Below are positions 1 through 47,407 of a DNA stretch of 47,407 nt, in pieces; positions within the stretch are counted from its first letter, which is position 1, and the number at the start of each line of letters is the position of its first letter. The DNA comes from Candidatus Omnitrophota bacterium (GTDB lineage: Bacteria > Omnitrophota > Gorgyraeia > Zapsychrales > JANLHA01). The notes under the pieces were generated by a model. That model saw only the letters and a list, made by a program, of their open reading frames with translations. It was not told the origin of the DNA and made no database searches. A program made the position numbers and the translations under genes. The DNA lies in contig JAKQKX010000067.1 of NCBI GenBank assembly GCA_029560465.1, forward strand, positions 1-47,407, read 5' to 3'.

Positions 1-2
1 GA

Positions 3-254
3 TTCAGGGTTGGAGAGTATTTTGAGCTGGAGAAGGGAACGCCATCTTTTAAGGAAAAGTTTTATACTATTCACAAATTATGTTCCGGAAATCTGATCAG
101 CGTTGGCGTGAGCGAAAAAGTTCCGGGTAAGGTAGGCATAAGTTTGGAAATAGGAATTTATCAGGATGGCTTTAGTAGCAAAGTTTTGAAGAGCGCGGTT
201 GAAACTATTGATGAAACAATGCGAAAGATTCAGCAGGTTATTCGCGGATCTTAA
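3..254 (+). CDS. C-terminal fragment of an unknown protein
   Basis: An open frame enters from the left edge and ends at TAA 252-254, giving the last 83 residues of a protein. The frame is free of stops and rich in alternating hydrophobic and charged residues, ending in an amphipathic helix (SAVETIDETMRKIQQVIRG). The strand-rich part followed by a long C-terminal helix recalls YbjN/type III chaperone-like folds, but this is only an impression; the N-terminus lies outside the window and no function is assigned. The two other forward frames close early, which supports this one as the coding frame. Confidence 0.5.
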   Translation, partial: FRVGEYFELEKGTPSFKEKFYTIHKLCSGNLISVGVSEKVPGKVGISLEIGIYQDGFSSKVLKSAVETIDETMRKIQQVIRGS

Positions 255-480
255 ACATAAGCGATTGAGGCTCTTTGTATTTATAAAACAGCGGTTTCGG
301 TGGATTTTAGGCGATTTCGTGATAAAATGCCCTTATCGTAAGGTAGGGACTCGTTGATCGGCTCGCCTAAGGATATTAAAGCCCCCATGCTACGTTTTCG
401 GTAGAGTTTCACAAGTAGGCTTATTTCAAGGGGTTGCGTAGTTCGCCTGGCGTCCACTTCGAGCCGCCATTGTTGACGCT

Positions 481-521
481 CCGGCGAACCCTGTTCGGTA
501 GATGCGGGCAGGGTTCGCTGG
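481..521. repeat. 13-bp inverted repeat upstream of the BRO-N gene
   Basis: Arms 481-493 (CCGGCGAACCCTG) and 509-521 (CAGGGTTCGCTGG) are complementary at 12 of 13 positions, with a 15-nt loop. There is no T-run behind it, so it is not a standard terminator. It sits in a 286-bp gene-free stretch (255-540) between the first fragment and the BRO-N gene; no other gene or promoter is visible there. It could be a recombination site, an operator or an mRNA hairpin. Confidence 0.5.
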
Positions 522-540
522 GAGCAAAAAAAGAGTTGGT

Positions 541-882
541 ATGGATAAAGAAATAAACACTACAAAGATCGCTATCTTCAGAAAACAGGAAATCCGCAAA
601 ACCATTCATAATAATGAATGGTTTTTTGTTATTGAGGATGTTGTCCTGGCCTTGACTGATTCGAGTGATGCCAAGCAATATATTCAAAGGATGAAACAGC
701 GGGATGAGGAACTGGCCAAAGGGTGGGTACAAATTGTACATACCCTTGCCGTTCAGACCCCGGGTGGTAAACAGCGGATGATCTGCGCGAATACGGAGGG
801 TATTTTCCGTATTATTCAGTCGATCCCGTCGGCCAAACATTTTAATAAAAGGCAGGAAACGGCATGGCGAAATATCAATTGA
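541..882 (+). CDS. Truncated BRO-N domain protein
   Basis: The product (113 aa from ATG 541) matches the BRO-N domain of phage-type antirepressors and DinD/RhuM-like proteins: IAIFRKQEIRKTIHNNEWFF, a following IEDVVLALTDS segment, and a TEGIFRIIQSIPS strand-helix near the end. BRO-N domains bind DNA. After IIQSIPS, members of this subfamily usually continue with a KAEPFKRWLA-like helix and a C-terminal domain. Here the sequence changes to AKHFNKRQETAWRNIN and stops, overlapping the next gene by 19 bp. This looks like a deletion or fusion junction, so the gene is probably a remnant. An upstream in-frame start at 502 would add residues unrelated to the family. No strong ribosome site precedes 541. 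Confidence 0.6.
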   Translation: MDKEINTTKIAIFRKQEIRKTIHNNEWFFVIEDVVLALTDSSDAKQYIQRMKQRDEELAKGWVQIVHTLAVQTPGGKQRMICANTEGIFRIIQSIPSAKHFNKRQETAWRNIN

Positions 883-1649
883 TCAAAACGCGGGGTGCGC
901 CGGTGTTCCCCGATTGGTGCCCGGTCTGCGGCTCAACGGACGACTTGAACCGGATTGAGATGGAACACGAAGCGCGGTTCCTGGCTTCGCACACTGTTCA
1001 GAGCGTGACGATGGACGTTGATGTTTATAACGTGGCGAAGATCGGCTGGACATACAAATTCTGCAATAAGTGCGTTAAACTGTGGAACGAGTCACGAGAA
1101 CCGAAGCTCACGCGCGCCCAGAACCTCTCATTGATGGTGCTCGCCCTGGTTGGGATCTTTCTCTCGGTCTTCGCCAGTTATCAGGTAACCCTGAATGACA
1201 AAGTAAAAACGGCTGACCTTATCGCGGCCGGTCAGTTTGACCAGACATCCCCGTGGGATAGATGGGCGCTTGAGAGCCCTAAAGGGTTTGTGATTACTGT
1301 CGTCATTTTTTCGGTGTTTTTTGTCTTTTTAGGGGTTCTACCTCTTTGTTTCGGCGTGTCGGAAGTGCTGACGAGGGTCCAGAGGAAACGTTTCTTTGAC
1401 GCCAACCCCGGCTTACGGGAGCTGTTTAAACGGAATGGAACGCCGATCCCGGGGCATTCTGACTGCGGGGTGCGATTTGACGGCGTTGAGAAGTACCTTG
1501 TCAATCTCCCTCCGGCATGTGATCAGCGGACATCGGCCATGTTATTGTCCACGGCGGCCAGCCAGGGACAATTTGTTGTGTTGTGGCAGATTCAAAATCC
1601 CCAATATGCCGAGGCTTTTAAACAGCAGAACAGCGCGATTCTAAGCTGA
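864..1649 (+). CDS. Membrane protein with N-terminal zinc-ribbon-like CxxC pairs
   Basis: A 261-aa protein starting at ATG 864 behind AGGAAACGGC. Residues about 19-22 (CPVC) and about 67-70 (CNKC) could hold a metal as a cytoplasmic zinc ribbon. Two hydrophobic segments follow, at about 88-108 (LSLMVLALVGIFLSVFASY) and about 141-165 (GFVITVVIFSVFFVFLGVLP). The remaining about 95 residues are soluble, with no motif I recognise. The start overlaps the end of the truncated BRO-N gene, so the two may share a transcript or have been joined by rearrangement. Function unknown. Confidence 0.65.
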   Translation: MAKYQLIKTRGAPVFPDWCPVCGSTDDLNRIEMEHEARFLASHTVQSVTMDVDVYNVAKIGWTYKFCNKCVKLWNESREPKLTRAQNLSLMVLALVGIFLSVFASYQVTLNDKVKTADLIAAGQFDQTSPWDRWALESPKGFVITVVIFSVFFVFLGVLPLCFGVSEVLTRVQRKRFFDANPGLRELFKRNGTPIPGHSDCGVRFDGVEKYLVNLPPACDQRTSAMLLSTAASQGQFVVLWQIQNPQYAEAFKQQNSAILS

Positions 1650-1683
1650 ACAGGAAAATCCCGGGGTCTTGTGAGGTTGCAAT

Positions 1684-2388
1684 ATGTTCACCATCAATAT
1701 CGCTGCGCTCGAGAAGGTCAGGAAGGCGCTGGCCTGTTATAAGAATATCCGATGGGTGATCGGCGGGTCTTGCTCGGGGAAGACAACGTTATGCCGCGCG
1801 TTGTCCAAGCGTGACAATGTGTTTGTGTATGATATGGATGAGCATATTTTCGGCGGGTATATGGGCCGTTACACCCCTAGGAAGCATCCGGCGAGCAAGG
1901 CGTGGTTTTCCGCGGAAAACCCTTTGGATTGGGCGCTTTCCTTGTCTTTGGATGCGTTCGACAATTTGAATAAAGCCGCCAACGTTGAGTATTTACGGTT
2001 ATTTTCCGAAGACATGAAAAAAGAGAAACGCGGCCGGCTGATTGTGGTGGACGGCGGGATCACGCATCCGTCGGTCCTGGCCCGTGTTCTCCCGGAACAA
2101 TACATTGTGTGCCTGCGGGTTTCATTGGCCGAGAGCCAGCGGCTCTGGGAAACCGATAAATCCAAAAAGGTGATGAAAGAGATGATTTCACGTCTGCCTC
2201 ACCCGCGGGAGAAATGGCAAAAATTCCTTAAGCTCAACGCCTTGACGACCAGGACGATTTTGAAAGAATCCAGGGACTGCGGGATTAAAATCGTGGACAG
2301 GGATGCAGCGTCCGCGCCAGGGTTGATGAAGATTTTCTTATCTGCGGGGCGCTGGCCGCTTCAACCCAGGGGCAGAAACAGGACTTAA
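1684..2388 (+). CDS. P-loop NTPase / putative small-molecule or nucleotide kinase
   Basis: A 234-aa protein with a clear Walker A motif (GGSCSGKTT, about residues 28-36) preceded by a hydrophobic beta strand (IRWVI). Strand 3 carries VYDMDEH, the position of the acidic substrate-binding residue in adenylate-kinase/shikimate-kinase-like P-loop kinases, and RLIVVDGG (about 119-126) could supply Walker B. These features fit a phosphotransferase of the P-loop kinase class; the substrate is unknown. The last 15 residues are basic and unstructured in character (RWPLQPRGRNRT), and the end may be frayed. It lies 34 bp after the zinc-ribbon membrane protein in the same direction. Confidence 0.65.
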   Translation: MFTINIAALEKVRKALACYKNIRWVIGGSCSGKTTLCRALSKRDNVFVYDMDEHIFGGYMGRYTPRKHPASKAWFSAENPLDWALSLSLDAFDNLNKAANVEYLRLFSEDMKKEKRGRLIVVDGGITHPSVLARVLPEQYIVCLRVSLAESQRLWETDKSKKVMKEMISRLPHPREKWQKFLKLNALTTRTILKESRDCGIKIVDRDAASAPGLMKIFLSAGRWPLQPRGRNRT

Positions 2389-2553
2389 TGGAGCGGTTAT
2401 TTAAAGTTGAGCAGACACCTCGCCGAGGACGAATTCGTTCATCTGGTGAGGCGGTGCGGGACGGATGGATGACAGGTTTTTCCCGGTTCAAGCCAGCCGA
2501 TGGACATAAGAAGAAATCGAATGATTAAAGATAGCGTTACGTGCCGTTATATG

Positions 2554-2559
2554 TATAAT
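2554..2559 (+). promoter_or_regulatory. Candidate -10 box (TATAAT) before the sensor kinase
   Basis: A perfect TATAAT lies about 75-90 bp upstream of the kinase start. The -35 region at the right distance (ATAGCG, 2531-2536) is poor, so the call rests on the -10 only. A transcript from here would meet the two terminator-like hairpins at 2675-2736. Confidence 0.35.
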
Positions 2560-2642
2560 GACAATTAAGGGAGTTATGCCACCAGAGAGCTGCTTTCAGC
2601 ATCTGCCCTTTTTTTAATGCTGGTTATGGGGTCTTGAAGCAG

Positions 2643-5159
2643 ATGAAATTAAAGAAAATCATCAGTGTTTTCATCCCCGCCATCGCGGGGTTTTTAATCC
2701 CCCCAGTATGTAGTTTTATTATACTGGGGGGTTTTTATTGGCAGCCGTTATTTTTGCCGGACGCCATGGCGCAAGGGGATAGCCCTGATTCCGGGGAACT
2801 TCCGGCCGGCGGTTCGATGGACAGAAAAGTCCGTGTGGGGCTATACGAAAACAAACCAAAAATATTCACAAGTGAGTCGGGGATGCCGTCGGGTATTTTC
2901 CCCGCCATTCTTCATGAGATCGGGCGAAAAGAAAAATGGCAGTTGATTTATACCCCTTGCCAGTGGAACGAATGTCTTGAGGCCTTGGAGAACGGCCGTA
3001 TTGATTTGATGCCGGACGTGGCTTTCTCTCCGGAACGGGACGAAAGAATAGATTTCCATTCCGAGGTGGTTGTGAACAGCTGGTCGGTCGTCTATGCCAA
3101 GAAAAGCAAACGGATGACCACGATCTCCGATTTGAACGGCCAGCGGATTGCCGTGCTGAAAGGCTCGATTCAGTACGGGCTTTTGCAGCAGATGGTGCAG
3201 GGATTTGGCTTAAAGGTTTCCTTTCTGGAGATGCCATCGTTTGAAGAAGCTTTTTGGGCAACAGCCCGTGGAGATGCCGATGCGGTTGTGGCCAATCAGC
3301 TCCTGGGCGATTATTTTTACCGGCAATACGGCCTGGAAAAACCCCCTGTCATTTTTAACCCCGTGTCACTATATTTTGCCACCGCCGCTGGTTCTAACAC
3401 GGATTTACTTAAGGCCATTGATAAAAATTTGCGGATTATGAAGTCCCAGCCCGGGTCGGCCTATTACAAGGCCTTGCAGGCCTGGGTCAAAGAAACGCCG
3501 GAGACGGTTATCCCGCCGTATTTTCTATGGCTGCTGGGTAGTGTGAGCGGGATTCTTCTCTTGGCTGTTGTGTTTATTTGGCTGCTGCGCCGGCAGGTCA
3601 GGGTGGTCACAAGAAATCTGGTTTGTGCCAATGAAAGGTTGAGCGAAAGCGAAAAGAAATTCCGCGACATTTTCCAAAAACACACAGCCGTCAAACTTAT
3701 TATTGACCTTAAGAACGGGAATATTGTTGAAGCCAATGAAGCCGCTGAAAAATTTTACGGATGGTCGAGGGATGAATTGCTGCGGATGCGGATACAGGAT
3801 ATCAACATGCTTGCGCCCGAACAGGTTGCCGCGGAGATGGAACAGGCCAGACAGAAAAGATGGTCCTATTTCGAATCCCGCTACCGCTTGGCCAACGGCT
3901 CTGCCCGGGATGTCGAGGTATTTAGCAGTGTGATTGATATTAAAGGTGAACCATTTCTTCACTCCATCATTCATGATATCACCGAGAAACGTAAACTGGA
4001 GCAGCAATACCGTCAGGCCCAAAAAATGGAATCCGTGGGCCGGTTGGCAGGAGGTGTTGCCCACGATTACAATAATATGCTTAGTTTGATTCTTGGTTAT
4101 ACGGAATTGGCGTTGGTCAAAATAGACCCGGCTGACCCGATTTATGCCAACCTGACCGAAGTGTTAAATGCTGCCCGACGTTCTGTTGACATCACCCGCC
4201 AACTCCTGGCCTTTGCCCGCCGGCAGCCCATGGAACCTAAAATTCTGGACCTGAATCAGTCTATGACAGCGATGCTTAAAATGCTCCGGCGGCTCATCGG
4301 CGAGGATATTGAGCTGACCTGGCGTCCCGGCGCCGAGGTGTGGTCAGTTTATATTGATCCGACCCAACTTGATCAGATTCTGGCCAACCTGTGTACCAAT
4401 GCGAGGGACGCTATTGCTGGAGTGGGAAAAGTCATTATCGAGACGGGAACTGTGACTTTCGACGAAGTCTACTGCGCGGGACATGAAGGCTTTATCCCTG
4501 GCGATTTCACCATGCTGGCTGTGAGCGACGATGGGTGCGGCATGGACCGGGAAACCCTTAACAATATTTTTGAGCCGTTTTTTACAACCAAAGGAGAGGG
4601 GAAGGGCACCGGGCTGGGCCTGGCGACTGTTTACGGCATCGTCAAACAGAATAACGGCTTTATCAATGTGTACAGTGAGCCGGGCCGGGGAACGGCCTTC
4701 CGGATTTATTTGCCCCGGCATGAGGGGGCCGTCGTTGAGATAATTTCCACCCGGGAGGAGGAGCTCCCCCGCGGTCATGGTGAAAGGGTGCTTTTGGTTG
4801 AGGATGATGAGTCAATCCTGGCACTGGGCGCTAAAATTTTGGAAGAATTTGGATATCATGTGCTGACGGCGAAGACGCCCACCGAGGCCCAGCGTCTGGC
4901 CGGCGCCCATGCCGGGGAAATTGATTTGCTTATTACCGACGTGATTATGCCGGAGATGAATGGCCGGGAGCTGTCTGACCGCCTGCGTGCTTTGTGTCCT
5001 GGCATGAAAATTTTGTTTATGTCGGGGTACACCGCCGATGTCATCATCCCCAGGGGTGTGCTGGAGGAGGGGGTGAACTTTATGCAGAAACCTTTCACGG
5101 TCAAAGATGTTTCCGTTAAGGTGAACCAGGCGTTGGGAAAAGGGCGCGAAGCGGTGTGA
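2643..5159 (+). CDS. Hybrid sensor histidine kinase with periplasmic solute-binding domain
   Basis: About 838 aa. Order: signal peptide ending near PDAMA|Q (1-43); periplasmic SBP_bac_3-type binding domain (about 61-283, with [14 protein letters not shown]-like core); one membrane helix (about 292-317); PAS domain (about 339-450); HisKA with phospho-acceptor His about 474 in GGVAHDYNN; HATPase_c with N box NARDAI and G box DDGCGMD; C-terminal receiver with phospho-Asp about 766 in [11 protein letters not shown]. The layout is BvgS-like: a ligand such as an amino acid is sensed in the periplasm and phosphate passes internally from His to the receiver. No Hpt domain or output regulator is adjacent. 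ATG 2643 is preferred, but an in-frame TTG at 2634 is possible. The signal-peptide codons contain two terminator-like hairpins (2675-2736), which is odd. Confidence 0.9.
2675..2695 (+). terminator. Terminator-like hairpin 1 inside the kinase signal-peptide region
   Basis: CCCCGC (2675-2680) and GCGGGG (2685-2690) form a 6-bp G/C stem with a 4-nt loop, followed at once by TTTTT. It has the form of an intrinsic terminator although it lies inside the reading frame. Confidence 0.6.
2699..2736 (+). terminator. Terminator-like hairpin 2 inside the kinase signal-peptide region
   Basis: CCCCCCAGTAT (2699-2709) and ATACTGGGGGG (2721-2731) are perfectly complementary over 11 bp with an 11-nt loop, followed by TTTTT. 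This is one of the strongest intrinsic-terminator shapes in the window. Together with hairpin 1 it suggests attenuation of the kinase gene, or the end of a short leader RNA. Confidence 0.7.
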
Positions 5160-5454
5160 TCGATAAATATAAATGGAGAATAGATGCCCTTCATGATGGA
5201 TTAACCCCGCGTCGTACTCACTGGCCAACCGCTCGGCTGCAGTTTATGGAATCGATATTTCCCCGTCGAACCCCTGATAGGTCAAGGTCTCCGGTTTGAT
5301 CGCTGTTTTTTTGCCCGAATAAATTGATTTCCTTGTAACGGAGAATGTAGTAAATTAATCAAAAGTGAGCCTTTTTTAAACGGGAGGGTTCGCTGGTGAT
5401 GTTTTTCAATGAGGCAGGGCAGGTGACCAAAGCGATCGTCCATTATAATTAAAA
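5160..5454. other. Gene-free stretch between sensor kinase and hydrolase
   Basis: 295 bp with no convincing reading frame, terminator or promoter. A 17-codon frame starts at the ATG near 5399 after GGAGGG but looks like a chance ORF or a remnant. Confidence 0.4.
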
Positions 5455-6336
5455 ATGTTTTTGATGTTTTCAGATAAATTGGTGGCCGCGTCTTCCGGCC
5501 GTTTCGCGGTGCGGGATTTTGGCGGTGAGGGGCGGGATGTTTTGCTGGTGCACGGCACAGGGCATAACCTCGAGGTCTGGGGTCCGGTGGCGGCATTGCT
5601 GCGCCAGAGGTTTCACGCCGTGGCTTTTGATATGCGGGGCCACGGGCAGACGCCAGTGAATTCGAAAGACGCGGAAGAATACTGGAGGGATATCGGCGCG
5701 GTTAGCGCGGCGTTGGGGTTGCGTTTTCCGGTTCTGGTCGGCCATTCAGCCGGAGGGTATGCGGTCACGGCTTTCGCCGCTTCCGGAGGGGAGTGCGCGG
5801 GGGTGGTGATCGTGGATGGCTTTGTTTTAGATGGCCGCGAAACCCCGGAAGGCGCGCACGCATGGGATATCCCGGAACAACAGCTCTGGGACATGTTCCG
5901 TTACGGGTGGAAGACGGATCAGGAGTCGGTGGAAGGATATGTCCGTGACGTGTGCGCGGCTGCGGAGCGGGATTGGCTGAACAAAGGGGTGCCTCCGGAT
6001 CTTATCGCGAAATTCACCCGCCGGTCATTTTTCCGTAATGGGGACCAATGGCTTCGCCGGCCGACCATGGAAGAGATTAGGACCGCCGGACGTCCGGATC
6101 CCGGAAAATTAATTTATCCGTCCGTTGATATTTATGCCAAGATACGGGTTCCGATGGGGTTTATTTTCGCGAAAGACGGGCTTTATAAAGGCCGGAAACA
6201 GGAAGTCCAGGTTTTGTCCGTTCAGGGGCAAGGACGGATTTTTCTTGAAGTGGATTGCGGACATAATGTCCCGATGCTGTGCCCCGGCGCTGTGGCCGGG
6301 ATGGTTGAGAAGATCGCGTCTTTGCCGGCTTTTTGA
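5455..6336 (+). CDS. Alpha/beta-fold hydrolase (cytoplasmic)
   Basis: A 293-aa alpha/beta hydrolase. The oxyanion segment LLVHGTGHN (about 25-33), nucleophile elbow GHSAGG with Ser98 and C-terminal catalytic His270 in CGHNVPM are all present, and the fold order (FDMRGHGQT after strand 4) is normal. Such enzymes cleave esters, lactones or similar bonds; the substrate cannot be told. No signal peptide is seen. ATG 5455 and ATG 5464 are both possible starts; neither has a good ribosome site. A second, exported hydrolase of the same superfamily lies about 1 kb downstream, beyond the slipin gene. Confidence 0.85.
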   Translation: MFLMFSDKLVAASSGRFAVRDFGGEGRDVLLVHGTGHNLEVWGPVAALLRQRFHAVAFDMRGHGQTPVNSKDAEEYWRDIGAVSAALGLRFPVLVGHSAGGYAVTAFAASGGECAGVVIVDGFVLDGRETPEGAHAWDIPEQQLWDMFRYGWKTDQESVEGYVRDVCAAAERDWLNKGVPPDLIAKFTRRSFFRNGDQWLRRPTMEEIRTAGRPDPGKLIYPSVDIYAKIRVPMGFIFAKDGLYKGRKQEVQVLSVQGQGRIFLEVDCGHNVPMLCPGAVAGMVEKIASLPAF

Positions 6337-6349
6337 TTACGCGAGATAA

Positions 6350-6538
6350 ACTGGGAATCGGCCGTGCGATGGCGTGGCATCGGCCATATCATTTTGCAAA
6401 TCGCCTTCCCAGGTCGGTCAAACCGGGGTTCAACTCCCCACGGTCTTGTCTTAAGGAGGCCGTTGTTCAGGACAGCGGTCTTGCAGGTGCAAAACCTCCA
6501 CCGCGATCCTGCGGCTTCCTTAAGCCGGGACTTTTTTT
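6350..6538 (+). ncRNA. Highly structured region before the slipin gene (candidate ncRNA or leader)
   Basis: The gap 6337-6556 holds several nested complementary segments. CTTAAGGAGGCCG (6450-6462) pairs with CGGCTTCCTTAAG (6512-6524) over 13 bp with one G-U. Inside it CAGGA/TCCTG (6468-6472/6507-6511), GCGGT/ACCGC (6475-6479/6500-6504) and AGGT/ACCT (6485-6488/6494-6497) continue the rod. A T7 run follows at 6532-6538. Upstream, GGGG-TTCAACT-CCCC (6425-6439) looks like a tRNA T-arm, CGGT-CAA-ACCG precedes it, and GGCCGTG (6360-6366) can pair with CACGGTC (6440-6446). A full cloverleaf cannot be drawn. I do not recognise a known riboswitch. It could be a small RNA with its terminator or a leader controlling the slipin gene. 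Confidence 0.45.
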
Positions 6539-6556
6539 AGAAAGGAGACGGTGCCG

Positions 6557-7297
6557 ATGCAGGTATTTCCCGTGATTGTAAGCATTATCATCGTGTGGAT
6601 TGGGATTTTGTATTTAATATCGCAGCATTCCATTATCGTTTATGAATTCGAGCGGGGGCTAAAGTATCGCAAAGGCCGGTTTGTGGGGGTCTTGAATGCC
6701 GGCCGGTATTGGATATTTTTTCCGGGCACGACCGTGAAGAAGATCGACGTCCGGCCCAAATTTATTTCCGTCCCCGGCCAGGAGGTTTTAAGCGTGGACA
6801 GCGTGACTTTGAAAGTCAGCGTTGCCGCGCGTTACGAGATTGCCGATCCGAACCTTGCCGTCAACAAGATTGAGAATTATACCGAAGCTTTTTACGCGGT
6901 CGTGCAGCTGGCGATCCGGGAAATCATCGGCTCGATGAAGATTGATGAGATTTTGGAACAGCGCCCGGTGTTGAACCAGAAGCTCATGGACTTAACGGCG
7001 GGCAAAGTGGAAGAGATGGGGATCAGGCTTCAGCTTATCGGGATCAAAGATATCATGTTCCCGGGTGAGCTCAAAAAGGTTTTTGCCAAGGTTATAGAGG
7101 CGCAAAAGGAAGGGTTGGCCGCTTTGGAGCGCGCCCGGGGAGAAACCGCGGTTTTGCGGAACCTCGCGAATGTGGCCAAGGTCTTGGAGGACAACCCGGC
7201 TTTGATGCCGTTGCGGGCGCTGCAGTCAACGGGCAACACGGTCGTGATCGGTGTCGGGGGCGCGGTCATCCCGGCTAAAGAGAAGAAACAAGGATAA
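6557..7297 (+). CDS. Slipin / stomatin-like SPFH (band 7) membrane protein
   Basis: A 246-aa slipin. The N-terminal hydrophobic segment (about 4-24) anchors it to the inner membrane. YEFERGLKYRKGRFVGVLNAGRYW-type sequence starts the SPFH domain, followed by the typical SVDSVTLKVSVAARYEI segment and a C-terminal coiled-coil stretch (AQKEGLAALERARGE). Stomatin-type proteins oligomerise into membrane cages or scaffolds and often modulate proteases or channels. ATG 6557 sits 10 nt after AAAGGAG; a GTG at 6551 is too close to it. No NfeD-type protease partner is adjacent; the neighbours are two alpha/beta hydrolases. Confidence 0.9.
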   Translation: MQVFPVIVSIIIVWIGILYLISQHSIIVYEFERGLKYRKGRFVGVLNAGRYWIFFPGTTVKKIDVRPKFISVPGQEVLSVDSVTLKVSVAARYEIADPNLAVNKIENYTEAFYAVVQLAIREIIGSMKIDEILEQRPVLNQKLMDLTAGKVEEMGIRLQLIGIKDIMFPGELKKVFAKVIEAQKEGLAALERARGETAVLRNLANVAKVLEDNPALMPLRALQSTGNTVVIGVGGAVIPAKEKKQG

Positions 7298-7319
7298 ACT
7301 ATTTTGTGCGGAGGGATTC

Positions 7320-8213
7320 ATGGGAAAGAAAATAATCAGGATCGTCCTTTTTGCCTTTTACGCGGCCGTCATCGTGTCCGCGGCTGTCCCGGCGCAAGCC
7401 GAAGACGGCGTGGCTGTCTCCAAAGACGGGACGCCTATCGCTTTTTCCGTATATGGCGAAGGCGAGCCGGCTTTGATTTTTGTGCACGGGTGGTGCTGCA
7501 ACCGTTCGGTGTGGAAAAACCAGGTGCCTTATTTTGAAAAAGAATATAAAGTCGTGACTCTGGATTTGGCCGGCCACGGCGCCTCCGGGACAGAGCGGGA
7601 CGTGTATTCCATGGAAGCCTTCGGCGAAGATGTGGCCGCGGTGGTCCGGCAGATGCAGGCGTCTCAGGTTATTCTCATCGGCCATTCCATGTCTGGGATG
7701 GTGATTATCGAAGCGGCGGAAATCATCCCCGATCATGTCATCGCCCTGATCGGCATTGACACGATGCAGGATTTAGAGGAAACCTATCCCCCGGAGCAGA
7801 TCGAAGAGCACCTGAAGCCCTTCAGGGACGATTTTAAAACGACGGTGGATTCTTTTGTCCGCGGCATGTTTGTGGAAGGGACGGACCCCGAGCTGATGGA
7901 TGAGGTCGCGGGCATGATGTCGGGTGCGTCGCAGAAGACCGGCGTGAGCGCCATGGAAGAAATGATGAAGATGTCTTATATCACTGATCCCCCGTACATC
8001 AAAGTCCCGGTCTGGTGCCTTAATGCTGATCTTTGGCCGACCAACCCGGAGGTGAACCGGAAATATGTCCCGGAATTCAACCTTCGCCTGATGCCGGACC
8101 GGGGGCATTTTATCATGCTGGAAGACCCTGATGAATTTAACCGGGAACTGGATGGGATCATTAAGGAAATCAAAGCGGACGCTTTGGACGAAGAGGACGG
8201 GGGGAACTATTAA
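7320..8213 (+). CDS. Exported alpha/beta-fold hydrolase
   Basis: A 297-aa protein with a signal peptide (MGKKIIRIVLFAFYAAVIVS, cleavage near PAQA|ED) and an alpha/beta hydrolase domain: oxyanion motif FVHGWCCN (about 57-64), Ser123 in GHSMSG and His263 in DRGHFIMLEDP. It therefore probably acts in the periplasm or at the outer membrane. ATG 7320 is chosen because GGAGGGATTC precedes it; the open frame extends further upstream into the slipin gene without a start that would make sense. It follows the slipin gene by 22 bp and precedes the TPR/barrel gene by 5 bp, so slipin, hydrolase and barrel look like one operon. Confidence 0.88.
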   Translation: MGKKIIRIVLFAFYAAVIVSAAVPAQAEDGVAVSKDGTPIAFSVYGEGEPALIFVHGWCCNRSVWKNQVPYFEKEYKVVTLDLAGHGASGTERDVYSMEAFGEDVAAVVRQMQASQVILIGHSMSGMVIIEAAEIIPDHVIALIGIDTMQDLEETYPPEQIEEHLKPFRDDFKTTVDSFVRGMFVEGTDPELMDEVAGMMSGASQKTGVSAMEEMMKMSYITDPPYIKVPVWCLNADLWPTNPEVNRKYVPEFNLRLMPDRGHFIMLEDPDEFNRELDGIIKEIKADALDEEDGGNY

Positions 8214-8218
8214 AGTTT

Positions 8219-9568
8219 ATGAAGCTACAAATACGCCTATTGTTCATTTTTTTAATTTTATCTGCCTGTGTCGCGGTGAATCTTTTTGCCGGCGGCGGGC
8301 CTCAAGAGGAATTGCCGGGGCGGCTGAAAGCCGCTTATGATTCCTATCCCCAGGATCCGTCCGGGGCCTGTGCCCGGGTGGAGGATATTCTCCAATCTAC
8401 GGATGTGGCGGTTTTGGATATGCCGGAGGCCAAGGCCGCCTGGACCTTCCTGGCGAATTGTAATTATCAGTTAAAGAATATGGATAAAGCTGTCCGTTTT
8501 TATGATGAAGTCGCGGCTCTTGATCCCGGCGACCACCAGGCGCTGGTCAATGCGGGGCACGTTTATGCTCAGCAGGCTTTGTACGGGCAGGCGGAAAAGA
8601 AGTACAGGGAAGCGTTGCGGCGGGTCGGGGGAGATGAGGCCGCAGGGGAAAAAATCCGGGCGATGATTGCGAATATCCCGGGCCGGATACAAAAAAAATA
8701 CCGATTTTCAACAGGCCTCGGGTATGACAGCAATGTTAATTCCGGCCCTTCGGATACAACGCATTTTCTTTACGGGGCCTATAATTACACGCTCGATTCT
8801 GATGCCAAGCCCCGGGACGATTTTTATTACTATAACAGCCTGTCGGCTGTTTTCAGCAAGAAGGTCGATGAGGAAACGCACGTGCTATTGAATGTCGGGG
8901 CGAACAATATCAGTTATTTTAAGGAAGATGATTTTAATAATTCTGTCTTTTCAATGTCCCTGGGCTTCAAGAAGCTGTCGGGAGGTAAAAGTAAGACCCT
9001 CACGCCCTATGTGAATTATCAGATATTAGATGACAGGAGTTATCAGGTTAACAGCGGATTCAATCTGTCCGGAGCCATGCGGGTTTCAGAGAAAGTGAAT
9101 ATTTGGCCATCTGCGGGGGGGTATGTGCAGGATTTTTATAAGAATGATCCCCGGGACGCTTTCGGGGGATCGGTGGGGGCCAGCCTGTCTTATCAGATCG
9201 GTGAAAAGACGTCATGGACCGGCAGCCTTTTTTACACGCATCATCATGCGGATAACGGCCGGTTTACTTATAATAATATTTTTTGGGGAAGCAGTCTTCG
9301 TCAAAGGATTTCCAAGGTTCTGTCGGCGACGGCCGGTTATAATCTTCAGCTTTTTTATTATGATGATATTGATCCTGTCTTTGGGACCGCCCGCAAAGAC
9401 AACGGCCATAAATATTATTTAGCCTGCGATTATTCGCTGGAAGAATTGTTGCGTATGGATAAGACCTTTGTGAGCGTGAGTCTTTCATATTTTGATAATA
9501 ATTCCAACCATTCGTTTCAAGAGAGGGAGCGGTTTTTTTCTTCGGTGACGTTGACGTTTAATTTTTAG
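8219..9568 (+). CDS. TPR protein with C-terminal outer-membrane beta-barrel (SLAM/DUF560-like layout)
   Basis: A 449-aa exported protein. Residues 1-24 form a signal peptide. TPR-like helices occupy about 75-160 (AVRFYDEVAALDPGDHQALV; AEKKYREALRRVGGD). From about 165 onward the sequence alternates aromatic and polar residues in amphipathic strands (FSTGLGYDSNVNSGPSD) and ends in VTLTFNF, the aromatic C-terminus used by the BAM machinery. TPR plus barrel resembles surface-lipoprotein assembly modulators, but family membership is inferred from layout only. It is the last gene of the slipin/hydrolase group and is followed by a strong terminator. Confidence 0.75.
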   Translation: MKLQIRLLFIFLILSACVAVNLFAGGGPQEELPGRLKAAYDSYPQDPSGACARVEDILQSTDVAVLDMPEAKAAWTFLANCNYQLKNMDKAVRFYDEVAALDPGDHQALVNAGHVYAQQALYGQAEKKYREALRRVGGDEAAGEKIRAMIANIPGRIQKKYRFSTGLGYDSNVNSGPSDTTHFLYGAYNYTLDSDAKPRDDFYYYNSLSAVFSKKVDEETHVLLNVGANNISYFKEDDFNNSVFSMSLGFKKLSGGKSKTLTPYVNYQILDDRSYQVNSGFNLSGAMRVSEKVNIWPSAGGYVQDFYKNDPRDAFGGSVGASLSYQIGEKTSWTGSLFYTHHHADNGRFTYNNIFWGSSLRQRISKVLSATAGYNLQLFYYDDIDPVFGTARKDNGHKYYLACDYSLEELLRMDKTFVSVSLSYFDNNSNHSFQERERFFSSVTLTFNF

Positions 9569-9594
9569 CGTGTTTATAAAAGTTGGCGGACAAT

Positions 9595-9633
9595 AAAAAA
9601 ACGGACATGATATTTTATCATGTCCGTTTTTTT
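9595..9633. terminator. Bidirectional intrinsic terminator
   Basis: A-tract plus CGGACATGATA (9602-9612) is perfectly complementary to TATCATGTCCG (9616-9626) plus a T7 tract, an 18-bp stem with a 3-nt loop. A-run and T-run on both sides let it work for the barrel gene (+) and the Pro-rich protein gene (-), which converge here. Confidence 0.92.
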
Positions 9634-9655
9634 ATATTTAAGCCCGAACAGCCTG

Positions 9656-10246
9656 TTATTCTTCAGGCCAAGGGGCAGTCGGTGATGTCGGCGAGCTAGG
9701 CGCATTGGGCCCAACCGGAGCATCAGGGCCGACGGGCGCGTTAGGGCCGACAGGAGCGCTGGGGTCATTGGGTCCAACCGGAGCTTCAGGGCCGACCGGC
9801 GCATTAGGCCCAACAGGAGCGCTGGGGTCATTGGGTCCAACCGGAGCTTCAGGGCCGACCGGCGCATTAGGCCCAACAGGAGCGCTGGGGTCATTGGGTC
9901 CAACCGGAGCTTCAGGGCCGACCGGCGCGTTAGGGCCGACAGGAGCGCTGGGGTCATTGGGTCCAACCGGAGCTTCAGGCCCGACGGTTGTCCCGGGTTC
10001 GACTGGCGCGTTGGGCTCGGCCACATTTCTGGCAGGAGCCTCAGGGGTAACCGGAGAGCCCGGCCCTATCGGTTCCTCAGGTGCTGCCGGTGATTTGGGC
10101 CCTGTTGGTGAATTTGGCGGAGTTGGAGATTTGGGTTGTGCTGCTGATGGCGCGCTGAAAATAAAAGACATCGTGAACAAGAATGCGAAGGCGCAACCAA
10201 GCAGTATTTTGAACCTTTTGAATTTCTCCGGTGATTTGATAAACAT
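9656..10246 (-). CDS. Secreted Pro-rich tandem-repeat protein
   Basis: A 196-aa protein with a signal peptide (about 1-36, hydrophobic [20 protein letters not shown]) followed entirely by Pro/Gly/Ala/Asn-rich sequence. The core is a 21-residue repeat ([21 protein letters not shown]) present about four times. AAAGGAGAGTCA stands directly before ATG 10246 on the minus strand, which supports this strand. It probably forms an extended surface or wall-spanning rod; no enzyme motif exists. The same DNA read on the plus strand is an uninterrupted Gly-X-Y collagen-like frame, without a usable start site. Confidence 0.75.
9705..9990. repeat. 63-bp direct tandem repeat
   Basis: Units begin at 9705, 9768, 9831 and 9894 (TTGGG...), exactly 63 bp apart, with a partial fifth from 9957. 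The units are nearly identical, so recent slippage or recombination is likely. They encode the 21-residue repeat of the minus-strand Pro-rich protein. Confidence 0.9.
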
Positions 10247-10660
10247 TGACTCTCCTTTTTTGGTTAAGGTTAATTAATAAAATTTGTGTATTAAACTATT
10301 TTAGAAATAATAAAAAATCTAGAAAATTATACTCCTAAAAATCAAAAAGAAGTTATGAAACTTTTGCTTAAATTAGGGAAATTTTTGCTTTCTAAGCGTT
10401 CGCCGCTTGATGGCTAAGGATGATTTGTAACTTTTCCCGATATTGCGCGTAGAATACTTAAAGAAAGTGCTTGATTCACCAGAGAGATAATGATTCAATA
10501 TTGATATTCTGTCATAAACTAACATGGGTAAATCTTGGCCCGATAGTTCAAAAAGGCTAAGGGAGAAGATCATTTTATGTTTTCGTTCTCAGCGGATACT
10601 GCTTGTCCTGCCGTGTTATTCTGGAAGCCGACCTGCCTATTGCATTCCTGGGAGGGTATT
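10247..10660. other. AT-rich gene-free stretch
   Basis: About 410 bp between divergent transcription units (Pro-rich protein on minus, giant exported proteins on plus). It must hold both promoters, but I see no box pair clear enough to call. Short frames here show no ribosome sites or family features. Confidence 0.4.
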
Positions 10661-10765
10661 ATGGAGATGGCCCTTTCGTTATTTTTTCCTTTTGAAATAT
10701 TCTTTGGAAATAGTTTATTAAATTTTCATATTTATTCGGCGGCACAACAAATTCCGGAGGGGTAA
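10661..10765 (+). CDS. Possible 34-aa small hydrophobic protein
   Basis: ATG 10661 follows GGGAGGGTATT, a good ribosome site, and the frame ends at 10765, one base before the start of the next gene. The product begins MEMALSLFFPFEIFFGNSLL and is hydrophobic. It may be a leader peptide coupled to the 1080-aa protein, or only a chance frame. Confidence 0.3.
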   Translation: MEMALSLFFPFEIFFGNSLLNFHIYSAAQQIPEG

Positions 10766-10766
10766 T

Positions 10767-13700
10767 ATGAGAAAGTCATTTTTTCTGACCGTAATTTTAA
10801 TGCTGGTCGGCAGCCTGGGTGGGTATGCCCGTTTGGCGGCCGGGGAGTCCCCTCGACAGGCCGAGTTGAAGTCCATGATGGAACAGCAGATTTATGTCCC
10901 TTATGAAAACCTTCCGGACGTGTTGGAGAAAGAAGGAAAGGGCGTGTTGATCCCGCATTCGGATTTCCTCAAATTATGGGAAAAAGCCGCTCAGCAACCT
11001 CCGGAAAGCGTTTTGCCGCCCCCGCCGGTCGATGCCGCTATTGTGTACGCTGAATATCAGGGCACGGTGACCGAAGACATCGCCGAGTTCCGGGCTAAAT
11101 TGAAAGTCTCGGCTTTAAAGAAAGAATGGGCCCGTATTTTCTTGAATATGGAAGGCATCGCGATCACGTCTTTGTCTATTCAAAATCAAACGCCGTTGTT
11201 AAAGCCCGTTCCCGGAGGACTGGAACTTATCCTTCCGGAAAAAGGGGATTATGAACTTCAGATGAATTTTTCCGCCCGGGTTAATACCGCGCCGGGGGAA
11301 AAGTTCATCCATTTTAAGCTCCCCGCCTCGCCGTTAACGAAAATCAGCATGGTTATCCCTGGGAAAGACCTTGATGTCAAGATTGAGCCTATGCTTTCCC
11401 AGCAAAGCACGGTTACCGGAGAGAACACGCAGTTCTCCGCGTTTTTATCCCCGGCCGGCGACGTGGATATCCGCTGGCTCGCGAAGAGCCAGGAAAGCAA
11501 GGAAGTCAAGAGCCTGGTTTTCGGCAGCTTGTCCAGCGAGGTGTTCATCAAGGAGTCGGTTTACCTTATCACCACCCGGGTTTCCTGCGCAGTGATGCAG
11601 GCCAAGACCGATATTTTTCAACTGCGGATCCCGGATGATTTAAGTCTGGTTAACGTGAGCGGCGGCAATATTAAAGACTGGGACCTTGGGGGGGACGGCG
11701 TCCTCACCGTCAACCTTTATGAAAAGGTGGATGGGAATTACACGTTCACGGTGAATACGGAAAAATACCGGGACACGGAGGACACGAGTTTTACCGTTCC
11801 GCAATTCGAGCTGGTGGACGCCAAGCGGGAAGACGGGGAGGTCATTATTAAAGCGGATTCTGCGCTTCGGGTTCAGGTTGAGGAAAAAGAGCACGTGACT
11901 CAAATCGACCCCAAAGAGCTGGCTGGCCGGGTGGCGTTTGAAGATTTTGTGTCCGCGTTCAAATATTTCCGGCGGCCTTACCGGGTGAGCCTGAAAATCT
12001 CCATGATCCAGCCCAAGATCACTGCTCAGCAGAATATCCGCATTTCTTTTTCTGAAACCCTGGTTGATTATTTCAGCCAGGTTTTGTTCCAGGTGAAGGA
12101 TGCTGGGGTCTTTAAGTTCCGGTTCCTGGTCCCGGAGAACTTCCGGCTTGTTGAAGTCGGTGATGATAAGACCGTCGACAGCTTTTCCGTCGAGCAGGAA
12201 GGCGGGCAGAACGTCCTGACCGTGATTTTGAAGAATAAAGCGTATGGTGATTTCCGGCTCCCGGTCCATCTGGAAGCTGATAAAGAGGATAAAGACATCG
12301 CCCTTCCGATGCCCAGGGTCCAGAGCCTGGACGCGGAAAAGGAAGAGGGGGTGATCTCGCTGTCTTTGCGCAAGAACCTCAAGCTTTCCACCGAGGATAT
12401 TAAATCTTTGCGGCCGATCAGCCTCGAGGAGCTGAGGTTGCTGGGGGCCAGTGACCCTGACCAGAAAAATGAGGTGGCCGCCGGATACCGGTTTTCAACA
12501 CCGGATTATTCCTGCCGGCTCAAGATTGATAAACGGGATACCAAGATCATCGCGAACGTCGAGAGGAGCGTCAGCATTGAAGAGACCGTGATGAAAGTGT
12601 CGGACGTGGTGCATTATAACATCCTGTACGCTCCGGTCAGCCAGTTTCGGATTGAGCTGCCGGAAGCACTGGCCAGGGACGCGGTGATCAGCGGGGTGAA
12701 TATTAAAGAGAAACGGCTTTCGTCCCGGCCGGAAACAAAGACCGGGGTCTGGGATGTGACGCTTCATTCCCCGATGTTGAACCAGTATGACTTGACGGTC
12801 ATGCTTGAGAGGAAACTCCCCTCCATCCCCACGGGGGAGAAAAGGACGATCACGGTGCCCGGGATCCGGGTGCTGGATGTTTTTGACGAATCCGGGTTTA
12901 TATCGGTCGCCAAGAGCCCGAACCTGCAGGTGGAAGCGCAGGACACCAACCTGGAGCTGATTGATTCCAAAGAACTTCCCGCCACGCTCAGCCAGGGTCA
13001 GAGTGTGCTGGCCTTCCGTTACCTCAGCCATCCGTATTCCCTGGTCTTGGAAACCACCAAGCATGAGTATGAGAAGATCCTTGATGCCATCGTTAACCAG
13101 GCCCATTTTGATATCGTCGTTTCGAATGAAGGGCTTGCTAAGACAGAAGGGGTTTTTAACATCCAGAACACAAACCGGCAGAGCCTTGAGCTGACTATGC
13201 CGCCGGGGACCGACAAGATTTATTCGGTCTACATTTCCGGGAAGAAGGCGAGCATCTCACGGGGAAGCTCGGAGCGGAGCAAGATTGTCATGCTCCCCAA
13301 AGATATCGCGCCGGGGCAGGAATTTAGTTTGAGAATCCTTTACCAGACCCAGGTGAATGCCAAATTCGGGTTTATAGGCGGACTCCGGGTCGAGAACGCG
13401 GAAATCAGCGATGTCCCTACGTCCAAGATCACATGGCGGCTGTATCTGCCGCAGGAGTTCAGTTATTTGTATATGGCCGGAACGATGAACCCGCAAAACG
13501 GGGACGGGGCGGCTTATAATGACATTAACCCGGCGATCCCGTCCCGGCGGGTCACGAGCCCGGTTAAGATCAATTTGAACTCGGAGCAGATCCCGCAGCA
13601 GAAAGATGAATCTGAATTTTACGGGCTGGATGTCAACATGATCCGGCAGGGGCGGATGTATTCTTTCTCCAAGCTCGACCGGGGTGCTGACCTGCGCGTT

Positions 13701-14009
13701 TGGTTTATCAAGAAAAATATTCTGTTCCCGTTAAGCCTGATTTTACTCGTGTTGCCGGGACTGCTGTATTTCACCGTGGTCCGTAAGAAATCCAAAAACC
13801 CCGTGAGGGTGGCGGCGGTTTTCCTTTTAACCGTTATAATTTTGAACATCCTTCTGCCGCAGGGGTTCAAATATTTTGTTTCTTTATTTTTTACAGGCAG
13901 CCTTATCGCCTTGGTCGGATCCGGGCTCTATCGATACCTGCAGAGCCGGGAGACCTTTCGAAAAACCGTGGGCCGGATCCCCAAGAAGAAAAGCGGGTCC
14001 AGTCAATGA
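10767..14009 (+). CDS. Giant exported protein, module A, with C-terminal membrane helices
   Basis: A 1080-aa protein with a signal peptide (1-27), an N-terminal segment containing VLIPHSDFLKLWEKA (about 61), a long beta-rich ectodomain, and three or four hydrophobic helices at the end (about 983-1060, starting ILFPLSLILLVLPGLLYF). Recurring FKYFRRPYRVSLK (about 396) and FRYLSHPYSLVLE (about 749) mark repeated domains. DVPTSKITWRLYLPQEF lies at about 882. The same landmarks occur at nearly the same spacing twice in the next gene, so the two are paralogous. The large ectodomain is likely periplasmic and held by the C-terminal helices. I know no named family; function unknown. Start chosen by GGAGGGG 7 nt before ATG. 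It overlaps the next frame (ATGA). Confidence 0.8.
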   Translation: MRKSFFLTVILMLVGSLGGYARLAAGESPRQAELKSMMEQQIYVPYENLPDVLEKEGKGVLIPHSDFLKLWEKAAQQPPESVLPPPPVDAAIVYAEYQGTVTEDIAEFRAKLKVSALKKEWARIFLNMEGIAITSLSIQNQTPLLKPVPGGLELILPEKGDYELQMNFSARVNTAPGEKFIHFKLPASPLTKISMVIPGKDLDVKIEPMLSQQSTVTGENTQFSAFLSPAGDVDIRWLAKSQESKEVKSLVFGSLSSEVFIKESVYLITTRVSCAVMQAKTDIFQLRIPDDLSLVNVSGGNIKDWDLGGDGVLTVNLYEKVDGNYTFTVNTEKYRDTEDTSFTVPQFELVDAKREDGEVIIKADSALRVQVEEKEHVTQIDPKELAGRVAFEDFVSAFKYFRRPYRVSLKISMIQPKITAQQNIRISFSETLVDYFSQVLFQVKDAGVFKFRFLVPENFRLVEVGDDKTVDSFSVEQEGGQNVLTVILKNKAYGDFRLPVHLEADKEDKDIALPMPRVQSLDAEKEEGVISLSLRKNLKLSTEDIKSLRPISLEELRLLGASDPDQKNEVAAGYRFSTPDYSCRLKIDKRDTKIIANVERSVSIEETVMKVSDVVHYNILYAPVSQFRIELPEALARDAVISGVNIKEKRLSSRPETKTGVWDVTLHSPMLNQYDLTVMLERKLPSIPTGEKRTITVPGIRVLDVFDESGFISVAKSPNLQVEAQDTNLELIDSKELPATLSQGQSVLAFRYLSHPYSLVLETTKHEYEKILDAIVNQAHFDIVVSNEGLAKTEGVFNIQNTNRQSLELTMPPGTDKIYSVYISGKKASISRGSSERSKIVMLPKDIAPGQEFSLRILYQTQVNAKFGFIGGLRVENAEISDVPTSKITWRLYLPQEFSYLYMAGTMNPQNGDGAAYNDINPAIPSRRVTSPVKINLNSEQIPQQKDESEFYGLDVNMIRQGRMYSFSKLDRGADLRVWFIKKNILFPLSLILLVLPGLLYFTVVRKKSKNPVRVAAVFLLTVIILNILLPQGFKYFVSLFFTGSLIALVGSGLYRYLQSRETFRKTVGRIPKKKSGSSQ

Positions 14010-14029
14010 CACGGGGGAAACTTAGGGCA

Positions 14030-17000
14030 ATGAAAAAATGCCTTATATTCTTAACGGCGCTGATGGCGTGGCGCCTGCTTTTCCCTGTTCCCTTGGCGGC
14101 GGAACCATCCACCCTCGTCCCCGGCACCCCTGTGCGGGAGACCATGATATTTTTACCGGAAAAAGAAATGACGCGGGTATTCGCCCAGGAACAGGAAGGG
14201 ATTTTTGTCTCTTATCAGGAATACCGGGAACTTTATGAAAAGGCTAAGACGGCGTATCTTAAGAAAGTCCAGGAAGCGGCTGTCCCGGAAGGACTGCAGA
14301 AGCCTTTTCTTGTGCAGGCCAATTATACGGGTGCCGTCGAAGACGCGCTGTTAAACCTGTCTGCCAGGTATCACATTGTTTATCATGGCCAGGAGGCCTG
14401 TTTTTTCCCGTTTCCGCTCAAGGGTGTTTTTCTTCAATCGGCGGTTTTAAACGGGGAGAAAGTGTTGATTCAAGAAGTGGACGGGCTTCCCCGGGTGCTG
14501 CTCCCCGGCAAGGGCGCGTACGATTTGACCGTTCATTTCCTGGCGCCGGTTGATTTTAATGAAGAAAGCGGGCAGGCTTCTTTTTCTGTGCCTCCGGTTT
14601 TGTTCGGTGACATTCGCCTCGTGGCCGACACTTTTTATGATATTCGTTTTCCAGGCCTGGCCCTGGTGTCTAAAAATCCGGTTGGGGACCGCGTTGAATT
14701 CTTGGGATTCTTCGGCCCGGAAGACAGCCTTTCCATCGGGATTACAAACCGTCGCTCATCCGGGGAAAAGCGGGTCCAGGTCAGTTCCCGCGAGGAACAT
14801 CAGGTGTTTTTATCCCGTGACCTGGTTGAGCAGGTGGTGCAGTATTTCCTGGATGTCCGTCACGGGGAAGTGAACAGCGTTGAGATCGCGGTTGACCCGG
14901 CGGTGCATGTCCACGAAGTGTCGGGGCCGGGGATCGCCGGCTGGGTCAGGGAAACATCAGGGGCCGGGGATATTTTGCGCCTGACGTTCCATCTCCCTTT
15001 AAGTGGGGAGACGCGTTTTTTGCTGAAAACATACCAATACCCTTCGGCTGGGATGGAGCCGCTTCGGTTTACGGACAGCCGGATCGAAAAGGTGTTTGAC
15101 AGGAAGGGGACGCTCAAAATCTATTATGATGACAGCGTGCGGCTGGAAGCTCTGGACACGCGGTATTTGCGCCCGGTGGTCGGCCGTGCGGACGCCGGAG
15201 AGGAGAGCCCCGGGCGGTATTCCCTTTATGCCGAATACCAGGTGTTTAACCTTCCTTACGAAGTGTCCCTGGCCCGTTTTGCCGTCCCCCGGCAGGTCCT
15301 GGTCGAGCAGCATAACGACCTGGATGTGGGAGAGAGTAAAATCCTTTTTGACTCCGAGCTCACGCTGACGGGTTTAACCCCGGGCACGACGCAGTTCCTT
15401 TTGAATATCCCGGAGGGGTACACGGTGGACGACCTTTCGGTTTACGTGAACGCCGAGGCGGTCCAGGAGCATCATGAATATCATCCGTCCCAAAACGCCC
15501 TTCAGGTGGTTATCCGGCACCCGATCACGGCGAAGGACGAGGTCGTTATGACGGTGCATGCTGAACGGCTGATCGGGGAAGAGACATTCAAGGATCGGGC
15601 CCAGGGGATTGTCATCCCGGTGATCACATACCCGGAGGCGGGAAAAATGACCGGGAGCCTGAATGTCAAAATTGACGAGATGTATTTGCTGGCCGATATT
15701 CTTTTAAAAGGGTACACACCGGCGGAAGAGATGCTTAGCGTTGAAGGGGATGACCCGGGCGGGAAAAAGCTGCTTTATGATTTCCGGAGCCTTGCCCCGC
15801 AGGGGGAGATCCTGCTTTCCCTGCGCCAGGCGGAACAAACCTCCAAGACCGTCAGTTTTATCGCGGTGGATGAAAACCTTTTAGTGACGAACGCGTATGT
15901 CCGCTATAGCATAACATCCGGCAAGAAAGACAGCTTTTATTTCGCGATACCGCGCTGGCCGGGGAGTAAAATCAATATTGAGGGTGATTTTATTAAAGAG
16001 AAGAAAAAGGTCCTCACGGAAAAGGTTCCGGAATGGGTCAGGGGGGCGGGGCTGCCGGACATGGAGGGTTACGATATCTGGAATGTCGTGCTGCAAAAGG
16101 AGGCAACCGGGGAGGTCTTGCTGGCGATCGATTATCAGAAGAAAATCGAGAATTTTGATTCCCTGTTCGACGTGCCGTTGGTCGTCCCGTTGGATGTTTT
16201 AAGTGACACGGGGGACATCGTTCTGGAGGCCAGCAAGAACACAAAAATTATGACCCAGAAATCCGGGTTGAATGAATTGGAAACGTATGAGATCCCCCAA
16301 TGGCCGGCGTATAAGCCGTCCAACCGTATCATTGAATCGCTCCGGTATTTCACGCGGCCGTTTTCGTTCCGCCTGGCGGTGACCCGGATGGACGAGTCAC
16401 CGGTGCTGGCGTCCCTGGTGGAAGAGGAGGACCTTTTTTACGTCCTGGGGACAAATTCGGAAATCTTTTTTGAAGGCCGTTATCGGGTGAAAAACACGAA
16501 CCTGCAGTTCTTGCAGGTTGAACTTCCGGAAAAGTTCGTTTTCTGGGGCGCAACCCTGGACAAGGAAGGCGTCAAGCCGCGGAAAGGGAGCGGCCGTCTG
16601 ATTTATATCCCGCTGCCGGTGGACAGCGATCAGACCATTGAGGTGAGTTTGACCGGGCAGGTGGAGAGGCCTGGGCGGCCGGGTATCGTTGAAGCGCTTG
16701 ACCTGCGCAGCCCCAGATTCGACATTCCCGTCTTGCAGTCGCATATGACCGTGTTTTACCCGGAGCAGTATTCCCTTCTTCATATGCGCGGGAACTTCGA
16801 GAAATACCCGCAAATGGCGTATCCGCAGCCGGCCCTTTTGTCTTTTTTTCCCGGCGCTTTCTCTGCGCTGGGACGGAACATGGCCATGCTCGTCGGGCCT
16901 TTCTATATAAAGAGGGGCATCCAGGGGCGGCTCAAGTCCGCAACGGATGACATCGGTGATCAGTATTCTCCGGGGACCACGGCTTTGCAATCCCGGATAC

Positions 17001-20000
17001 GGGATTCGTCCGCCTATTTGAATGATCAGCCGGTTCAGCAGGGGGCGAGCCTGCAATATGAGCCGTATTACCTGGAAACAAATTATAGCCTTGAACGGGA
17101 AGCGTCCCAGCCCGGGAGAGAGGCGGATACCGCTAATCTGGTGCCTCAAGCCGCCCGGCCGCCCGCGGATTCCCAGGTTCGTTATGGTCTCCAGAAGGGG
17201 TTGTTGTCCTTGAGCATCGATATCCCGAAAGAAGGGGAATCGTTAGCCGCCCATAAATTGTGGGGGGACAGCCGCCTGCACGTGACTTTTATCTCGGGGC
17301 CGTGGAAAAAGGTGTTTAGCCTTTTTTCGGCCCTAGTGTTTGTCTTGCTCGGGTTCTATTTCCGGCGGAGGAATTTTATGAAACCGGGAATATTTTTCAT
17401 CGCGACGTTTGTCCTGGGCACGTTTATGCCCCGGGTGCTGTTCCGGCCGTATCTTTTCATGTTCAACGGCGCCATGATCGGGTCCGGCATCTTTGTCGCA
17501 CTTCTTGCCGCCAGCCATTTCGGCAGGAAGGCCGCCCGACGTCTCGGGTGGACAGCCGTGATGATTTTGACGGCGGGGTTGCTTTTGATAATAGCTCCTT
17601 TCGCATCTTTTGCCGAGGAGGCGTCCTGGCAGCTCATGAATGCCAATCAGGTTTCTTTTGAGGAAGAACAGGTGGGTTCAGGGCATCCCGGAACGGTGCC
17701 GCCCCGCTTATGCCCCGTCCCGGAGCCGGAAACGATGGCCTTCCCGGATGTCGTGGTGTATGCCGCGTACCAGGACGCGATCCCGTTTGTTTTAGACGGT
17801 ACGCAAAAATTGTATATTCCGACCGGGGATTATTTCCGTTTGAAATTGCTGGCTGACCCGCCGTATGCCCCGCCCCGGCGGTTGGATTTTGCCCGTCCGT
17901 TTGACGTCACGGGCCTTTCCTTTAAAGGGGTTCTGGAAGGGGAGACAGTCCGTTTTGAGGCCGTCCTGGATGTCTTTGTCAATAACGAGGGATGGCTGCT
18001 CGTCCCGCTGCCGTTTGAGAATGTTTTTATGAAGGAGCTTCGGTTGGACGGGCAGCCGGTCCCCATCATGATGCGGCCCGTGTCTGCGGAGCCCGCGCTC
18101 CCGCGCCTGAAAGAGGGCAAGGGGCCCGGGTCGCCGGAGGGTGTTTACGGGGTTCCGGTTTACGGGTTCGGGCACCACACTCTGGACCTCACGTTTTTGG
18201 TTGAGGTCAAATCCCTCTTAGGGAAGAAGACGCTTGCCTTCGGGTTCCCGCCGGCCGTGTTATCTGACTTCTCTTTGGATTTGAACAGCCGGGATGTTTT
18301 TGTCGAATTTGAAGAGCCGCAGGCCGTGTATTATATGGATGAAACCGGCCCGTTCCCAGTTGTCAAAGCGTCGCTTTCCCGGAAAGATTGCCTGCGGTTT
18401 TCCTGGTTCCCGAAGAAATATCTTAAGAAGGAAGAAAAACCGCTGATCTACACGGATTGCTTCCTGTCTCTGTACCTCGGGTATGAACAGATCCTTGTCG
18501 TGCAGGACACCACGGTCCGCGTGGAAAAATCTTCCATCGCGTCCATGACTTTTTCTAAAGATCCGGATTTTGTGATCACGGATGTTTTTTCTGATAAGGT
18601 GAGGAACTGGCAGGTGCGGGATGACGGGACGTTAGAGGTGATCTTTAAGCACGAGATTACCGAAAAAGTGGACTTGCAGATCAAGGCCCAGCGCGGTGTT
18701 TTACCGGATACGGTTGTTCCGGCGGTATTTTTTAAGCCGCAGGAAACGCAGCGTATTCACGGCCGGCTGAATATTTTTACCCTGCCGGGCTACAAAGTGG
18801 CCGTGCAGGAGCAGAATAATTTAAAAGTCGAGGGCATTGAAAACGGCCAGACGCGATCGGACGCTTCGGGATATCAGCTCCAGAAAAGCTATTCTTTCCT
18901 GGATGGCAATTTTCAGGCAGCCCTGGCCCGCGTTCCGGAAGAACAGCGGTTTGCGGCGGACATCCGGGCCCGCCATGATTTAACGGAAAACGTGCTGACG
19001 TCTTCTTATCAGGTCAATATAGAAGTTAAAAAGAACGTGCTGTCTGACGTGAAGGTCCGCCTGCCGTCCGGCCATAAAATCATCGCTGTTGAAGCCGGGA
19101 ATATTGCGGATTACATCGTGCAGGATGACATCCTGACCCTACCGCTCCAGAGGGCGGTTCAGGATCGTTTCGCGTTTTCTTTGGTGACGGAACACGATCT
19201 TGCCGATTTTACGCGCGTCGCGGTGGAGGGCATCGAAGTGCTGGGCGCCGAGAAGGTCACGGGCACAGCGGCTGTCCTGTTCCCCCGGGGATATGATGTG
19301 AAAGAAACAGGGGTCGCAGGGTTTAAGTCCGCCAATATCCATGATGTCTTGCCTTTATCCAGGAATGCCGCTTCCGGCGATGCCGGCGCCCGTTACGCTT
19401 ATAGTATCGGGGAACTGAAGCAGAGCGCGCGTTATGATGTTTTGAAGAAAGAACCGGTTATGGATGTTATTAACGTGTATCACGCGTCCGTCCAGGATAC
19501 GCGGGTTCATGTGGAACTGCTGTGCCTTTTTAATATCAAGAACGCGCCCGTGGACCATTTTGACATCATCGCCCCAGCGGCTCTCAAGGACGCGATCGAA
19601 ATTCAGGGGGACGGGATCAAGACGATATTGAAGAAGAATATCGACGGACAGCAGAGGGTGACGCTGTCCGTGAACACGGTGTCGAAGATCGATCACGCCT
19701 ATATGTTGCAAGTCACGTTCAACACCTATTTCGGGCAGGACAAAACATTCACCATGCCCAGGATCGTGTTCCCGCAGGTTAATAATAAGACCGAATTTGT
19801 GTCGGTGGAAGCCGATACCGCCTATCACGTGGAACCCGTGGCCGCCAAGTTTTTGCAGCAGACGGAACCGGACATGATCCCGGCGCTCCCGGCCGGGGTT
19901 GGCATCAACAATATCCTTTGGTCTTATCAGGCCGTCGGGACGGCCGAGTGGGACTACAGCTTAAGGCTCAAGCGGCTGGAGCGGGAAAAGCTTGTCAAGG

Positions 20001-21886
20001 CGAGAATCCAACGGGAAGATATTAAAACCCTCATTATCCCCAACGGGTATGCCCTGCACGAAGTCCGGCTTAAGGTCGATAACCGGACGTTGCAATTCCT
20101 TCCGGTCGTTTTTCCGTCCCAGGCGTCATTATGGAGCCTGAAAGTCGCCGGGGAGCCGGTGCGGGCGTCTTTGGACGTTGAGCAAGGGGGCGGCTCTGCC
20201 CGGCGGTATCAGATTCCGCTGGTTAAGAGCGGGGCCGGGGACCGTAGTTTCGATATCCAGATCGTTTATTTAACGCCGATTAAGCCGATGGGGTTGCTCG
20301 GCCGGATGAACCTTGCAATGATCGATACAGGGGACGTCCCGGTGGAAAAGACCACGTGGTCGTTTTTTGTGCCGGAGAATTACGCGTTATCCCATTTTAA
20401 GACCAATATGGAAGCGATTGACGTTTCTGTGATTGAGGTCGAGAAGACCCTGGATTTGGCCAAGGAATATAAATACTGGACCGGGGTGGCCCGGACGGCT
20501 AAGGGCGAATTGCGCGAAAAAGCGATCTTTAACCGGAGCAAGGTCATGAGTGATTTCGGTGACCAGTATTCGCTCGGTCAAACCATGCAATCTGACCTGT
20601 ATTCCAAACAGGGCGACAAGAAATATAACCAGGCCTTGATATCAAAAGCCCAGTCCAAGAATGTCCAGATCCTTAATGAAGCCCAGCAGATCATGGACTC
20701 TAACCGCGCTGACGTCCCTGGAACGGCGCAGTCCGGGGAAGGGGCCCCGCAAAAAGCGGTTTATGATTCCGTCCGAAGGAATGTGAAAGGCTGGCAATTT
20801 AAAACCGATAATTTTGACGGGCAGGAGCAGGTGGAGCAGCAGATTTCGCAATATTTGCAGCAGGAAGACAGCAAACAGACGGCGATGAAGACCAAAGGGG
20901 AAAGGGCTGCCCGGAGGAAAGTCGATTTAAAGAGCCCGAGCGTTGACGGGCGGCAGTCCTGGAAGGAAGCGGTTCCGGAAGAGTTATGGGACGAGGAACA
21001 GTCGGCATGGATGCCGCGCGAAGAACGGCGTCGCCGCGCGGGCATCGCAGGTCAGCAGCCCGCGCAGGTGTTTCATCAGCGGCCTGGTTCAGCCGTGCGG
21101 GAGCTCGCGCCAGGAGGGTCCCAAGCGTCACAATATGCGATGACAGACTCCTTGGATCAATCTGTTGTTAACACCCAGCAGGCTTTCTGGGGGGGGGCAG
21201 GCACGGAGACAGCGCGTCAGCCGTCCCCGGTGGTGGCGGCTCCAAAGGCGGCCCCGGCACCGTCGGAGAAGAAAAAAAGCGCCCTTTTAAAAGGGCAGCG
21301 GTCCATTGATATCCCGTTCCCCGAGCAAGGGCAGAGGTTTTCTTTTAAGAAACTCGGGGGCAATCCGACGATGACTTTTGTTTACAGAAAAAGTGAAGGG
21401 GAGGCCAGAATTATTTACCTGCTGTTTTGTGCCCTGGCCCTATTCGGAATATATAAAGTGCGCCGCGCGCGTTTCCCGGTTGAGAAGCTCGACGCGTTCG
21501 CCGGAAGGATCCGGGGCCTGCGCCTGCAGCACCTTTTTTGCGTTTTCGTGGATGCGCGGTGGTGCAAAATTGTCACTTTTACGGTGATGGTCCCCGCTTT
21601 TCTGTTCGGGGCCCCCGTATACGCCATTACGGTCGGATTTGCCAGCATATTCCTGATCAGGGCGATTTCCAACCGGCGTCACAAGAAAATGGGCCGCCAG
21701 GAAGTGTATAACGTCAAAGTGTTTTTTAAATACCTCCCGTCTTATATTATCGTCTTGGCATCTCTGTTGAGCGTGGGCCATATGGTTTTTCTTATCTTCG
21801 TGGGGATGGCGACGGCCATGAATTTATTCTTGGCGGGCGTCTACGGGCTTCTGACCGTGTTTACCAAAAAGGTAGACCAGGAATAG
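14030..21886 (+). CDS. Giant two-module exported membrane protein (modules B1+B2)
   Basis: About 2618 aa. Signal peptide 1-24 (MKKCLIFLTALMAWRLLFPV). Module B1 (about 25-1190) ends in several membrane helices (about 1090-1190). These end in APFASFAEEASWQ, which looks like a buried signal-peptide cleavage region. Module B2 (about 1195-2618) then repeats the plan. Shared landmarks relative to module starts: IFVSYQEYRELYEKA / LYIPTGDYF near 60; PEQY and DVPVEKTTWSFFVPENY near 900; DQYSPG / DQYSLG near 980. B2 has a polar Gln/Arg/Pro-rich linker (about 2177-2424) before the last four or five helices (about 2459-2618). The gene looks like a fusion of two tandem copies of the preceding gene. An upstream ATG at 14006 overlaps the previous stop; 14030 gives the cleaner signal peptide. 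Function unknown. Confidence 0.8.
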   Translation: MKKCLIFLTALMAWRLLFPVPLAAEPSTLVPGTPVRETMIFLPEKEMTRVFAQEQEGIFVSYQEYRELYEKAKTAYLKKVQEAAVPEGLQKPFLVQANYTGAVEDALLNLSARYHIVYHGQEACFFPFPLKGVFLQSAVLNGEKVLIQEVDGLPRVLLPGKGAYDLTVHFLAPVDFNEESGQASFSVPPVLFGDIRLVADTFYDIRFPGLALVSKNPVGDRVEFLGFFGPEDSLSIGITNRRSSGEKRVQVSSREEHQVFLSRDLVEQVVQYFLDVRHGEVNSVEIAVDPAVHVHEVSGPGIAGWVRETSGAGDILRLTFHLPLSGETRFLLKTYQYPSAGMEPLRFTDSRIEKVFDRKGTLKIYYDDSVRLEALDTRYLRPVVGRADAGEESPGRYSLYAEYQVFNLPYEVSLARFAVPRQVLVEQHNDLDVGESKILFDSELTLTGLTPGTTQFLLNIPEGYTVDDLSVYVNAEAVQEHHEYHPSQNALQVVIRHPITAKDEVVMTVHAERLIGEETFKDRAQGIVIPVITYPEAGKMTGSLNVKIDEMYLLADILLKGYTPAEEMLSVEGDDPGGKKLLYDFRSLAPQGEILLSLRQAEQTSKTVSFIAVDENLLVTNAYVRYSITSGKKDSFYFAIPRWPGSKINIEGDFIKEKKKVLTEKVPEWVRGAGLPDMEGYDIWNVVLQKEATGEVLLAIDYQKKIENFDSLFDVPLVVPLDVLSDTGDIVLEASKNTKIMTQKSGLNELETYEIPQWPAYKPSNRIIESLRYFTRPFSFRLAVTRMDESPVLASLVEEEDLFYVLGTNSEIFFEGRYRVKNTNLQFLQVELPEKFVFWGATLDKEGVKPRKGSGRLIYIPLPVDSDQTIEVSLTGQVERPGRPGIVEALDLRSPRFDIPVLQSHMTVFYPEQYSLLHMRGNFEKYPQMAYPQPALLSFFPGAFSALGRNMAMLVGPFYIKRGIQGRLKSATDDIGDQYSPGTTALQSRIRDSSAYLNDQPVQQGASLQYEPYYLETNYSLEREASQPGREADTANLVPQAARPPADSQVRYGLQKGLLSLSIDIPKEGESLAAHKLWGDSRLHVTFISGPWKKVFSLFSALVFVLLGFYFRRRNFMKPGIFFIATFVLGTFMPRVLFRPYLFMFNGAMIGSGIFVALLAASHFGRKAARRLGWTAVMILTAGLLLIIAPFASFAEEASWQLMNANQVSFEEEQVGSGHPGTVPPRLCPVPEPETMAFPDVVVYAAYQDAIPFVLDGTQKLYIPTGDYFRLKLLADPPYAPPRRLDFARPFDVTGLSFKGVLEGETVRFEAVLDVFVNNEGWLLVPLPFENVFMKELRLDGQPVPIMMRPVSAEPALPRLKEGKGPGSPEGVYGVPVYGFGHHTLDLTFLVEVKSLLGKKTLAFGFPPAVLSDFSLDLNSRDVFVEFEEPQAVYYMDETGPFPVVKASLSRKDCLRFSWFPKKYLKKEEKPLIYTDCFLSLYLGYEQILVVQDTTVRVEKSSIASMTFSKDPDFVITDVFSDKVRNWQVRDDGTLEVIFKHEITEKVDLQIKAQRGVLPDTVVPAVFFKPQETQRIHGRLNIFTLPGYKVAVQEQNNLKVEGIENGQTRSDASGYQLQKSYSFLDGNFQAALARVPEEQRFAADIRARHDLTENVLTSSYQVNIEVKKNVLSDVKVRLPSGHKIIAVEAGNIADYIVQDDILTLPLQRAVQDRFAFSLVTEHDLADFTRVAVEGIEVLGAEKVTGTAAVLFPRGYDVKETGVAGFKSANIHDVLPLSRNAASGDAGARYAYSIGELKQSARYDVLKKEPVMDVINVYHASVQDTRVHVELLCLFNIKNAPVDHFDIIAPAALKDAIEIQGDGIKTILKKNIDGQQRVTLSVNTVSKIDHAYMLQVTFNTYFGQDKTFTMPRIVFPQVNNKTEFVSVEADTAYHVEPVAAKFLQQTEPDMIPALPAGVGINNILWSYQAVGTAEWDYSLRLKRLEREKLVKARIQREDIKTLIIPNGYALHEVRLKVDNRTLQFLPVVFPSQASLWSLKVAGEPVRASLDVEQGGGSARRYQIPLVKSGAGDRSFDIQIVYLTPIKPMGLLGRMNLAMIDTGDVPVEKTTWSFFVPENYALSHFKTNMEAIDVSVIEVEKTLDLAKEYKYWTGVARTAKGELREKAIFNRSKVMSDFGDQYSLGQTMQSDLYSKQGDKKYNQALISKAQSKNVQILNEAQQIMDSNRADVPGTAQSGEGAPQKAVYDSVRRNVKGWQFKTDNFDGQEQVEQQISQYLQQEDSKQTAMKTKGERAARRKVDLKSPSVDGRQSWKEAVPEELWDEEQSAWMPREERRRRAGIAGQQPAQVFHQRPGSAVRELAPGGSQASQYAMTDSLDQSVVNTQQAFWGGAGTETARQPSPVVAAPKAAPAPSEKKKSALLKGQRSIDIPFPEQGQRFSFKKLGGNPTMTFVYRKSEGEARIIYLLFCALALFGIYKVRRARFPVEKLDAFAGRIRGLRLQHLFCVFVDARWCKIVTFTVMVPAFLFGAPVYAITVGFASIFLIRAISNRRHKKMGRQEVYNVKVFFKYLPSYIIVLASLLSVGHMVFLIFVGMATAMNLFLAGVYGLLTVFTKKVDQE

Positions 21887-21973
21887 AGGCTTCCCCGCCT
21901 GACCTCAGCCCCTTTTTACATTGTAAAGACTGAATATTTTCTTAAAGCGGTGTTGATTTCCCTCAGGGAAGGT

Positions 21974-22002
21974 TTGATTAATGTCTGTGAGGGTGATATA
22001 CT
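21974..22002 (+). promoter_or_regulatory. Sigma70-type promoter for the MORN-repeat gene
   Basis: TTGATT (21974-21979), a 17-bp spacer and TATACT (21997-22002) lie about 50 bp before ATG 22055. Confidence 0.55.
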
Positions 22003-22054
22003 TTTAAAAGTCTATAATATTGATTGTGACCCGGGTTAAGACAGGATCGTGTTT

Positions 22055-23119
22055 ATGAATATCCTTATTGTTGTGATCATGATACTTTTGTCCGGCCTTC
22101 AGCCGGCATGTGCCGCCAACCCCCGTGTGCAGCTTGAGCCCATGAAGATTATCGTTAAGGGGGTCGCCAAAGATTTGACGAAAGCGCAGGGCTTTCAGAT
22201 GCGGTCCCAGATGTACGTGAAGCAGAAGGCCGACGCCGTTTCTGTTGACGATGAAGTGTTCATTCTGCAGGTCAGGATAAGGAATTATACCCGGGAAAAG
22301 CTGTCTGTCTCCCAGGACGGGTGGCTCCGTGATGATGACTGGCTGGTGGATATCCCGGGCCTCGCCGTGAGTGTCGAGTCGGACCAATGCAAAATAGTCC
22401 GGATATCATCCGAGGACATTGACCCGTGTCAGGGCTCGGTGCGGTTTGAGGAGATCGGCCCCAGGATGGCGCGGGATATGAACCTGGTCCTGCGTTTTAC
22501 CGGCGCCGTGCAGAGTGGGGGGGGGGATTTTAAGGTCGGGTTGAAGGTGAAGCCCGCCGACGGGTCCAAGGAAGAGGTCGTCTGGACCCGCCCGATCGGC
22601 ATTTATATTGATCCGTGGCCGGTGCGCGAATTCCTGATGTTTTGGAATGAAAAGGAAGGCTGGCGGAACCAGCAGCGGGAGATGCGGGATAAAAAAGAAA
22701 CGGGCTTGATTTCGCGTTATTATGTTCCTGGAGGAGGGGTGCGCGTCGAAGAAAATTATGAAGGCGGGAAGTTGAACGGGGCCCGGAGGACGTATTTTGA
22801 GAACGGCGTTATTAAGGAGGAAGAGCATTACCGGGACGGCCGGCTGCACGGAGAAAAGTTCGTTTATCAAAGGAACAAGAAATTGACGATGTATGAAATT
22901 TACCTGGCCGGAGAGCGCGTGGGGTTCGTCCGGTTTTCGTCTTTTGACCAGAAACGGGACCAGCAAGAGAAGATGGCGCGCGTGAGGGCCCTGATGGCGA
23001 AAGAATATCCTCAACTGAAGCCGGATTTAAAAGTGGAACTGATTCCCCCGGAGGAAAGAGCGCCTGCCCTTTCTCCGGAGCTGCCCGTGGAAGGCGCCGT
23101 CCCCTTAACCCCCGAATAA
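22055..23119 (+). CDS. Exported protein with C-terminal MORN_2/YwqK-type repeats
   Basis: A 354-aa protein with a signal peptide (MNILIVVIMILLSGLQPACA|A). The middle (about 25-205) is beta-rich with no recognised motif. From about 228, YwqK/MORN_2 repeats appear: YYVPGGGVRVEENYEGGKLN, then RTYFENGVIKEEEHYRDGRL. These repeats make short beta hairpins and occur widely in envelope proteins; the label antitoxin for YwqK is not evidence of a toxin system here. A GTG at 22049 is also possible. It converges with the lipoprotein gene, with 17 bp between stops and no terminator. A MORN-type relative occurs at 33340. Confidence 0.75.
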   Translation: MNILIVVIMILLSGLQPACAANPRVQLEPMKIIVKGVAKDLTKAQGFQMRSQMYVKQKADAVSVDDEVFILQVRIRNYTREKLSVSQDGWLRDDDWLVDIPGLAVSVESDQCKIVRISSEDIDPCQGSVRFEEIGPRMARDMNLVLRFTGAVQSGGGDFKVGLKVKPADGSKEEVVWTRPIGIYIDPWPVREFLMFWNEKEGWRNQQREMRDKKETGLISRYYVPGGGVRVEENYEGGKLNGARRTYFENGVIKEEEHYRDGRLHGEKFVYQRNKKLTMYEIYLAGERVGFVRFSSFDQKRDQQEKMARVRALMAKEYPQLKPDLKVELIPPEERAPALSPELPVEGAVPLTPE

Positions 23120-23136
23120 TTTTGTTTCTTAAATTT

Positions 23137-24237
23137 TCATTGCGGAAAACGTTGCCGGACCGGCGTCTTTTTGTAACCTGACCGGTTTAAATGAATGTCA
23201 TGGTTGGGGTTGTAAGAGCCGTTGTCCGTGTAGATGACATCCCCGTTTTCATTGACCCACCGGTGTTTCCATTGGTTGGATCCCATGTCGATTTCGTTGG
23301 TATAGGGGTTAACAAATTCTTCCTGGTCCGTCAGGGTGAGGAACATGTCGTTATGAATTTCCGCGTTGGTCTTTTGACGGTGGGCCACGATATCCTGCTC
23401 GATGCGCTGAATTTCCTGTTGAGTGTCAAGAACGATCTGCCCGCGCTGGATTTGCCCCCGGATTTCCCTGGACAACCAGCGGGGGTCAATTTTGACGGAA
23501 TCCTGTATCACGCTGAACACTGTTTCCCATTTCTTGAATTCATCCCTGGGGGCCCGCATCAGGACCGTTTCTTTGTTCCCCCACATGCCCGCGCCGAGTT
23601 GCCCCCAGTTTTCAATGACGGCGACAATTTTCTCGGCGTATTCCGCGGCCCCTTCCTTATATATAACGTCAGCCAGCGCGGCATCGTATTGAAACCCCGT
23701 TTGCGGGAAAAACTGGTTGACCCGGTTCTGGTAACTCCGGGCGACATTGGTTAAGGCTTTATTGCTGATGACCTTGATATCCTGCGCCTGGGGGTGTGCG
23801 TACGGGAAGGCCATCTGCGTTATGAACTGTGAAGCTGGTATGAGCGGATAGACCAACATCCCGTTGTAATTGCTCCCTGGAGGGAGCATCCCCATTTGCC
23901 CGGCCGGAGAATACCTCGCGTCGAAGTAGAGCATGTCCGGCAGCCAGCGCAACAGCACGGTCCCGGCGGAATCTTTTTTAACCGTGAAGTCAAGTTTGGC
24001 GGCGATCGACTGGGCGGCGCCGCCTTGGCTTAAGGGGTTCACCCGCAAAATTCCTCCCTCGACCTGCCATCCCTGGGGGATGAGAAGGGAAAAAGCTTTT
24101 TCTTTCGGTTCGTAGACCCGGGTGAAAACGACGGTGTCTGCGTTCCCATCCATCTTAGAAGAGGAAGGACGGGAACAGGAGCAGGATAAGAATGGCATGA
24201 TGACGATAAATACGAAAAGGGGGAAAACGCGTTTCAT
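23137..24237 (-). CDS. Lipoprotein of unknown function
   Basis: A 366-aa protein starting at ATG 24237, which follows AGGAGACATC. The signal peptide ends in PFLSCSC, a likely lipobox with Cys about 17 or 19. The mature protein has an amphipathic beta-rich first half and a long charged helical region (IQRGQIVLDTQQEIQRIEQD). It ends with GSNQWKHRWVNENGDVIYTD, a segment seen at the end of some uncharacterised bacterial lipoproteins. A strong promoter lies 36-64 bp upstream. No catalytic motif recognised. A start at 24273 would place extra residues before the signal peptide and is rejected. Confidence 0.75.
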   Translation of the reverse strand: MKRVFPLFVFIVIMPFLSCSCSRPSSSKMDGNADTVVFTRVYEPKEKAFSLLIPQGWQVEGGILRVNPLSQGGAAQSIAAKLDFTVKKDSAGTVLLRWLPDMLYFDARYSPAGQMGMLPPGSNYNGMLVYPLIPASQFITQMAFPYAHPQAQDIKVISNKALTNVARSYQNRVNQFFPQTGFQYDAALADVIYKEGAAEYAEKIVAVIENWGQLGAGMWGNKETVLMRAPRDEFKKWETVFSVIQDSVKIDPRWLSREIRGQIQRGQIVLDTQQEIQRIEQDIVAHRQKTNAEIHNDMFLTLTDQEEFVNPYTNEIDMGSNQWKHRWVNENGDVIYTDNGSYNPNHDIHLNRSGYKKTPVRQRFPQ

Positions 24238-24272
24238 GATGTCTCCTGGGTTATGATATTGAAGAATGCCCA

Positions 24273-24301
24273 ATTTTATCGTATTTGAAGCGAGCTGTCT
24301 A
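24273..24301 (-). promoter_or_regulatory. Sigma70-type promoter for the lipoprotein gene
   Basis: On the minus strand TAGACA, a 17-bp spacer and TAAAAT match the consensus at 5/6 in both boxes, 36 bp before the start at 24237. Confidence 0.65.
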
Positions 24302-24394
24302 CAAATATGGCATGGCCGTTAAAAATTCCGGAATCATCGGGGCCCCTCTTGAGGAGAATGAGGATTTACCTTTATTTCTTATCTGTTTTCATAT

Positions 24395-26167
24395 ATGATC
24401 TTACTCATCAGGGTGTTTAAGATGATGATCCTTCCTGTTTTTTATTGGTTTGTTGCCGTTGCCTTCACCGCCGTCGCGGTTTGGGGATCGCTCGTCGTGT
24501 ACCATCGGTACGATGCGTTGGAGACCCGTTCTTTCTTTTACGCGTTGGGGGCCACTGCATTTGTTGTGGCGGTTGCTTTCTTCCTCCCGTTTGAGGTCTT
24601 CCCGTTCCGGATTCTGGCCTGGACGCTGTGTTCGTGGCTGGGGATGATAGGGCTGGTCACGGTCGGCCGGGCGTTGTATTCCGGGGATGATGTCCCCCTG
24701 GTTCTTGTGGGCCTTTCCTGGATGGCGGAAGCCTTGGCCATTGGCTTCCGGGGGGCGACTGCCGTCAGGATTCTTGTCCACGGCTTGGTCCCGTGGGTCG
24801 TCACGACGGGCATGCTGCTTATCGTGCTGTTGACGGTCCGGGCCGTGTTTAAGCACCTGGATGGCCTGAATGACATCCTGTCAGAAGAGGGGTTCGTTAT
24901 TCTAGCCGGGGGGGTCTCGGTGGTCACTGCCGGCGGCGGTCTTCTGCCGGCGGGGATAGGGCTTTACAGAATCTTAAGCTGGGTCCTTTTGCTCTGGTTG
25001 ATCCTGTTCGGGCTTGTACTTGTTTGTCAGGATCACCGCCAGAAACGCATGGTGGGGCTGGTGATGCTCGGGGCGGCGTGTTGCGTCACCCAAATCAACC
25101 CGCTTTTTTCCTGGGGGATCATTGCGCAGATCATCTCCTGGGCCCTGGCTGCGATCATTGTCGCGGCATTTTTTTTCCTGGGAGGATATTACATTGAAAG
25201 CGACGGCCTGTGCGATGATTGGGCGAGTGCCCTGTTGTTCTGCGGGCTCCCGCTGGCGGTTGTCGTCCTGCTGGGGTTGTTCCTGCCGGGGACGACCAGC
25301 GCATTTAAGTTTCTGACCCCTCTGCTGTGCGTCGGATTATTTTTCCAGGGGAGCCTTTTTTTCTATAGGGGATTCCTGAACGGGAACTGGAGGGAAACAG
25401 CGGCCGGGTTTTGTTTCTTTCAAGGCGCGTTTGCCGTGGCCCTGTCTCGGGGCTACGTTTTTTCTTGGCTTCTGCGGTTAGGTTGGGAGGGCAGGGGACT
25501 TGTCCCCTGGCTGGTTTTTAACGGCGGGCTAGCCGCGTTTTTGGGCTTCGCCGGGCTCGGGGGCCGGGTGTTCCGGCTGGCCGCCCGCGTGAGGGATTGG
25601 GATACGGAACGGAAGAGAGCGTTTCTTACGGAAGCAGCCGCGCGCCTGGATACTTCCTGTCAGCAGGACCTGATAGATCTTTCGAAACAGGGCTTTGTGC
25701 GTGTCCGCGCCCGGGGCGTGGACATCACTGCGATTGATGTGCGCGTTGAGAACTTAACGCGGCAGGTTTTTAAGATACGGATTTCCGCCGGCACGTGTTT
25801 TATCGGTACCGGGCAGTATCAGAATATGGCGGTCCGGGTTGAAGAATTGTTCGTCTTGCCGGCGGTTGACGTGTATTGCGGCCGTGTCCCCGCTGTTTGT
25901 GTCAACGCTCAAAGGCCGGTCCCTTCCGAGAAAAACGCGTTCTTTTCGGTGACCAGAAGTCCCGCCGATTTAACCCGTTTCTTGGCGGGGAGCGCGCGGG
26001 AAGACCCGATGGTGGCGCAGGCCGGGGCATGGGCCCTGACAGATCATTACAATGGCGCGCAGATTCAGGCCAGGTTGCAGAGGGGGGGCCGCCCTGCGAT
26101 TTCTGAACTGCAGATCCTGAGAGCGAAGGCCATCCTGGACGAATTGGGGATAACCCACGCACTGTAA
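24395..26167 (+). CDS. Polytopic membrane protein with soluble C-terminal domain
   Basis: A 590-aa protein. The first about 400 residues contain roughly a dozen hydrophobic helices. The C-terminal about 190 residues are soluble: a helical start (ERKRAFLTEAAARLDTSCQQ), then a beta-sandwich-like part (VDITAIDVRVENLTRQVFKI; GTCFIGTGQYQNMAV) and a final helical segment. The beta part resembles domains that bind or present peptides at cell surfaces, but no family can be named. Start uncertain between ATG 24395 and ATG 24422; neither has a strong ribosome site. It is followed 49 bp later by another membrane protein gene. Confidence 0.7.
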   Translation: MILLIRVFKMMILPVFYWFVAVAFTAVAVWGSLVVYHRYDALETRSFFYALGATAFVVAVAFFLPFEVFPFRILAWTLCSWLGMIGLVTVGRALYSGDDVPLVLVGLSWMAEALAIGFRGATAVRILVHGLVPWVVTTGMLLIVLLTVRAVFKHLDGLNDILSEEGFVILAGGVSVVTAGGGLLPAGIGLYRILSWVLLLWLILFGLVLVCQDHRQKRMVGLVMLGAACCVTQINPLFSWGIIAQIISWALAAIIVAAFFFLGGYYIESDGLCDDWASALLFCGLPLAVVVLLGLFLPGTTSAFKFLTPLLCVGLFFQGSLFFYRGFLNGNWRETAAGFCFFQGAFAVALSRGYVFSWLLRLGWEGRGLVPWLVFNGGLAAFLGFAGLGGRVFRLAARVRDWDTERKRAFLTEAAARLDTSCQQDLIDLSKQGFVRVRARGVDITAIDVRVENLTRQVFKIRISAGTCFIGTGQYQNMAVRVEELFVLPAVDVYCGRVPAVCVNAQRPVPSEKNAFFSVTRSPADLTRFLAGSAREDPMVAQAGAWALTDHYNGAQIQARLQRGGRPAISELQILRAKAILDELGITHAL

Positions 26168-26216
26168 AGACCCGGCGAAGTTTCCTGGGGCCGGCCGCTA
26201 AGGGCATTCTTGCGGA

Positions 26217-28148
26217 ATGCGAAAGGGGGGCGTTATAAAGAACAATCAGTCATCGTCACAAATTTATGTGGCGTTTTCTATCCTGCACTCTTTCTTTTCC
26301 GCCGTGGTCGTGGTTTTCCTGGTTGAACAGTTGTCCGGCGCGCATTTCTTTACAAATAATCCGGCGGTCGTTCTGGCCGAAGGGGTCGTTTCCGCTGCCT
26401 TGAGGATATTTGTGTACAGCGGCGTCTATGCGACGCTCGTTGAGCTGCGCTCCGGGGAAGAGATCCTGTTTTCTCTTAAAAGGTTTTTGCATAACGCGAA
26501 GGGATACTGGCCTGTTTTTGCCATTTTGGAGTTGTTTCTTTTTTCGGTCAATTTGGTCTTGTTCTCGTATTTTCCTAATTCGAAACTCCTCCATCCTCAC
26601 GTGGCGGTTCATGTCAATATTTTGCTGCAGTTCGTCTTTGCCTACACGGCTGTTTACCGGAAATATCTTGTGCCCATGGGGCTTCGCCCCAGAAAGGTCT
26701 TTTTGCCACGCCAGGACGTTTTAACGGTAAGCGGGTTATTCGTGACAGGCCTGGCGTTGCATTATGCCTTGATGGCCCTCCCCGGGAACGATTCTATGGG
26801 GCTGAGGATCGGGCGTTTTGGGGGTGTCTGGCTTCAGCTTTTGACGTTTATTTATCTTTCGGGCTGCTTCCTGGACGGTTATCCGGAAATACAAGAAAAG
26901 TTTTTAAAGCGCAAAGAAATATACCTTGTGACTCCCCCGGGAGGATATGGTTTGATTTTTAATATATTCTTTCTGATTTTTCGCATGTACCCGCCCATTT
27001 TTATTATTCTAAAAGCCTTGACCCCTAAAGAATATTATTTCAGGGAATTCTTTCAGGTGATCTGGAGGCCGCGTTATTACGCGGCCGGCAAGCTTGTTGC
27101 GATTGCTTGTATCACACAAACGACGCCGGAGGTGTATCAACTTGCCAGGAAATTCCGCGAGCATGGGTCGAAAGTCGTCCTGGGGGGGCCGCATGTCGCG
27201 TTCTTCCCGGATGAGGCCCTGGAATATTGCGACAGCATCGTGGTCGGGGAGGTCGAGGGGGTTTGGAAGGACGTGATCCGTGATTATGAAAACGGGACCC
27301 TTCAAAAGAGATATCAGGGCGTCCCGTGCGAGAACTTCGCGGATGAGCTTCACCGGGAAATGATATCCTTGCCGCCGGAGAAGACAAAATTTTTCCTTGA
27401 AACGTCGCGGGGGTGCAAGTTTGATTGCGATTTCTGCTCTATCCCGGCGGTGACAGCCCGGGAGGTGAGAAAGAAGCCGGTGCCGGAGGTGGTGGAATTG
27501 ATCCGGCATTGCCGGCCTTCCGCCAGTTTTTTCACATTTTTTGACGCTAATATTTATAATGACCCGGTTTATTTCAAAGACCTTGCCATCGCCCTGAAAC
27601 CTTTGAAAATAAAATGGAAGGCTTTCTCGACGATCGATATCGGGGCGAACGAAGATATCTTGCGCCTTGCCAAGGAAAGCGGGTGTACGATGCTGGGGAT
27701 CGGCTACGAAGTCCCGGCGGGGTCCCAGGAGCGGAACGGAAAATTTTCCATGAGTGAAAGATACCTGCTGTACACACGCAGGATCAAGAAGGCCGGGATC
27801 AAGATTAAAGCGAACTTCACGATCGGGTTTGAATCCGATGCCCTGACCTTAAAAAGTCTTTGGAAATTGTGGAAGTTTTGTTTCTTGCTCCGCCCGTATA
27901 ACCTCGGAGTCGGAGTGCTGACCCCTTTCCCGGGGTCCAGGCTGTACGCGCGCATGCTGCAAAACAACAGGATGATCAATCTCAACTGGCATCAATTCAC
28001 AACGACGACCATGCTTTTCAAGCACGACCATATCAATAATCAGGTGATGGATGCCGCGTACCCCTGGCTGGTGATATTTTTTGCGTTCACGACCAGCCTG
28101 TCTGGCTTGGCCGCTTTTGCCGTCCTTATTTTGATTTTAATAACATGA
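26217..28148 (+). CDS. Membrane-fused radical SAM protein with B12-binding-like domain
   Basis: A 643-aa protein. Residues 1-235 hold about six membrane helices. A degenerate B12-binding-type Rossmann region follows (about 240-370: KEIYLVTPPGGYG, then SKVVLGGPHVAFFPDEAL), lacking the DxHxxG cobalamin-ligand motif. Then comes the radical SAM core with CKFDCDFC (CxxxCxxC, first Cys about 400), which would bind a 4Fe-4S cluster. Later strands FFTFFDANIYND and LGIGYEVPAGSQE agree with the TIM-barrel of B12/radical-SAM enzymes such as BchE-like or hopanoid/lipid-modifying types. The last 25 residues form one more membrane helix. A lipid-like or membrane-bound substrate is likely. Start ATG 26217 has weak support. 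Confidence 0.8.
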   Translation: MRKGGVIKNNQSSSQIYVAFSILHSFFSAVVVVFLVEQLSGAHFFTNNPAVVLAEGVVSAALRIFVYSGVYATLVELRSGEEILFSLKRFLHNAKGYWPVFAILELFLFSVNLVLFSYFPNSKLLHPHVAVHVNILLQFVFAYTAVYRKYLVPMGLRPRKVFLPRQDVLTVSGLFVTGLALHYALMALPGNDSMGLRIGRFGGVWLQLLTFIYLSGCFLDGYPEIQEKFLKRKEIYLVTPPGGYGLIFNIFFLIFRMYPPIFIILKALTPKEYYFREFFQVIWRPRYYAAGKLVAIACITQTTPEVYQLARKFREHGSKVVLGGPHVAFFPDEALEYCDSIVVGEVEGVWKDVIRDYENGTLQKRYQGVPCENFADELHREMISLPPEKTKFFLETSRGCKFDCDFCSIPAVTAREVRKKPVPEVVELIRHCRPSASFFTFFDANIYNDPVYFKDLAIALKPLKIKWKAFSTIDIGANEDILRLAKESGCTMLGIGYEVPAGSQERNGKFSMSERYLLYTRRIKKAGIKIKANFTIGFESDALTLKSLWKLWKFCFLLRPYNLGVGVLTPFPGSRLYARMLQNNRMINLNWHQFTTTTMLFKHDHINNQVMDAAYPWLVIFFAFTTSLSGLAAFAVLILILIT

Positions 28149-28186
28149 GGCTTGAATGGGTTTTAAGAAAAAAGGGGTCTGGCGGC

Positions 28187-28840
28187 TTACCTGGGATGCC
28201 CCGGTGGGCGGGAGGTTTTCCCGATGGTTTTTTTCTTGAGAATATAGGCGAAGAGGGCGTTCCGGGCGAAAGGATATCCGAGGATCAAGACGAAGGCTCG
28301 TTCCCAGGAAAAGGACGGGAAAGGGATCAACAGGAGGGTTATGGCCAGGAACGTGAAGGCGGTGTCCTGAGCCGCGCGGGTGAAAATGTTGATGGCTTCA
28401 ACAAGAGAGGGGATCCTGTACTCGCGGGCGTAAAATTCCGTGATTTGATACAGCGTCTGGCGCCCGAGGGCCTGCCGGTCAAAATTATTCAGGACGAAAA
28501 TTAATGCGAGTTTTTCGATGACCGTTGTTTTTTGGCGGCGGACAGATAATATCCCCAGGAAAAGGAGGAGAGCGCCCGCGCCCCAAATATATTCGTGAGG
28601 AAAAATCCATGCCGCCAGAAGAAGCCCGCCGAGCAGGCCCGTCATCCCCGCCTGAAGGCGGATTAATCCGGAAAAACGTTCATAGGTGCCTTGGGTGACG
28701 TTGTCTCGGGCGGTTAAGAAATCCCGGGCGAGGGGGGCTTTCAAAAGCAGGGAAAACCAGGTGGAAACTTGGTCATCATTCCGAATGGTCGCCCCCAGGG
28801 ACTCGGGCGTGGTGATGTTGTTGTAAACTGGGATGTTCAT
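28187..28840 (-). CDS. Small polytopic membrane protein
   Basis: Encoded on the minus strand, 217 aa from ATG 28840. Two hydrophobic pairs are visible (about 66-103, GMTGLLGGLLLAAWIF and GAGALLLFLGILSV; about 167-210, AFTFLAITLLLIPFPSF and ERAFVLILGYPFARNALFAY). The frame stays open further upstream to a TTG at 28897, so the start is uncertain; neither has a clear ribosome site. It converges with the radical SAM gene and diverges from the glycosyltransferase gene. Function unknown. The plus-strand frame in this region has no family features. Confidence 0.6.
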   Translation of the reverse strand: MNIPVYNNITTPESLGATIRNDDQVSTWFSLLLKAPLARDFLTARDNVTQGTYERFSGLIRLQAGMTGLLGGLLLAAWIFPHEYIWGAGALLLFLGILSVRRQKTTVIEKLALIFVLNNFDRQALGRQTLYQITEFYAREYRIPSLVEAINIFTRAAQDTAFTFLAITLLLIPFPSFSWERAFVLILGYPFARNALFAYILKKKTIGKTSRPPGHPR

Positions 28841-28930
28841 GGTGTCAGTGTTTATAATGTTTTGAAGTATTTTATATGATTTCGCCTGATCAAACAAGTC
28901 CTTTGGTGACCGGGAGGCCTTAATCCAAAT

Positions 28931-30475
28931 ATGTGGTCTTTGCTAACATGGCGCAATGATGATAAAGACCAGGCAGCGGCCGTAACGTTGATGGCTGGAG
29001 TTTTTTTATACACCCTGGCCCGGGCAGCGCTGGCCCCGGTTTTTCATGATGAGGCGTACACATACTTTGTTTACGGCCGGGCCCCGCTTCCGGTTGTCCT
29101 CAGCGAGTTGGGGAATAATCATATTCTGAACACCCTTTTTATCAAATGTTCCGTCTGGCTGTTTGGGATGAGTGAACTGTCCCTGCGCCTGCCGGCACTG
29201 GTGGGGCACCTGTTTTTTTTAACAGGTGTCTACCGCGCCCTGGGCCTTTTCCTGCGGAAGAAAGCTTTTTTCGCCGGGGCCGTCCTCTTGACGCTGAATC
29301 TGTTCGTCCTGGAACTTTTTTCCGCGGGGCGAGGGTATGCCCTGGGGCTGGGTTTTTTCATGCAGGCGATGTATTATTTTCTGCGGAGCCGGGAGTCCCG
29401 GCGGACGGAAGATGTCCGTGTGATGTTCTCTTTCCTGGCCTTAGCCGTTCTCAGCCACCTGTCCTTTTTATTTGTTTATGTGCCTGCCTTTGTCATGGGC
29501 GGGACAGATGTTTTATTCCGCCAGGGTTGGTCCCTGACCCGCTGGAAACGCGCCCCAGGCATTGTTTTTTGGCGAGGGTACCGTTTTCCATTGCTGTTGA
29601 CCGGGCTGTTATTCCTGGCGTTAAAAACTCCTGTCCTGGTTCAGATGAAGACCGGCGGATTTTACCATGGCGGAGGAGCAGGTTTCTGGCCTGACACCGT
29701 CCGGAGCCTGGGAGAAGCTTCGTTTTATAATCAGGTGGTCCTGCCGGAACGTTGTTGGTTTTTGGCTTACGCGGGTTTGACAGCCGGCGCGGTACTCATA
29801 GGGGCTTTTTTAACGTCCAGACGGATGAAAGGAACGGTCGAAGTCCCGGGAGGGGAGAAGATGTTGACCGGGATGTATGCGCTTCTGTTAGGGTCTGCGG
29901 GCGTGATGGCCGCGTGCCACCACGCGCTGGGCGTCAAATACATTATAGGCCGGATGGCCGTCTTCTTGATTCCGTTGTTCTGGTTAACCGTCACGCTGTT
30001 TTGGGCCTGCCTGTTTCACTCCGGGGGACGGGTCAGGCAACTCTGCCTTAACTGGGCTGCCGGAATCGCGGTTGCCGTGGCCGTGGCTTTATTCCTGTCA
30101 GGGATGAATTTTAAAAAATACACAATCGCCCCGGATGATTATTTAAGCCGGGACATTATTCGGCTTTTACAGGCCGCCCGGCAGGAAGGCGTTTGGGGCG
30201 GCCGGAACGTCACGCTGGGGACTCATTTTGTTTTTGTCCCGAGCCTTTATTTTTATAGCCGGAAGAATCACTTGACATGGTTAGAGGTGGTTGATCTCAC
30301 GAATACGGATTCCGGCCCTGTTTCTTGTGACGCATATTATATTTTTGAACCCCGCACACGCGGCATTCTCAGGTATGACGTCGGCCGCGACTTTGATAAA
30401 ATCGAGCCCGCGTCCACACGTGTGCTGGCCCGTTATCCCTCGCCGGGGACGGTCCTGGCGTTTTCTTCCCCCTAA
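28931..30475 (+). CDS. GT-C type glycosyltransferase (ArnT/PMT-like)
   Basis: A 514-aa polytopic protein with about ten membrane helices. The first extracytoplasmic loop carries FHDEAYTYF (Asp40-Glu41), the acidic DE motif typical of GT-C enzymes of the GT39/GT83 group that use polyprenyl-phosphate sugars. The following LSELGNNHILNTLFIK and LRLPALVGHLFFLTGVYRAL segments match the usual layout of these enzymes. It would transfer sugars to lipids or proteins on the periplasmic face. The C-terminal about 120 residues are soluble. It may act with the nearby membrane radical SAM protein in making an envelope lipid or glycan; this is inference from position. Confidence 0.8.
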   Translation: MWSLLTWRNDDKDQAAAVTLMAGVFLYTLARAALAPVFHDEAYTYFVYGRAPLPVVLSELGNNHILNTLFIKCSVWLFGMSELSLRLPALVGHLFFLTGVYRALGLFLRKKAFFAGAVLLTLNLFVLELFSAGRGYALGLGFFMQAMYYFLRSRESRRTEDVRVMFSFLALAVLSHLSFLFVYVPAFVMGGTDVLFRQGWSLTRWKRAPGIVFWRGYRFPLLLTGLLFLALKTPVLVQMKTGGFYHGGGAGFWPDTVRSLGEASFYNQVVLPERCWFLAYAGLTAGAVLIGAFLTSRRMKGTVEVPGGEKMLTGMYALLLGSAGVMAACHHALGVKYIIGRMAVFLIPLFWLTVTLFWACLFHSGGRVRQLCLNWAAGIAVAVAVALFLSGMNFKKYTIAPDDYLSRDIIRLLQAARQEGVWGGRNVTLGTHFVFVPSLYFYSRKNHLTWLEVVDLTNTDSGPVSCDAYYIFEPRTRGILRYDVGRDFDKIEPASTRVLARYPSPGTVLAFSSP

Positions 30476-30509
30476 CGGGTTTTGAACGGGCCGTGTTTTT
30501 CTGAAGCGG

Positions 30510-31187
30510 TTAAAACCGGTAGGTGATCCCCAGGGCAATCACCGGATAAAATTTAAAAGCGCTGATATCATTTTCGAGGTTATCTTCTTCCCGCTGCAAA
30601 TCCCCCAGGAATGCCGGATTATTGGCTAGCAGCCCGTCCGCGGAGAGATCCACTTCGGGCTCGCCCTGATACATCACCCCGAAATCCAAAGAGAGCAACC
30701 AGCTCCCGTCGGCCCCAAAAGGATTCCCGTACCCGATACCCAAATAAGGGGCTAGGTCATTAAACCCGATGTTCCCTTTGAGCGTCCCAACCTGGCTGGA
30801 GGTGTATGTCACGTCTCCCAGCGTGTAATCATCCGAGCTTTTGGCGGACGCGTTGATTTCATTGCCGTTGACCATGAACCCCGCGGAGAGCCGGAAGTTG
30901 TTTGAGAACGGGAACCAGTCGACCAAGGCCGAGACCGTGAATAATTTCAGCTCAAAATCATATTCCACGTCGTCTTCGGTCCCGTCATAATCAAAATCAA
31001 ATCCATTGACGCCAATCCTGGTGTTGAACTGGTCGTGAATTTTTATGATGCCTTCTACGCCTCCGCCCAGGGTCCCGCCTTGGAGGCCGATGGCCAGCCG
31101 TGAACCGTACCCGCTTTCCGCGAAGGCAAGGGCGGGGACACAGAGAGCCGCAATTAGAGTGAGGATGACGAGCCAAGCTGTTTTCAT
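30510..31187 (-). CDS. Outer-membrane beta-barrel protein (OmpW/porin-like size)
   Basis: A 225-aa protein with a signal peptide (MKTAWLVILTLIAALCVPAL, cleavage near AFA|ES). The mature part is made of alternating amphipathic strands (RLAIGLQGGTLGGGVEGIIK) and ends in ALGITYRF, a BAM-type aromatic C-terminus. An 8- to 10-strand barrel fits the length. AAAAAAGGAGATTGGA precedes ATG 31187, which fixes the start. It converges with the glycosyltransferase gene and diverges from the small lipoprotein gene. Confidence 0.8.
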   Translation of the reverse strand: MKTAWLVILTLIAALCVPALAFAESGYGSRLAIGLQGGTLGGGVEGIIKIHDQFNTRIGVNGFDFDYDGTEDDVEYDFELKLFTVSALVDWFPFSNNFRLSAGFMVNGNEINASAKSSDDYTLGDVTYTSSQVGTLKGNIGFNDLAPYLGIGYGNPFGADGSWLLSLDFGVMYQGEPEVDLSADGLLANNPAFLGDLQREEDNLENDISAFKFYPVIALGITYRF

Positions 31188-31242
31188 TCCAATCTCCTTT
31201 TTTAATAAATTAACGGATTTTGTTCGCGACAAGAACGGCTTT

Positions 31243-31248
31243 ATTATA
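31243..31248 (-). promoter_or_regulatory. Candidate -10 box for the barrel gene
   Basis: A perfect TATAAT on the minus strand, about 56 bp before ATG 31187. The matching -35 region is poor. Confidence 0.4.
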
Positions 31249-31319
31249 CTCTGCTTTATCCGGTTGGCATAGTTTTAGAATTTATTTTAGAAAAATGTTG
31301 GGGAAGAATAATTTTTTCT

Positions 31320-31348
31320 TTGATAATTGCCAGCGGGCACGGTATTAT
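31320..31348 (+). promoter_or_regulatory. Strong sigma70-type promoter
   Basis: TTGATA (31320-31325), a 17-bp spacer and TATTAT (31343-31348), each 5/6 to consensus, 56 bp before ATG 31405. Confidence 0.7.
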
Positions 31349-31404
31349 AGAATACAAGATGGATTAGAAAATCACGGGTGTTCCGGTGTGGGGATGGTGT
31401 CTTT

Positions 31405-31797
31405 ATGAGAAGAATAACGCTTTTGTTGGCGCTTGCTTTGCTCCCGGCCTGCGGCCGCGCGCCCGCCGGGCAGCCGCCCGCCGCTGTTTTGGAAGAATCG
31501 GAGGTCGGACGCCTGGCAGAAGATTTGAATTTGCTGGCCGGTAAATACGCGATGAATGTGGACACGATGATGAGGCTGTTCCATGATTACGCCGCGTATA
31601 CCGGAGGGCATGATTTTAAAAAGGAGTTGGCCAAAATCCGGGCTTTCCAGAAACAGGAGGCTTATTTGGATGACGAGCTGGACCAGGTCCTTGACGTGCC
31701 GAATGCGCTGCGCCTTATCAGCCAGAAATATAATATATCGGAATCCGTAATCGCCAGCATGATTCTGGATTACAGGACGCTCGCCGTTTGCCGATGA
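31405..31797 (+). CDS. Small lipoprotein
   Basis: A 130-aa protein with a textbook lipobox (LPAC, Cys16) after a short signal peptide (MRRITLLLALAL). The mature part is alpha-helical (VGRLAEDLNLLAGKYAMNVD; SQKYNISESVIASMILDYRT) with no recognised family. ATG 31405 gives the signal peptide directly; a GTG at 31378 would add residues before it. The promoter at 31320-31348 and divergent barrel gene make this a divergent pair. Confidence 0.7.
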   Translation: MRRITLLLALALLPACGRAPAGQPPAAVLEESEVGRLAEDLNLLAGKYAMNVDTMMRLFHDYAAYTGGHDFKKELAKIRAFQKQEAYLDDELDQVLDVPNALRLISQKYNISESVIASMILDYRTLAVCR

Positions 31798-31897
31798 TTC
31801 GTTTTTGACAGCGGTTTGAAACAATGTTGGGAGGCATAAGAGCGGGGCCGGTGAATCAAGGAATCATGAGGACATTTTCTAGAAAAACGGTTATTTC

Positions 31898-32905
31898 ATG
31901 AAGACTTATCTTTGCGGCCTCTTCGTATTTATCCTGGTCTTTATTGGGTTTGTGCCTGCCGGAGCGCAGGAATCCTCCCGTTCAATTTATGAAATCCTGA
32001 AACAGCGGATGAGCCGGTTTCATCGTCTTGGGTATGATTTCTCCGGGCAAAGAATCCCGAAAGGGACTTTGAGTGTCCGGCTGCGCGCCGTGGACGTGCG
32101 CAGCGGAGGACGGGTGGAAGATTTTACCGTTACTTTTTTGCAGGGAGAAGTGGAAGAATATCTTTTCAATAATGAGGTGGTCATCCTTTGCGAGGGAAGA
32201 GAAGACTGCGAGATCGGGGCCTTGTTCCCCAGGTCCTACAGGATGCGCGTTGCGGCCCCGGGATATGAACTGGCCCAGCAGGTCGTGGAGGTTTCAGCCG
32301 GCGGCGGGGATAGCGTGATCACGGTTCCCATGACTCTGTCGACAGGCACGGTTAAAGGCCGGGTTTATGACCAGTCCACGCGTCAACCTGTGGCGGGGGT
32401 GGTGGTGACCGTGCTGGATAAGGGGAGCGGGGTTAAGTCTTGCCGGACAAATCAGGAGGGATTTTTTTCGCTCAACGGCTTGCGCATGAATTCTGACGGG
32501 GAGGCGTATTCCCTGGTTTGTGACAGCCCGGACCATTTCAGCAAGGAAGTCCGTTTTTTTGTGGATGGGAGCGCTTCTTCACGGCAGGATGTTTATCTTG
32601 ATTTTGCGCCTTCTGTTGCCGGGAAACTGGTGGATCAGCAAGACAATCCTCTGGCGGACGAAGAAGTGTTTTTAGTGTCCGAGCACATGTATGAATCCTG
32701 GCAGAGTTCTTTGATCTGGGACCCGCAGGACACATCTTTCAGCCAGTCCACGAATAAGTCAGGATTTTTCCGCTTTGAGAAGTTGTTGCCCGGGAGGTAT
32801 GTTTTAGTCTATGGAGGGGATGATCATGATGTGGCCGAGCTTGAACTTCGAGGCATGGATCGATTGAATGTCCATTTGAAAAGGATGTCAGGAGGCACGT
32901 TGTAG
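31898..32905 (+). CDS. Exported protein with carboxypeptidase-regulatory-like (Ig-fold) domains
   Basis: A 335-aa protein with a signal peptide (MKTYLCGLFVFILVFIGFVP, cleavage near AGA|QE). Two or three repeats of the carboxypeptidase regulatory-like type are visible: TVKGRVYDQSTRQPVAGVVV (about 152), SVAGKLVDQQDNPLADEEVF (about 238), each followed by a GFFSLNGL or GFFRFEKLLPGRYVL strand. These domains are transthyretin/Ig-like beta sandwiches found in cell-surface and periplasmic proteins. An N-terminal domain of similar type may precede them. Function unknown; likely structural or binding. Confidence 0.75.
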   Translation: MKTYLCGLFVFILVFIGFVPAGAQESSRSIYEILKQRMSRFHRLGYDFSGQRIPKGTLSVRLRAVDVRSGGRVEDFTVTFLQGEVEEYLFNNEVVILCEGREDCEIGALFPRSYRMRVAAPGYELAQQVVEVSAGGGDSVITVPMTLSTGTVKGRVYDQSTRQPVAGVVVTVLDKGSGVKSCRTNQEGFFSLNGLRMNSDGEAYSLVCDSPDHFSKEVRFFVDGSASSRQDVYLDFAPSVAGKLVDQQDNPLADEEVFLVSEHMYESWQSSLIWDPQDTSFSQSTNKSGFFRFEKLLPGRYVLVYGGDDHDVAELELRGMDRLNVHLKRMSGGTL

Positions 32906-33077
32906 ATAACGCGTTGTTTTTCCAGCCGGAATCGCTCCCCCGAGCCCTAGAGGAAAGGCCGTCGCCCTGCCTCGAAACAACCGTATCGTTAAAAAACAAT
33001 ATTTTTCTTGTAGGTTTAACGGCATAGTATAGAATATTCTCGCATCGTTAAAACGGCTATTTTAATCAGGAGGTATT

Positions 33078-33203
33078 ATGGGAAAAGGTGATCCAAAAAC
33101 CAAAAGAGGAAAAATCGTGGCCGGGACACACGGAAAGACGCGTTCCCGGAAAAAGGAAAAGCAGAAGAGATTAAAAAAGGCGCCTGTTGCTAAAAAGACT
33201 TAA
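33078..33203 (+). CDS. thx: Small ribosomal subunit protein bTHX (Thx)
   Basis: ATG 33078 follows AGGAGGTATT, an ideal ribosome site, and the frame ends at TAA 33201-33203, 41 codons. The product starts MGKGDPKTKRGKIVAGTHGK and continues as a Lys/Arg tail. This matches the bTHX family (MGKGDKKTRRGKI...GKxR), a very small basic peptide bound in the head of the 30S subunit. The usual RGSYGKxR region reads AGTHGKTR here. It is isolated between an exported protein and a MORN protein, and CGTTAAA motifs recur just upstream (32985-33055), possibly promoter-related. Confidence 0.85.
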   Translation: MGKGDPKTKRGKIVAGTHGKTRSRKKEKQKRLKKAPVAKKT

Positions 33204-33339
33204 ATTCTGAAATCCGGATTTATTATATCTCCTGTCCCGGGCTTGACCCCGGGGTGGGGGGCTTCTTCTCTGGCCGTGGCTGTTTGAAATCCTGCCGGAC
33301 GTTTTGCCGAGTGGTCTTCAATAATCAAGTCGGAGCGAT

Positions 33340-34215
33340 ATGGGGCGAGAGAGCGGGGTAAAAAAATTTCTTAAAGATGCCCTTCGGGATTTAACCGAGT
33401 TTGCTTTCTTTTCCTTGGGGTTAGCGGTCTTCCTCCTTTTATTCCACCAATTGATCGGCGTCAGGCTGTTTAATATTGTCCTTCAATACGCCCGGATCGA
33501 AGATGATGCGGTTGCCAAGTTCATGCTGTTTATTTACACGGTGAGCAGCTCGATTTTAATTCTGCTGTTTTACTGGATGGCTTGGGAATCAGCCCCGGGG
33601 CAGAAGTTGTACCGCAAATATATATGCAAGCTGGTTGTTAAAGACTATTATAAAGACCACAAGCGTTTGAACATTGACGGCGCCTTGGGCAGCCTGGCGA
33701 AGCTGGAGCGGCGGGGATTTGACGCGGATGAAGACAAAAAGGACGCGGTCCTCGACGGCATGCATGACTCTCAATTCCGGGTTTTTTTCTCGGACGAGGA
33801 CTTGATCCTTCCGCAGTTCCGGACGGACGGGACGCATGTCCTGAAGTATGACAACGAAAATCCCAAACTGGAGGTTACTTATCTTAAAGGGAAGAGGCAT
33901 GGGATTTACCGGACGTATTATGAGGATGGGACGCTGCATCAGGAGAAATTTTATAAAGCCGGGATGCTGGATGGTGTTTACCGTGCTTTTGATGAGAATG
34001 GGGTCCTCTATTTTGAGATTACGTATAAAGGCGATAAACAGCACGGCTTTGATAAAATTTATAATAAATACGGGAATCTGGTTTTTTGCGACACCTATTT
34101 TGAAGGTGTCCGGTTGAACAGAAAAACCTATGATGAGCGTGGGAAAATGGTCTTTAGCCAGGATTTTGCCCCACCGCCCTCCCCGGAAAAGAAGGGGCCT
34201 GCCGCGGGGGGCTGA
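33340..34215 (+). CDS. Membrane-anchored MORN_2/YwqK-type repeat protein
   Basis: A 291-aa protein. Two membrane helices lie at about 20-45 (FAFFSLGLAVFLLLFHQLIG) and about 65-85 (FMLFIYTVSSSILILLFYWM). The cytoplasmic or periplasmic rest starts with a charged helical part and then carries about four MORN_2 hairpins: VTYLKGKRHGIYRTYYEDGT, KFYKAGMLDGVYRAFDENGV, ITYKGDKQHGFDKIYNKYGN and a last one ending TYDERGKM. These modules mediate binding or membrane contact. It has GGAG before ATG 33340 and ends 17 bp before ychF. Confidence 0.8.
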   Translation: MGRESGVKKFLKDALRDLTEFAFFSLGLAVFLLLFHQLIGVRLFNIVLQYARIEDDAVAKFMLFIYTVSSSILILLFYWMAWESAPGQKLYRKYICKLVVKDYYKDHKRLNIDGALGSLAKLERRGFDADEDKKDAVLDGMHDSQFRVFFSDEDLILPQFRTDGTHVLKYDNENPKLEVTYLKGKRHGIYRTYYEDGTLHQEKFYKAGMLDGVYRAFDENGVLYFEITYKGDKQHGFDKIYNKYGNLVFCDTYFEGVRLNRKTYDERGKMVFSQDFAPPPSPEKKGPAAGG

Positions 34216-34232
34216 CAGGACAGGGAGTTTTT

Positions 34233-35306
34233 ATGGAAATCGGAATTGTCGGGTTGCCCAATGTCGGGAAATCCACGCTTTTTAACGCTTTAACCGGTGC
34301 AGGCGCGGCCGCTGAAAATTTTCCGTTCACGACCATCGAACCGAATGTCGGGATCGTTCCCCTTCCGGATGAACGGCTTTTTAAATTGGCGGCAATGGAG
34401 TCGAGCCAGAAAATCACCCCGGCCGGGATCCGTTTTGTTGATATTGCCGGCCTGGTGAAGGGGGCGAGCCAGGGAGAAGGGCTGGGCAATAAATTCCTGT
34501 CGCATATCCGGGCCGTTGACGCGGTGGCCCACGTGGTCCGTTGTTTCAATGATGACAATGTCGTGAATGTCCTGGGGGATTTGAACCCGGTGAGCGCCAC
34601 GGAAATTATTGAGACCGAATTGATGCTGGCGGATTTGCAGCAGGCCCAGAACGCGCAGGAGAAAGCCCGTAAGCCCGCGCAGGCCGGAGACCAGGAGGCG
34701 CGGGCAAAATTTGACGTCCTGGATCAAGTCATCCGCGGGTTGAACGAGGGCCGGTCCGTCCGTACCCAGCCTGTAGACCCGGCCAGTATCAGCGAATTTC
34801 AGTTCCTCACGGCCAAGCCCGTGTTGTACGTCGCCAACATTGACGAGAACGGGCCGGATGAAAATATTTTGAAGCCGCTTCGGGAAAGGGCTGCCAGGGA
34901 ACAGGCCGGGGTGATCGTCCTCTGCACCAAGCTTGAGGCCGAGATCGTTGAGCTGCCGGAAAACGAACGGGCCGCGTATTATGAAGCGGCGGGGATCACG
35001 TCCCCGGGCCTCGCCACTCTGGCCCAGGCGGGGCGCTCTCTTTTGAACCTGGTGTGTTTTTTCACGGCCGGCCCTAAAGAAACCCGGGCCTGGCTTATCC
35101 CGAAAGGGACGAAAGCGTCAAAGGCGGCAGGGAAGATCCATAGTGATATTGAACGGGGTTTTATCCGGGCGGAAATTTATAAATACCATGACCTGATGAC
35201 CCTGGGATCTTACGCCGCCGTCAAAGAAAAAGGGCTGGTCTTCCTGGAAGGCAGGGATTATGAGGTCCAGGAAGGGGATGTCGCGTATTTCCGTTTTAAT
35301 GTCTGA
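34233..35306 (+). CDS. ychF: Redox-regulated ATPase YchF (OLA1 family)
   Basis: A 357-aa protein, close to the usual 360. G1 motif GLPNVGKS (7-14), FPFTTIEPNVG (switch I/G2), DIAGLVKGASQGEGLGNKFL (G3 region) and a C-terminal TGS domain (about 275-357, ending YEVQEGDVAYFRFNV) are all present. YchF/OLA1 is an Obg-class P-loop protein that prefers ATP, binds ribosomes and is linked to oxidative-stress control. GGGAG precedes ATG 34233. Confidence 0.97.
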   Translation: MEIGIVGLPNVGKSTLFNALTGAGAAAENFPFTTIEPNVGIVPLPDERLFKLAAMESSQKITPAGIRFVDIAGLVKGASQGEGLGNKFLSHIRAVDAVAHVVRCFNDDNVVNVLGDLNPVSATEIIETELMLADLQQAQNAQEKARKPAQAGDQEARAKFDVLDQVIRGLNEGRSVRTQPVDPASISEFQFLTAKPVLYVANIDENGPDENILKPLRERAAREQAGVIVLCTKLEAEIVELPENERAAYYEAAGITSPGLATLAQAGRSLLNLVCFFTAGPKETRAWLIPKGTKASKAAGKIHSDIERGFIRAEIYKYHDLMTLGSYAAVKEKGLVFLEGRDYEVQEGDVAYFRFNV

Positions 35307-35336
35307 TCGCCCTCCCGTGCCCCATGAATCCGTGTT

Positions 35337-36797
35337 ATGTCCTTTAATTCTATCCATTTTCTTATTTTTTTCCCTGTTGTCGCCGCCATTTATTTTATTC
35401 TGCCTTTCCGGTACCGCTGGATTTGGCTCCTGGGTGCGAGTTATTATTTTTACATGTCATGGCGCCCGGAATACGCGCTGTTGCTTATAATATCGACGCT
35501 GGTTGATTATGTCGCCGGCCGCGCCATCTTCGCCAGCCGTAACCAGGCCCGGCGCCGGGTTTTTTTGATGATGAGCCTGGCCGCGAATTTCGGCTTGCTG
35601 TTCGTCTTTAAGTATTTTAATTTCTTTAACGGCGCCTTGCGCGACCTGTGCGCCTGGCTTCACCTCCCGTACGCTGTCCCGGGCGTTGACGTCCTGCTCC
35701 CGGTGGGCATTTCTTTTTATACGTTTCAGACATTGAGTTATACATTTGAGGTGTACCTGGGGCGCAAGGAGGCGGAAACCCATCTTGGGATTTTCGCTCT
35801 TTACGTGGTTTATTTCCCGCAGCTGGTGGCCGGGCCCATTGAGCGGCCGCAGCGCCTTCTGCCCCAGCTCAAACAGGACCGCGTTTTTGATTATGACCGG
35901 GTGACGCGGGGGCTCCGGCTGATGCTCTGGGGTATGTTTAAAAAAGTCGTGATCGCTGACCGGCTGGCGATTGTTGTGAACCAGGTCTACGGCCAACCCG
36001 CCGATTATGGCGGATTGGCCCTTGTCGCGGGCACGGTGTTTTTCGCCTTTCAGATTTATTGTGATTTTTCCGGGTATTCGGATATCGCGATCGGCGCGGC
36101 GCGCGTGATGGGGGTTCATCTGATGAAAAATTTTGACCGCCCGTATCTGGCCCAATCCATCCGGGAATTCTGGGGCCGTTGGCATATTTCGCTGTCAACC
36201 TGGTTCAGAGATTACGTTTATATCCCTTTGGGCGGGAACCGCCGGGGGTTCAAGCAGTGGCAGTGGAACATCCTGCTGACGTTTGTGTTGAGCGGGCTCT
36301 GGCACGGCGCGAATTGGACTTTTATCGTGTGGGGCGGGCTGCACGGATTTTATTACCTTGTGTCCAGCTGGACCGCCGGGTTCCGGGCGCGGGTGATCCG
36401 GGCGTGCCGGCTGGAGCGCTTTCCGGGGCTGCTTCGTGGCCTTTCGGTTGTGACCACTTTTACGCTGGTGTGTTTGTCCTGGATATTTTTCCGGGCCGAC
36501 ACGCTGGGCGACGCGTTTTTCATTATTTTCAGGATCGGGCAGGGGATCACCTCGCCGCTGGTTTTTGACCTCAAGCAGCCCGGGTATATCGGGTTGCCCT
36601 TGACCGAGTTTATTTTTTCCTTGGGTCTGATTCTTCTTTTGATGGCCGTGCAAGTCCTGCAGGGCCGGGGGCCTGTCCAGGACCTTTTTTGCCGGCAGCC
36701 CGCGTGGGTCCGGTGGCCGGTCTATATGGCGCTCGCGCTGATCATCATGAACCTGGGCATCAGCGAGGAGATACCGTTTATTTATTTCCAGTTTTAA
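35337..36797 (+). CDS. MBOAT family O-acyltransferase (AlgI/DltB-like)
   Basis: A 486-aa polytopic protein with the MBOAT core: PVGISFYTFQTLSYTFEVYL, PQLVAGPIERPQRLLPQL, FWGRWHISLSTWFRDYVYIP and SGLWHGANWTFIVWGGLHGF with the catalytic His about 323. Such proteins pass an acyl group across the inner membrane to a periplasmic partner that acylates a polysaccharide or cell-wall polymer. The next gene, 9 bp downstream, encodes an SGNH-like partner. Together they form a two-gene acylation unit. The polymer is unknown; no alginate genes are nearby. Confidence 0.93.
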   Translation: MSFNSIHFLIFFPVVAAIYFILPFRYRWIWLLGASYYFYMSWRPEYALLLIISTLVDYVAGRAIFASRNQARRRVFLMMSLAANFGLLFVFKYFNFFNGALRDLCAWLHLPYAVPGVDVLLPVGISFYTFQTLSYTFEVYLGRKEAETHLGIFALYVVYFPQLVAGPIERPQRLLPQLKQDRVFDYDRVTRGLRLMLWGMFKKVVIADRLAIVVNQVYGQPADYGGLALVAGTVFFAFQIYCDFSGYSDIAIGAARVMGVHLMKNFDRPYLAQSIREFWGRWHISLSTWFRDYVYIPLGGNRRGFKQWQWNILLTFVLSGLWHGANWTFIVWGGLHGFYYLVSSWTAGFRARVIRACRLERFPGLLRGLSVVTTFTLVCLSWIFFRADTLGDAFFIIFRIGQGITSPLVFDLKQPGYIGLPLTEFIFSLGLILLLMAVQVLQGRGPVQDLFCRQPAWVRWPVYMALALIIMNLGISEEIPFIYFQF

Positions 36798-36806
36798 AAT
36801 GCGCTT

Positions 36807-37784
36807 ATGAAACGTTTTTTTCTAAAAATTTTATTGTTCTCCACCCTCGTGGTCACCTTGCAGTTTTATATGCCTTTGCCGCGGGACCTCCAGTTTAAAA
36901 TCAAAAAGATCGACACGATCCTCCGGTGGAAGCCGGATGTGATTTATTTCGGGGACAGCACGCTTAACTGGACAGCCCCTTCGGACAGGTTGAAGTTGAG
37001 CATGCCGGCTTTGCTGAAAGCCTTGCTGCCGGGTTCGGTCGTGGTCAAGCTGGTGCACCCGTCTTATCAGATGGCTATTTACAAAGAGAATCTGCGTTTT
37101 TTTATCCTTAAGAAGTATTATCCCAAGTGCGTGATTTTCCCCATCAATCTCCGCAGCTTCAGCCCGATCTGGGAATGGCAGCCGCTCTGGCAGTTTGAGG
37201 AGGAGGTGACCCTGATCAACAGCATGCTGGAGGGCTGGATTTGGTTTTATAAGCCGTTAACGGTTTTTAAGCTGAACCACCTAAAGTTGACCGGTTATGA
37301 GTATCTGCGTAAGAAAGTTTATATGGGGGATAAGGAAGTGGGGCGGGTCCGGGATTTTGATAATTTGGATTATTTTACAGCTACGGATGAGAATATCCGC
37401 CGCCAGATGGTGGTTCGTTACATGTATCCATTGTCCGAAGACCACCGTTTCATCCGATCTATGCTGGAGATCGTTCGTATGTCCAAGGCGGCGGGCATTG
37501 AACCTGTTTTTTATATCACGCCGATCGATTTTCAGACCGGCGTCCGTTACGTGGGGCCGGCTTTCACAGATCAGGTGGAAAAGAATGTGGCGTTTATTCA
37601 GCAGGTTTTATCCGCAGAAGGCGTGGAGGCCCTGGATTTATCCCGTTCGCTCGGCACGAAGTATTTCAGTTGGCCGGAAGATGTCCCAACGGTGCTGTAT
37701 CCTAACGAGCATCTTAAATTACGCGGCCGGATTTTTGTCGTTGAAAACCTGCATCAATTCATGCGGCTGAAAAAGCTGCCGTGA
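36807..37784 (+). CDS. SGNH-hydrolase-like periplasmic acyltransfer partner
   Basis: A 325-aa protein with an N-terminal anchor or signal helix (FFLKILLFSTLVVTLQFYMP) and an SGNH-type layout: FGDSTLNW with Ser about 51 (block I, GDS), and PNEHLKLRGR near 305-312 with a His (block V region). In AlgJ/AlgX/DltD-type partners this catalytic set completes the O-acetylation started by MBOAT proteins. The tight spacing to the MBOAT gene supports this role. No clear DUF name assigned. The Asp of the Asp-x-x-His pair is replaced (Asn-Glu-His), so the catalytic dyad needs care. Confidence 0.7.
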   Translation: MKRFFLKILLFSTLVVTLQFYMPLPRDLQFKIKKIDTILRWKPDVIYFGDSTLNWTAPSDRLKLSMPALLKALLPGSVVVKLVHPSYQMAIYKENLRFFILKKYYPKCVIFPINLRSFSPIWEWQPLWQFEEEVTLINSMLEGWIWFYKPLTVFKLNHLKLTGYEYLRKKVYMGDKEVGRVRDFDNLDYFTATDENIRRQMVVRYMYPLSEDHRFIRSMLEIVRMSKAAGIEPVFYITPIDFQTGVRYVGPAFTDQVEKNVAFIQQVLSAEGVEALDLSRSLGTKYFSWPEDVPTVLYPNEHLKLRGRIFVVENLHQFMRLKKLP

Positions 37785-37932
37785 GCGCACGCCCTGACTT
37801 CGTCCGGGGGGCGGGGGATCAACCCCTGTAACCGGGCGCGTATATATTTAAATTATCTGTTGTATTATCCTGGCGGCGCTGATAAACTTAACCTAATTAT
37901 GATACCGGCGTGTTAAGCTTGGTGCGCGGAAT

Positions 37933-38640
37933 ATGGTGTACAAAACTCTGATTCCAAATATTATTACGATAGGTAATATGGTGTGCGGCCTTGCCGCCAT
38001 CGCGTTCGGTGTGTCCGGGGGGGCGCTGTTAGGCGCTTACCTGATTTTCCTCGGCATGATCCTGGATTTCTTCGACGGGAAAGTCGCCCGGTTGACCAAC
38101 ACCGTGAGCCCGTTCGGGGCGTATCTGGATTCGGTCACGGATATCATCACGTTTGGGATCGCGCCCGTGGTCCTGGTTTTCATGATCACTCCCTTGAAAT
38201 ACCGGTTTGTCATTTCCTCCTTTCTGCTCATTTATGCCGTGTGCGGGGCCTTCCGGTTAATCCGTTTTACACGGGATGTCCACGCCAAGAAGGGGGAGAT
38301 GTTCACCGGTATGCCCATCCCGGCTGCGGCCGGTGTCCTGATGAGTTCCCTGGTGCTTTACCAGCATTCGCACTTGTCCTATTCTTATGTTTGGATGTCT
38401 GTCTTTCTGCTCGGCAATTCCGCGCTGATGATAAGCCGGCTGCCTTATTTCCATTTCGCGAAGCTTATGGATCGGGTCCCGTTCGGGTCCAAGGTGGGGG
38501 CCGGAATTGGCATGGCGCTTTTTATAGGATTCGGATATTACTACGCGATTTTTTTCCTGCTGTTCTCGCTGTACGCGGTCTTCGGAATTCAGTGGCCCGT
38601 GCGGCAGTTTTTCTTCGGGAAACTCCTGCCTAACCGTTAG
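37933..38640 (+). CDS. pssA: CDP-diacylglycerol--serine O-phosphatidyltransferase
   Basis: A 235-aa polytopic enzyme with the complete CDP-alcohol phosphatidyltransferase signature DG-KV-AR-(8)-G-(3)-D-(3)-D in the segment starting FDGKVARLTNTVSPFGAYLD. The N-terminus (NIITIGNMVCGLAAI) and length fit the Bacillus-type PssA, which makes phosphatidylserine from CDP-diacylglycerol and serine in the inner membrane. No phosphatidylserine decarboxylase gene is next to it. Phosphatidylglycerophosphate synthases share the motif, but the N-terminal sequence favours PssA. Confidence 0.9.
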   Translation: MVYKTLIPNIITIGNMVCGLAAIAFGVSGGALLGAYLIFLGMILDFFDGKVARLTNTVSPFGAYLDSVTDIITFGIAPVVLVFMITPLKYRFVISSFLLIYAVCGAFRLIRFTRDVHAKKGEMFTGMPIPAAAGVLMSSLVLYQHSHLSYSYVWMSVFLLGNSALMISRLPYFHFAKLMDRVPFGSKVGAGIGMALFIGFGYYYAIFFLLFSLYAVFGIQWPVRQFFFGKLLPNR

Positions 38641-38649
38641 CTTTTCCCC

Positions 38650-38666
38650 CGGACAGTTCCTGTCCG
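38650..38666. terminator. Hairpin between convergent genes (weak terminator candidate)
   Basis: CGGACAG (38650-38656) and CTGTCCG (38660-38666) pair perfectly with a 3-nt loop between pssA (+) and the next gene (-). There is no T-run right after it on either strand. Confidence 0.4.
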
Positions 38667-38693
38667 CCGTCACGATAAGTTCCAACGGGTTTT

Positions 38694-39212
38694 TCAGGTT
38701 TTTGACGTGTCGCCCGGCATGATTTCGCGGATTTTAAAGCGGCCTTCAGCGCAGTCAATGATTTCCGTGAAACTGATGTTCCGGAAATTGGCATACTGGA
38801 TGTGCGCTTCAAACGCGCAGGTCTTCAGGTGAGCGAAAAAACTGTTTCCGACTTCTCGGGTGATGTCGTAAGGGCCTTCATGAATCGCGGGATTTAAGGG
38901 GACGGATTGCGTGGGGTGGAGGACCTCGATGGGTGGAAAGGCCAGGTGGACGGTTTTTTTAAACTGGTAATCCAGGGTGACGGGAAATTCTTTTATCAGG
39001 ATGTCTTTGGCCGTGCACGACCCGTCATTAACCAGTTTCAGCGCCTGTTCATCCATGTCAATGGCAAAAGTAAGGACCGGAACTTTGTTCCGGTCCTTTT
39101 CCAGGGCCAAAGCGTGTTTCAGCTGGGAGACGCGTTTCAGGCTGGCCAGCAACAACCCGGAAACCAGAATCAGCAGCGCCACTGAAATCGTGAAGGGTGC
39201 GCTCACCAACAC
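38694..39212 (-). CDS. Membrane-anchored protein of unknown function
   Basis: A 172-aa protein with one N-terminal helix (about 5-25, APFTISVALLILVSGLLLAS), then about 145 soluble residues rich in beta strands (VPVLTFAIDMDEQALKLVND) with an Ig-like look. GTG 39212 is the likely start, preceded by GGGGAAA. It lies 31 bp downstream of the DUF481 barrel gene and is probably co-transcribed with it from the perfect promoter at 40024-40052. Confidence 0.6.
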   Translation of the reverse strand: MLVSAPFTISVALLILVSGLLLASLKRVSQLKHALALEKDRNKVPVLTFAIDMDEQALKLVNDGSCTAKDILIKEFPVTLDYQFKKTVHLAFPPIEVLHPTQSVPLNPAIHEGPYDITREVGNSFFAHLKTCAFEAHIQYANFRNISFTEIIDCAEGRFKIREIMPGDTSKT

Positions 39213-39243
39213 AGGCTTTCCCCCTTCGTGGGTATGAAACGGT

Positions 39244-39981
39244 TTAGAATGAATACTTCAACGCGGTGACGAACAGCGTATCGGTTTTTTTCTTGTCTTC
39301 CGAAGGCTCTGAATTAAAGTCAACGATAAATTTAACGGTCAGGTCCACCGAAGTGCTGATGGGGTTGATAAAAGCCGTTTCAGATTTAACCCGGAAACCG
39401 TTGCCTTCCAGAGAAGGGATCAGGGATAAATCTTCCGACAGGAACGCTTTTTCCATCACTTTTTTCTTCATGAACGTGTGCGCGATAAAGACCGCGCCTT
39501 CATCTTTGTCCTTCCCGGGGGTCCGGTATTCGGTGATTTCATAACCCAGGAGGCCTTCCAGCATGGCGGTCCAGTCTTCTTCCTTGGAGAACCAGTGCCC
39601 CAAACCGGTGGCTGGGGTGATGCGGTAATCCACGTCGGCAAAAAAGTCATGCATCACTTCCAATTGATAGGAGTTGAACCAGACTTTGTCTTCTCCGAAG
39701 TTGTAGTAGTACCGGGTTAAGCTGAGCCATTTTTGGGTGTCCATTGTATTGTTGGTCTCACCGTAGTAAATGTCCATCGAAGAAGAAAACTCCGCTTCCG
39801 TCATCAGGTATTTTATGGCCCCGTTGAGGTTCAGTTGCGCGCTGTCGGTGTTGCCGTTGGCCTGGTTGTAGCCGAGGGAGATTTCCCGCTTCCATTCGTC
39901 GGCAAAGCTGTTGAGTCCGGGGACGATGGTGAGGAGCACGGCCAGGCCGAGCGTGATACAGGACAATTGAAATTTTGTCAT
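39244..39981 (-). CDS. DUF481 outer-membrane beta-barrel protein
   Basis: A 245-aa protein with a signal peptide (about 1-27, cleavage near SFA|DE) and a DUF481-type barrel: WKREISLGYNQANGNTDSAQ, the typical GNT motif after the first strand, followed by LSLTRYYYNFGEDKVWFNSY and a C-terminal strand ending FVTALKYSF. DUF481 (YdiY-like) proteins are salt-induced outer-membrane barrels of unknown function. CCAGGAGGTCCCC precedes ATG 39981, and a perfect sigma70 promoter lies 43-71 bp upstream. Confidence 0.88.
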   Translation of the reverse strand: MTKFQLSCITLGLAVLLTIVPGLNSFADEWKREISLGYNQANGNTDSAQLNLNGAIKYLMTEAEFSSSMDIYYGETNNTMDTQKWLSLTRYYYNFGEDKVWFNSYQLEVMHDFFADVDYRITPATGLGHWFSKEEDWTAMLEGLLGYEITEYRTPGKDKDEGAVFIAHTFMKKKVMEKAFLSEDLSLIPSLEGNGFRVKSETAFINPISTSVDLTVKFIVDFNSEPSEDKKKTDTLFVTALKYSF

Positions 39982-40023
39982 GGGGACCTCCTGGAGTTAA
40001 AGATTTCTTTTAATGTGTGTTCA

Positions 40024-40052
40024 ATTATAGGGGAGGGCAGGAATACTGTCAA
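40024..40052 (-). promoter_or_regulatory. Perfect sigma70 consensus promoter
   Basis: On the minus strand TTGACA, a 17-bp spacer and TATAAT, all consensus, 43 bp before the DUF481 barrel gene. High constitutive expression is expected. Confidence 0.85.
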
Positions 40053-40133
40053 GCGGTAATCCCGGCACAAGAAACGGTTTTTGCGCGCGGGGCCGGGTTT
40101 TTGTAAAGGCGGTGGAATTTTTCTTTAGATCGG

Positions 40134-40162
40134 TTGTCGAATCCCTGTTTTCGTTGTAAAAT
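40134..40162 (+). promoter_or_regulatory. Sigma70-type promoter for the zinc-ribbon/purU genes
   Basis: TTGTCG (4/6), a 17-bp spacer and TAAAAT (5/6), 49 bp before ATG 40211. Confidence 0.6.
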
Positions 40163-40210
40163 ACGGGTTACTTGGCGTTTACAGAAACCATTCGAAAAAC
40201 GGAGGGGACT

Positions 40211-40759
40211 ATGACATGCCCGGATTGCGGCCGTGATTTACAGCCGGTTGATTTCAGGGGGATTGAAATTAAAGAATGTGCGCAATGCCAGGGCCGGTGG
40301 TTTGACCGCGACGAGCTGATCAAGGCCAAAAACAGGACGGATGACGACCTGCGGTGGCTTGATTTTGACCCGTTCGGCCAGGACGCCGACCAGTTTCATG
40401 TCCCCCCTGAACGGAAGAAATGCCCCCGGTGCCGAAAGGATATGGACGCGCTTCTGTATGAGGGCTCCGGCGTGGTGATCGACCGTTGCCTGGATTGCCA
40501 CGGGATTTGGGTTCACCATGGCGAGTTTGAAAAGATCATCCAGTATTTGGAAAACCTTGTCACCGGCAAGAGCGGGGCGGAGTATGTGCGGGACACGTTC
40601 ACGCAATTTTTGCAGATCGCCCTTGGCCGGGAAAAACTGTCTTTTGAAATCCGGGACTTTCTTGTGGTTTTAAAGTTGTCGGAGCAGCGCTGGGGTGCCG
40701 AGCACCCGCGGGTCGCGGAAGCGATTAAACGTATTTACGAATACCTCCCTTTTCTTTAA
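40211..40759 (+). CDS. Double TFIIB-type zinc-ribbon protein
   Basis: A 182-aa protein with two zf-TFIIB zinc ribbons: CPDCGRDL... ECAQCQGRWFDRDEL (about 3-38) and CPRCRKDM... RCLDCHGIWVHHGEF (about 73-107). The WxD/WxH endings are typical of this family, whose members are small soluble proteins of unknown function, not general transcription factors. The last about 60 residues are helical. GGAGGGGACT before ATG 40211 sets the start; a frame open upstream to 40172 has no such site. It precedes purU by 46 bp. Confidence 0.85.
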   Translation: MTCPDCGRDLQPVDFRGIEIKECAQCQGRWFDRDELIKAKNRTDDDLRWLDFDPFGQDADQFHVPPERKKCPRCRKDMDALLYEGSGVVIDRCLDCHGIWVHHGEFEKIIQYLENLVTGKSGAEYVRDTFTQFLQIALGREKLSFEIRDFLVVLKLSEQRWGAEHPRVAEAIKRIYEYLPFL

Positions 40760-40805
40760 CCCGGGGCCGAAGCCGCCCGAAGGGAACAGCCCATAGAGAG
40801 GCGCC

Positions 40806-41657
40806 ATGAAACACGCCGTGTTGTTGATATCCTGCCCGGACCAGCGTGGTATAACCGCGACGGTTTCCAACTTTATCTTTGAGCATAACGGCAACATTGT
40901 GCACGCCGACCAACACATTGACGAGCAGTCAAACACGTTTTTTATGCGGATCGAATGGGCCCTGGAGGGGTTTGATATCCCCGGGGATGATATCCCGGAG
41001 ATGTTCCGGGGCCTGGCCGGGCGGTTTGGCATGAGGTGGGACTTGAGCCTGACCAGCCGCCGGCCGAAGATGGCCGTTTTTGTGTCGAAGCCCCTGCACT
41101 GCCTGCAGGATATTTTGCTGCGGCACAAGGCCGGGCAATTCCGGTGCGACATCCCGCTCATTATCAGCAACCATCCTGACGCCCGCCCGATCGCGGAAAC
41201 CTACAAAATCGATTTTCATGAATTCCCCGTCGAACCTGACACCAAGCGTTCCCAGGAAGAAAAGGAGATCGGCGCGTTGACGGCCGCCGGGGTTGATTTT
41301 ATTTTCCTGGCGCGTTACCACCAGGTTTTATCGCTGGAATTTGTCCGGCATTTTTCCGACCGGATCATCAATATTCATCATTCCTTTTTGCCGGCTTTTG
41401 CCGGGAAGAATCCGTACGCCCAGGCGTATGAGAAGGGGGTGAAGATCATCGGGGCGACAAGCCATTACGTGACGGAAACGCTGGATGAGGGGCCGATTAT
41501 TGAACAGGACACCGTGCGGGTCAGCCACCGGGACACGTTGCAGGATTTAATCCGCAAAGGGGAAGACCTGGAAAAAGTTGTGGCCGCGCGCGCGATCCGG
41601 CTGTTTTTGGAAAAAAGGATCCTGCGCTACGGGAACAAGACCGTTGTCTTTGATTAG
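40806..41657 (+). CDS. purU: Formyltetrahydrofolate deformylase
   Basis: A 283-aa protein of the usual size. An N-terminal ACT-type domain (about 4-80: LLISCPDQRGITATVSNFIF) is followed by a formyltransferase-fold domain with LIISNHPDA, IFLARYHQVLS, INIHHSFLPAFAGKNPYAQA and GATSHYVTETLDEGPIIEQD, all typical of PurU. The enzyme hydrolyses 10-formyl-THF to formate and THF and balances one-carbon pools; in many bacteria methionine and glycine control it through the ACT domain. It lies in a gene run with a zinc-ribbon protein and signalling genes. Confidence 0.96.
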   Translation: MKHAVLLISCPDQRGITATVSNFIFEHNGNIVHADQHIDEQSNTFFMRIEWALEGFDIPGDDIPEMFRGLAGRFGMRWDLSLTSRRPKMAVFVSKPLHCLQDILLRHKAGQFRCDIPLIISNHPDARPIAETYKIDFHEFPVEPDTKRSQEEKEIGALTAAGVDFIFLARYHQVLSLEFVRHFSDRIINIHHSFLPAFAGKNPYAQAYEKGVKIIGATSHYVTETLDEGPIIEQDTVRVSHRDTLQDLIRKGEDLEKVVAARAIRLFLEKRILRYGNKTVVFD

Positions 41658-41727
41658 CCGGCGAAGTGTTTTAAACCAGCAACCGGGTTTATGAAGAGGA
41701 AGCCCGTAAGCCCGGGGAAGGAGGGGC

Positions 41728-42228
41728 ATGAAAAAGATTCTGGTTGTTGACGATGAGGCGGATCTGTGCGAGCTTGTGCAGGGGAGCCTGCAGAAAACCG
41801 GGGAGTATGTTGTTGAGGCCGTTTCTGACCCGGAAAAGGTGATTGATAAATGCAAGGATTTTAAACCCGACCTCATTCTGCTTGATATCGTCATGCCGAA
41901 GCTGAATGGGACGGACCTTATAAAAGAGCTTCGCCGGGACCGGGATTTGGCCCGGGTCCGCATCGTGGTGACCAGCGGGTTGGGCGAAATGGTGTATTCC
42001 AAGAAAAAGGATGAATGGAAATGGCAGCCGAACCGCCAGCTGATCGCGGAGCGGGGCGAGGATATTGTCAGGGAGAAAAGCGCCGAACGGGCGGCGGCCG
42101 CTTATGGCGTGGATGATTATCTGGCCAAACCGTTTAAGCCGGAGCTTCTTCGCCAGGTGGTGAAAGATGTTTTGGAGCAAGGGGACAAGGACAGCGCGGG
42201 GGAGGGGGAACCCGACATTGTTTTTTAG
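41728..42228 (+). CDS. Single-domain response regulator with an internal insertion
   Basis: A 166-aa receiver domain: acidic pair Asp8-Asp9, phospho-Asp53 (LLDIVMP), Thr82 (VVTSG) and Lys134 (AKPF). Between the Thr strand and the Lys strand a usual receiver has about 20 residues; here about 50 are present, including a charged Trp/Lys-rich insert (YSKKKDEWKWQPNRQ) near 90-104. This places extra sequence on the face that usually binds partners. No output domain follows, so it would act by protein contact. GGAAGGAGGGGC precedes ATG 41728. A PilZ gene follows 50 bp later. Confidence 0.88.
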   Translation: MKKILVVDDEADLCELVQGSLQKTGEYVVEAVSDPEKVIDKCKDFKPDLILLDIVMPKLNGTDLIKELRRDRDLARVRIVVTSGLGEMVYSKKKDEWKWQPNRQLIAERGEDIVREKSAERAAAAYGVDDYLAKPFKPELLRQVVKDVLEQGDKDSAGEGEPDIVF

Positions 42229-42278
42229 CTGTTGTCGGCCCGCAGGGTTTCAATTAATCGCATTGGAAAGGGGATCAC

Positions 42279-42788
42279 ATGCAAGAGGACGGGAGACAGG
42301 ACCGCAGAAGGTCGCCGCGTTATGACACGGATGCGAAGATTCAATTTTGCGTTAATTTTGATGTGCGCACCCGGGTGGACTACCGGGTGAAGAAGGATGG
42401 CGAAGGGCAATTCTCCGGGCAGAAACATACCGGGATCAGTAAAAATGTCAGCGTGGAGGGGTTTTGCTTTTCATCCGATGTCGCGCTGAAAAAGAGCGAC
42501 GGCCTTTATATGGAGGTGTTTGTCCCGCAATCCGACACGCCTATTATCATGGAAGGGACCGTGCAGTGGTGCCAGCCGGCCGGAGACGCGCTGTCCCCCG
42601 CGCGTTTTGACACGGGCGTGAAAGTGCGGGACGTTAACGGCGAAAGCGTGGCGAACACCGTCTTTTTTGACAATATTCATAAACTTTTGTGGAGCAATTT
42701 ACTGGATTCGGTTTTCAGCAGTTTTAAGGAATTGAGCAAGGTCAGGACCGACCGGCTCCGGTCAAGCCCTTCTTCTACGGAATCATAA
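42279..42788 (+). CDS. PilZ domain protein (c-di-GMP binding)
   Basis: A 169-aa protein with both c-di-GMP contacts of PilZ: RxxxR (Arg10-Arg14 in RRRSPR) and NxSxxG (Asn56-Gly61 in NVSVEGFCF), and the following beta strands (LYMEVFVPQSDTPIIMEGTV). The last about 45 residues form a helical extension (FFDNIHKLLWSNLLDSVFSS). It would respond to c-di-GMP and act on an unknown partner. With the preceding receiver it suggests a small signalling pair. Confidence 0.88.
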   Translation: MQEDGRQDRRRSPRYDTDAKIQFCVNFDVRTRVDYRVKKDGEGQFSGQKHTGISKNVSVEGFCFSSDVALKKSDGLYMEVFVPQSDTPIIMEGTVQWCQPAGDALSPARFDTGVKVRDVNGESVANTVFFDNIHKLLWSNLLDSVFSSFKELSKVRTDRLRSSPSSTES

Positions 42789-42884
42789 CATGGAGCGTTC
42801 TAGGGCCTGCCGTGTTCCCGGAACCCGTCTTTAAAAATTCTGGTATTTTGCGGCTTTTATGGTATTCTAATAATTCATGTTTTC

Positions 42885-42976
42885 GGAGAGGTGGCCGAGC
42901 GGTTTAAGGCGCACGCCTGGAGAGCGTGTGGCGGCCGAAAGGTTGCTCGAGAGTTCGAATCTCTCCCTCTCCGCCA
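42885..42976 (+). tRNA. tRNA-Ser (anticodon GGA)
   Basis: Acceptor GGAGAGG (42885-42891) pairs with CCTCTCC (42966-42972), discriminator G and encoded CCA (42974-42976). The anticodon arm CACGC-CTGGAGA-GCGTG gives GGA at 42919-42921. A long variable arm (GGCGGCCGAAAGGTTGCTC region) and T-arm GAGAG-TTCGAAT-CTCTC confirm a class II serine tRNA reading UCC/UCU. The cassette array starts about 390 bp downstream. Confidence 0.97.
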
Positions 42977-43364
42977 TTTATATCAAAAGTCTTCACTTAA
43001 ATGTTGATATAATGACGAAAACAGAACCCTATCCTGAAGGTCCCCATGCGGGGGGCTTCACCCCGCTGCCACAGAATTCTTTATCAATTCCATATCCAAA
43101 ATTATCCTTTGACGCGGCTTTAAGCCGGGTTGGAGGCAGGACAGGAGTATCTGCCCAAGTCAGCCCGGAGAAGGCGGAACGTGTTTGTTTGTGATAACAG
43201 CAGGGGGTTGTTATACGACGTTCCGGATAAGTGATATTACAGGGCCAATGGAGACCATTTTATAAAAAACAGGGCTATAATAATAAAAAATCGGGGTAAA
43301 AATTGAATTATTCAAATGCCAAGAAACACCGCCAACCAGCAAATGGATAAGTCGTTAAAGAATT
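42977..43364. other. Gene-free stretch between tRNA-Ser and the cassette array
   Basis: 388 bp without a convincing gene. It contains a 9-bp inverted repeat just after the tRNA (42978-43012), a GCGGGG/CCCCGC hairpin (43048-43066) and a short ATAACA/TGTTAT pair (43194-43214). No integron integrase gene is present, and an attI site cannot be recognised with certainty. Confidence 0.5.
42978..43012. repeat. 9-bp perfect inverted repeat after tRNA-Ser
   Basis: TTATATCAA (42978-42986) and TTGATATAA (43004-43012) are exact inverted copies, 17 bp apart, starting two bases after the encoded CCA. Confidence 0.6.
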
Positions 43365-43393
43365 GTTAGCCATCAATATGGAAATTTAAGAAA

Positions 43394-44191
43394 ATGTCGA
43401 ACAATATCGAAAAATATAAAAAGGATCTTGAAAAGCTGATTAAGCACGGTGAATCACTTCAAATAGCCATGGAGTGTGAGTGCTACCCAGAGCAATACGA
43501 GAAAGCCCTTGGGGATAAATTCAAAGAATTTAAAAAAAAGCTCCCAAAGTTTAATGATGAATATCAGTCGTGGTATTCAGAGGCAAAGGTTTTAATCAAG
43601 CAGCTACTTCCTGACAGATTATCCGACTTTGAGCGGCACTATGAGAAACCCAAACCAAGAAAAGATATAACATCTGATAACTACCGTATCGAAGATTATT
43701 TACAGGGTCTATCCGTTACGCGCGGCTGGGAAAAGGAAAAAGTTGTTGGCCCCGATGCAGCGATACCACAATTCAAGCAACAGCTTGCAATTGTTAAAGC
43801 AGTATCTTCACGTTTCGAAAGTTCATTGTTTGATATCCGTCAAATCGTTCAAGCTGATTTATTTGACTCAGAGCTAGAAGCAGCAAGAGAATTAATAAAG
43901 AATGGTTTCCTGAGGGGTGCCGGCGCAATATCAGGTGTTGTGTTAGAAAAGCATCTTGGCCAGGTATGCGAAAATCACAACATTAAAACTCGCAAAAAAC
44001 ATCCAGCCATTAGTGATTTCAATGACATTTTGAAAGATGGTGGCGTTTTAGATACGCCATCTTGGCGGCAAATCCAAAGGCTTGGAGATATTCGGAATCT
44101 TTGCGACCACAATAAAGACCGTGACCCTACAAAAGAGGAAGTAGAGGAACTGGTTAATGGGGTTGAGAAATTTACTAAAACACTATTCTAA
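43394..44191 (+). CDS. Cassette 1: HEPN-domain protein
   Basis: A 265-aa protein. The N-terminal part (about 1-125) is helical and charged. The C-terminal part (about 155-265) looks like a HEPN fold: AARELIKNGFLRGAGAISGV, then RNLCDHNKDRDP with Arg234 and His239 in the R-x4-H pattern of HEPN ribonucleases. HEPN domains occur in toxin-antitoxin, abortive-infection and RNA-processing systems; the similar DUF4145 group is also possible. As an integron cassette it is likely a mobile, possibly defensive gene. Start 23 bp after the cassette boundary. Confidence 0.75.
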   Translation: MSNNIEKYKKDLEKLIKHGESLQIAMECECYPEQYEKALGDKFKEFKKKLPKFNDEYQSWYSEAKVLIKQLLPDRLSDFERHYEKPKPRKDITSDNYRIEDYLQGLSVTRGWEKEKVVGPDAAIPQFKQQLAIVKAVSSRFESSLFDIRQIVQADLFDSELEAARELIKNGFLRGAGAISGVVLEKHLGQVCENHNIKTRKKHPAISDFNDILKDGGVLDTPSWRQIQRLGDIRNLCDHNKDRDPTKEEVEELVNGVEKFTKTLF

Positions 44192-44196
44192 ATAAT

Positions 44197-44204
44197 GGCT
44201 AACA
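44197..44204 (+). other. Left part of attC 1 (R'' core), split by the IS
   Basis: GGCTAAC (44197-44203) is the R'' core complementary to the GTTAGCC that begins cassette 1. The rest of this attC continues at 45932 after the IS110-family element. Confidence 0.75.
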
Positions 44205-44339
44205 CCCATATGGTCCCCGAAGTCAAGAGATAAATAACTCCCCGTCGCTATTTTTGTCATTGCAAACAGCATGTCAAAGTAAACCAGCGTCTCAGACAAC
44301 AGAATAATCCGACGTCCTGACTTAATCTCGAGGGGAGTT

Positions 44340-44775
44340 GTAGAAGAAGACTTCTACACTAAACACCCATAGAGCCTCGTGGCCCGGCAGAAGCCAGGAG
44401 TTAACACGGCGGTCCGTGTGGGCTAGAGAATGATACATGCCCTTGTGCCGGCTTAATCAAATACACAGATTATCCTGATCGTTTCAGGACAACAGTTAGT
44501 GGCGAGCTCGGGTAAGGGGCAGAAGTCAAGAGATTCAATTGTCCAAGAGCAAATTTAGCAGGCACGGGCAGCAAGGCTTAATCAAGCGCGGCTGGTTTTA
44601 CAAATAGGGCTTAAGAGTTTGTAGGAGATTAAGATCTCAGGTTTTTGTTATTTACAAAACTCTCAACAAGCCCAGAGAACGTTCACCAGTTAGACGTTGA
44701 AGCTGACCCAATTAATCAGCAAGCCGAAAGGTGCGAAGGCTTGGCTTAGGGCTGCAGCCCGGCCTGAACGTCAAC
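44340..44775 (-). ncRNA. Candidate bridge RNA region of the IS110-family element
   Basis: IS1111-group elements encode their bridge RNA in the non-coding end downstream of the transposase, here on the minus strand below 44771. The region has hairpins: GGGCTT-a-AGAGTTT (44607-44620) with AAACTCT...AAGCCC (44657-44673), and GTAGAAG/CTTCTAC (44340-44346/44351-44357). ACACCCATA at 44363-44371 repeats the IS left-end junction (44202-44210), as a donor-binding segment would. Exact ends and target loop not determined. Confidence 0.4.
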
Positions 44776-45805
44776 AGTTTAAGAATTTATTCATATTGAA
44801 CACCGTTCCTCTGTTAAGCATAAAATAAACTGTGTGAGCCAATTGCCTGGCGATGATGCTGTAGGCGAGTTTTTTGCCTTTGCGGCTGGCTAGTTTTTCG
44901 AAATATTTCTGTATTTCCGGGTTGAATTTTATAACATAGGACGCGGCCTCCGAGAAGGCGCGTTTGAGGTGGGGGTTGCCGATTTTGCTGTTCGATCCGG
45001 CATATTTTTTGCCGGCAGACTCGTGTGAGCATTTGATGAGCCGGCAGTAGGAGACAAAATTCTGTGGCCGGGCAAAGCGCTGAATGTGATCGATTTCATA
45101 TAGTATGGTGAGGGCGATAATTTCGCCGACCCCGTGGATACTTTGGAGGATGTGCAATTGCTGGCGGTTGTGGGTCCTGGTGTGTTGCAGGATATAGACC
45201 TCCAGGTCACGAATGACGGTGTCGTAGTGCTCCAGTAACTGCAGGTTGGCGGCCAGGGACTGGTCTTTGAAAAGAGAGGGGAGATCTTTGCTTTTGTAGT
45301 TGGCCTTGGAGAGCCTGCCGAGGGGGGGGTTGTTGACCTGATGATTCAGGAGTTGAATATGGGCAAATAGGTCCGCGCGCTGGTGCACAAAGTATAATCG
45401 GCGGCGCAGGAGATCGCGCAGGTGGCGTTTGCTGCCCGGGTAGACATAGGCGAGGGGGAACAGTCCGCTTTGGATGAGCCTGGCGATTTTCTCGGAATCG
45501 ACCCGGTCGTTCTTGACCTTGGAGCCGTGGATGGCTTTCATGTATAAGGCGTGGCCGAGAATAAATTCAATGTTGTTGTCGAAACATAAATCTGCTAGCC
45601 AGTACCAGGCGTAGGTGCTTTCGCAGCCAAGGACCAGGTCGTGTTGGTAGGGTGCGATCATTTTCAGAAACACCTCGGTCTGCTGGTTTTGCACGTTTTT
45701 ATGCAGGATTTTTTTCTGATCGCGGTCGATGACACAGAGGTACATATTGCTTGAATGCAGGTCCACGCCGCAGTAAAATTGGGAATGAGGTTGGTAAAAG
45801 TTCAT
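44771..45805 (-). CDS. IS110-family transposase (DEDD recombinase)
   Basis: A 344-aa transposase. The N-terminal RuvC-like DEDD domain has Asp15 (CGVDLHS), Glu62 (GCEST), Asp100 and Asp103 (KNDRVDSEKIARL). The C-terminal Transposase_20 domain has LQSIHGVGEIIALTILYEID (about 215) and SKIGNPHLKRAF with the conserved Ser near 280. IS110 recombinases work with a bridge RNA that pairs with donor and target. The gene is intact, and a GAGGCCAGAC-type site precedes ATG 45805. It opposes the cassette direction. Confidence 0.93.
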   Translation of the reverse strand: MNFYQPHSQFYCGVDLHSSNMYLCVIDRDQKKILHKNVQNQQTEVFLKMIAPYQHDLVLGCESTYAWYWLADLCFDNNIEFILGHALYMKAIHGSKVKNDRVDSEKIARLIQSGLFPLAYVYPGSKRHLRDLLRRRLYFVHQRADLFAHIQLLNHQVNNPPLGRLSKANYKSKDLPSLFKDQSLAANLQLLEHYDTVIRDLEVYILQHTRTHNRQQLHILQSIHGVGEIIALTILYEIDHIQRFARPQNFVSYCRLIKCSHESAGKKYAGSNSKIGNPHLKRAFSEAASYVIKFNPEIQKYFEKLASRKGKKLAYSIIARQLAHTVYFMLNRGTVFNMNKFLNC

Positions 45806-45931
45806 GTCTGGCCTCCTTGGTTAAAGATGAGTCTATGGCCGCGGACCTCTTCCGCGTGACCACGCTAATCATAGGATGATTTTGGCGACAAAATCAATCC
45901 TCACTCGTAACTGAGGGGGCCATGACATTAT

Positions 45932-45997
45932 CAAGGCGCTCGTTCGGACGCAAACTACGCTGCGCTTCGTTTGCGCCGCACAGCTTCAACGTTATGC
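45932..45997 (+). other. Right part of attC 1 (L'', L', R' core)
   Basis: After the IS, AAGGCGCTCG leads into a stem CGG-a-CGCAAAC / GTTTGCG-CCG with one unpaired A, and ends at GTTATGC (45991-45997). The unpaired base and imperfect palindrome are attC hallmarks. Together with 44197-44204 it makes an attC of about 70 bp. The recombination point starts cassette 2 at 45992. Confidence 0.75.
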
Positions 45998-46028
45998 AAA
46001 ATAAGAATTAAAATGGGAATATAATTAT

Positions 46029-46595
46029 ATGGCTGCAATAAAGATTTGTAATGATGCCAGAAAGCATTTTAAAGAAATACTAAATACGGGAATGGTAGAT
46101 GCTTTGAACGCGTTGCGGGATGAAGACAGAAAACAACTAGAAGATATTTTAAATGATGAGCAAATTTGGAAAAATAGTGAGAAGGAACCTTATGAAATTT
46201 CTTTCTTTTTAGGATTAAGAAGGGGTACCTATAATTTAATTTATGAACAGTTTTTATATAATAACTATTTGTATTTTGTTCCAGGTATTCATGATACCAA
46301 TCAAAAGAAATTGTTAGTAATGAATTTATTTGATTCGGAAAGAAGAAAATTTGAGAGATTACAAAATAAATTTTCAAAAAATCATGAAACTAGATATGAG
46401 AGGCCTAGAATACCCGAGAAGGTTAGAGTAGATGTTTGGCGGAGGGATAAAGGATGTTGTGCTCAATGTGGATCCCGCGACAAATTAGAATACGATCACA
46501 TTATTCCTATATCTAAAGGGGGTAGTAATACTGCTCGAAATATTGAATTGCTTTGTGAGGAATGCAATCGTAGGAAACGGGATAAAATTCAATAA
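46029..46595 (+). CDS. Cassette 2: HNH endonuclease
   Basis: A 188-aa protein with a C-terminal HNH nuclease: CAQCGSRDKLEYDHIIPIS with Asp156-His157, Asn171, and zinc-binding pairs Cys144/Cys147 and Cys176/Cys179 (LCEECN). The first about 125 residues are helical and not recognised; they may bind a partner or target. The sequence is AT-rich compared with the chromosomal genes. Free-standing HNH cassettes occur in integrons and defence islands. Start at ATG 46029, 38 bp after the boundary. Confidence 0.88.
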   Translation: MAAIKICNDARKHFKEILNTGMVDALNALRDEDRKQLEDILNDEQIWKNSEKEPYEISFFLGLRRGTYNLIYEQFLYNNYLYFVPGIHDTNQKKLLVMNLFDSERRKFERLQNKFSKNHETRYERPRIPEKVRVDVWRRDKGCCAQCGSRDKLEYDHIIPISKGGSNTARNIELLCEECNRRKRDKIQ

Positions 46596-46607
46596 AAGAA
46601 GAAAATT

Positions 46608-46666
46608 GCATAACAAGGCACTTCAGCGGATGCCGCAGCCTCGCAAGGCCGCTGAGTCCGTTATAG
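46608..46666 (+). other. attC 2
   Basis: A 59-bp site from GCATAAC (46608-46614) to GTTATAG (46660-46666). The inner arms CAGCGG and CCGCTG flank a variable terminal region. GCATAAC is the exact complement of GTTATGC, the start of cassette 2. Confidence 0.8.
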
Positions 46667-46695
46667 GTAAATTAAATCACTTAAGGAGGTAAAAG

Positions 46696-47007
46696 ATGGC
46701 GTATAGGGAACCTCGCGCATTAACTAATAGTGAAATTGAAAAGATCAAGTCAATTATTGAGGATTACAAAATTAGCGATCATATTGATTTTCAAATTGAA
46801 GAAGGCTCAATCGAATTATCTTTCGATCAGTGCATTTTTGCTGTACGAGCATTTAATACACCCGAAGGTGAAAATAAATATAGGATGGCTGAGTGTACAG
46901 TTGAACCCAAAACGCCCCTTCCCGCTTATGAATATGATGATTTTAAGTCTATTTGTTTACAGTGCAAGATATGGTGCCGAGAAATAAGAGATAAATTTTC
47001 AACTTAG
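46696..47007 (+). CDS. Cassette 3: protein of unknown function
   Basis: A 103-aa acidic protein starting at ATG 46696 after TAAGGAGGTAAAAG, an ideal ribosome site. Helical start (TNSEIEKIKSIIEDYKISDH), then a beta part (IDFQIEEGSIELSFDQCIFA) and a Cys-containing end (CLQCKIWCREIRDK). No family recognised. Small cassette proteins of this type are often orphan, and an immunity or antitoxin role cannot be excluded. Confidence 0.75.
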   Translation: MAYREPRALTNSEIEKIKSIIEDYKISDHIDFQIEEGSIELSFDQCIFAVRAFNTPEGENKYRMAECTVEPKTPLPAYEYDDFKSICLQCKIWCREIRDKFST

Positions 47008-47011
47008 AGTG

Positions 47012-47110
47012 CTATATCAAAGATTTGGAAAGCAATGAGGTCATTTAAAAGGCAGAATAAATCTTTTACTCCGCTGCGCTCCGTAAAAACCAGTGAGTTC
47101 TTCGTTGTGT
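47012..47110 (+). other. attC 3 (longer, degenerate)
   Basis: From CTATATC (47012-47018; complement of GTTATAG with one mismatch) to GTTGTGT (47104-47110). The inside holds a TTTTAC...GTAAAA hairpin around CTCCGCTGCGCTCC. At 99 bp it is longer than attC 2 and less regular. Confidence 0.55.
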
Positions 47111-47129
47111 GAGGAAAAAGGAACCCAAT

Positions 47130-47407
47130 ATGCAAGATAATCATCCCGTCTGGCTGTTCAATGAATCGAAGCACGTTGGCGTTGACTATTCCGATACCGG
47201 GGTAGCCGCAGACTATGATAACCGGCACCAGGGTTTCCGAGATTTCGAGGCTGAAGCCGAAAGGATTGCCGTTGCTCTTGATTTATCAGCTAACTCAACC
47301 GTGCTCGACATCGGGTGCGGAACGGGCGGCCTTTCCGTCTGCCTTGCTCGGAAGTGCAAAAACGTCTACGCCGTGGACATTTCGCAAGCAATGGTCGAGG
47401 TCCTAAA
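47130..47407 (+). CDS. Cassette 4: class I SAM-dependent methyltransferase (cut by window end)
   Basis: The frame starts at ATG 47130 after GAGGAAAAAGGA, 20 bp behind the cassette boundary, and runs off the right edge (92 codons visible). Motif I VLDIGCGTGGLSVCLA and the acidic residue at the end of strand 2 (VYAVDIS) define a Rossmann-fold methyltransferase. The N-terminal VDYSDTGVAADYD segment is common in UbiE/Methyltransf_11-type enzymes. Substrate unknown. Confidence 0.85.
   Translation, partial: MQDNHPVWLFNESKHVGVDYSDTGVAADYDNRHQGFRDFEAEAERIAVALDLSANSTVLDIGCGTGGLSVCLARKCKNVYAVDISQAMVEVL

Follow-up and report, generated by a model that had tools for sequence, protein, structure and literature searches.

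Two adjacent genes of an Omnitrophota bacterium, A and B, encode three large homologous exported modules, one in A and two (B1 and B2) in tandem in B. Judged from the sequences, the same gene order exists in two phyla, B1 and B2 are unfused in two genomes, and the double-module proteins are of separate origin. We infer that the modules form a three-subunit periplasmic complex, anchored in the inner membrane and with a non-catalytic scaffolding or binding role at the envelope, in which B is a polyprotein that signal peptidase I probably cuts in two; our confidence in this proposal is evenly balanced. The window, that is, the whole stretch of DNA analyzed, comprises 47,407 nt of Candidatus Omnitrophota bacterium (GCA_029560465.1, contig JAKQKX010000067.1, positions 1-47,407, forward strand). 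The genome that carries it amounts to 2.77 Mb in 103 contigs.

Modules of genes A and B

The reading frames of A (10767-14009) and B (14006-21886) are both intact, and their features are collected in Table 1. The longest reading frame of B begins at the first ATG, at 14006, encodes 2626 amino acid residues and overlaps the stop codon of A (ATGA). Profiles of the ~710-residue single-module relatives and of the C-terminal region define the layout of the long module as an N domain, three repeats of ~175 residues (R1-R3), a C domain and membrane helices. The N-terminal segment of A follows the pattern IYVPYExL/GVLIPYxEFxxLW, and its three transmembrane helices occupy residues ~983-1068. The long hydrophilic linker of B2 is located at about residues 2200-2460 of B.

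Table 1. Features of genes A and B (window coordinates; residue numbers refer to the named protein)
Feature	Position	Strand	Remarks
Gene A, 1080 aa	10767..14009	+	Signal peptide, N-terminal segment, N domain, R1-R3, C domain, 3 transmembrane helices
N-terminal mini-domain of A, residues 38-76	10878..10994	+	Also in B1, B2 and Verrucomicrobiota A/B proteins
Repeats R1-R3 of A, each ~175 aa, about residues 248-745	11508..13001	+	
C domain of A with DVPxxxxTWxxxxPExF motif, about residues 746-905	13002..13481	+	
Gene B, 2618 aa	14030..21886	+	ATG at 14030 is the likelier start
Module B1: signal peptide, repeats, C domain, RGIQGRLKSATDDIGDQYSPG segment, 3 transmembrane helices	14030..17611	+	
Internal signal-peptide-like segment of B, ending in RKAARRLGWTAVMILTAGLLLIIAPFASFA and followed by EEA	17519..17620	+	Possible signal peptidase I site between FASFA and EEA
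Module B2: repeats, C domain, hydrophilic linker, 4 transmembrane helices	17612..21886	+	

BLAST aligns residues 39-907 of A with residues 45-931 of B1 (E=1.4e-38) and residues 42-907 of A with B2 (E=2.2e-31), while the direct alignment of B1 with B2 covers 295 residues only (E=1.5e-12). About 900 residues are homologous among the three, and membrane helices are found behind each of them. The sequence-only reading had described three colinear modules with C-terminal membrane helices and landmarks at similar offsets. It was right in this, and the observation is more general than stated; the common regions are far longer than the short landmarks. When A was used as query against the complete genome, matches were confined to A and B, and hence no further module was found.

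The landmarks are all present at the expected places. The N-terminal one reads VLIPHSDFLKL at A 60, IFVSYQEYREL at B 66 and LYIPTGDYFRL at B 1269; the DVP-type motif reads DVPTSKITWRLYLPQEF at A 882, DIPVLQSHMTVFYPEQY at B 906 and DVPVEKTTWSFFVPENY at B 2110, though the B1 copy is without TW. APFASFAEEA is found at B 1197. The DQYSxG motif, represented by DQYSPG at B 985 and DQYSLG at B 2186, had been read as exclusive to the halves of this protein, a view which does not hold: the related forms GDQFSP and GDQYAP occupy the same place in single-module relatives.

Relatives and predicted fold

The module is found in 27 of 334 sampled Omnitrophota genomes (about 8%) and in 48 of 241 sampled Verrucomicrobiota genomes (20%), the phylum of the latter sample being taken from the named locus L089. 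Most Verrucomicrobiota carriers have it in single genes that encode 2050-2630 residues with two modules each, type D being common. The search for single-module relatives, as proposed by the earlier reading, yielded proteins of ~710 residues with one repeat (the S form). Gene A is followed by B in Omnitrophota genomes G000, G033 and G040, and part of B2 is present at a contig end in G029. The order A-B1-B2 recurs in eight Verrucomicrobiota genomes. A lies directly before a fused B in G587, G367, G356, G544, G435 and G539; in G418 the three are tandem genes, and in G570 A and B1 lie close to a contig end, B2 being the first gene of another contig. In both of the latter genomes B1 terminates after exactly three helices; the separate B2 of G418 has its own N-terminal signal peptide, while the start of that of G570 is lost at the contig end. 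Chimeric assembly is an unlikely source of the fused B, since its frame is open in nine genomes.

Two relatives of unusual form were observed. Verrucomicrobiota genome G525 encodes a single-module protein of 557 residues with the N-terminus MPYAELAGLL (L150:4441-6114), and has a type D gene elsewhere. A Verrucomicrobiota double protein (L089:3543-11126) has a prepilin/DUF1559-like insert in its middle region, at residues ~1134-1239, ahead of the final helices of module one.

No family of Pfam, NCBIfam or PADLOC scored above its curated cut-off, and this large envelope protein family of both phyla appears to be undescribed in the libraries searched. A sequence search of the PDB with two profiles gave no match, nor did viral contigs searched with A or plasmids searched with an S form. 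AlphaFold, applied to A (pLDDT 79, pTM 0.39) and to an S form (pLDDT 75, pTM 0.37), gives models that are almost wholly β up to the membrane anchor, and the modules are predicted to be built of tandem β-sandwich repeats of ~175 residues. The top PDB structure matches for the A and S models are ribophorin I/Ost1 chains (E=3e-11 and 6e-11), followed in both cases by integrin α chains. Further down the respective match lists are the inter-α-inhibitor heavy chain (A) and the N-domains of M1 aminopeptidases (S). TM-scores over whole chains are low (0.15-0.35), so the likeness to Ost1 concerns the domain fold.

Ost1 consists of two similar luminal β-sheet domains and binds glycosylated peptides (PMC7226087), a description which fits the architecture of the modules. 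Export, tandem similar β-sheet ectodomains and a C-terminal membrane anchor are shared with ribophorin I/Ost1 (PF04597), in the modules as predicted structures, whereas the identity is only 10-13% and the modules possess more repeats. The PF04597 profile matched in none of five genomes at E≤10, nor was it among the Pfam hits at E≤1, and nothing pointed to an oligosaccharyltransferase partner for the modules. In view of this fold one may ask whether the modules are bacterial structural cousins of the eukaryotic OST ectodomain. The S model also matches the N-terminal domain of the M1 family (LTA4 hydrolase, ERAP2) at rmsd 4.3-5.3 Å over about 200 columns, the lower value being that for LTA4 hydrolase, but the catalytic domain of these enzymes is not matched. 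No Pfam peptidase, and thus no M1 zinc HExxH domain, was recognized in the modules; the conserved TRHEE of the S forms differs from HExxH, and its HEE is lost in B1 and B2.

The junction of B and the neighboring genes

All nine fused B proteins exhibit three helices at the junction and then a signal-peptide-like segment (G435 has one marginal extra helix), in agreement with the earlier suggestion that APFASFAEEA marks a signal peptide retained in the middle of B. The internal hydrophobic segment, in the window's B with a signal peptidase I-like site, comes after an inward-ending helix. D proteins have more helices than B ahead of the corresponding segment. In one of them, D_G439 (L146:2784-9068), the internal segment near residue 1065, LALAAAGCASLGG, is more lipobox-like than signal peptidase I-like. 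Inspection by eye of the junction in the window's B revealed no clear internal ribosome-binding site.

In the mechanism that we propose, A, B1 and B2 would each be exported through Sec by their own signal peptide, each ectodomain would fold outside the cytoplasmic membrane as a rod of non-catalytic tandem β-sandwich domains comparable to those of Ost1 and the M1-peptidase N-domains, and the C-terminal helices would anchor each of them. The chain would be cytoplasmic past the third helix of B1, where the internal segment would restart export for B2; signal peptidase I would probably cut behind this segment, yielding equal amounts of B1 and B2 as distinct proteins. The three would then be anciently diverged paralogous subunits of one assembly, produced from a two-gene operon, and their likely work would be non-enzymatic, i.e. 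scaffolding or the binding of clients or glycans at the envelope. Precedent for such a plan is provided by Bradyrhizobium FbcH (cytochrome b/c1), which is made as one chain with a mid-chain signal sequence and cut into two membrane proteins. What is shared with B is the polyprotein plan with an internal signal peptide; the proteins themselves are unrelated, and cleavage of B is a prediction.

The chief rival is that B remains uncleaved, the internal segment being a plain fourth transmembrane helix that leads the chain back into the periplasm, in the four-helix middle of a two-lobed membrane protein. The topology is compatible with either arrangement, and the internal segments match ordinary helices in length (median uncharged stretch of 20 residues versus 15 in N-terminal signal peptides). 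Most carriers, furthermore, keep the fusion although separate genes exist. Against this, AxA-like sites are present behind the internal segment of 12 of 18 double proteins, the window's B included, versus 22 of 71 other helices in these proteins (Fisher p=0.0065), with segment positions placed by hand and a crude motif rule. An earlier automatic version selected wrong segments in four proteins and had a saturating score; the automatic signal-peptide test gave no difference (p=0.21). The AxA rule recovers just 6 of 13 N-terminal signal peptides and therefore overlooks many real ones; B_G040, vB_G587, vB_G367 and vB_G539 fail it in its strict form. The existence of separate B1 and B2 genes also indicates that linkage is not needed, and we regard an uncleaved B as unlikely, if by no means negligible. 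Genomes with separate B1 and B2 genes render the polyprotein idea testable.

A different role, that of envelope-stress sensors or regulators acting as the extracytoplasmic partner of an ECF sigma/anti-sigma pair, is suggested by the surroundings of certain paralogues. In one S subclade an ECF sigma gene is located upstream at 10 of 11 loci, with a zf-HC2-like gene recognized between at five. ECF sigma genes also lie upstream of four type D genes, with zf-HC2/VWA/YfbK proteins in between, and a fifth type D locus has a VWA/YfbK protein upstream, at the contig start; directly upstream, these five loci thus have a gene for an ECF sigma factor, a VWA/YfbK anti-sigma protein or both. Such operons (PF13490, PF12450, PF12034) adjoin S-subclade and type D paralogues but are absent at A+B: no ECF sigma/anti-sigma neighbor was found at any A+B locus, F locus or locus of the other S subclade. 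The modules could, moreover, be targets rather than regulators, and we consider the sensor role improbable.

The search for a conserved third gene next to A+B brought up nothing beyond antisense shadow ORFs and coincidences between pairs of loci. Proteins with MORN_2 repeats are encoded near B at window positions 22049-23119 and 33340-34215. A MORN-repeat neighbor was rejected as a partner, since 34 MORN_2 hits in the genome mean that such adjacency carries little weight. Just upstream of A, at 9703-9985, is a 63-bp tandem repeat (4.5 copies, 95% match) which is open on both strands; the minus-strand ORF over it (9656-10246) has a signal-peptide-like start and repeats, while the plus strand reads collagen-like. 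The window also encodes a hybrid histidine kinase with SBP_bac_3 sensor, PAS, HisKA, HATPase and receiver domains (2634-5159), and a SPFH/Band 7 protein between two homologous α/β hydrolases (5455-8213).

History of the modules

In the tree of the R3+C region (70 rows) a branch sets off each of A, B1, B2, D1, D2, F and S from the remaining rows. Support is weak for A (56/81) and B1 (38/33), intermediate for B2 (78/92) and strong for the other four. One branch separates the D, S and F rows from those of A, B1 and B2 (94/93), and D1 and D2 constitute one group (100/98). Grouping D1 with B1 or D2 with B2, as expected from a single origin of all doubles, is rejected (AU p=0.002 and 0.003), from which it follows that the double protein arose at least twice. 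On this tree type D is the product of a duplication and fusion apart from that of B.

These parallel fusions, each of which keeps a mid-chain signal peptide, suggest that bacteria process cellular membrane proteins from polyproteins, a phenomenon which to our knowledge has rarely been reported. Our broader interpretation is somewhat more tentative than the proposal for A and B: that Omnitrophota and Verrucomicrobiota share a previously undescribed family of giant envelope proteins built of tandem Ost1/M1-N-like domains, and that polyproteins of two modules with a cleaved internal signal peptide may have evolved at least twice within it, as a means of producing two membrane subunits in equal amounts.

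The A, B1 and B2 rows of the two phyla group by module and not by genome, with modest deep support, and in the BLAST comparison B1 resembles B2 no more than either resembles A; the triplication is therefore old. Fusion, as the sequence-only reading had it, is retained as an explanation of B, while a simple duplication before it in this lineage is not supported. Had a recent tandem duplication produced two copies that then fused, the adjacency of homologous genes and the internal signal peptide in B would be accounted for, but this course is very improbable given that B1-B2 similarity does not exceed that of A-B1 or A-B2 and that the identical three-module order is present in another phylum. 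By these comparisons an ancient three-module set replaces it.

An N-terminal segment profile trained on Omnitrophota A and B1 matches all five Verrucomicrobiota A proteins tested (E=3e-14 to 6e-16) and, more weakly (E<1e-3), six Verrucomicrobiota B1 or B2 segments; no D, S or F protein was matched. Profile scores show clear cross-phylum affinity for B2 only, so the orthology of A and B1 is based mostly on gene order, to which the N-terminal segment is added in the case of A. Fusion is common to most carriers, B1 and B2 being separate in two Verrucomicrobiota genomes. The fused protein of G587 sits inside the group of the unfused G418 and G570, which indicates that fusion, or its undoing, occurred more than once within B.

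What the first reader, a model, noticed from the sequence alone, without database searches (positions are those of the whole stretch)
44205..45933. IS110-family element inserted precisely inside an attC site
Removing 44205-45933 joins GGCTAACA to AGGCGCTCG and gives a normal attC. CA stands at both junctions, and subterminal inverted repeats (ATGGTCCCC / ATGGCCCCC) lie just inside the ends. This fits the IS1111-attC group known to target cassette recombination sites, here in a lineage that seems little studied.
Basis: partly seen in the sequence, partly recalled or inferred. Interest (0 to 1): 0.7.

Follow-up and report, generated by a model that had tools for sequence, protein, structure and literature searches.

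The report
RNA-guided insertion element targeting integron cassettes
A small jumping gene sits exactly inside the joining site of a bacterial gene cassette; it belongs to a widespread and separate lineage that appears to have learned to hit these joining sites independently of the known one, and its own guide RNA can be read from the sequence.

Summary
Confirmed: 44205-45933 is a 1,729-bp IS110/IS1111-superfamily element whose removal restores an attC hairpin (44197-44204 + 45934-45997). CA stands at both joints. A homologous cassette in another genome of the same order (82% aa) has an uninterrupted attC, and the nucleotide match to it ends at 44204.

Corrected: it works like the IS1111-attC group but is not a member. 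The transposase is about 22% identical (partial match only) to ISPa21, a 90% relative of ISKpn4. A tree puts ISPa21, ISKpn4 and ISPpu24 with IS4321; one clade with the window is rejected (AU p = 3e-5). Those elements cut about 5-7 bp further into the attC spacer.

The window's lineage is found in MAGs and isolates labelled with a dozen or more phyla, mostly at the same attC position. The 566-bp non-coding region carries a predicted bridge RNA. One internal motif equals the five bases before the core at the element's right end in 39 of 40 elements (shuffled mean 9); the exception is wobble-compatible. A relative's cassette array holds ~370-bp satellites without transposase or guide in attC sites. 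Mobility and RNA function are inferred, not measured.

The parts
44205..45933 (-). the insertion element (1,729 bp; 44203-45931 is equally valid because CA is at both joints); left end at high coordinates, right end at low coordinates
   Evidence: joints and healed attC; same ends in relatives
44771..45805 (-). transposase gene, 344 aa, DEDD_Tnp_IS110 plus Transposase_20; D15, E62, D100, D103 and S263 invariant in the 6-member alignment
   Evidence: Pfam, NCBIfam NF033542 187.6 bits over cut-off 140, alignment
44205..44770 (-). 566-bp non-coding region downstream of the transposase, carrying the predicted bridge/seek RNA
   Evidence: alignment of 40-55 relatives
44688..44696 (-). unit 1, 5' strand: CGUCUAACU; CUAAC can pair with GTTAG of the target's right half
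   Evidence: guide scan: highest mean match for target-right antisense (z 3.1); position
44583..44591 (-). unit 1, 3' strand: CCGCGCUUG, candidate guide for the target's left half (weak)
   Evidence: guide scan z 3.0; position
44435..44529 (-). unit 2, most conserved stem-loop; resembles unit 1 (CTAACTG ... TTTGAT) but shows no match to target variation
   Evidence: covariance model R1 built without the window finds it at 54.4 bits, E 3.8e-9; stem with compensatory changes
44425..44434 (-). unit 3, 5' strand: candidate guide for the left end (donor right half)
   Evidence: guide scan, top z 5.0; only 6 of 10 positions match in the window itself
44364..44372 (-). unit 3, 3' strand: CUAUGGGUG, donor guide equal to the right end ATATGGGTG except the first base
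   Evidence: guide scan z 9.3; 39/40 exact 5-nt matches across elements
44210..44222 (.). right-end subterminal inverted repeat ATGGTCCCCGAAG
45911..45923 (.). left-end subterminal inverted repeat (reverse complement ATGGCCCCCTCAG)
44221..44226 (-). TTGACT, -35 half of a predicted circle-junction promoter (17 bp from GATAAT once the ends are joined)
   Evidence: junction sequence; TTGAC conserved in right ends of relatives
45927..45932 (-). GATAAT, -10 half of the same predicted promoter
44197..44204 (+). R'' end of the interrupted attC (GGCTAACA)
45934..45997 (+). rest of the interrupted attC, ending in GTTATGC
43365..44204 (+). cassette 1 up to the joint; gene 43394-44191 weakly similar to HEPN (below Pfam cut-off)
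   Evidence: 82% aa relative in G033 with intact attC; Pfam
46029..46595 (+). cassette 2, HNH endonuclease gene
   Evidence: Pfam HNH 4.3e-13
46608..46666 (+). second attC, uninterrupted, same AACAAGGC phase
   Evidence: sequence

Best explanation
The feature is an RNA-guided IS of the IS110/IS1111 superfamily that parasitises integron cassette arrays. It belongs to a lineage that is separate from, and probably convergent with, the IS1111-attC group. Model: the ends join into a circle (RE-TG-LE), making a promoter (TTGACT-N17-GATAAT) that drives the transposase and downstream RNA. The RNA has a donor loop (unit 3) that pairs with both halves of the circle joint and a target loop (unit 1) that pairs with the R'' side of attC (T-TG-TTRRR in IS orientation). 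The DEDD/Ser transposase exchanges strands at the shared TG (CA) core, so the element enters between AACA and A of attC, always with the transposase opposed to the cassettes, and without target duplication beyond the core. The interrupted attC can no longer fold, so cassette 1 should be locked to its neighbour until the IS leaves precisely. Shown here by sequence: ends, core, attC target in many copies, a covarying donor guide, conserved RNA units, a separate phylogeny, satellites. Inferred: circle, promoter activity, RNA pairing, catalysis, loss of attC function.
For: Joint and healed attC hairpin. Intact attC on a homologous cassette. Same ends in dozens of relatives and attC at most of their joints; real joints fold better than 400 other TTGTTR sites (p 4e-6). 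Donor guide: 39/40 exact over 9 right-end types, shuffled maximum 19 in 10,000; without the ATATG types 26/26. De novo scan puts the right-end guide (z 9.3) and the left-end guide (z 5.0) on the two strands of one predicted unit. Unit 2 found by a model that never saw the window, with compensatory pairs. Separate lineage: tree and AU test. NF033542 'IS110 family RNA-guided transposase' above cut-off. IS621 and ISCro4 are sequence relatives with solved structures. Satellites in attC sites of G033.
Against: Target-guide evidence is weak (z about 3), partly because the attC target hardly varies. The left-end guide matches the window itself at only 6 of 10 positions. At least 8 relatives sit at sites that do not look like attC (for example L035, L057, L070, L073, L079, L089, L095, L101), so the specificity may be for T-TG-TTRRR rather than for attC as such. 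Only one copy exists in the window's genome, so recent movement there is not shown. No RNA, circle or transposition was measured. Related sequences are not independent, so shuffles overstate significance. The tree has long branches (IS4321, ISEsa2, the Rhizobium row) and the program warns about joins between them.
Confidence: 0.85

Rival explanations
1. It is an ordinary member of the known IS1111-attC group (ISKpn4/ISPst6/ISPa21/ISPa25).
For: attC target, transposase opposed to cassettes, downstream non-coding region, 344-aa transposase, subterminal repeats.
Against: ISPa21 vs window: partial match only, about 22% identity, E about 0.004-0.01, whereas ISPa21 vs IS4321 is 30% over full length. 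Single clade rejected, p-AU 3.4e-5. Known members cut in the AACAATTC..TTCAAGCC spacer, the window at AACA|A. No unit-2 RNA in ISPa21, ISKpn4 or ISPpu24.
Confidence: 0.06
2. The transposase recognises the folded or double-stranded attC directly by protein contacts; the non-coding region has another role (end recognition or regulation).
For: The attC target is structured and only T-TG-TTRRR is shared; target-guide signal is weak.
Against: Donor-guide matching 39/40; the same superfamily is shown to be RNA-guided (PMC11187229, PMC11208160); some insertions lie at unstructured sites with the same short motif.
Confidence: 0.08
3. There is no insertion: the transposase gene is simply cargo of an integron cassette with its own attC.
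For: It lies between two cassette genes.
Against: No attC of its own; both attC halves flank it; the related cassette has an unbroken attC; the same exact ends occur in unrelated arrays.
Confidence: 0.01

Closest known systems
IS1111-attC group (ISKpn4, ISPst6, ISPa21, ISPa25)
   Same: DEDD transposase of the same superfamily, inserted in the R''-L'' spacer of attC, transposase opposed to the cassettes, downstream non-coding region, subterminal repeats
   Different: transposase about 22% identical over part of the length only; separate clade (AU p 3.4e-5); cuts at AACA|A rather than about AACAATTC..|TTCAAGCC; repeats, terminal extensions and non-coding region differ; longer element (clade mostly about 1.57-1.8 kb)
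IS110-family bridge RNA elements (IS621, ISCro4)
   Same: transposase homologous in the C-terminal domain; RNA with target and donor loops meeting at a core dinucleotide is the model used here
   Different: non-coding region downstream, longer subterminal repeats, TG/CA core, three conserved stem-loop units
IS1111 family proper (IS4321, ISEc11, ISPa11)
   Same: downstream guide RNA, 330-350 aa transposase, target-top complement placed before the bottom-strand match (PMC11187229)
   Different: transposase only distantly similar (IS4321: about 21-27%); extensions are not 7 and 3 bp; repeats imperfect
ISGsu4-like IS110 elements (Paraburkholderia, P. aeruginosa H15)
   Same: nearest sister group among the references used (32% identity)
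   Different: the two such loci looked at (P. aeruginosa H15, Undibacterium) show no recognisable attC at their joints

Membership tests
IS110/IS1111 superfamily (DEDD transposases) | DEDD RuvC-like domain plus C-terminal Transposase_20 domain with catalytic Ser | tested here: met
   Pfam PF01548 and PF02371 over cut-off; NF033542 over cut-off; D15, E62, D100, D103, S263 invariant
IS1111 family | transposase related along its full length to IS1111-type transposases and clustering with them | tested here: not met
   IS4321 and ISPsy16 fall with ISPa21/ISKpn4, window clade apart
IS1111 family | 11-13 bp perfect or near-perfect subterminal repeats with 7- and 3-bp terminal extensions | tested here: not met
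   10/13 matching; extensions 8 and 5 bp without the core (clade mostly 8 and 4); definition from PMC11187229
IS1111 family | long non-coding region downstream of the transposase, encoding a guide RNA | tested here: met
   566 bp downstream; covarying donor guide
IS1111-attC group | insertion in attC | tested here: met
   healed attC, intact related cassette
IS1111-attC group | same position within attC as ISKpn4/ISPst6/ISPa25 | tested here: not met
   ISPa21, ISKpn4 and ISPpu24 joints lie about 5-7 bp further into the spacer; ISPst6 and ISPa25 not retrieved, described as the same site in PMC11187229
IS1111-attC group | transposase clade with ISKpn4/ISPa21 | tested here: not met
   AU test p 3.4e-5
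bridge RNA systems | non-coding RNA with loops matching donor ends around the core | tested here: met
   right-end guide 39/40, left-end guide z 5.0
bridge RNA systems | loop matching the target on both strands | tested here: inconclusive
   CTAAC opposite TTTG in units 1 and 2; z about 3 only, because targets vary little
bridge RNA systems | RNA expressed, bound to the transposase and needed for movement | not testable with these tools
   needs an experiment

The most novel reading that the evidence does not exclude
A second, independently evolved lineage of attC-targeting IS110-superfamily elements, spread over many bacterial phyla, whose bridge RNA carries a donor loop that visibly coevolves with the element's right end and two target-loop-like units, and which supports transposase-free satellites (some keeping the guide RNA, some without it) that spread through cassette arrays in trans.
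Probability: 0.6. Interest if true: 0.75.

Novelty: new variant of a known kind. Interest (0 to 1): 0.64.

Why it matters
It suggests that RNA-guided insertion elements reached the same niche, the integron attC site, at least twice, by different guides and at different bases. It extends attC-targeting elements from clinical gammaproteobacteria to a large part of the bacterial tree. Hundreds of natural elements with matched ends and guides give a ready test set for how IS110-type guides are read and retargeted. The satellites offer natural evidence that ends, guide and transposase can be supplied separately. For integrons it is a mechanism that can freeze a cassette in place, possibly reversibly.

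Tried and rejected
First genome-contig scan with the single window protein found nothing; the alignment query succeeded. Viral contigs gave no relative. Rfam gave no family in the element. A simple R'/R'' complementarity test was not discriminating because the boxes are short and degenerate, and an ungapped arm test was weak because attC arms are bulged; replaced by full folding. My first end-finder sometimes took the internal donor-guide motif for the right end; corrected with the TTGAC anchor, which is how the motif was noticed. RNAalifold on unit 2 alone supported only the outer 5-bp stem. P. aeruginosa H15 and Undibacterium relatives at 30-32% show no attC at their joints. ISPa21 was found by way of papers naming the plasmids. 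One 2.2-kb locus (L176) was fetched by hit number before its title showed that it came from a pINV plasmid; it holds only insertion-sequence genes and was not used. The original IS1111-attC papers (Tetu and Holmes 2008; Post and Hall 2009) could not be read here (for the former; the latter was not looked up and did not appear in the searches), so I cannot exclude that a member of this clade was mentioned there.

Full report
What is there. The window (contig C54 of a 2.77-Mb, 103-contig genome) ends inside a cassette array that starts just after a tRNA-Ser gene (42885-42976). Cassette 1 (gene 43394-44191) is followed by GGCTAACA (44197-44204), then 1,729 bp, then AGGCGCTCG...GTTATGC (45934-45997), then an HNH cassette and a second, intact attC (46608-46666). 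Joining the two halves gives GGCTAACAAGGCGCTCG...CAACGTTATGC, whose bottom strand folds like an attC (-15.0 kcal/mol; 3 of 500 shuffles as low). CA stands at both joints, so the exact boundary can slide by two bases.

Independent check of the empty site. A genome of the same order (G033) carries cassette 1 at 82% protein identity. There the sequence ATGGCTAACA runs straight on into an uninterrupted attC. The nucleotide match to the window covers 43365-44204, from the GTTAGCC box upstream to exactly the proposed joint. The two attC sites differ beyond this point, so the comparison shows an intact attC on the relative, not an identical empty site.

The element. It encodes a 344-aa DEDD transposase and a 566-bp downstream non-coding region. 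Imperfect subterminal repeats (10/13) lie inside the ends. Joined ends would give TTGACT-N17-GATAAT, a likely circle-junction promoter of the kind reported for ISEc11 (PMC11187229); this is inference.

Relatives. Plasmid and genome searches gave ten plasmid-borne relatives at 41-47% identity that were fetched and 447 genome relatives, of which 80 were fetched (best 54%). Ends could be found in 62 loci, with a few of those assignments set aside as doubtful afterwards. The left end reads [TG]ATA... and the right end TTGAC...[TG]TT; the shared core is TG in the element's orientation. Healing gives recognisable attC hairpins in most of them, and as a group they fold better than 400 other TTGTTR sites from the same loci (p 4e-6), although those controls include real attC sites. 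At least eight lie at sites with the same short motif that do not look like attC. Record titles and origins name a dozen or more phyla; these are mostly MAGs and some labels may reflect misbinning (L054 and L056 hold the same sequence under two labels).

The guide RNA. Aligned non-coding regions show three conserved units. A scan that asked, without prior choice of place, where the non-coding region follows the element's own ends and target gave these results. The right end is mirrored at one place with z 9.3. The left end's complement is matched with z 5.0 on the opposite strand of the same predicted unit (unit 3, donor loop). The complement of the target's right half matches best in unit 1, with the left half on its other strand, both at z about 3. 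The right-end match is exact over the five bases before the core in 39 of 40 elements across nine right-end types. Shuffling gives a mean of 9 and a maximum of 19 in 10,000, and the one exception (ATACG against ATATG) is wobble-compatible. The window's odd right end, ATGGG, is copied in its guide (44364-44372). Shared ancestry inflates shuffle statistics, but ATAAG, ATAGG, ATAGA and ATATG recur in different parts of the set with their guides. Unit 2 (44435-44529) resembles unit 1 but showed no signal for the target; a covariance model built without the window finds it there (54.4 bits, E 3.8e-9) and not in ISPa21, ISKpn4, ISPpu24, ISPsy16 or the ISGsu4-like loci. Its outer stem has many compensatory changes.

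Not the known group. ISPa21-like was located on an Enterobacter plasmid; it is 90% identical to elements annotated as ISKpn4. Its transposase matches the window's only partially at about 22%, but IS4321 at 30% over full length. In a 44-row tree the window's clade is one side of a branch (97/96) and the IS1111-attC group lies with IS4321 and ISPsy16 (97/96). Holding both attC-targeting groups together is rejected (p-AU 3.4e-5). The tree has long branches, so its deepest joins are uncertain. ISKpn4, ISPa21 and ISPpu24 joints fall between AACAATTC and TTCAAGCC, about 5-7 bases from the window's AACA|A. Convergence is therefore the best reading; a common attC-targeting ancestor with losses cannot be fully excluded.

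Satellites. G033 has 25 matches to a 374-bp sequence: left end, a piece of the transposase's start with a stop, and right end, without guide RNA. Complete copies of about 370 bp sit in several different attC sites, four of them 90-100% identical to one another's reference copy over the whole query. On contig C71 two stretches carry unit 2 and the donor guide but almost no transposase. No intact transposase of this kind was found in the G033 assembly. This fits mobilisation in trans; the source may be lost or unassembled.

Effect on the integron. The insertion separates R'' from the rest of attC, so cassette 1 should no longer be excised alone; precise loss would restore it. A similar effect was suggested for ISPa21 (PMC11616780). 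The window's genome has no integron integrase above cut-off; G033 and G289 do. The array may be an integrase-less cluster, or the integrase may be missing from the assembly.

Verdict. The family assignment is wrong in an interesting way: same niche, other lineage. The mechanism is well supported on the donor side by covariation, moderately on the target side, and untested experimentally.

Noticed in passing
G033 (same order): L025 5490-5860, 6914-7284, 10575-10946; L030 1384-1753; and others: Short (about 320-371 bp) non-autonomous derivatives with both ends of this element type but no guide region, each inside a different attC of a cassette array.
   Followed up: partly
L184 (G033:C71) about 1300-2200 and 3400-3800, minus strand: Derivatives that keep the guide-RNA region but almost no transposase; one right end is followed directly by another element's guide region (TGTTTTGCCCC...), suggesting recombination between copies or insertion of one element into another.
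   Followed up: partly
window 42977-47407 and own genome: Cassette array begins about 400 bp after tRNA-Ser(GGA) with a GTTAGCC box at 43365; no integron integrase above cut-off in the genome, so possibly an integrase-less cassette cluster.
   Followed up: partly
window 44435-44529 versus 44583-44696: Two stem-loop units with the same CTAAC ... TTTGA layout lie in tandem; only the first shows (weak) matching to the target. The role of the second is unexplained.
   Followed up: partly
L054 and L056: The same element and flanks occur in MAGs labelled Deltaproteobacteria and Lentisphaeria, a sign of misbinning or very recent transfer.
   Followed up: no
L035, L057, L070, L073, L079, L089, L095, L101: Copies of this element type at non-attC sites that share only the short T-TG-TT motif (secondary targets).
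   Followed up: partly
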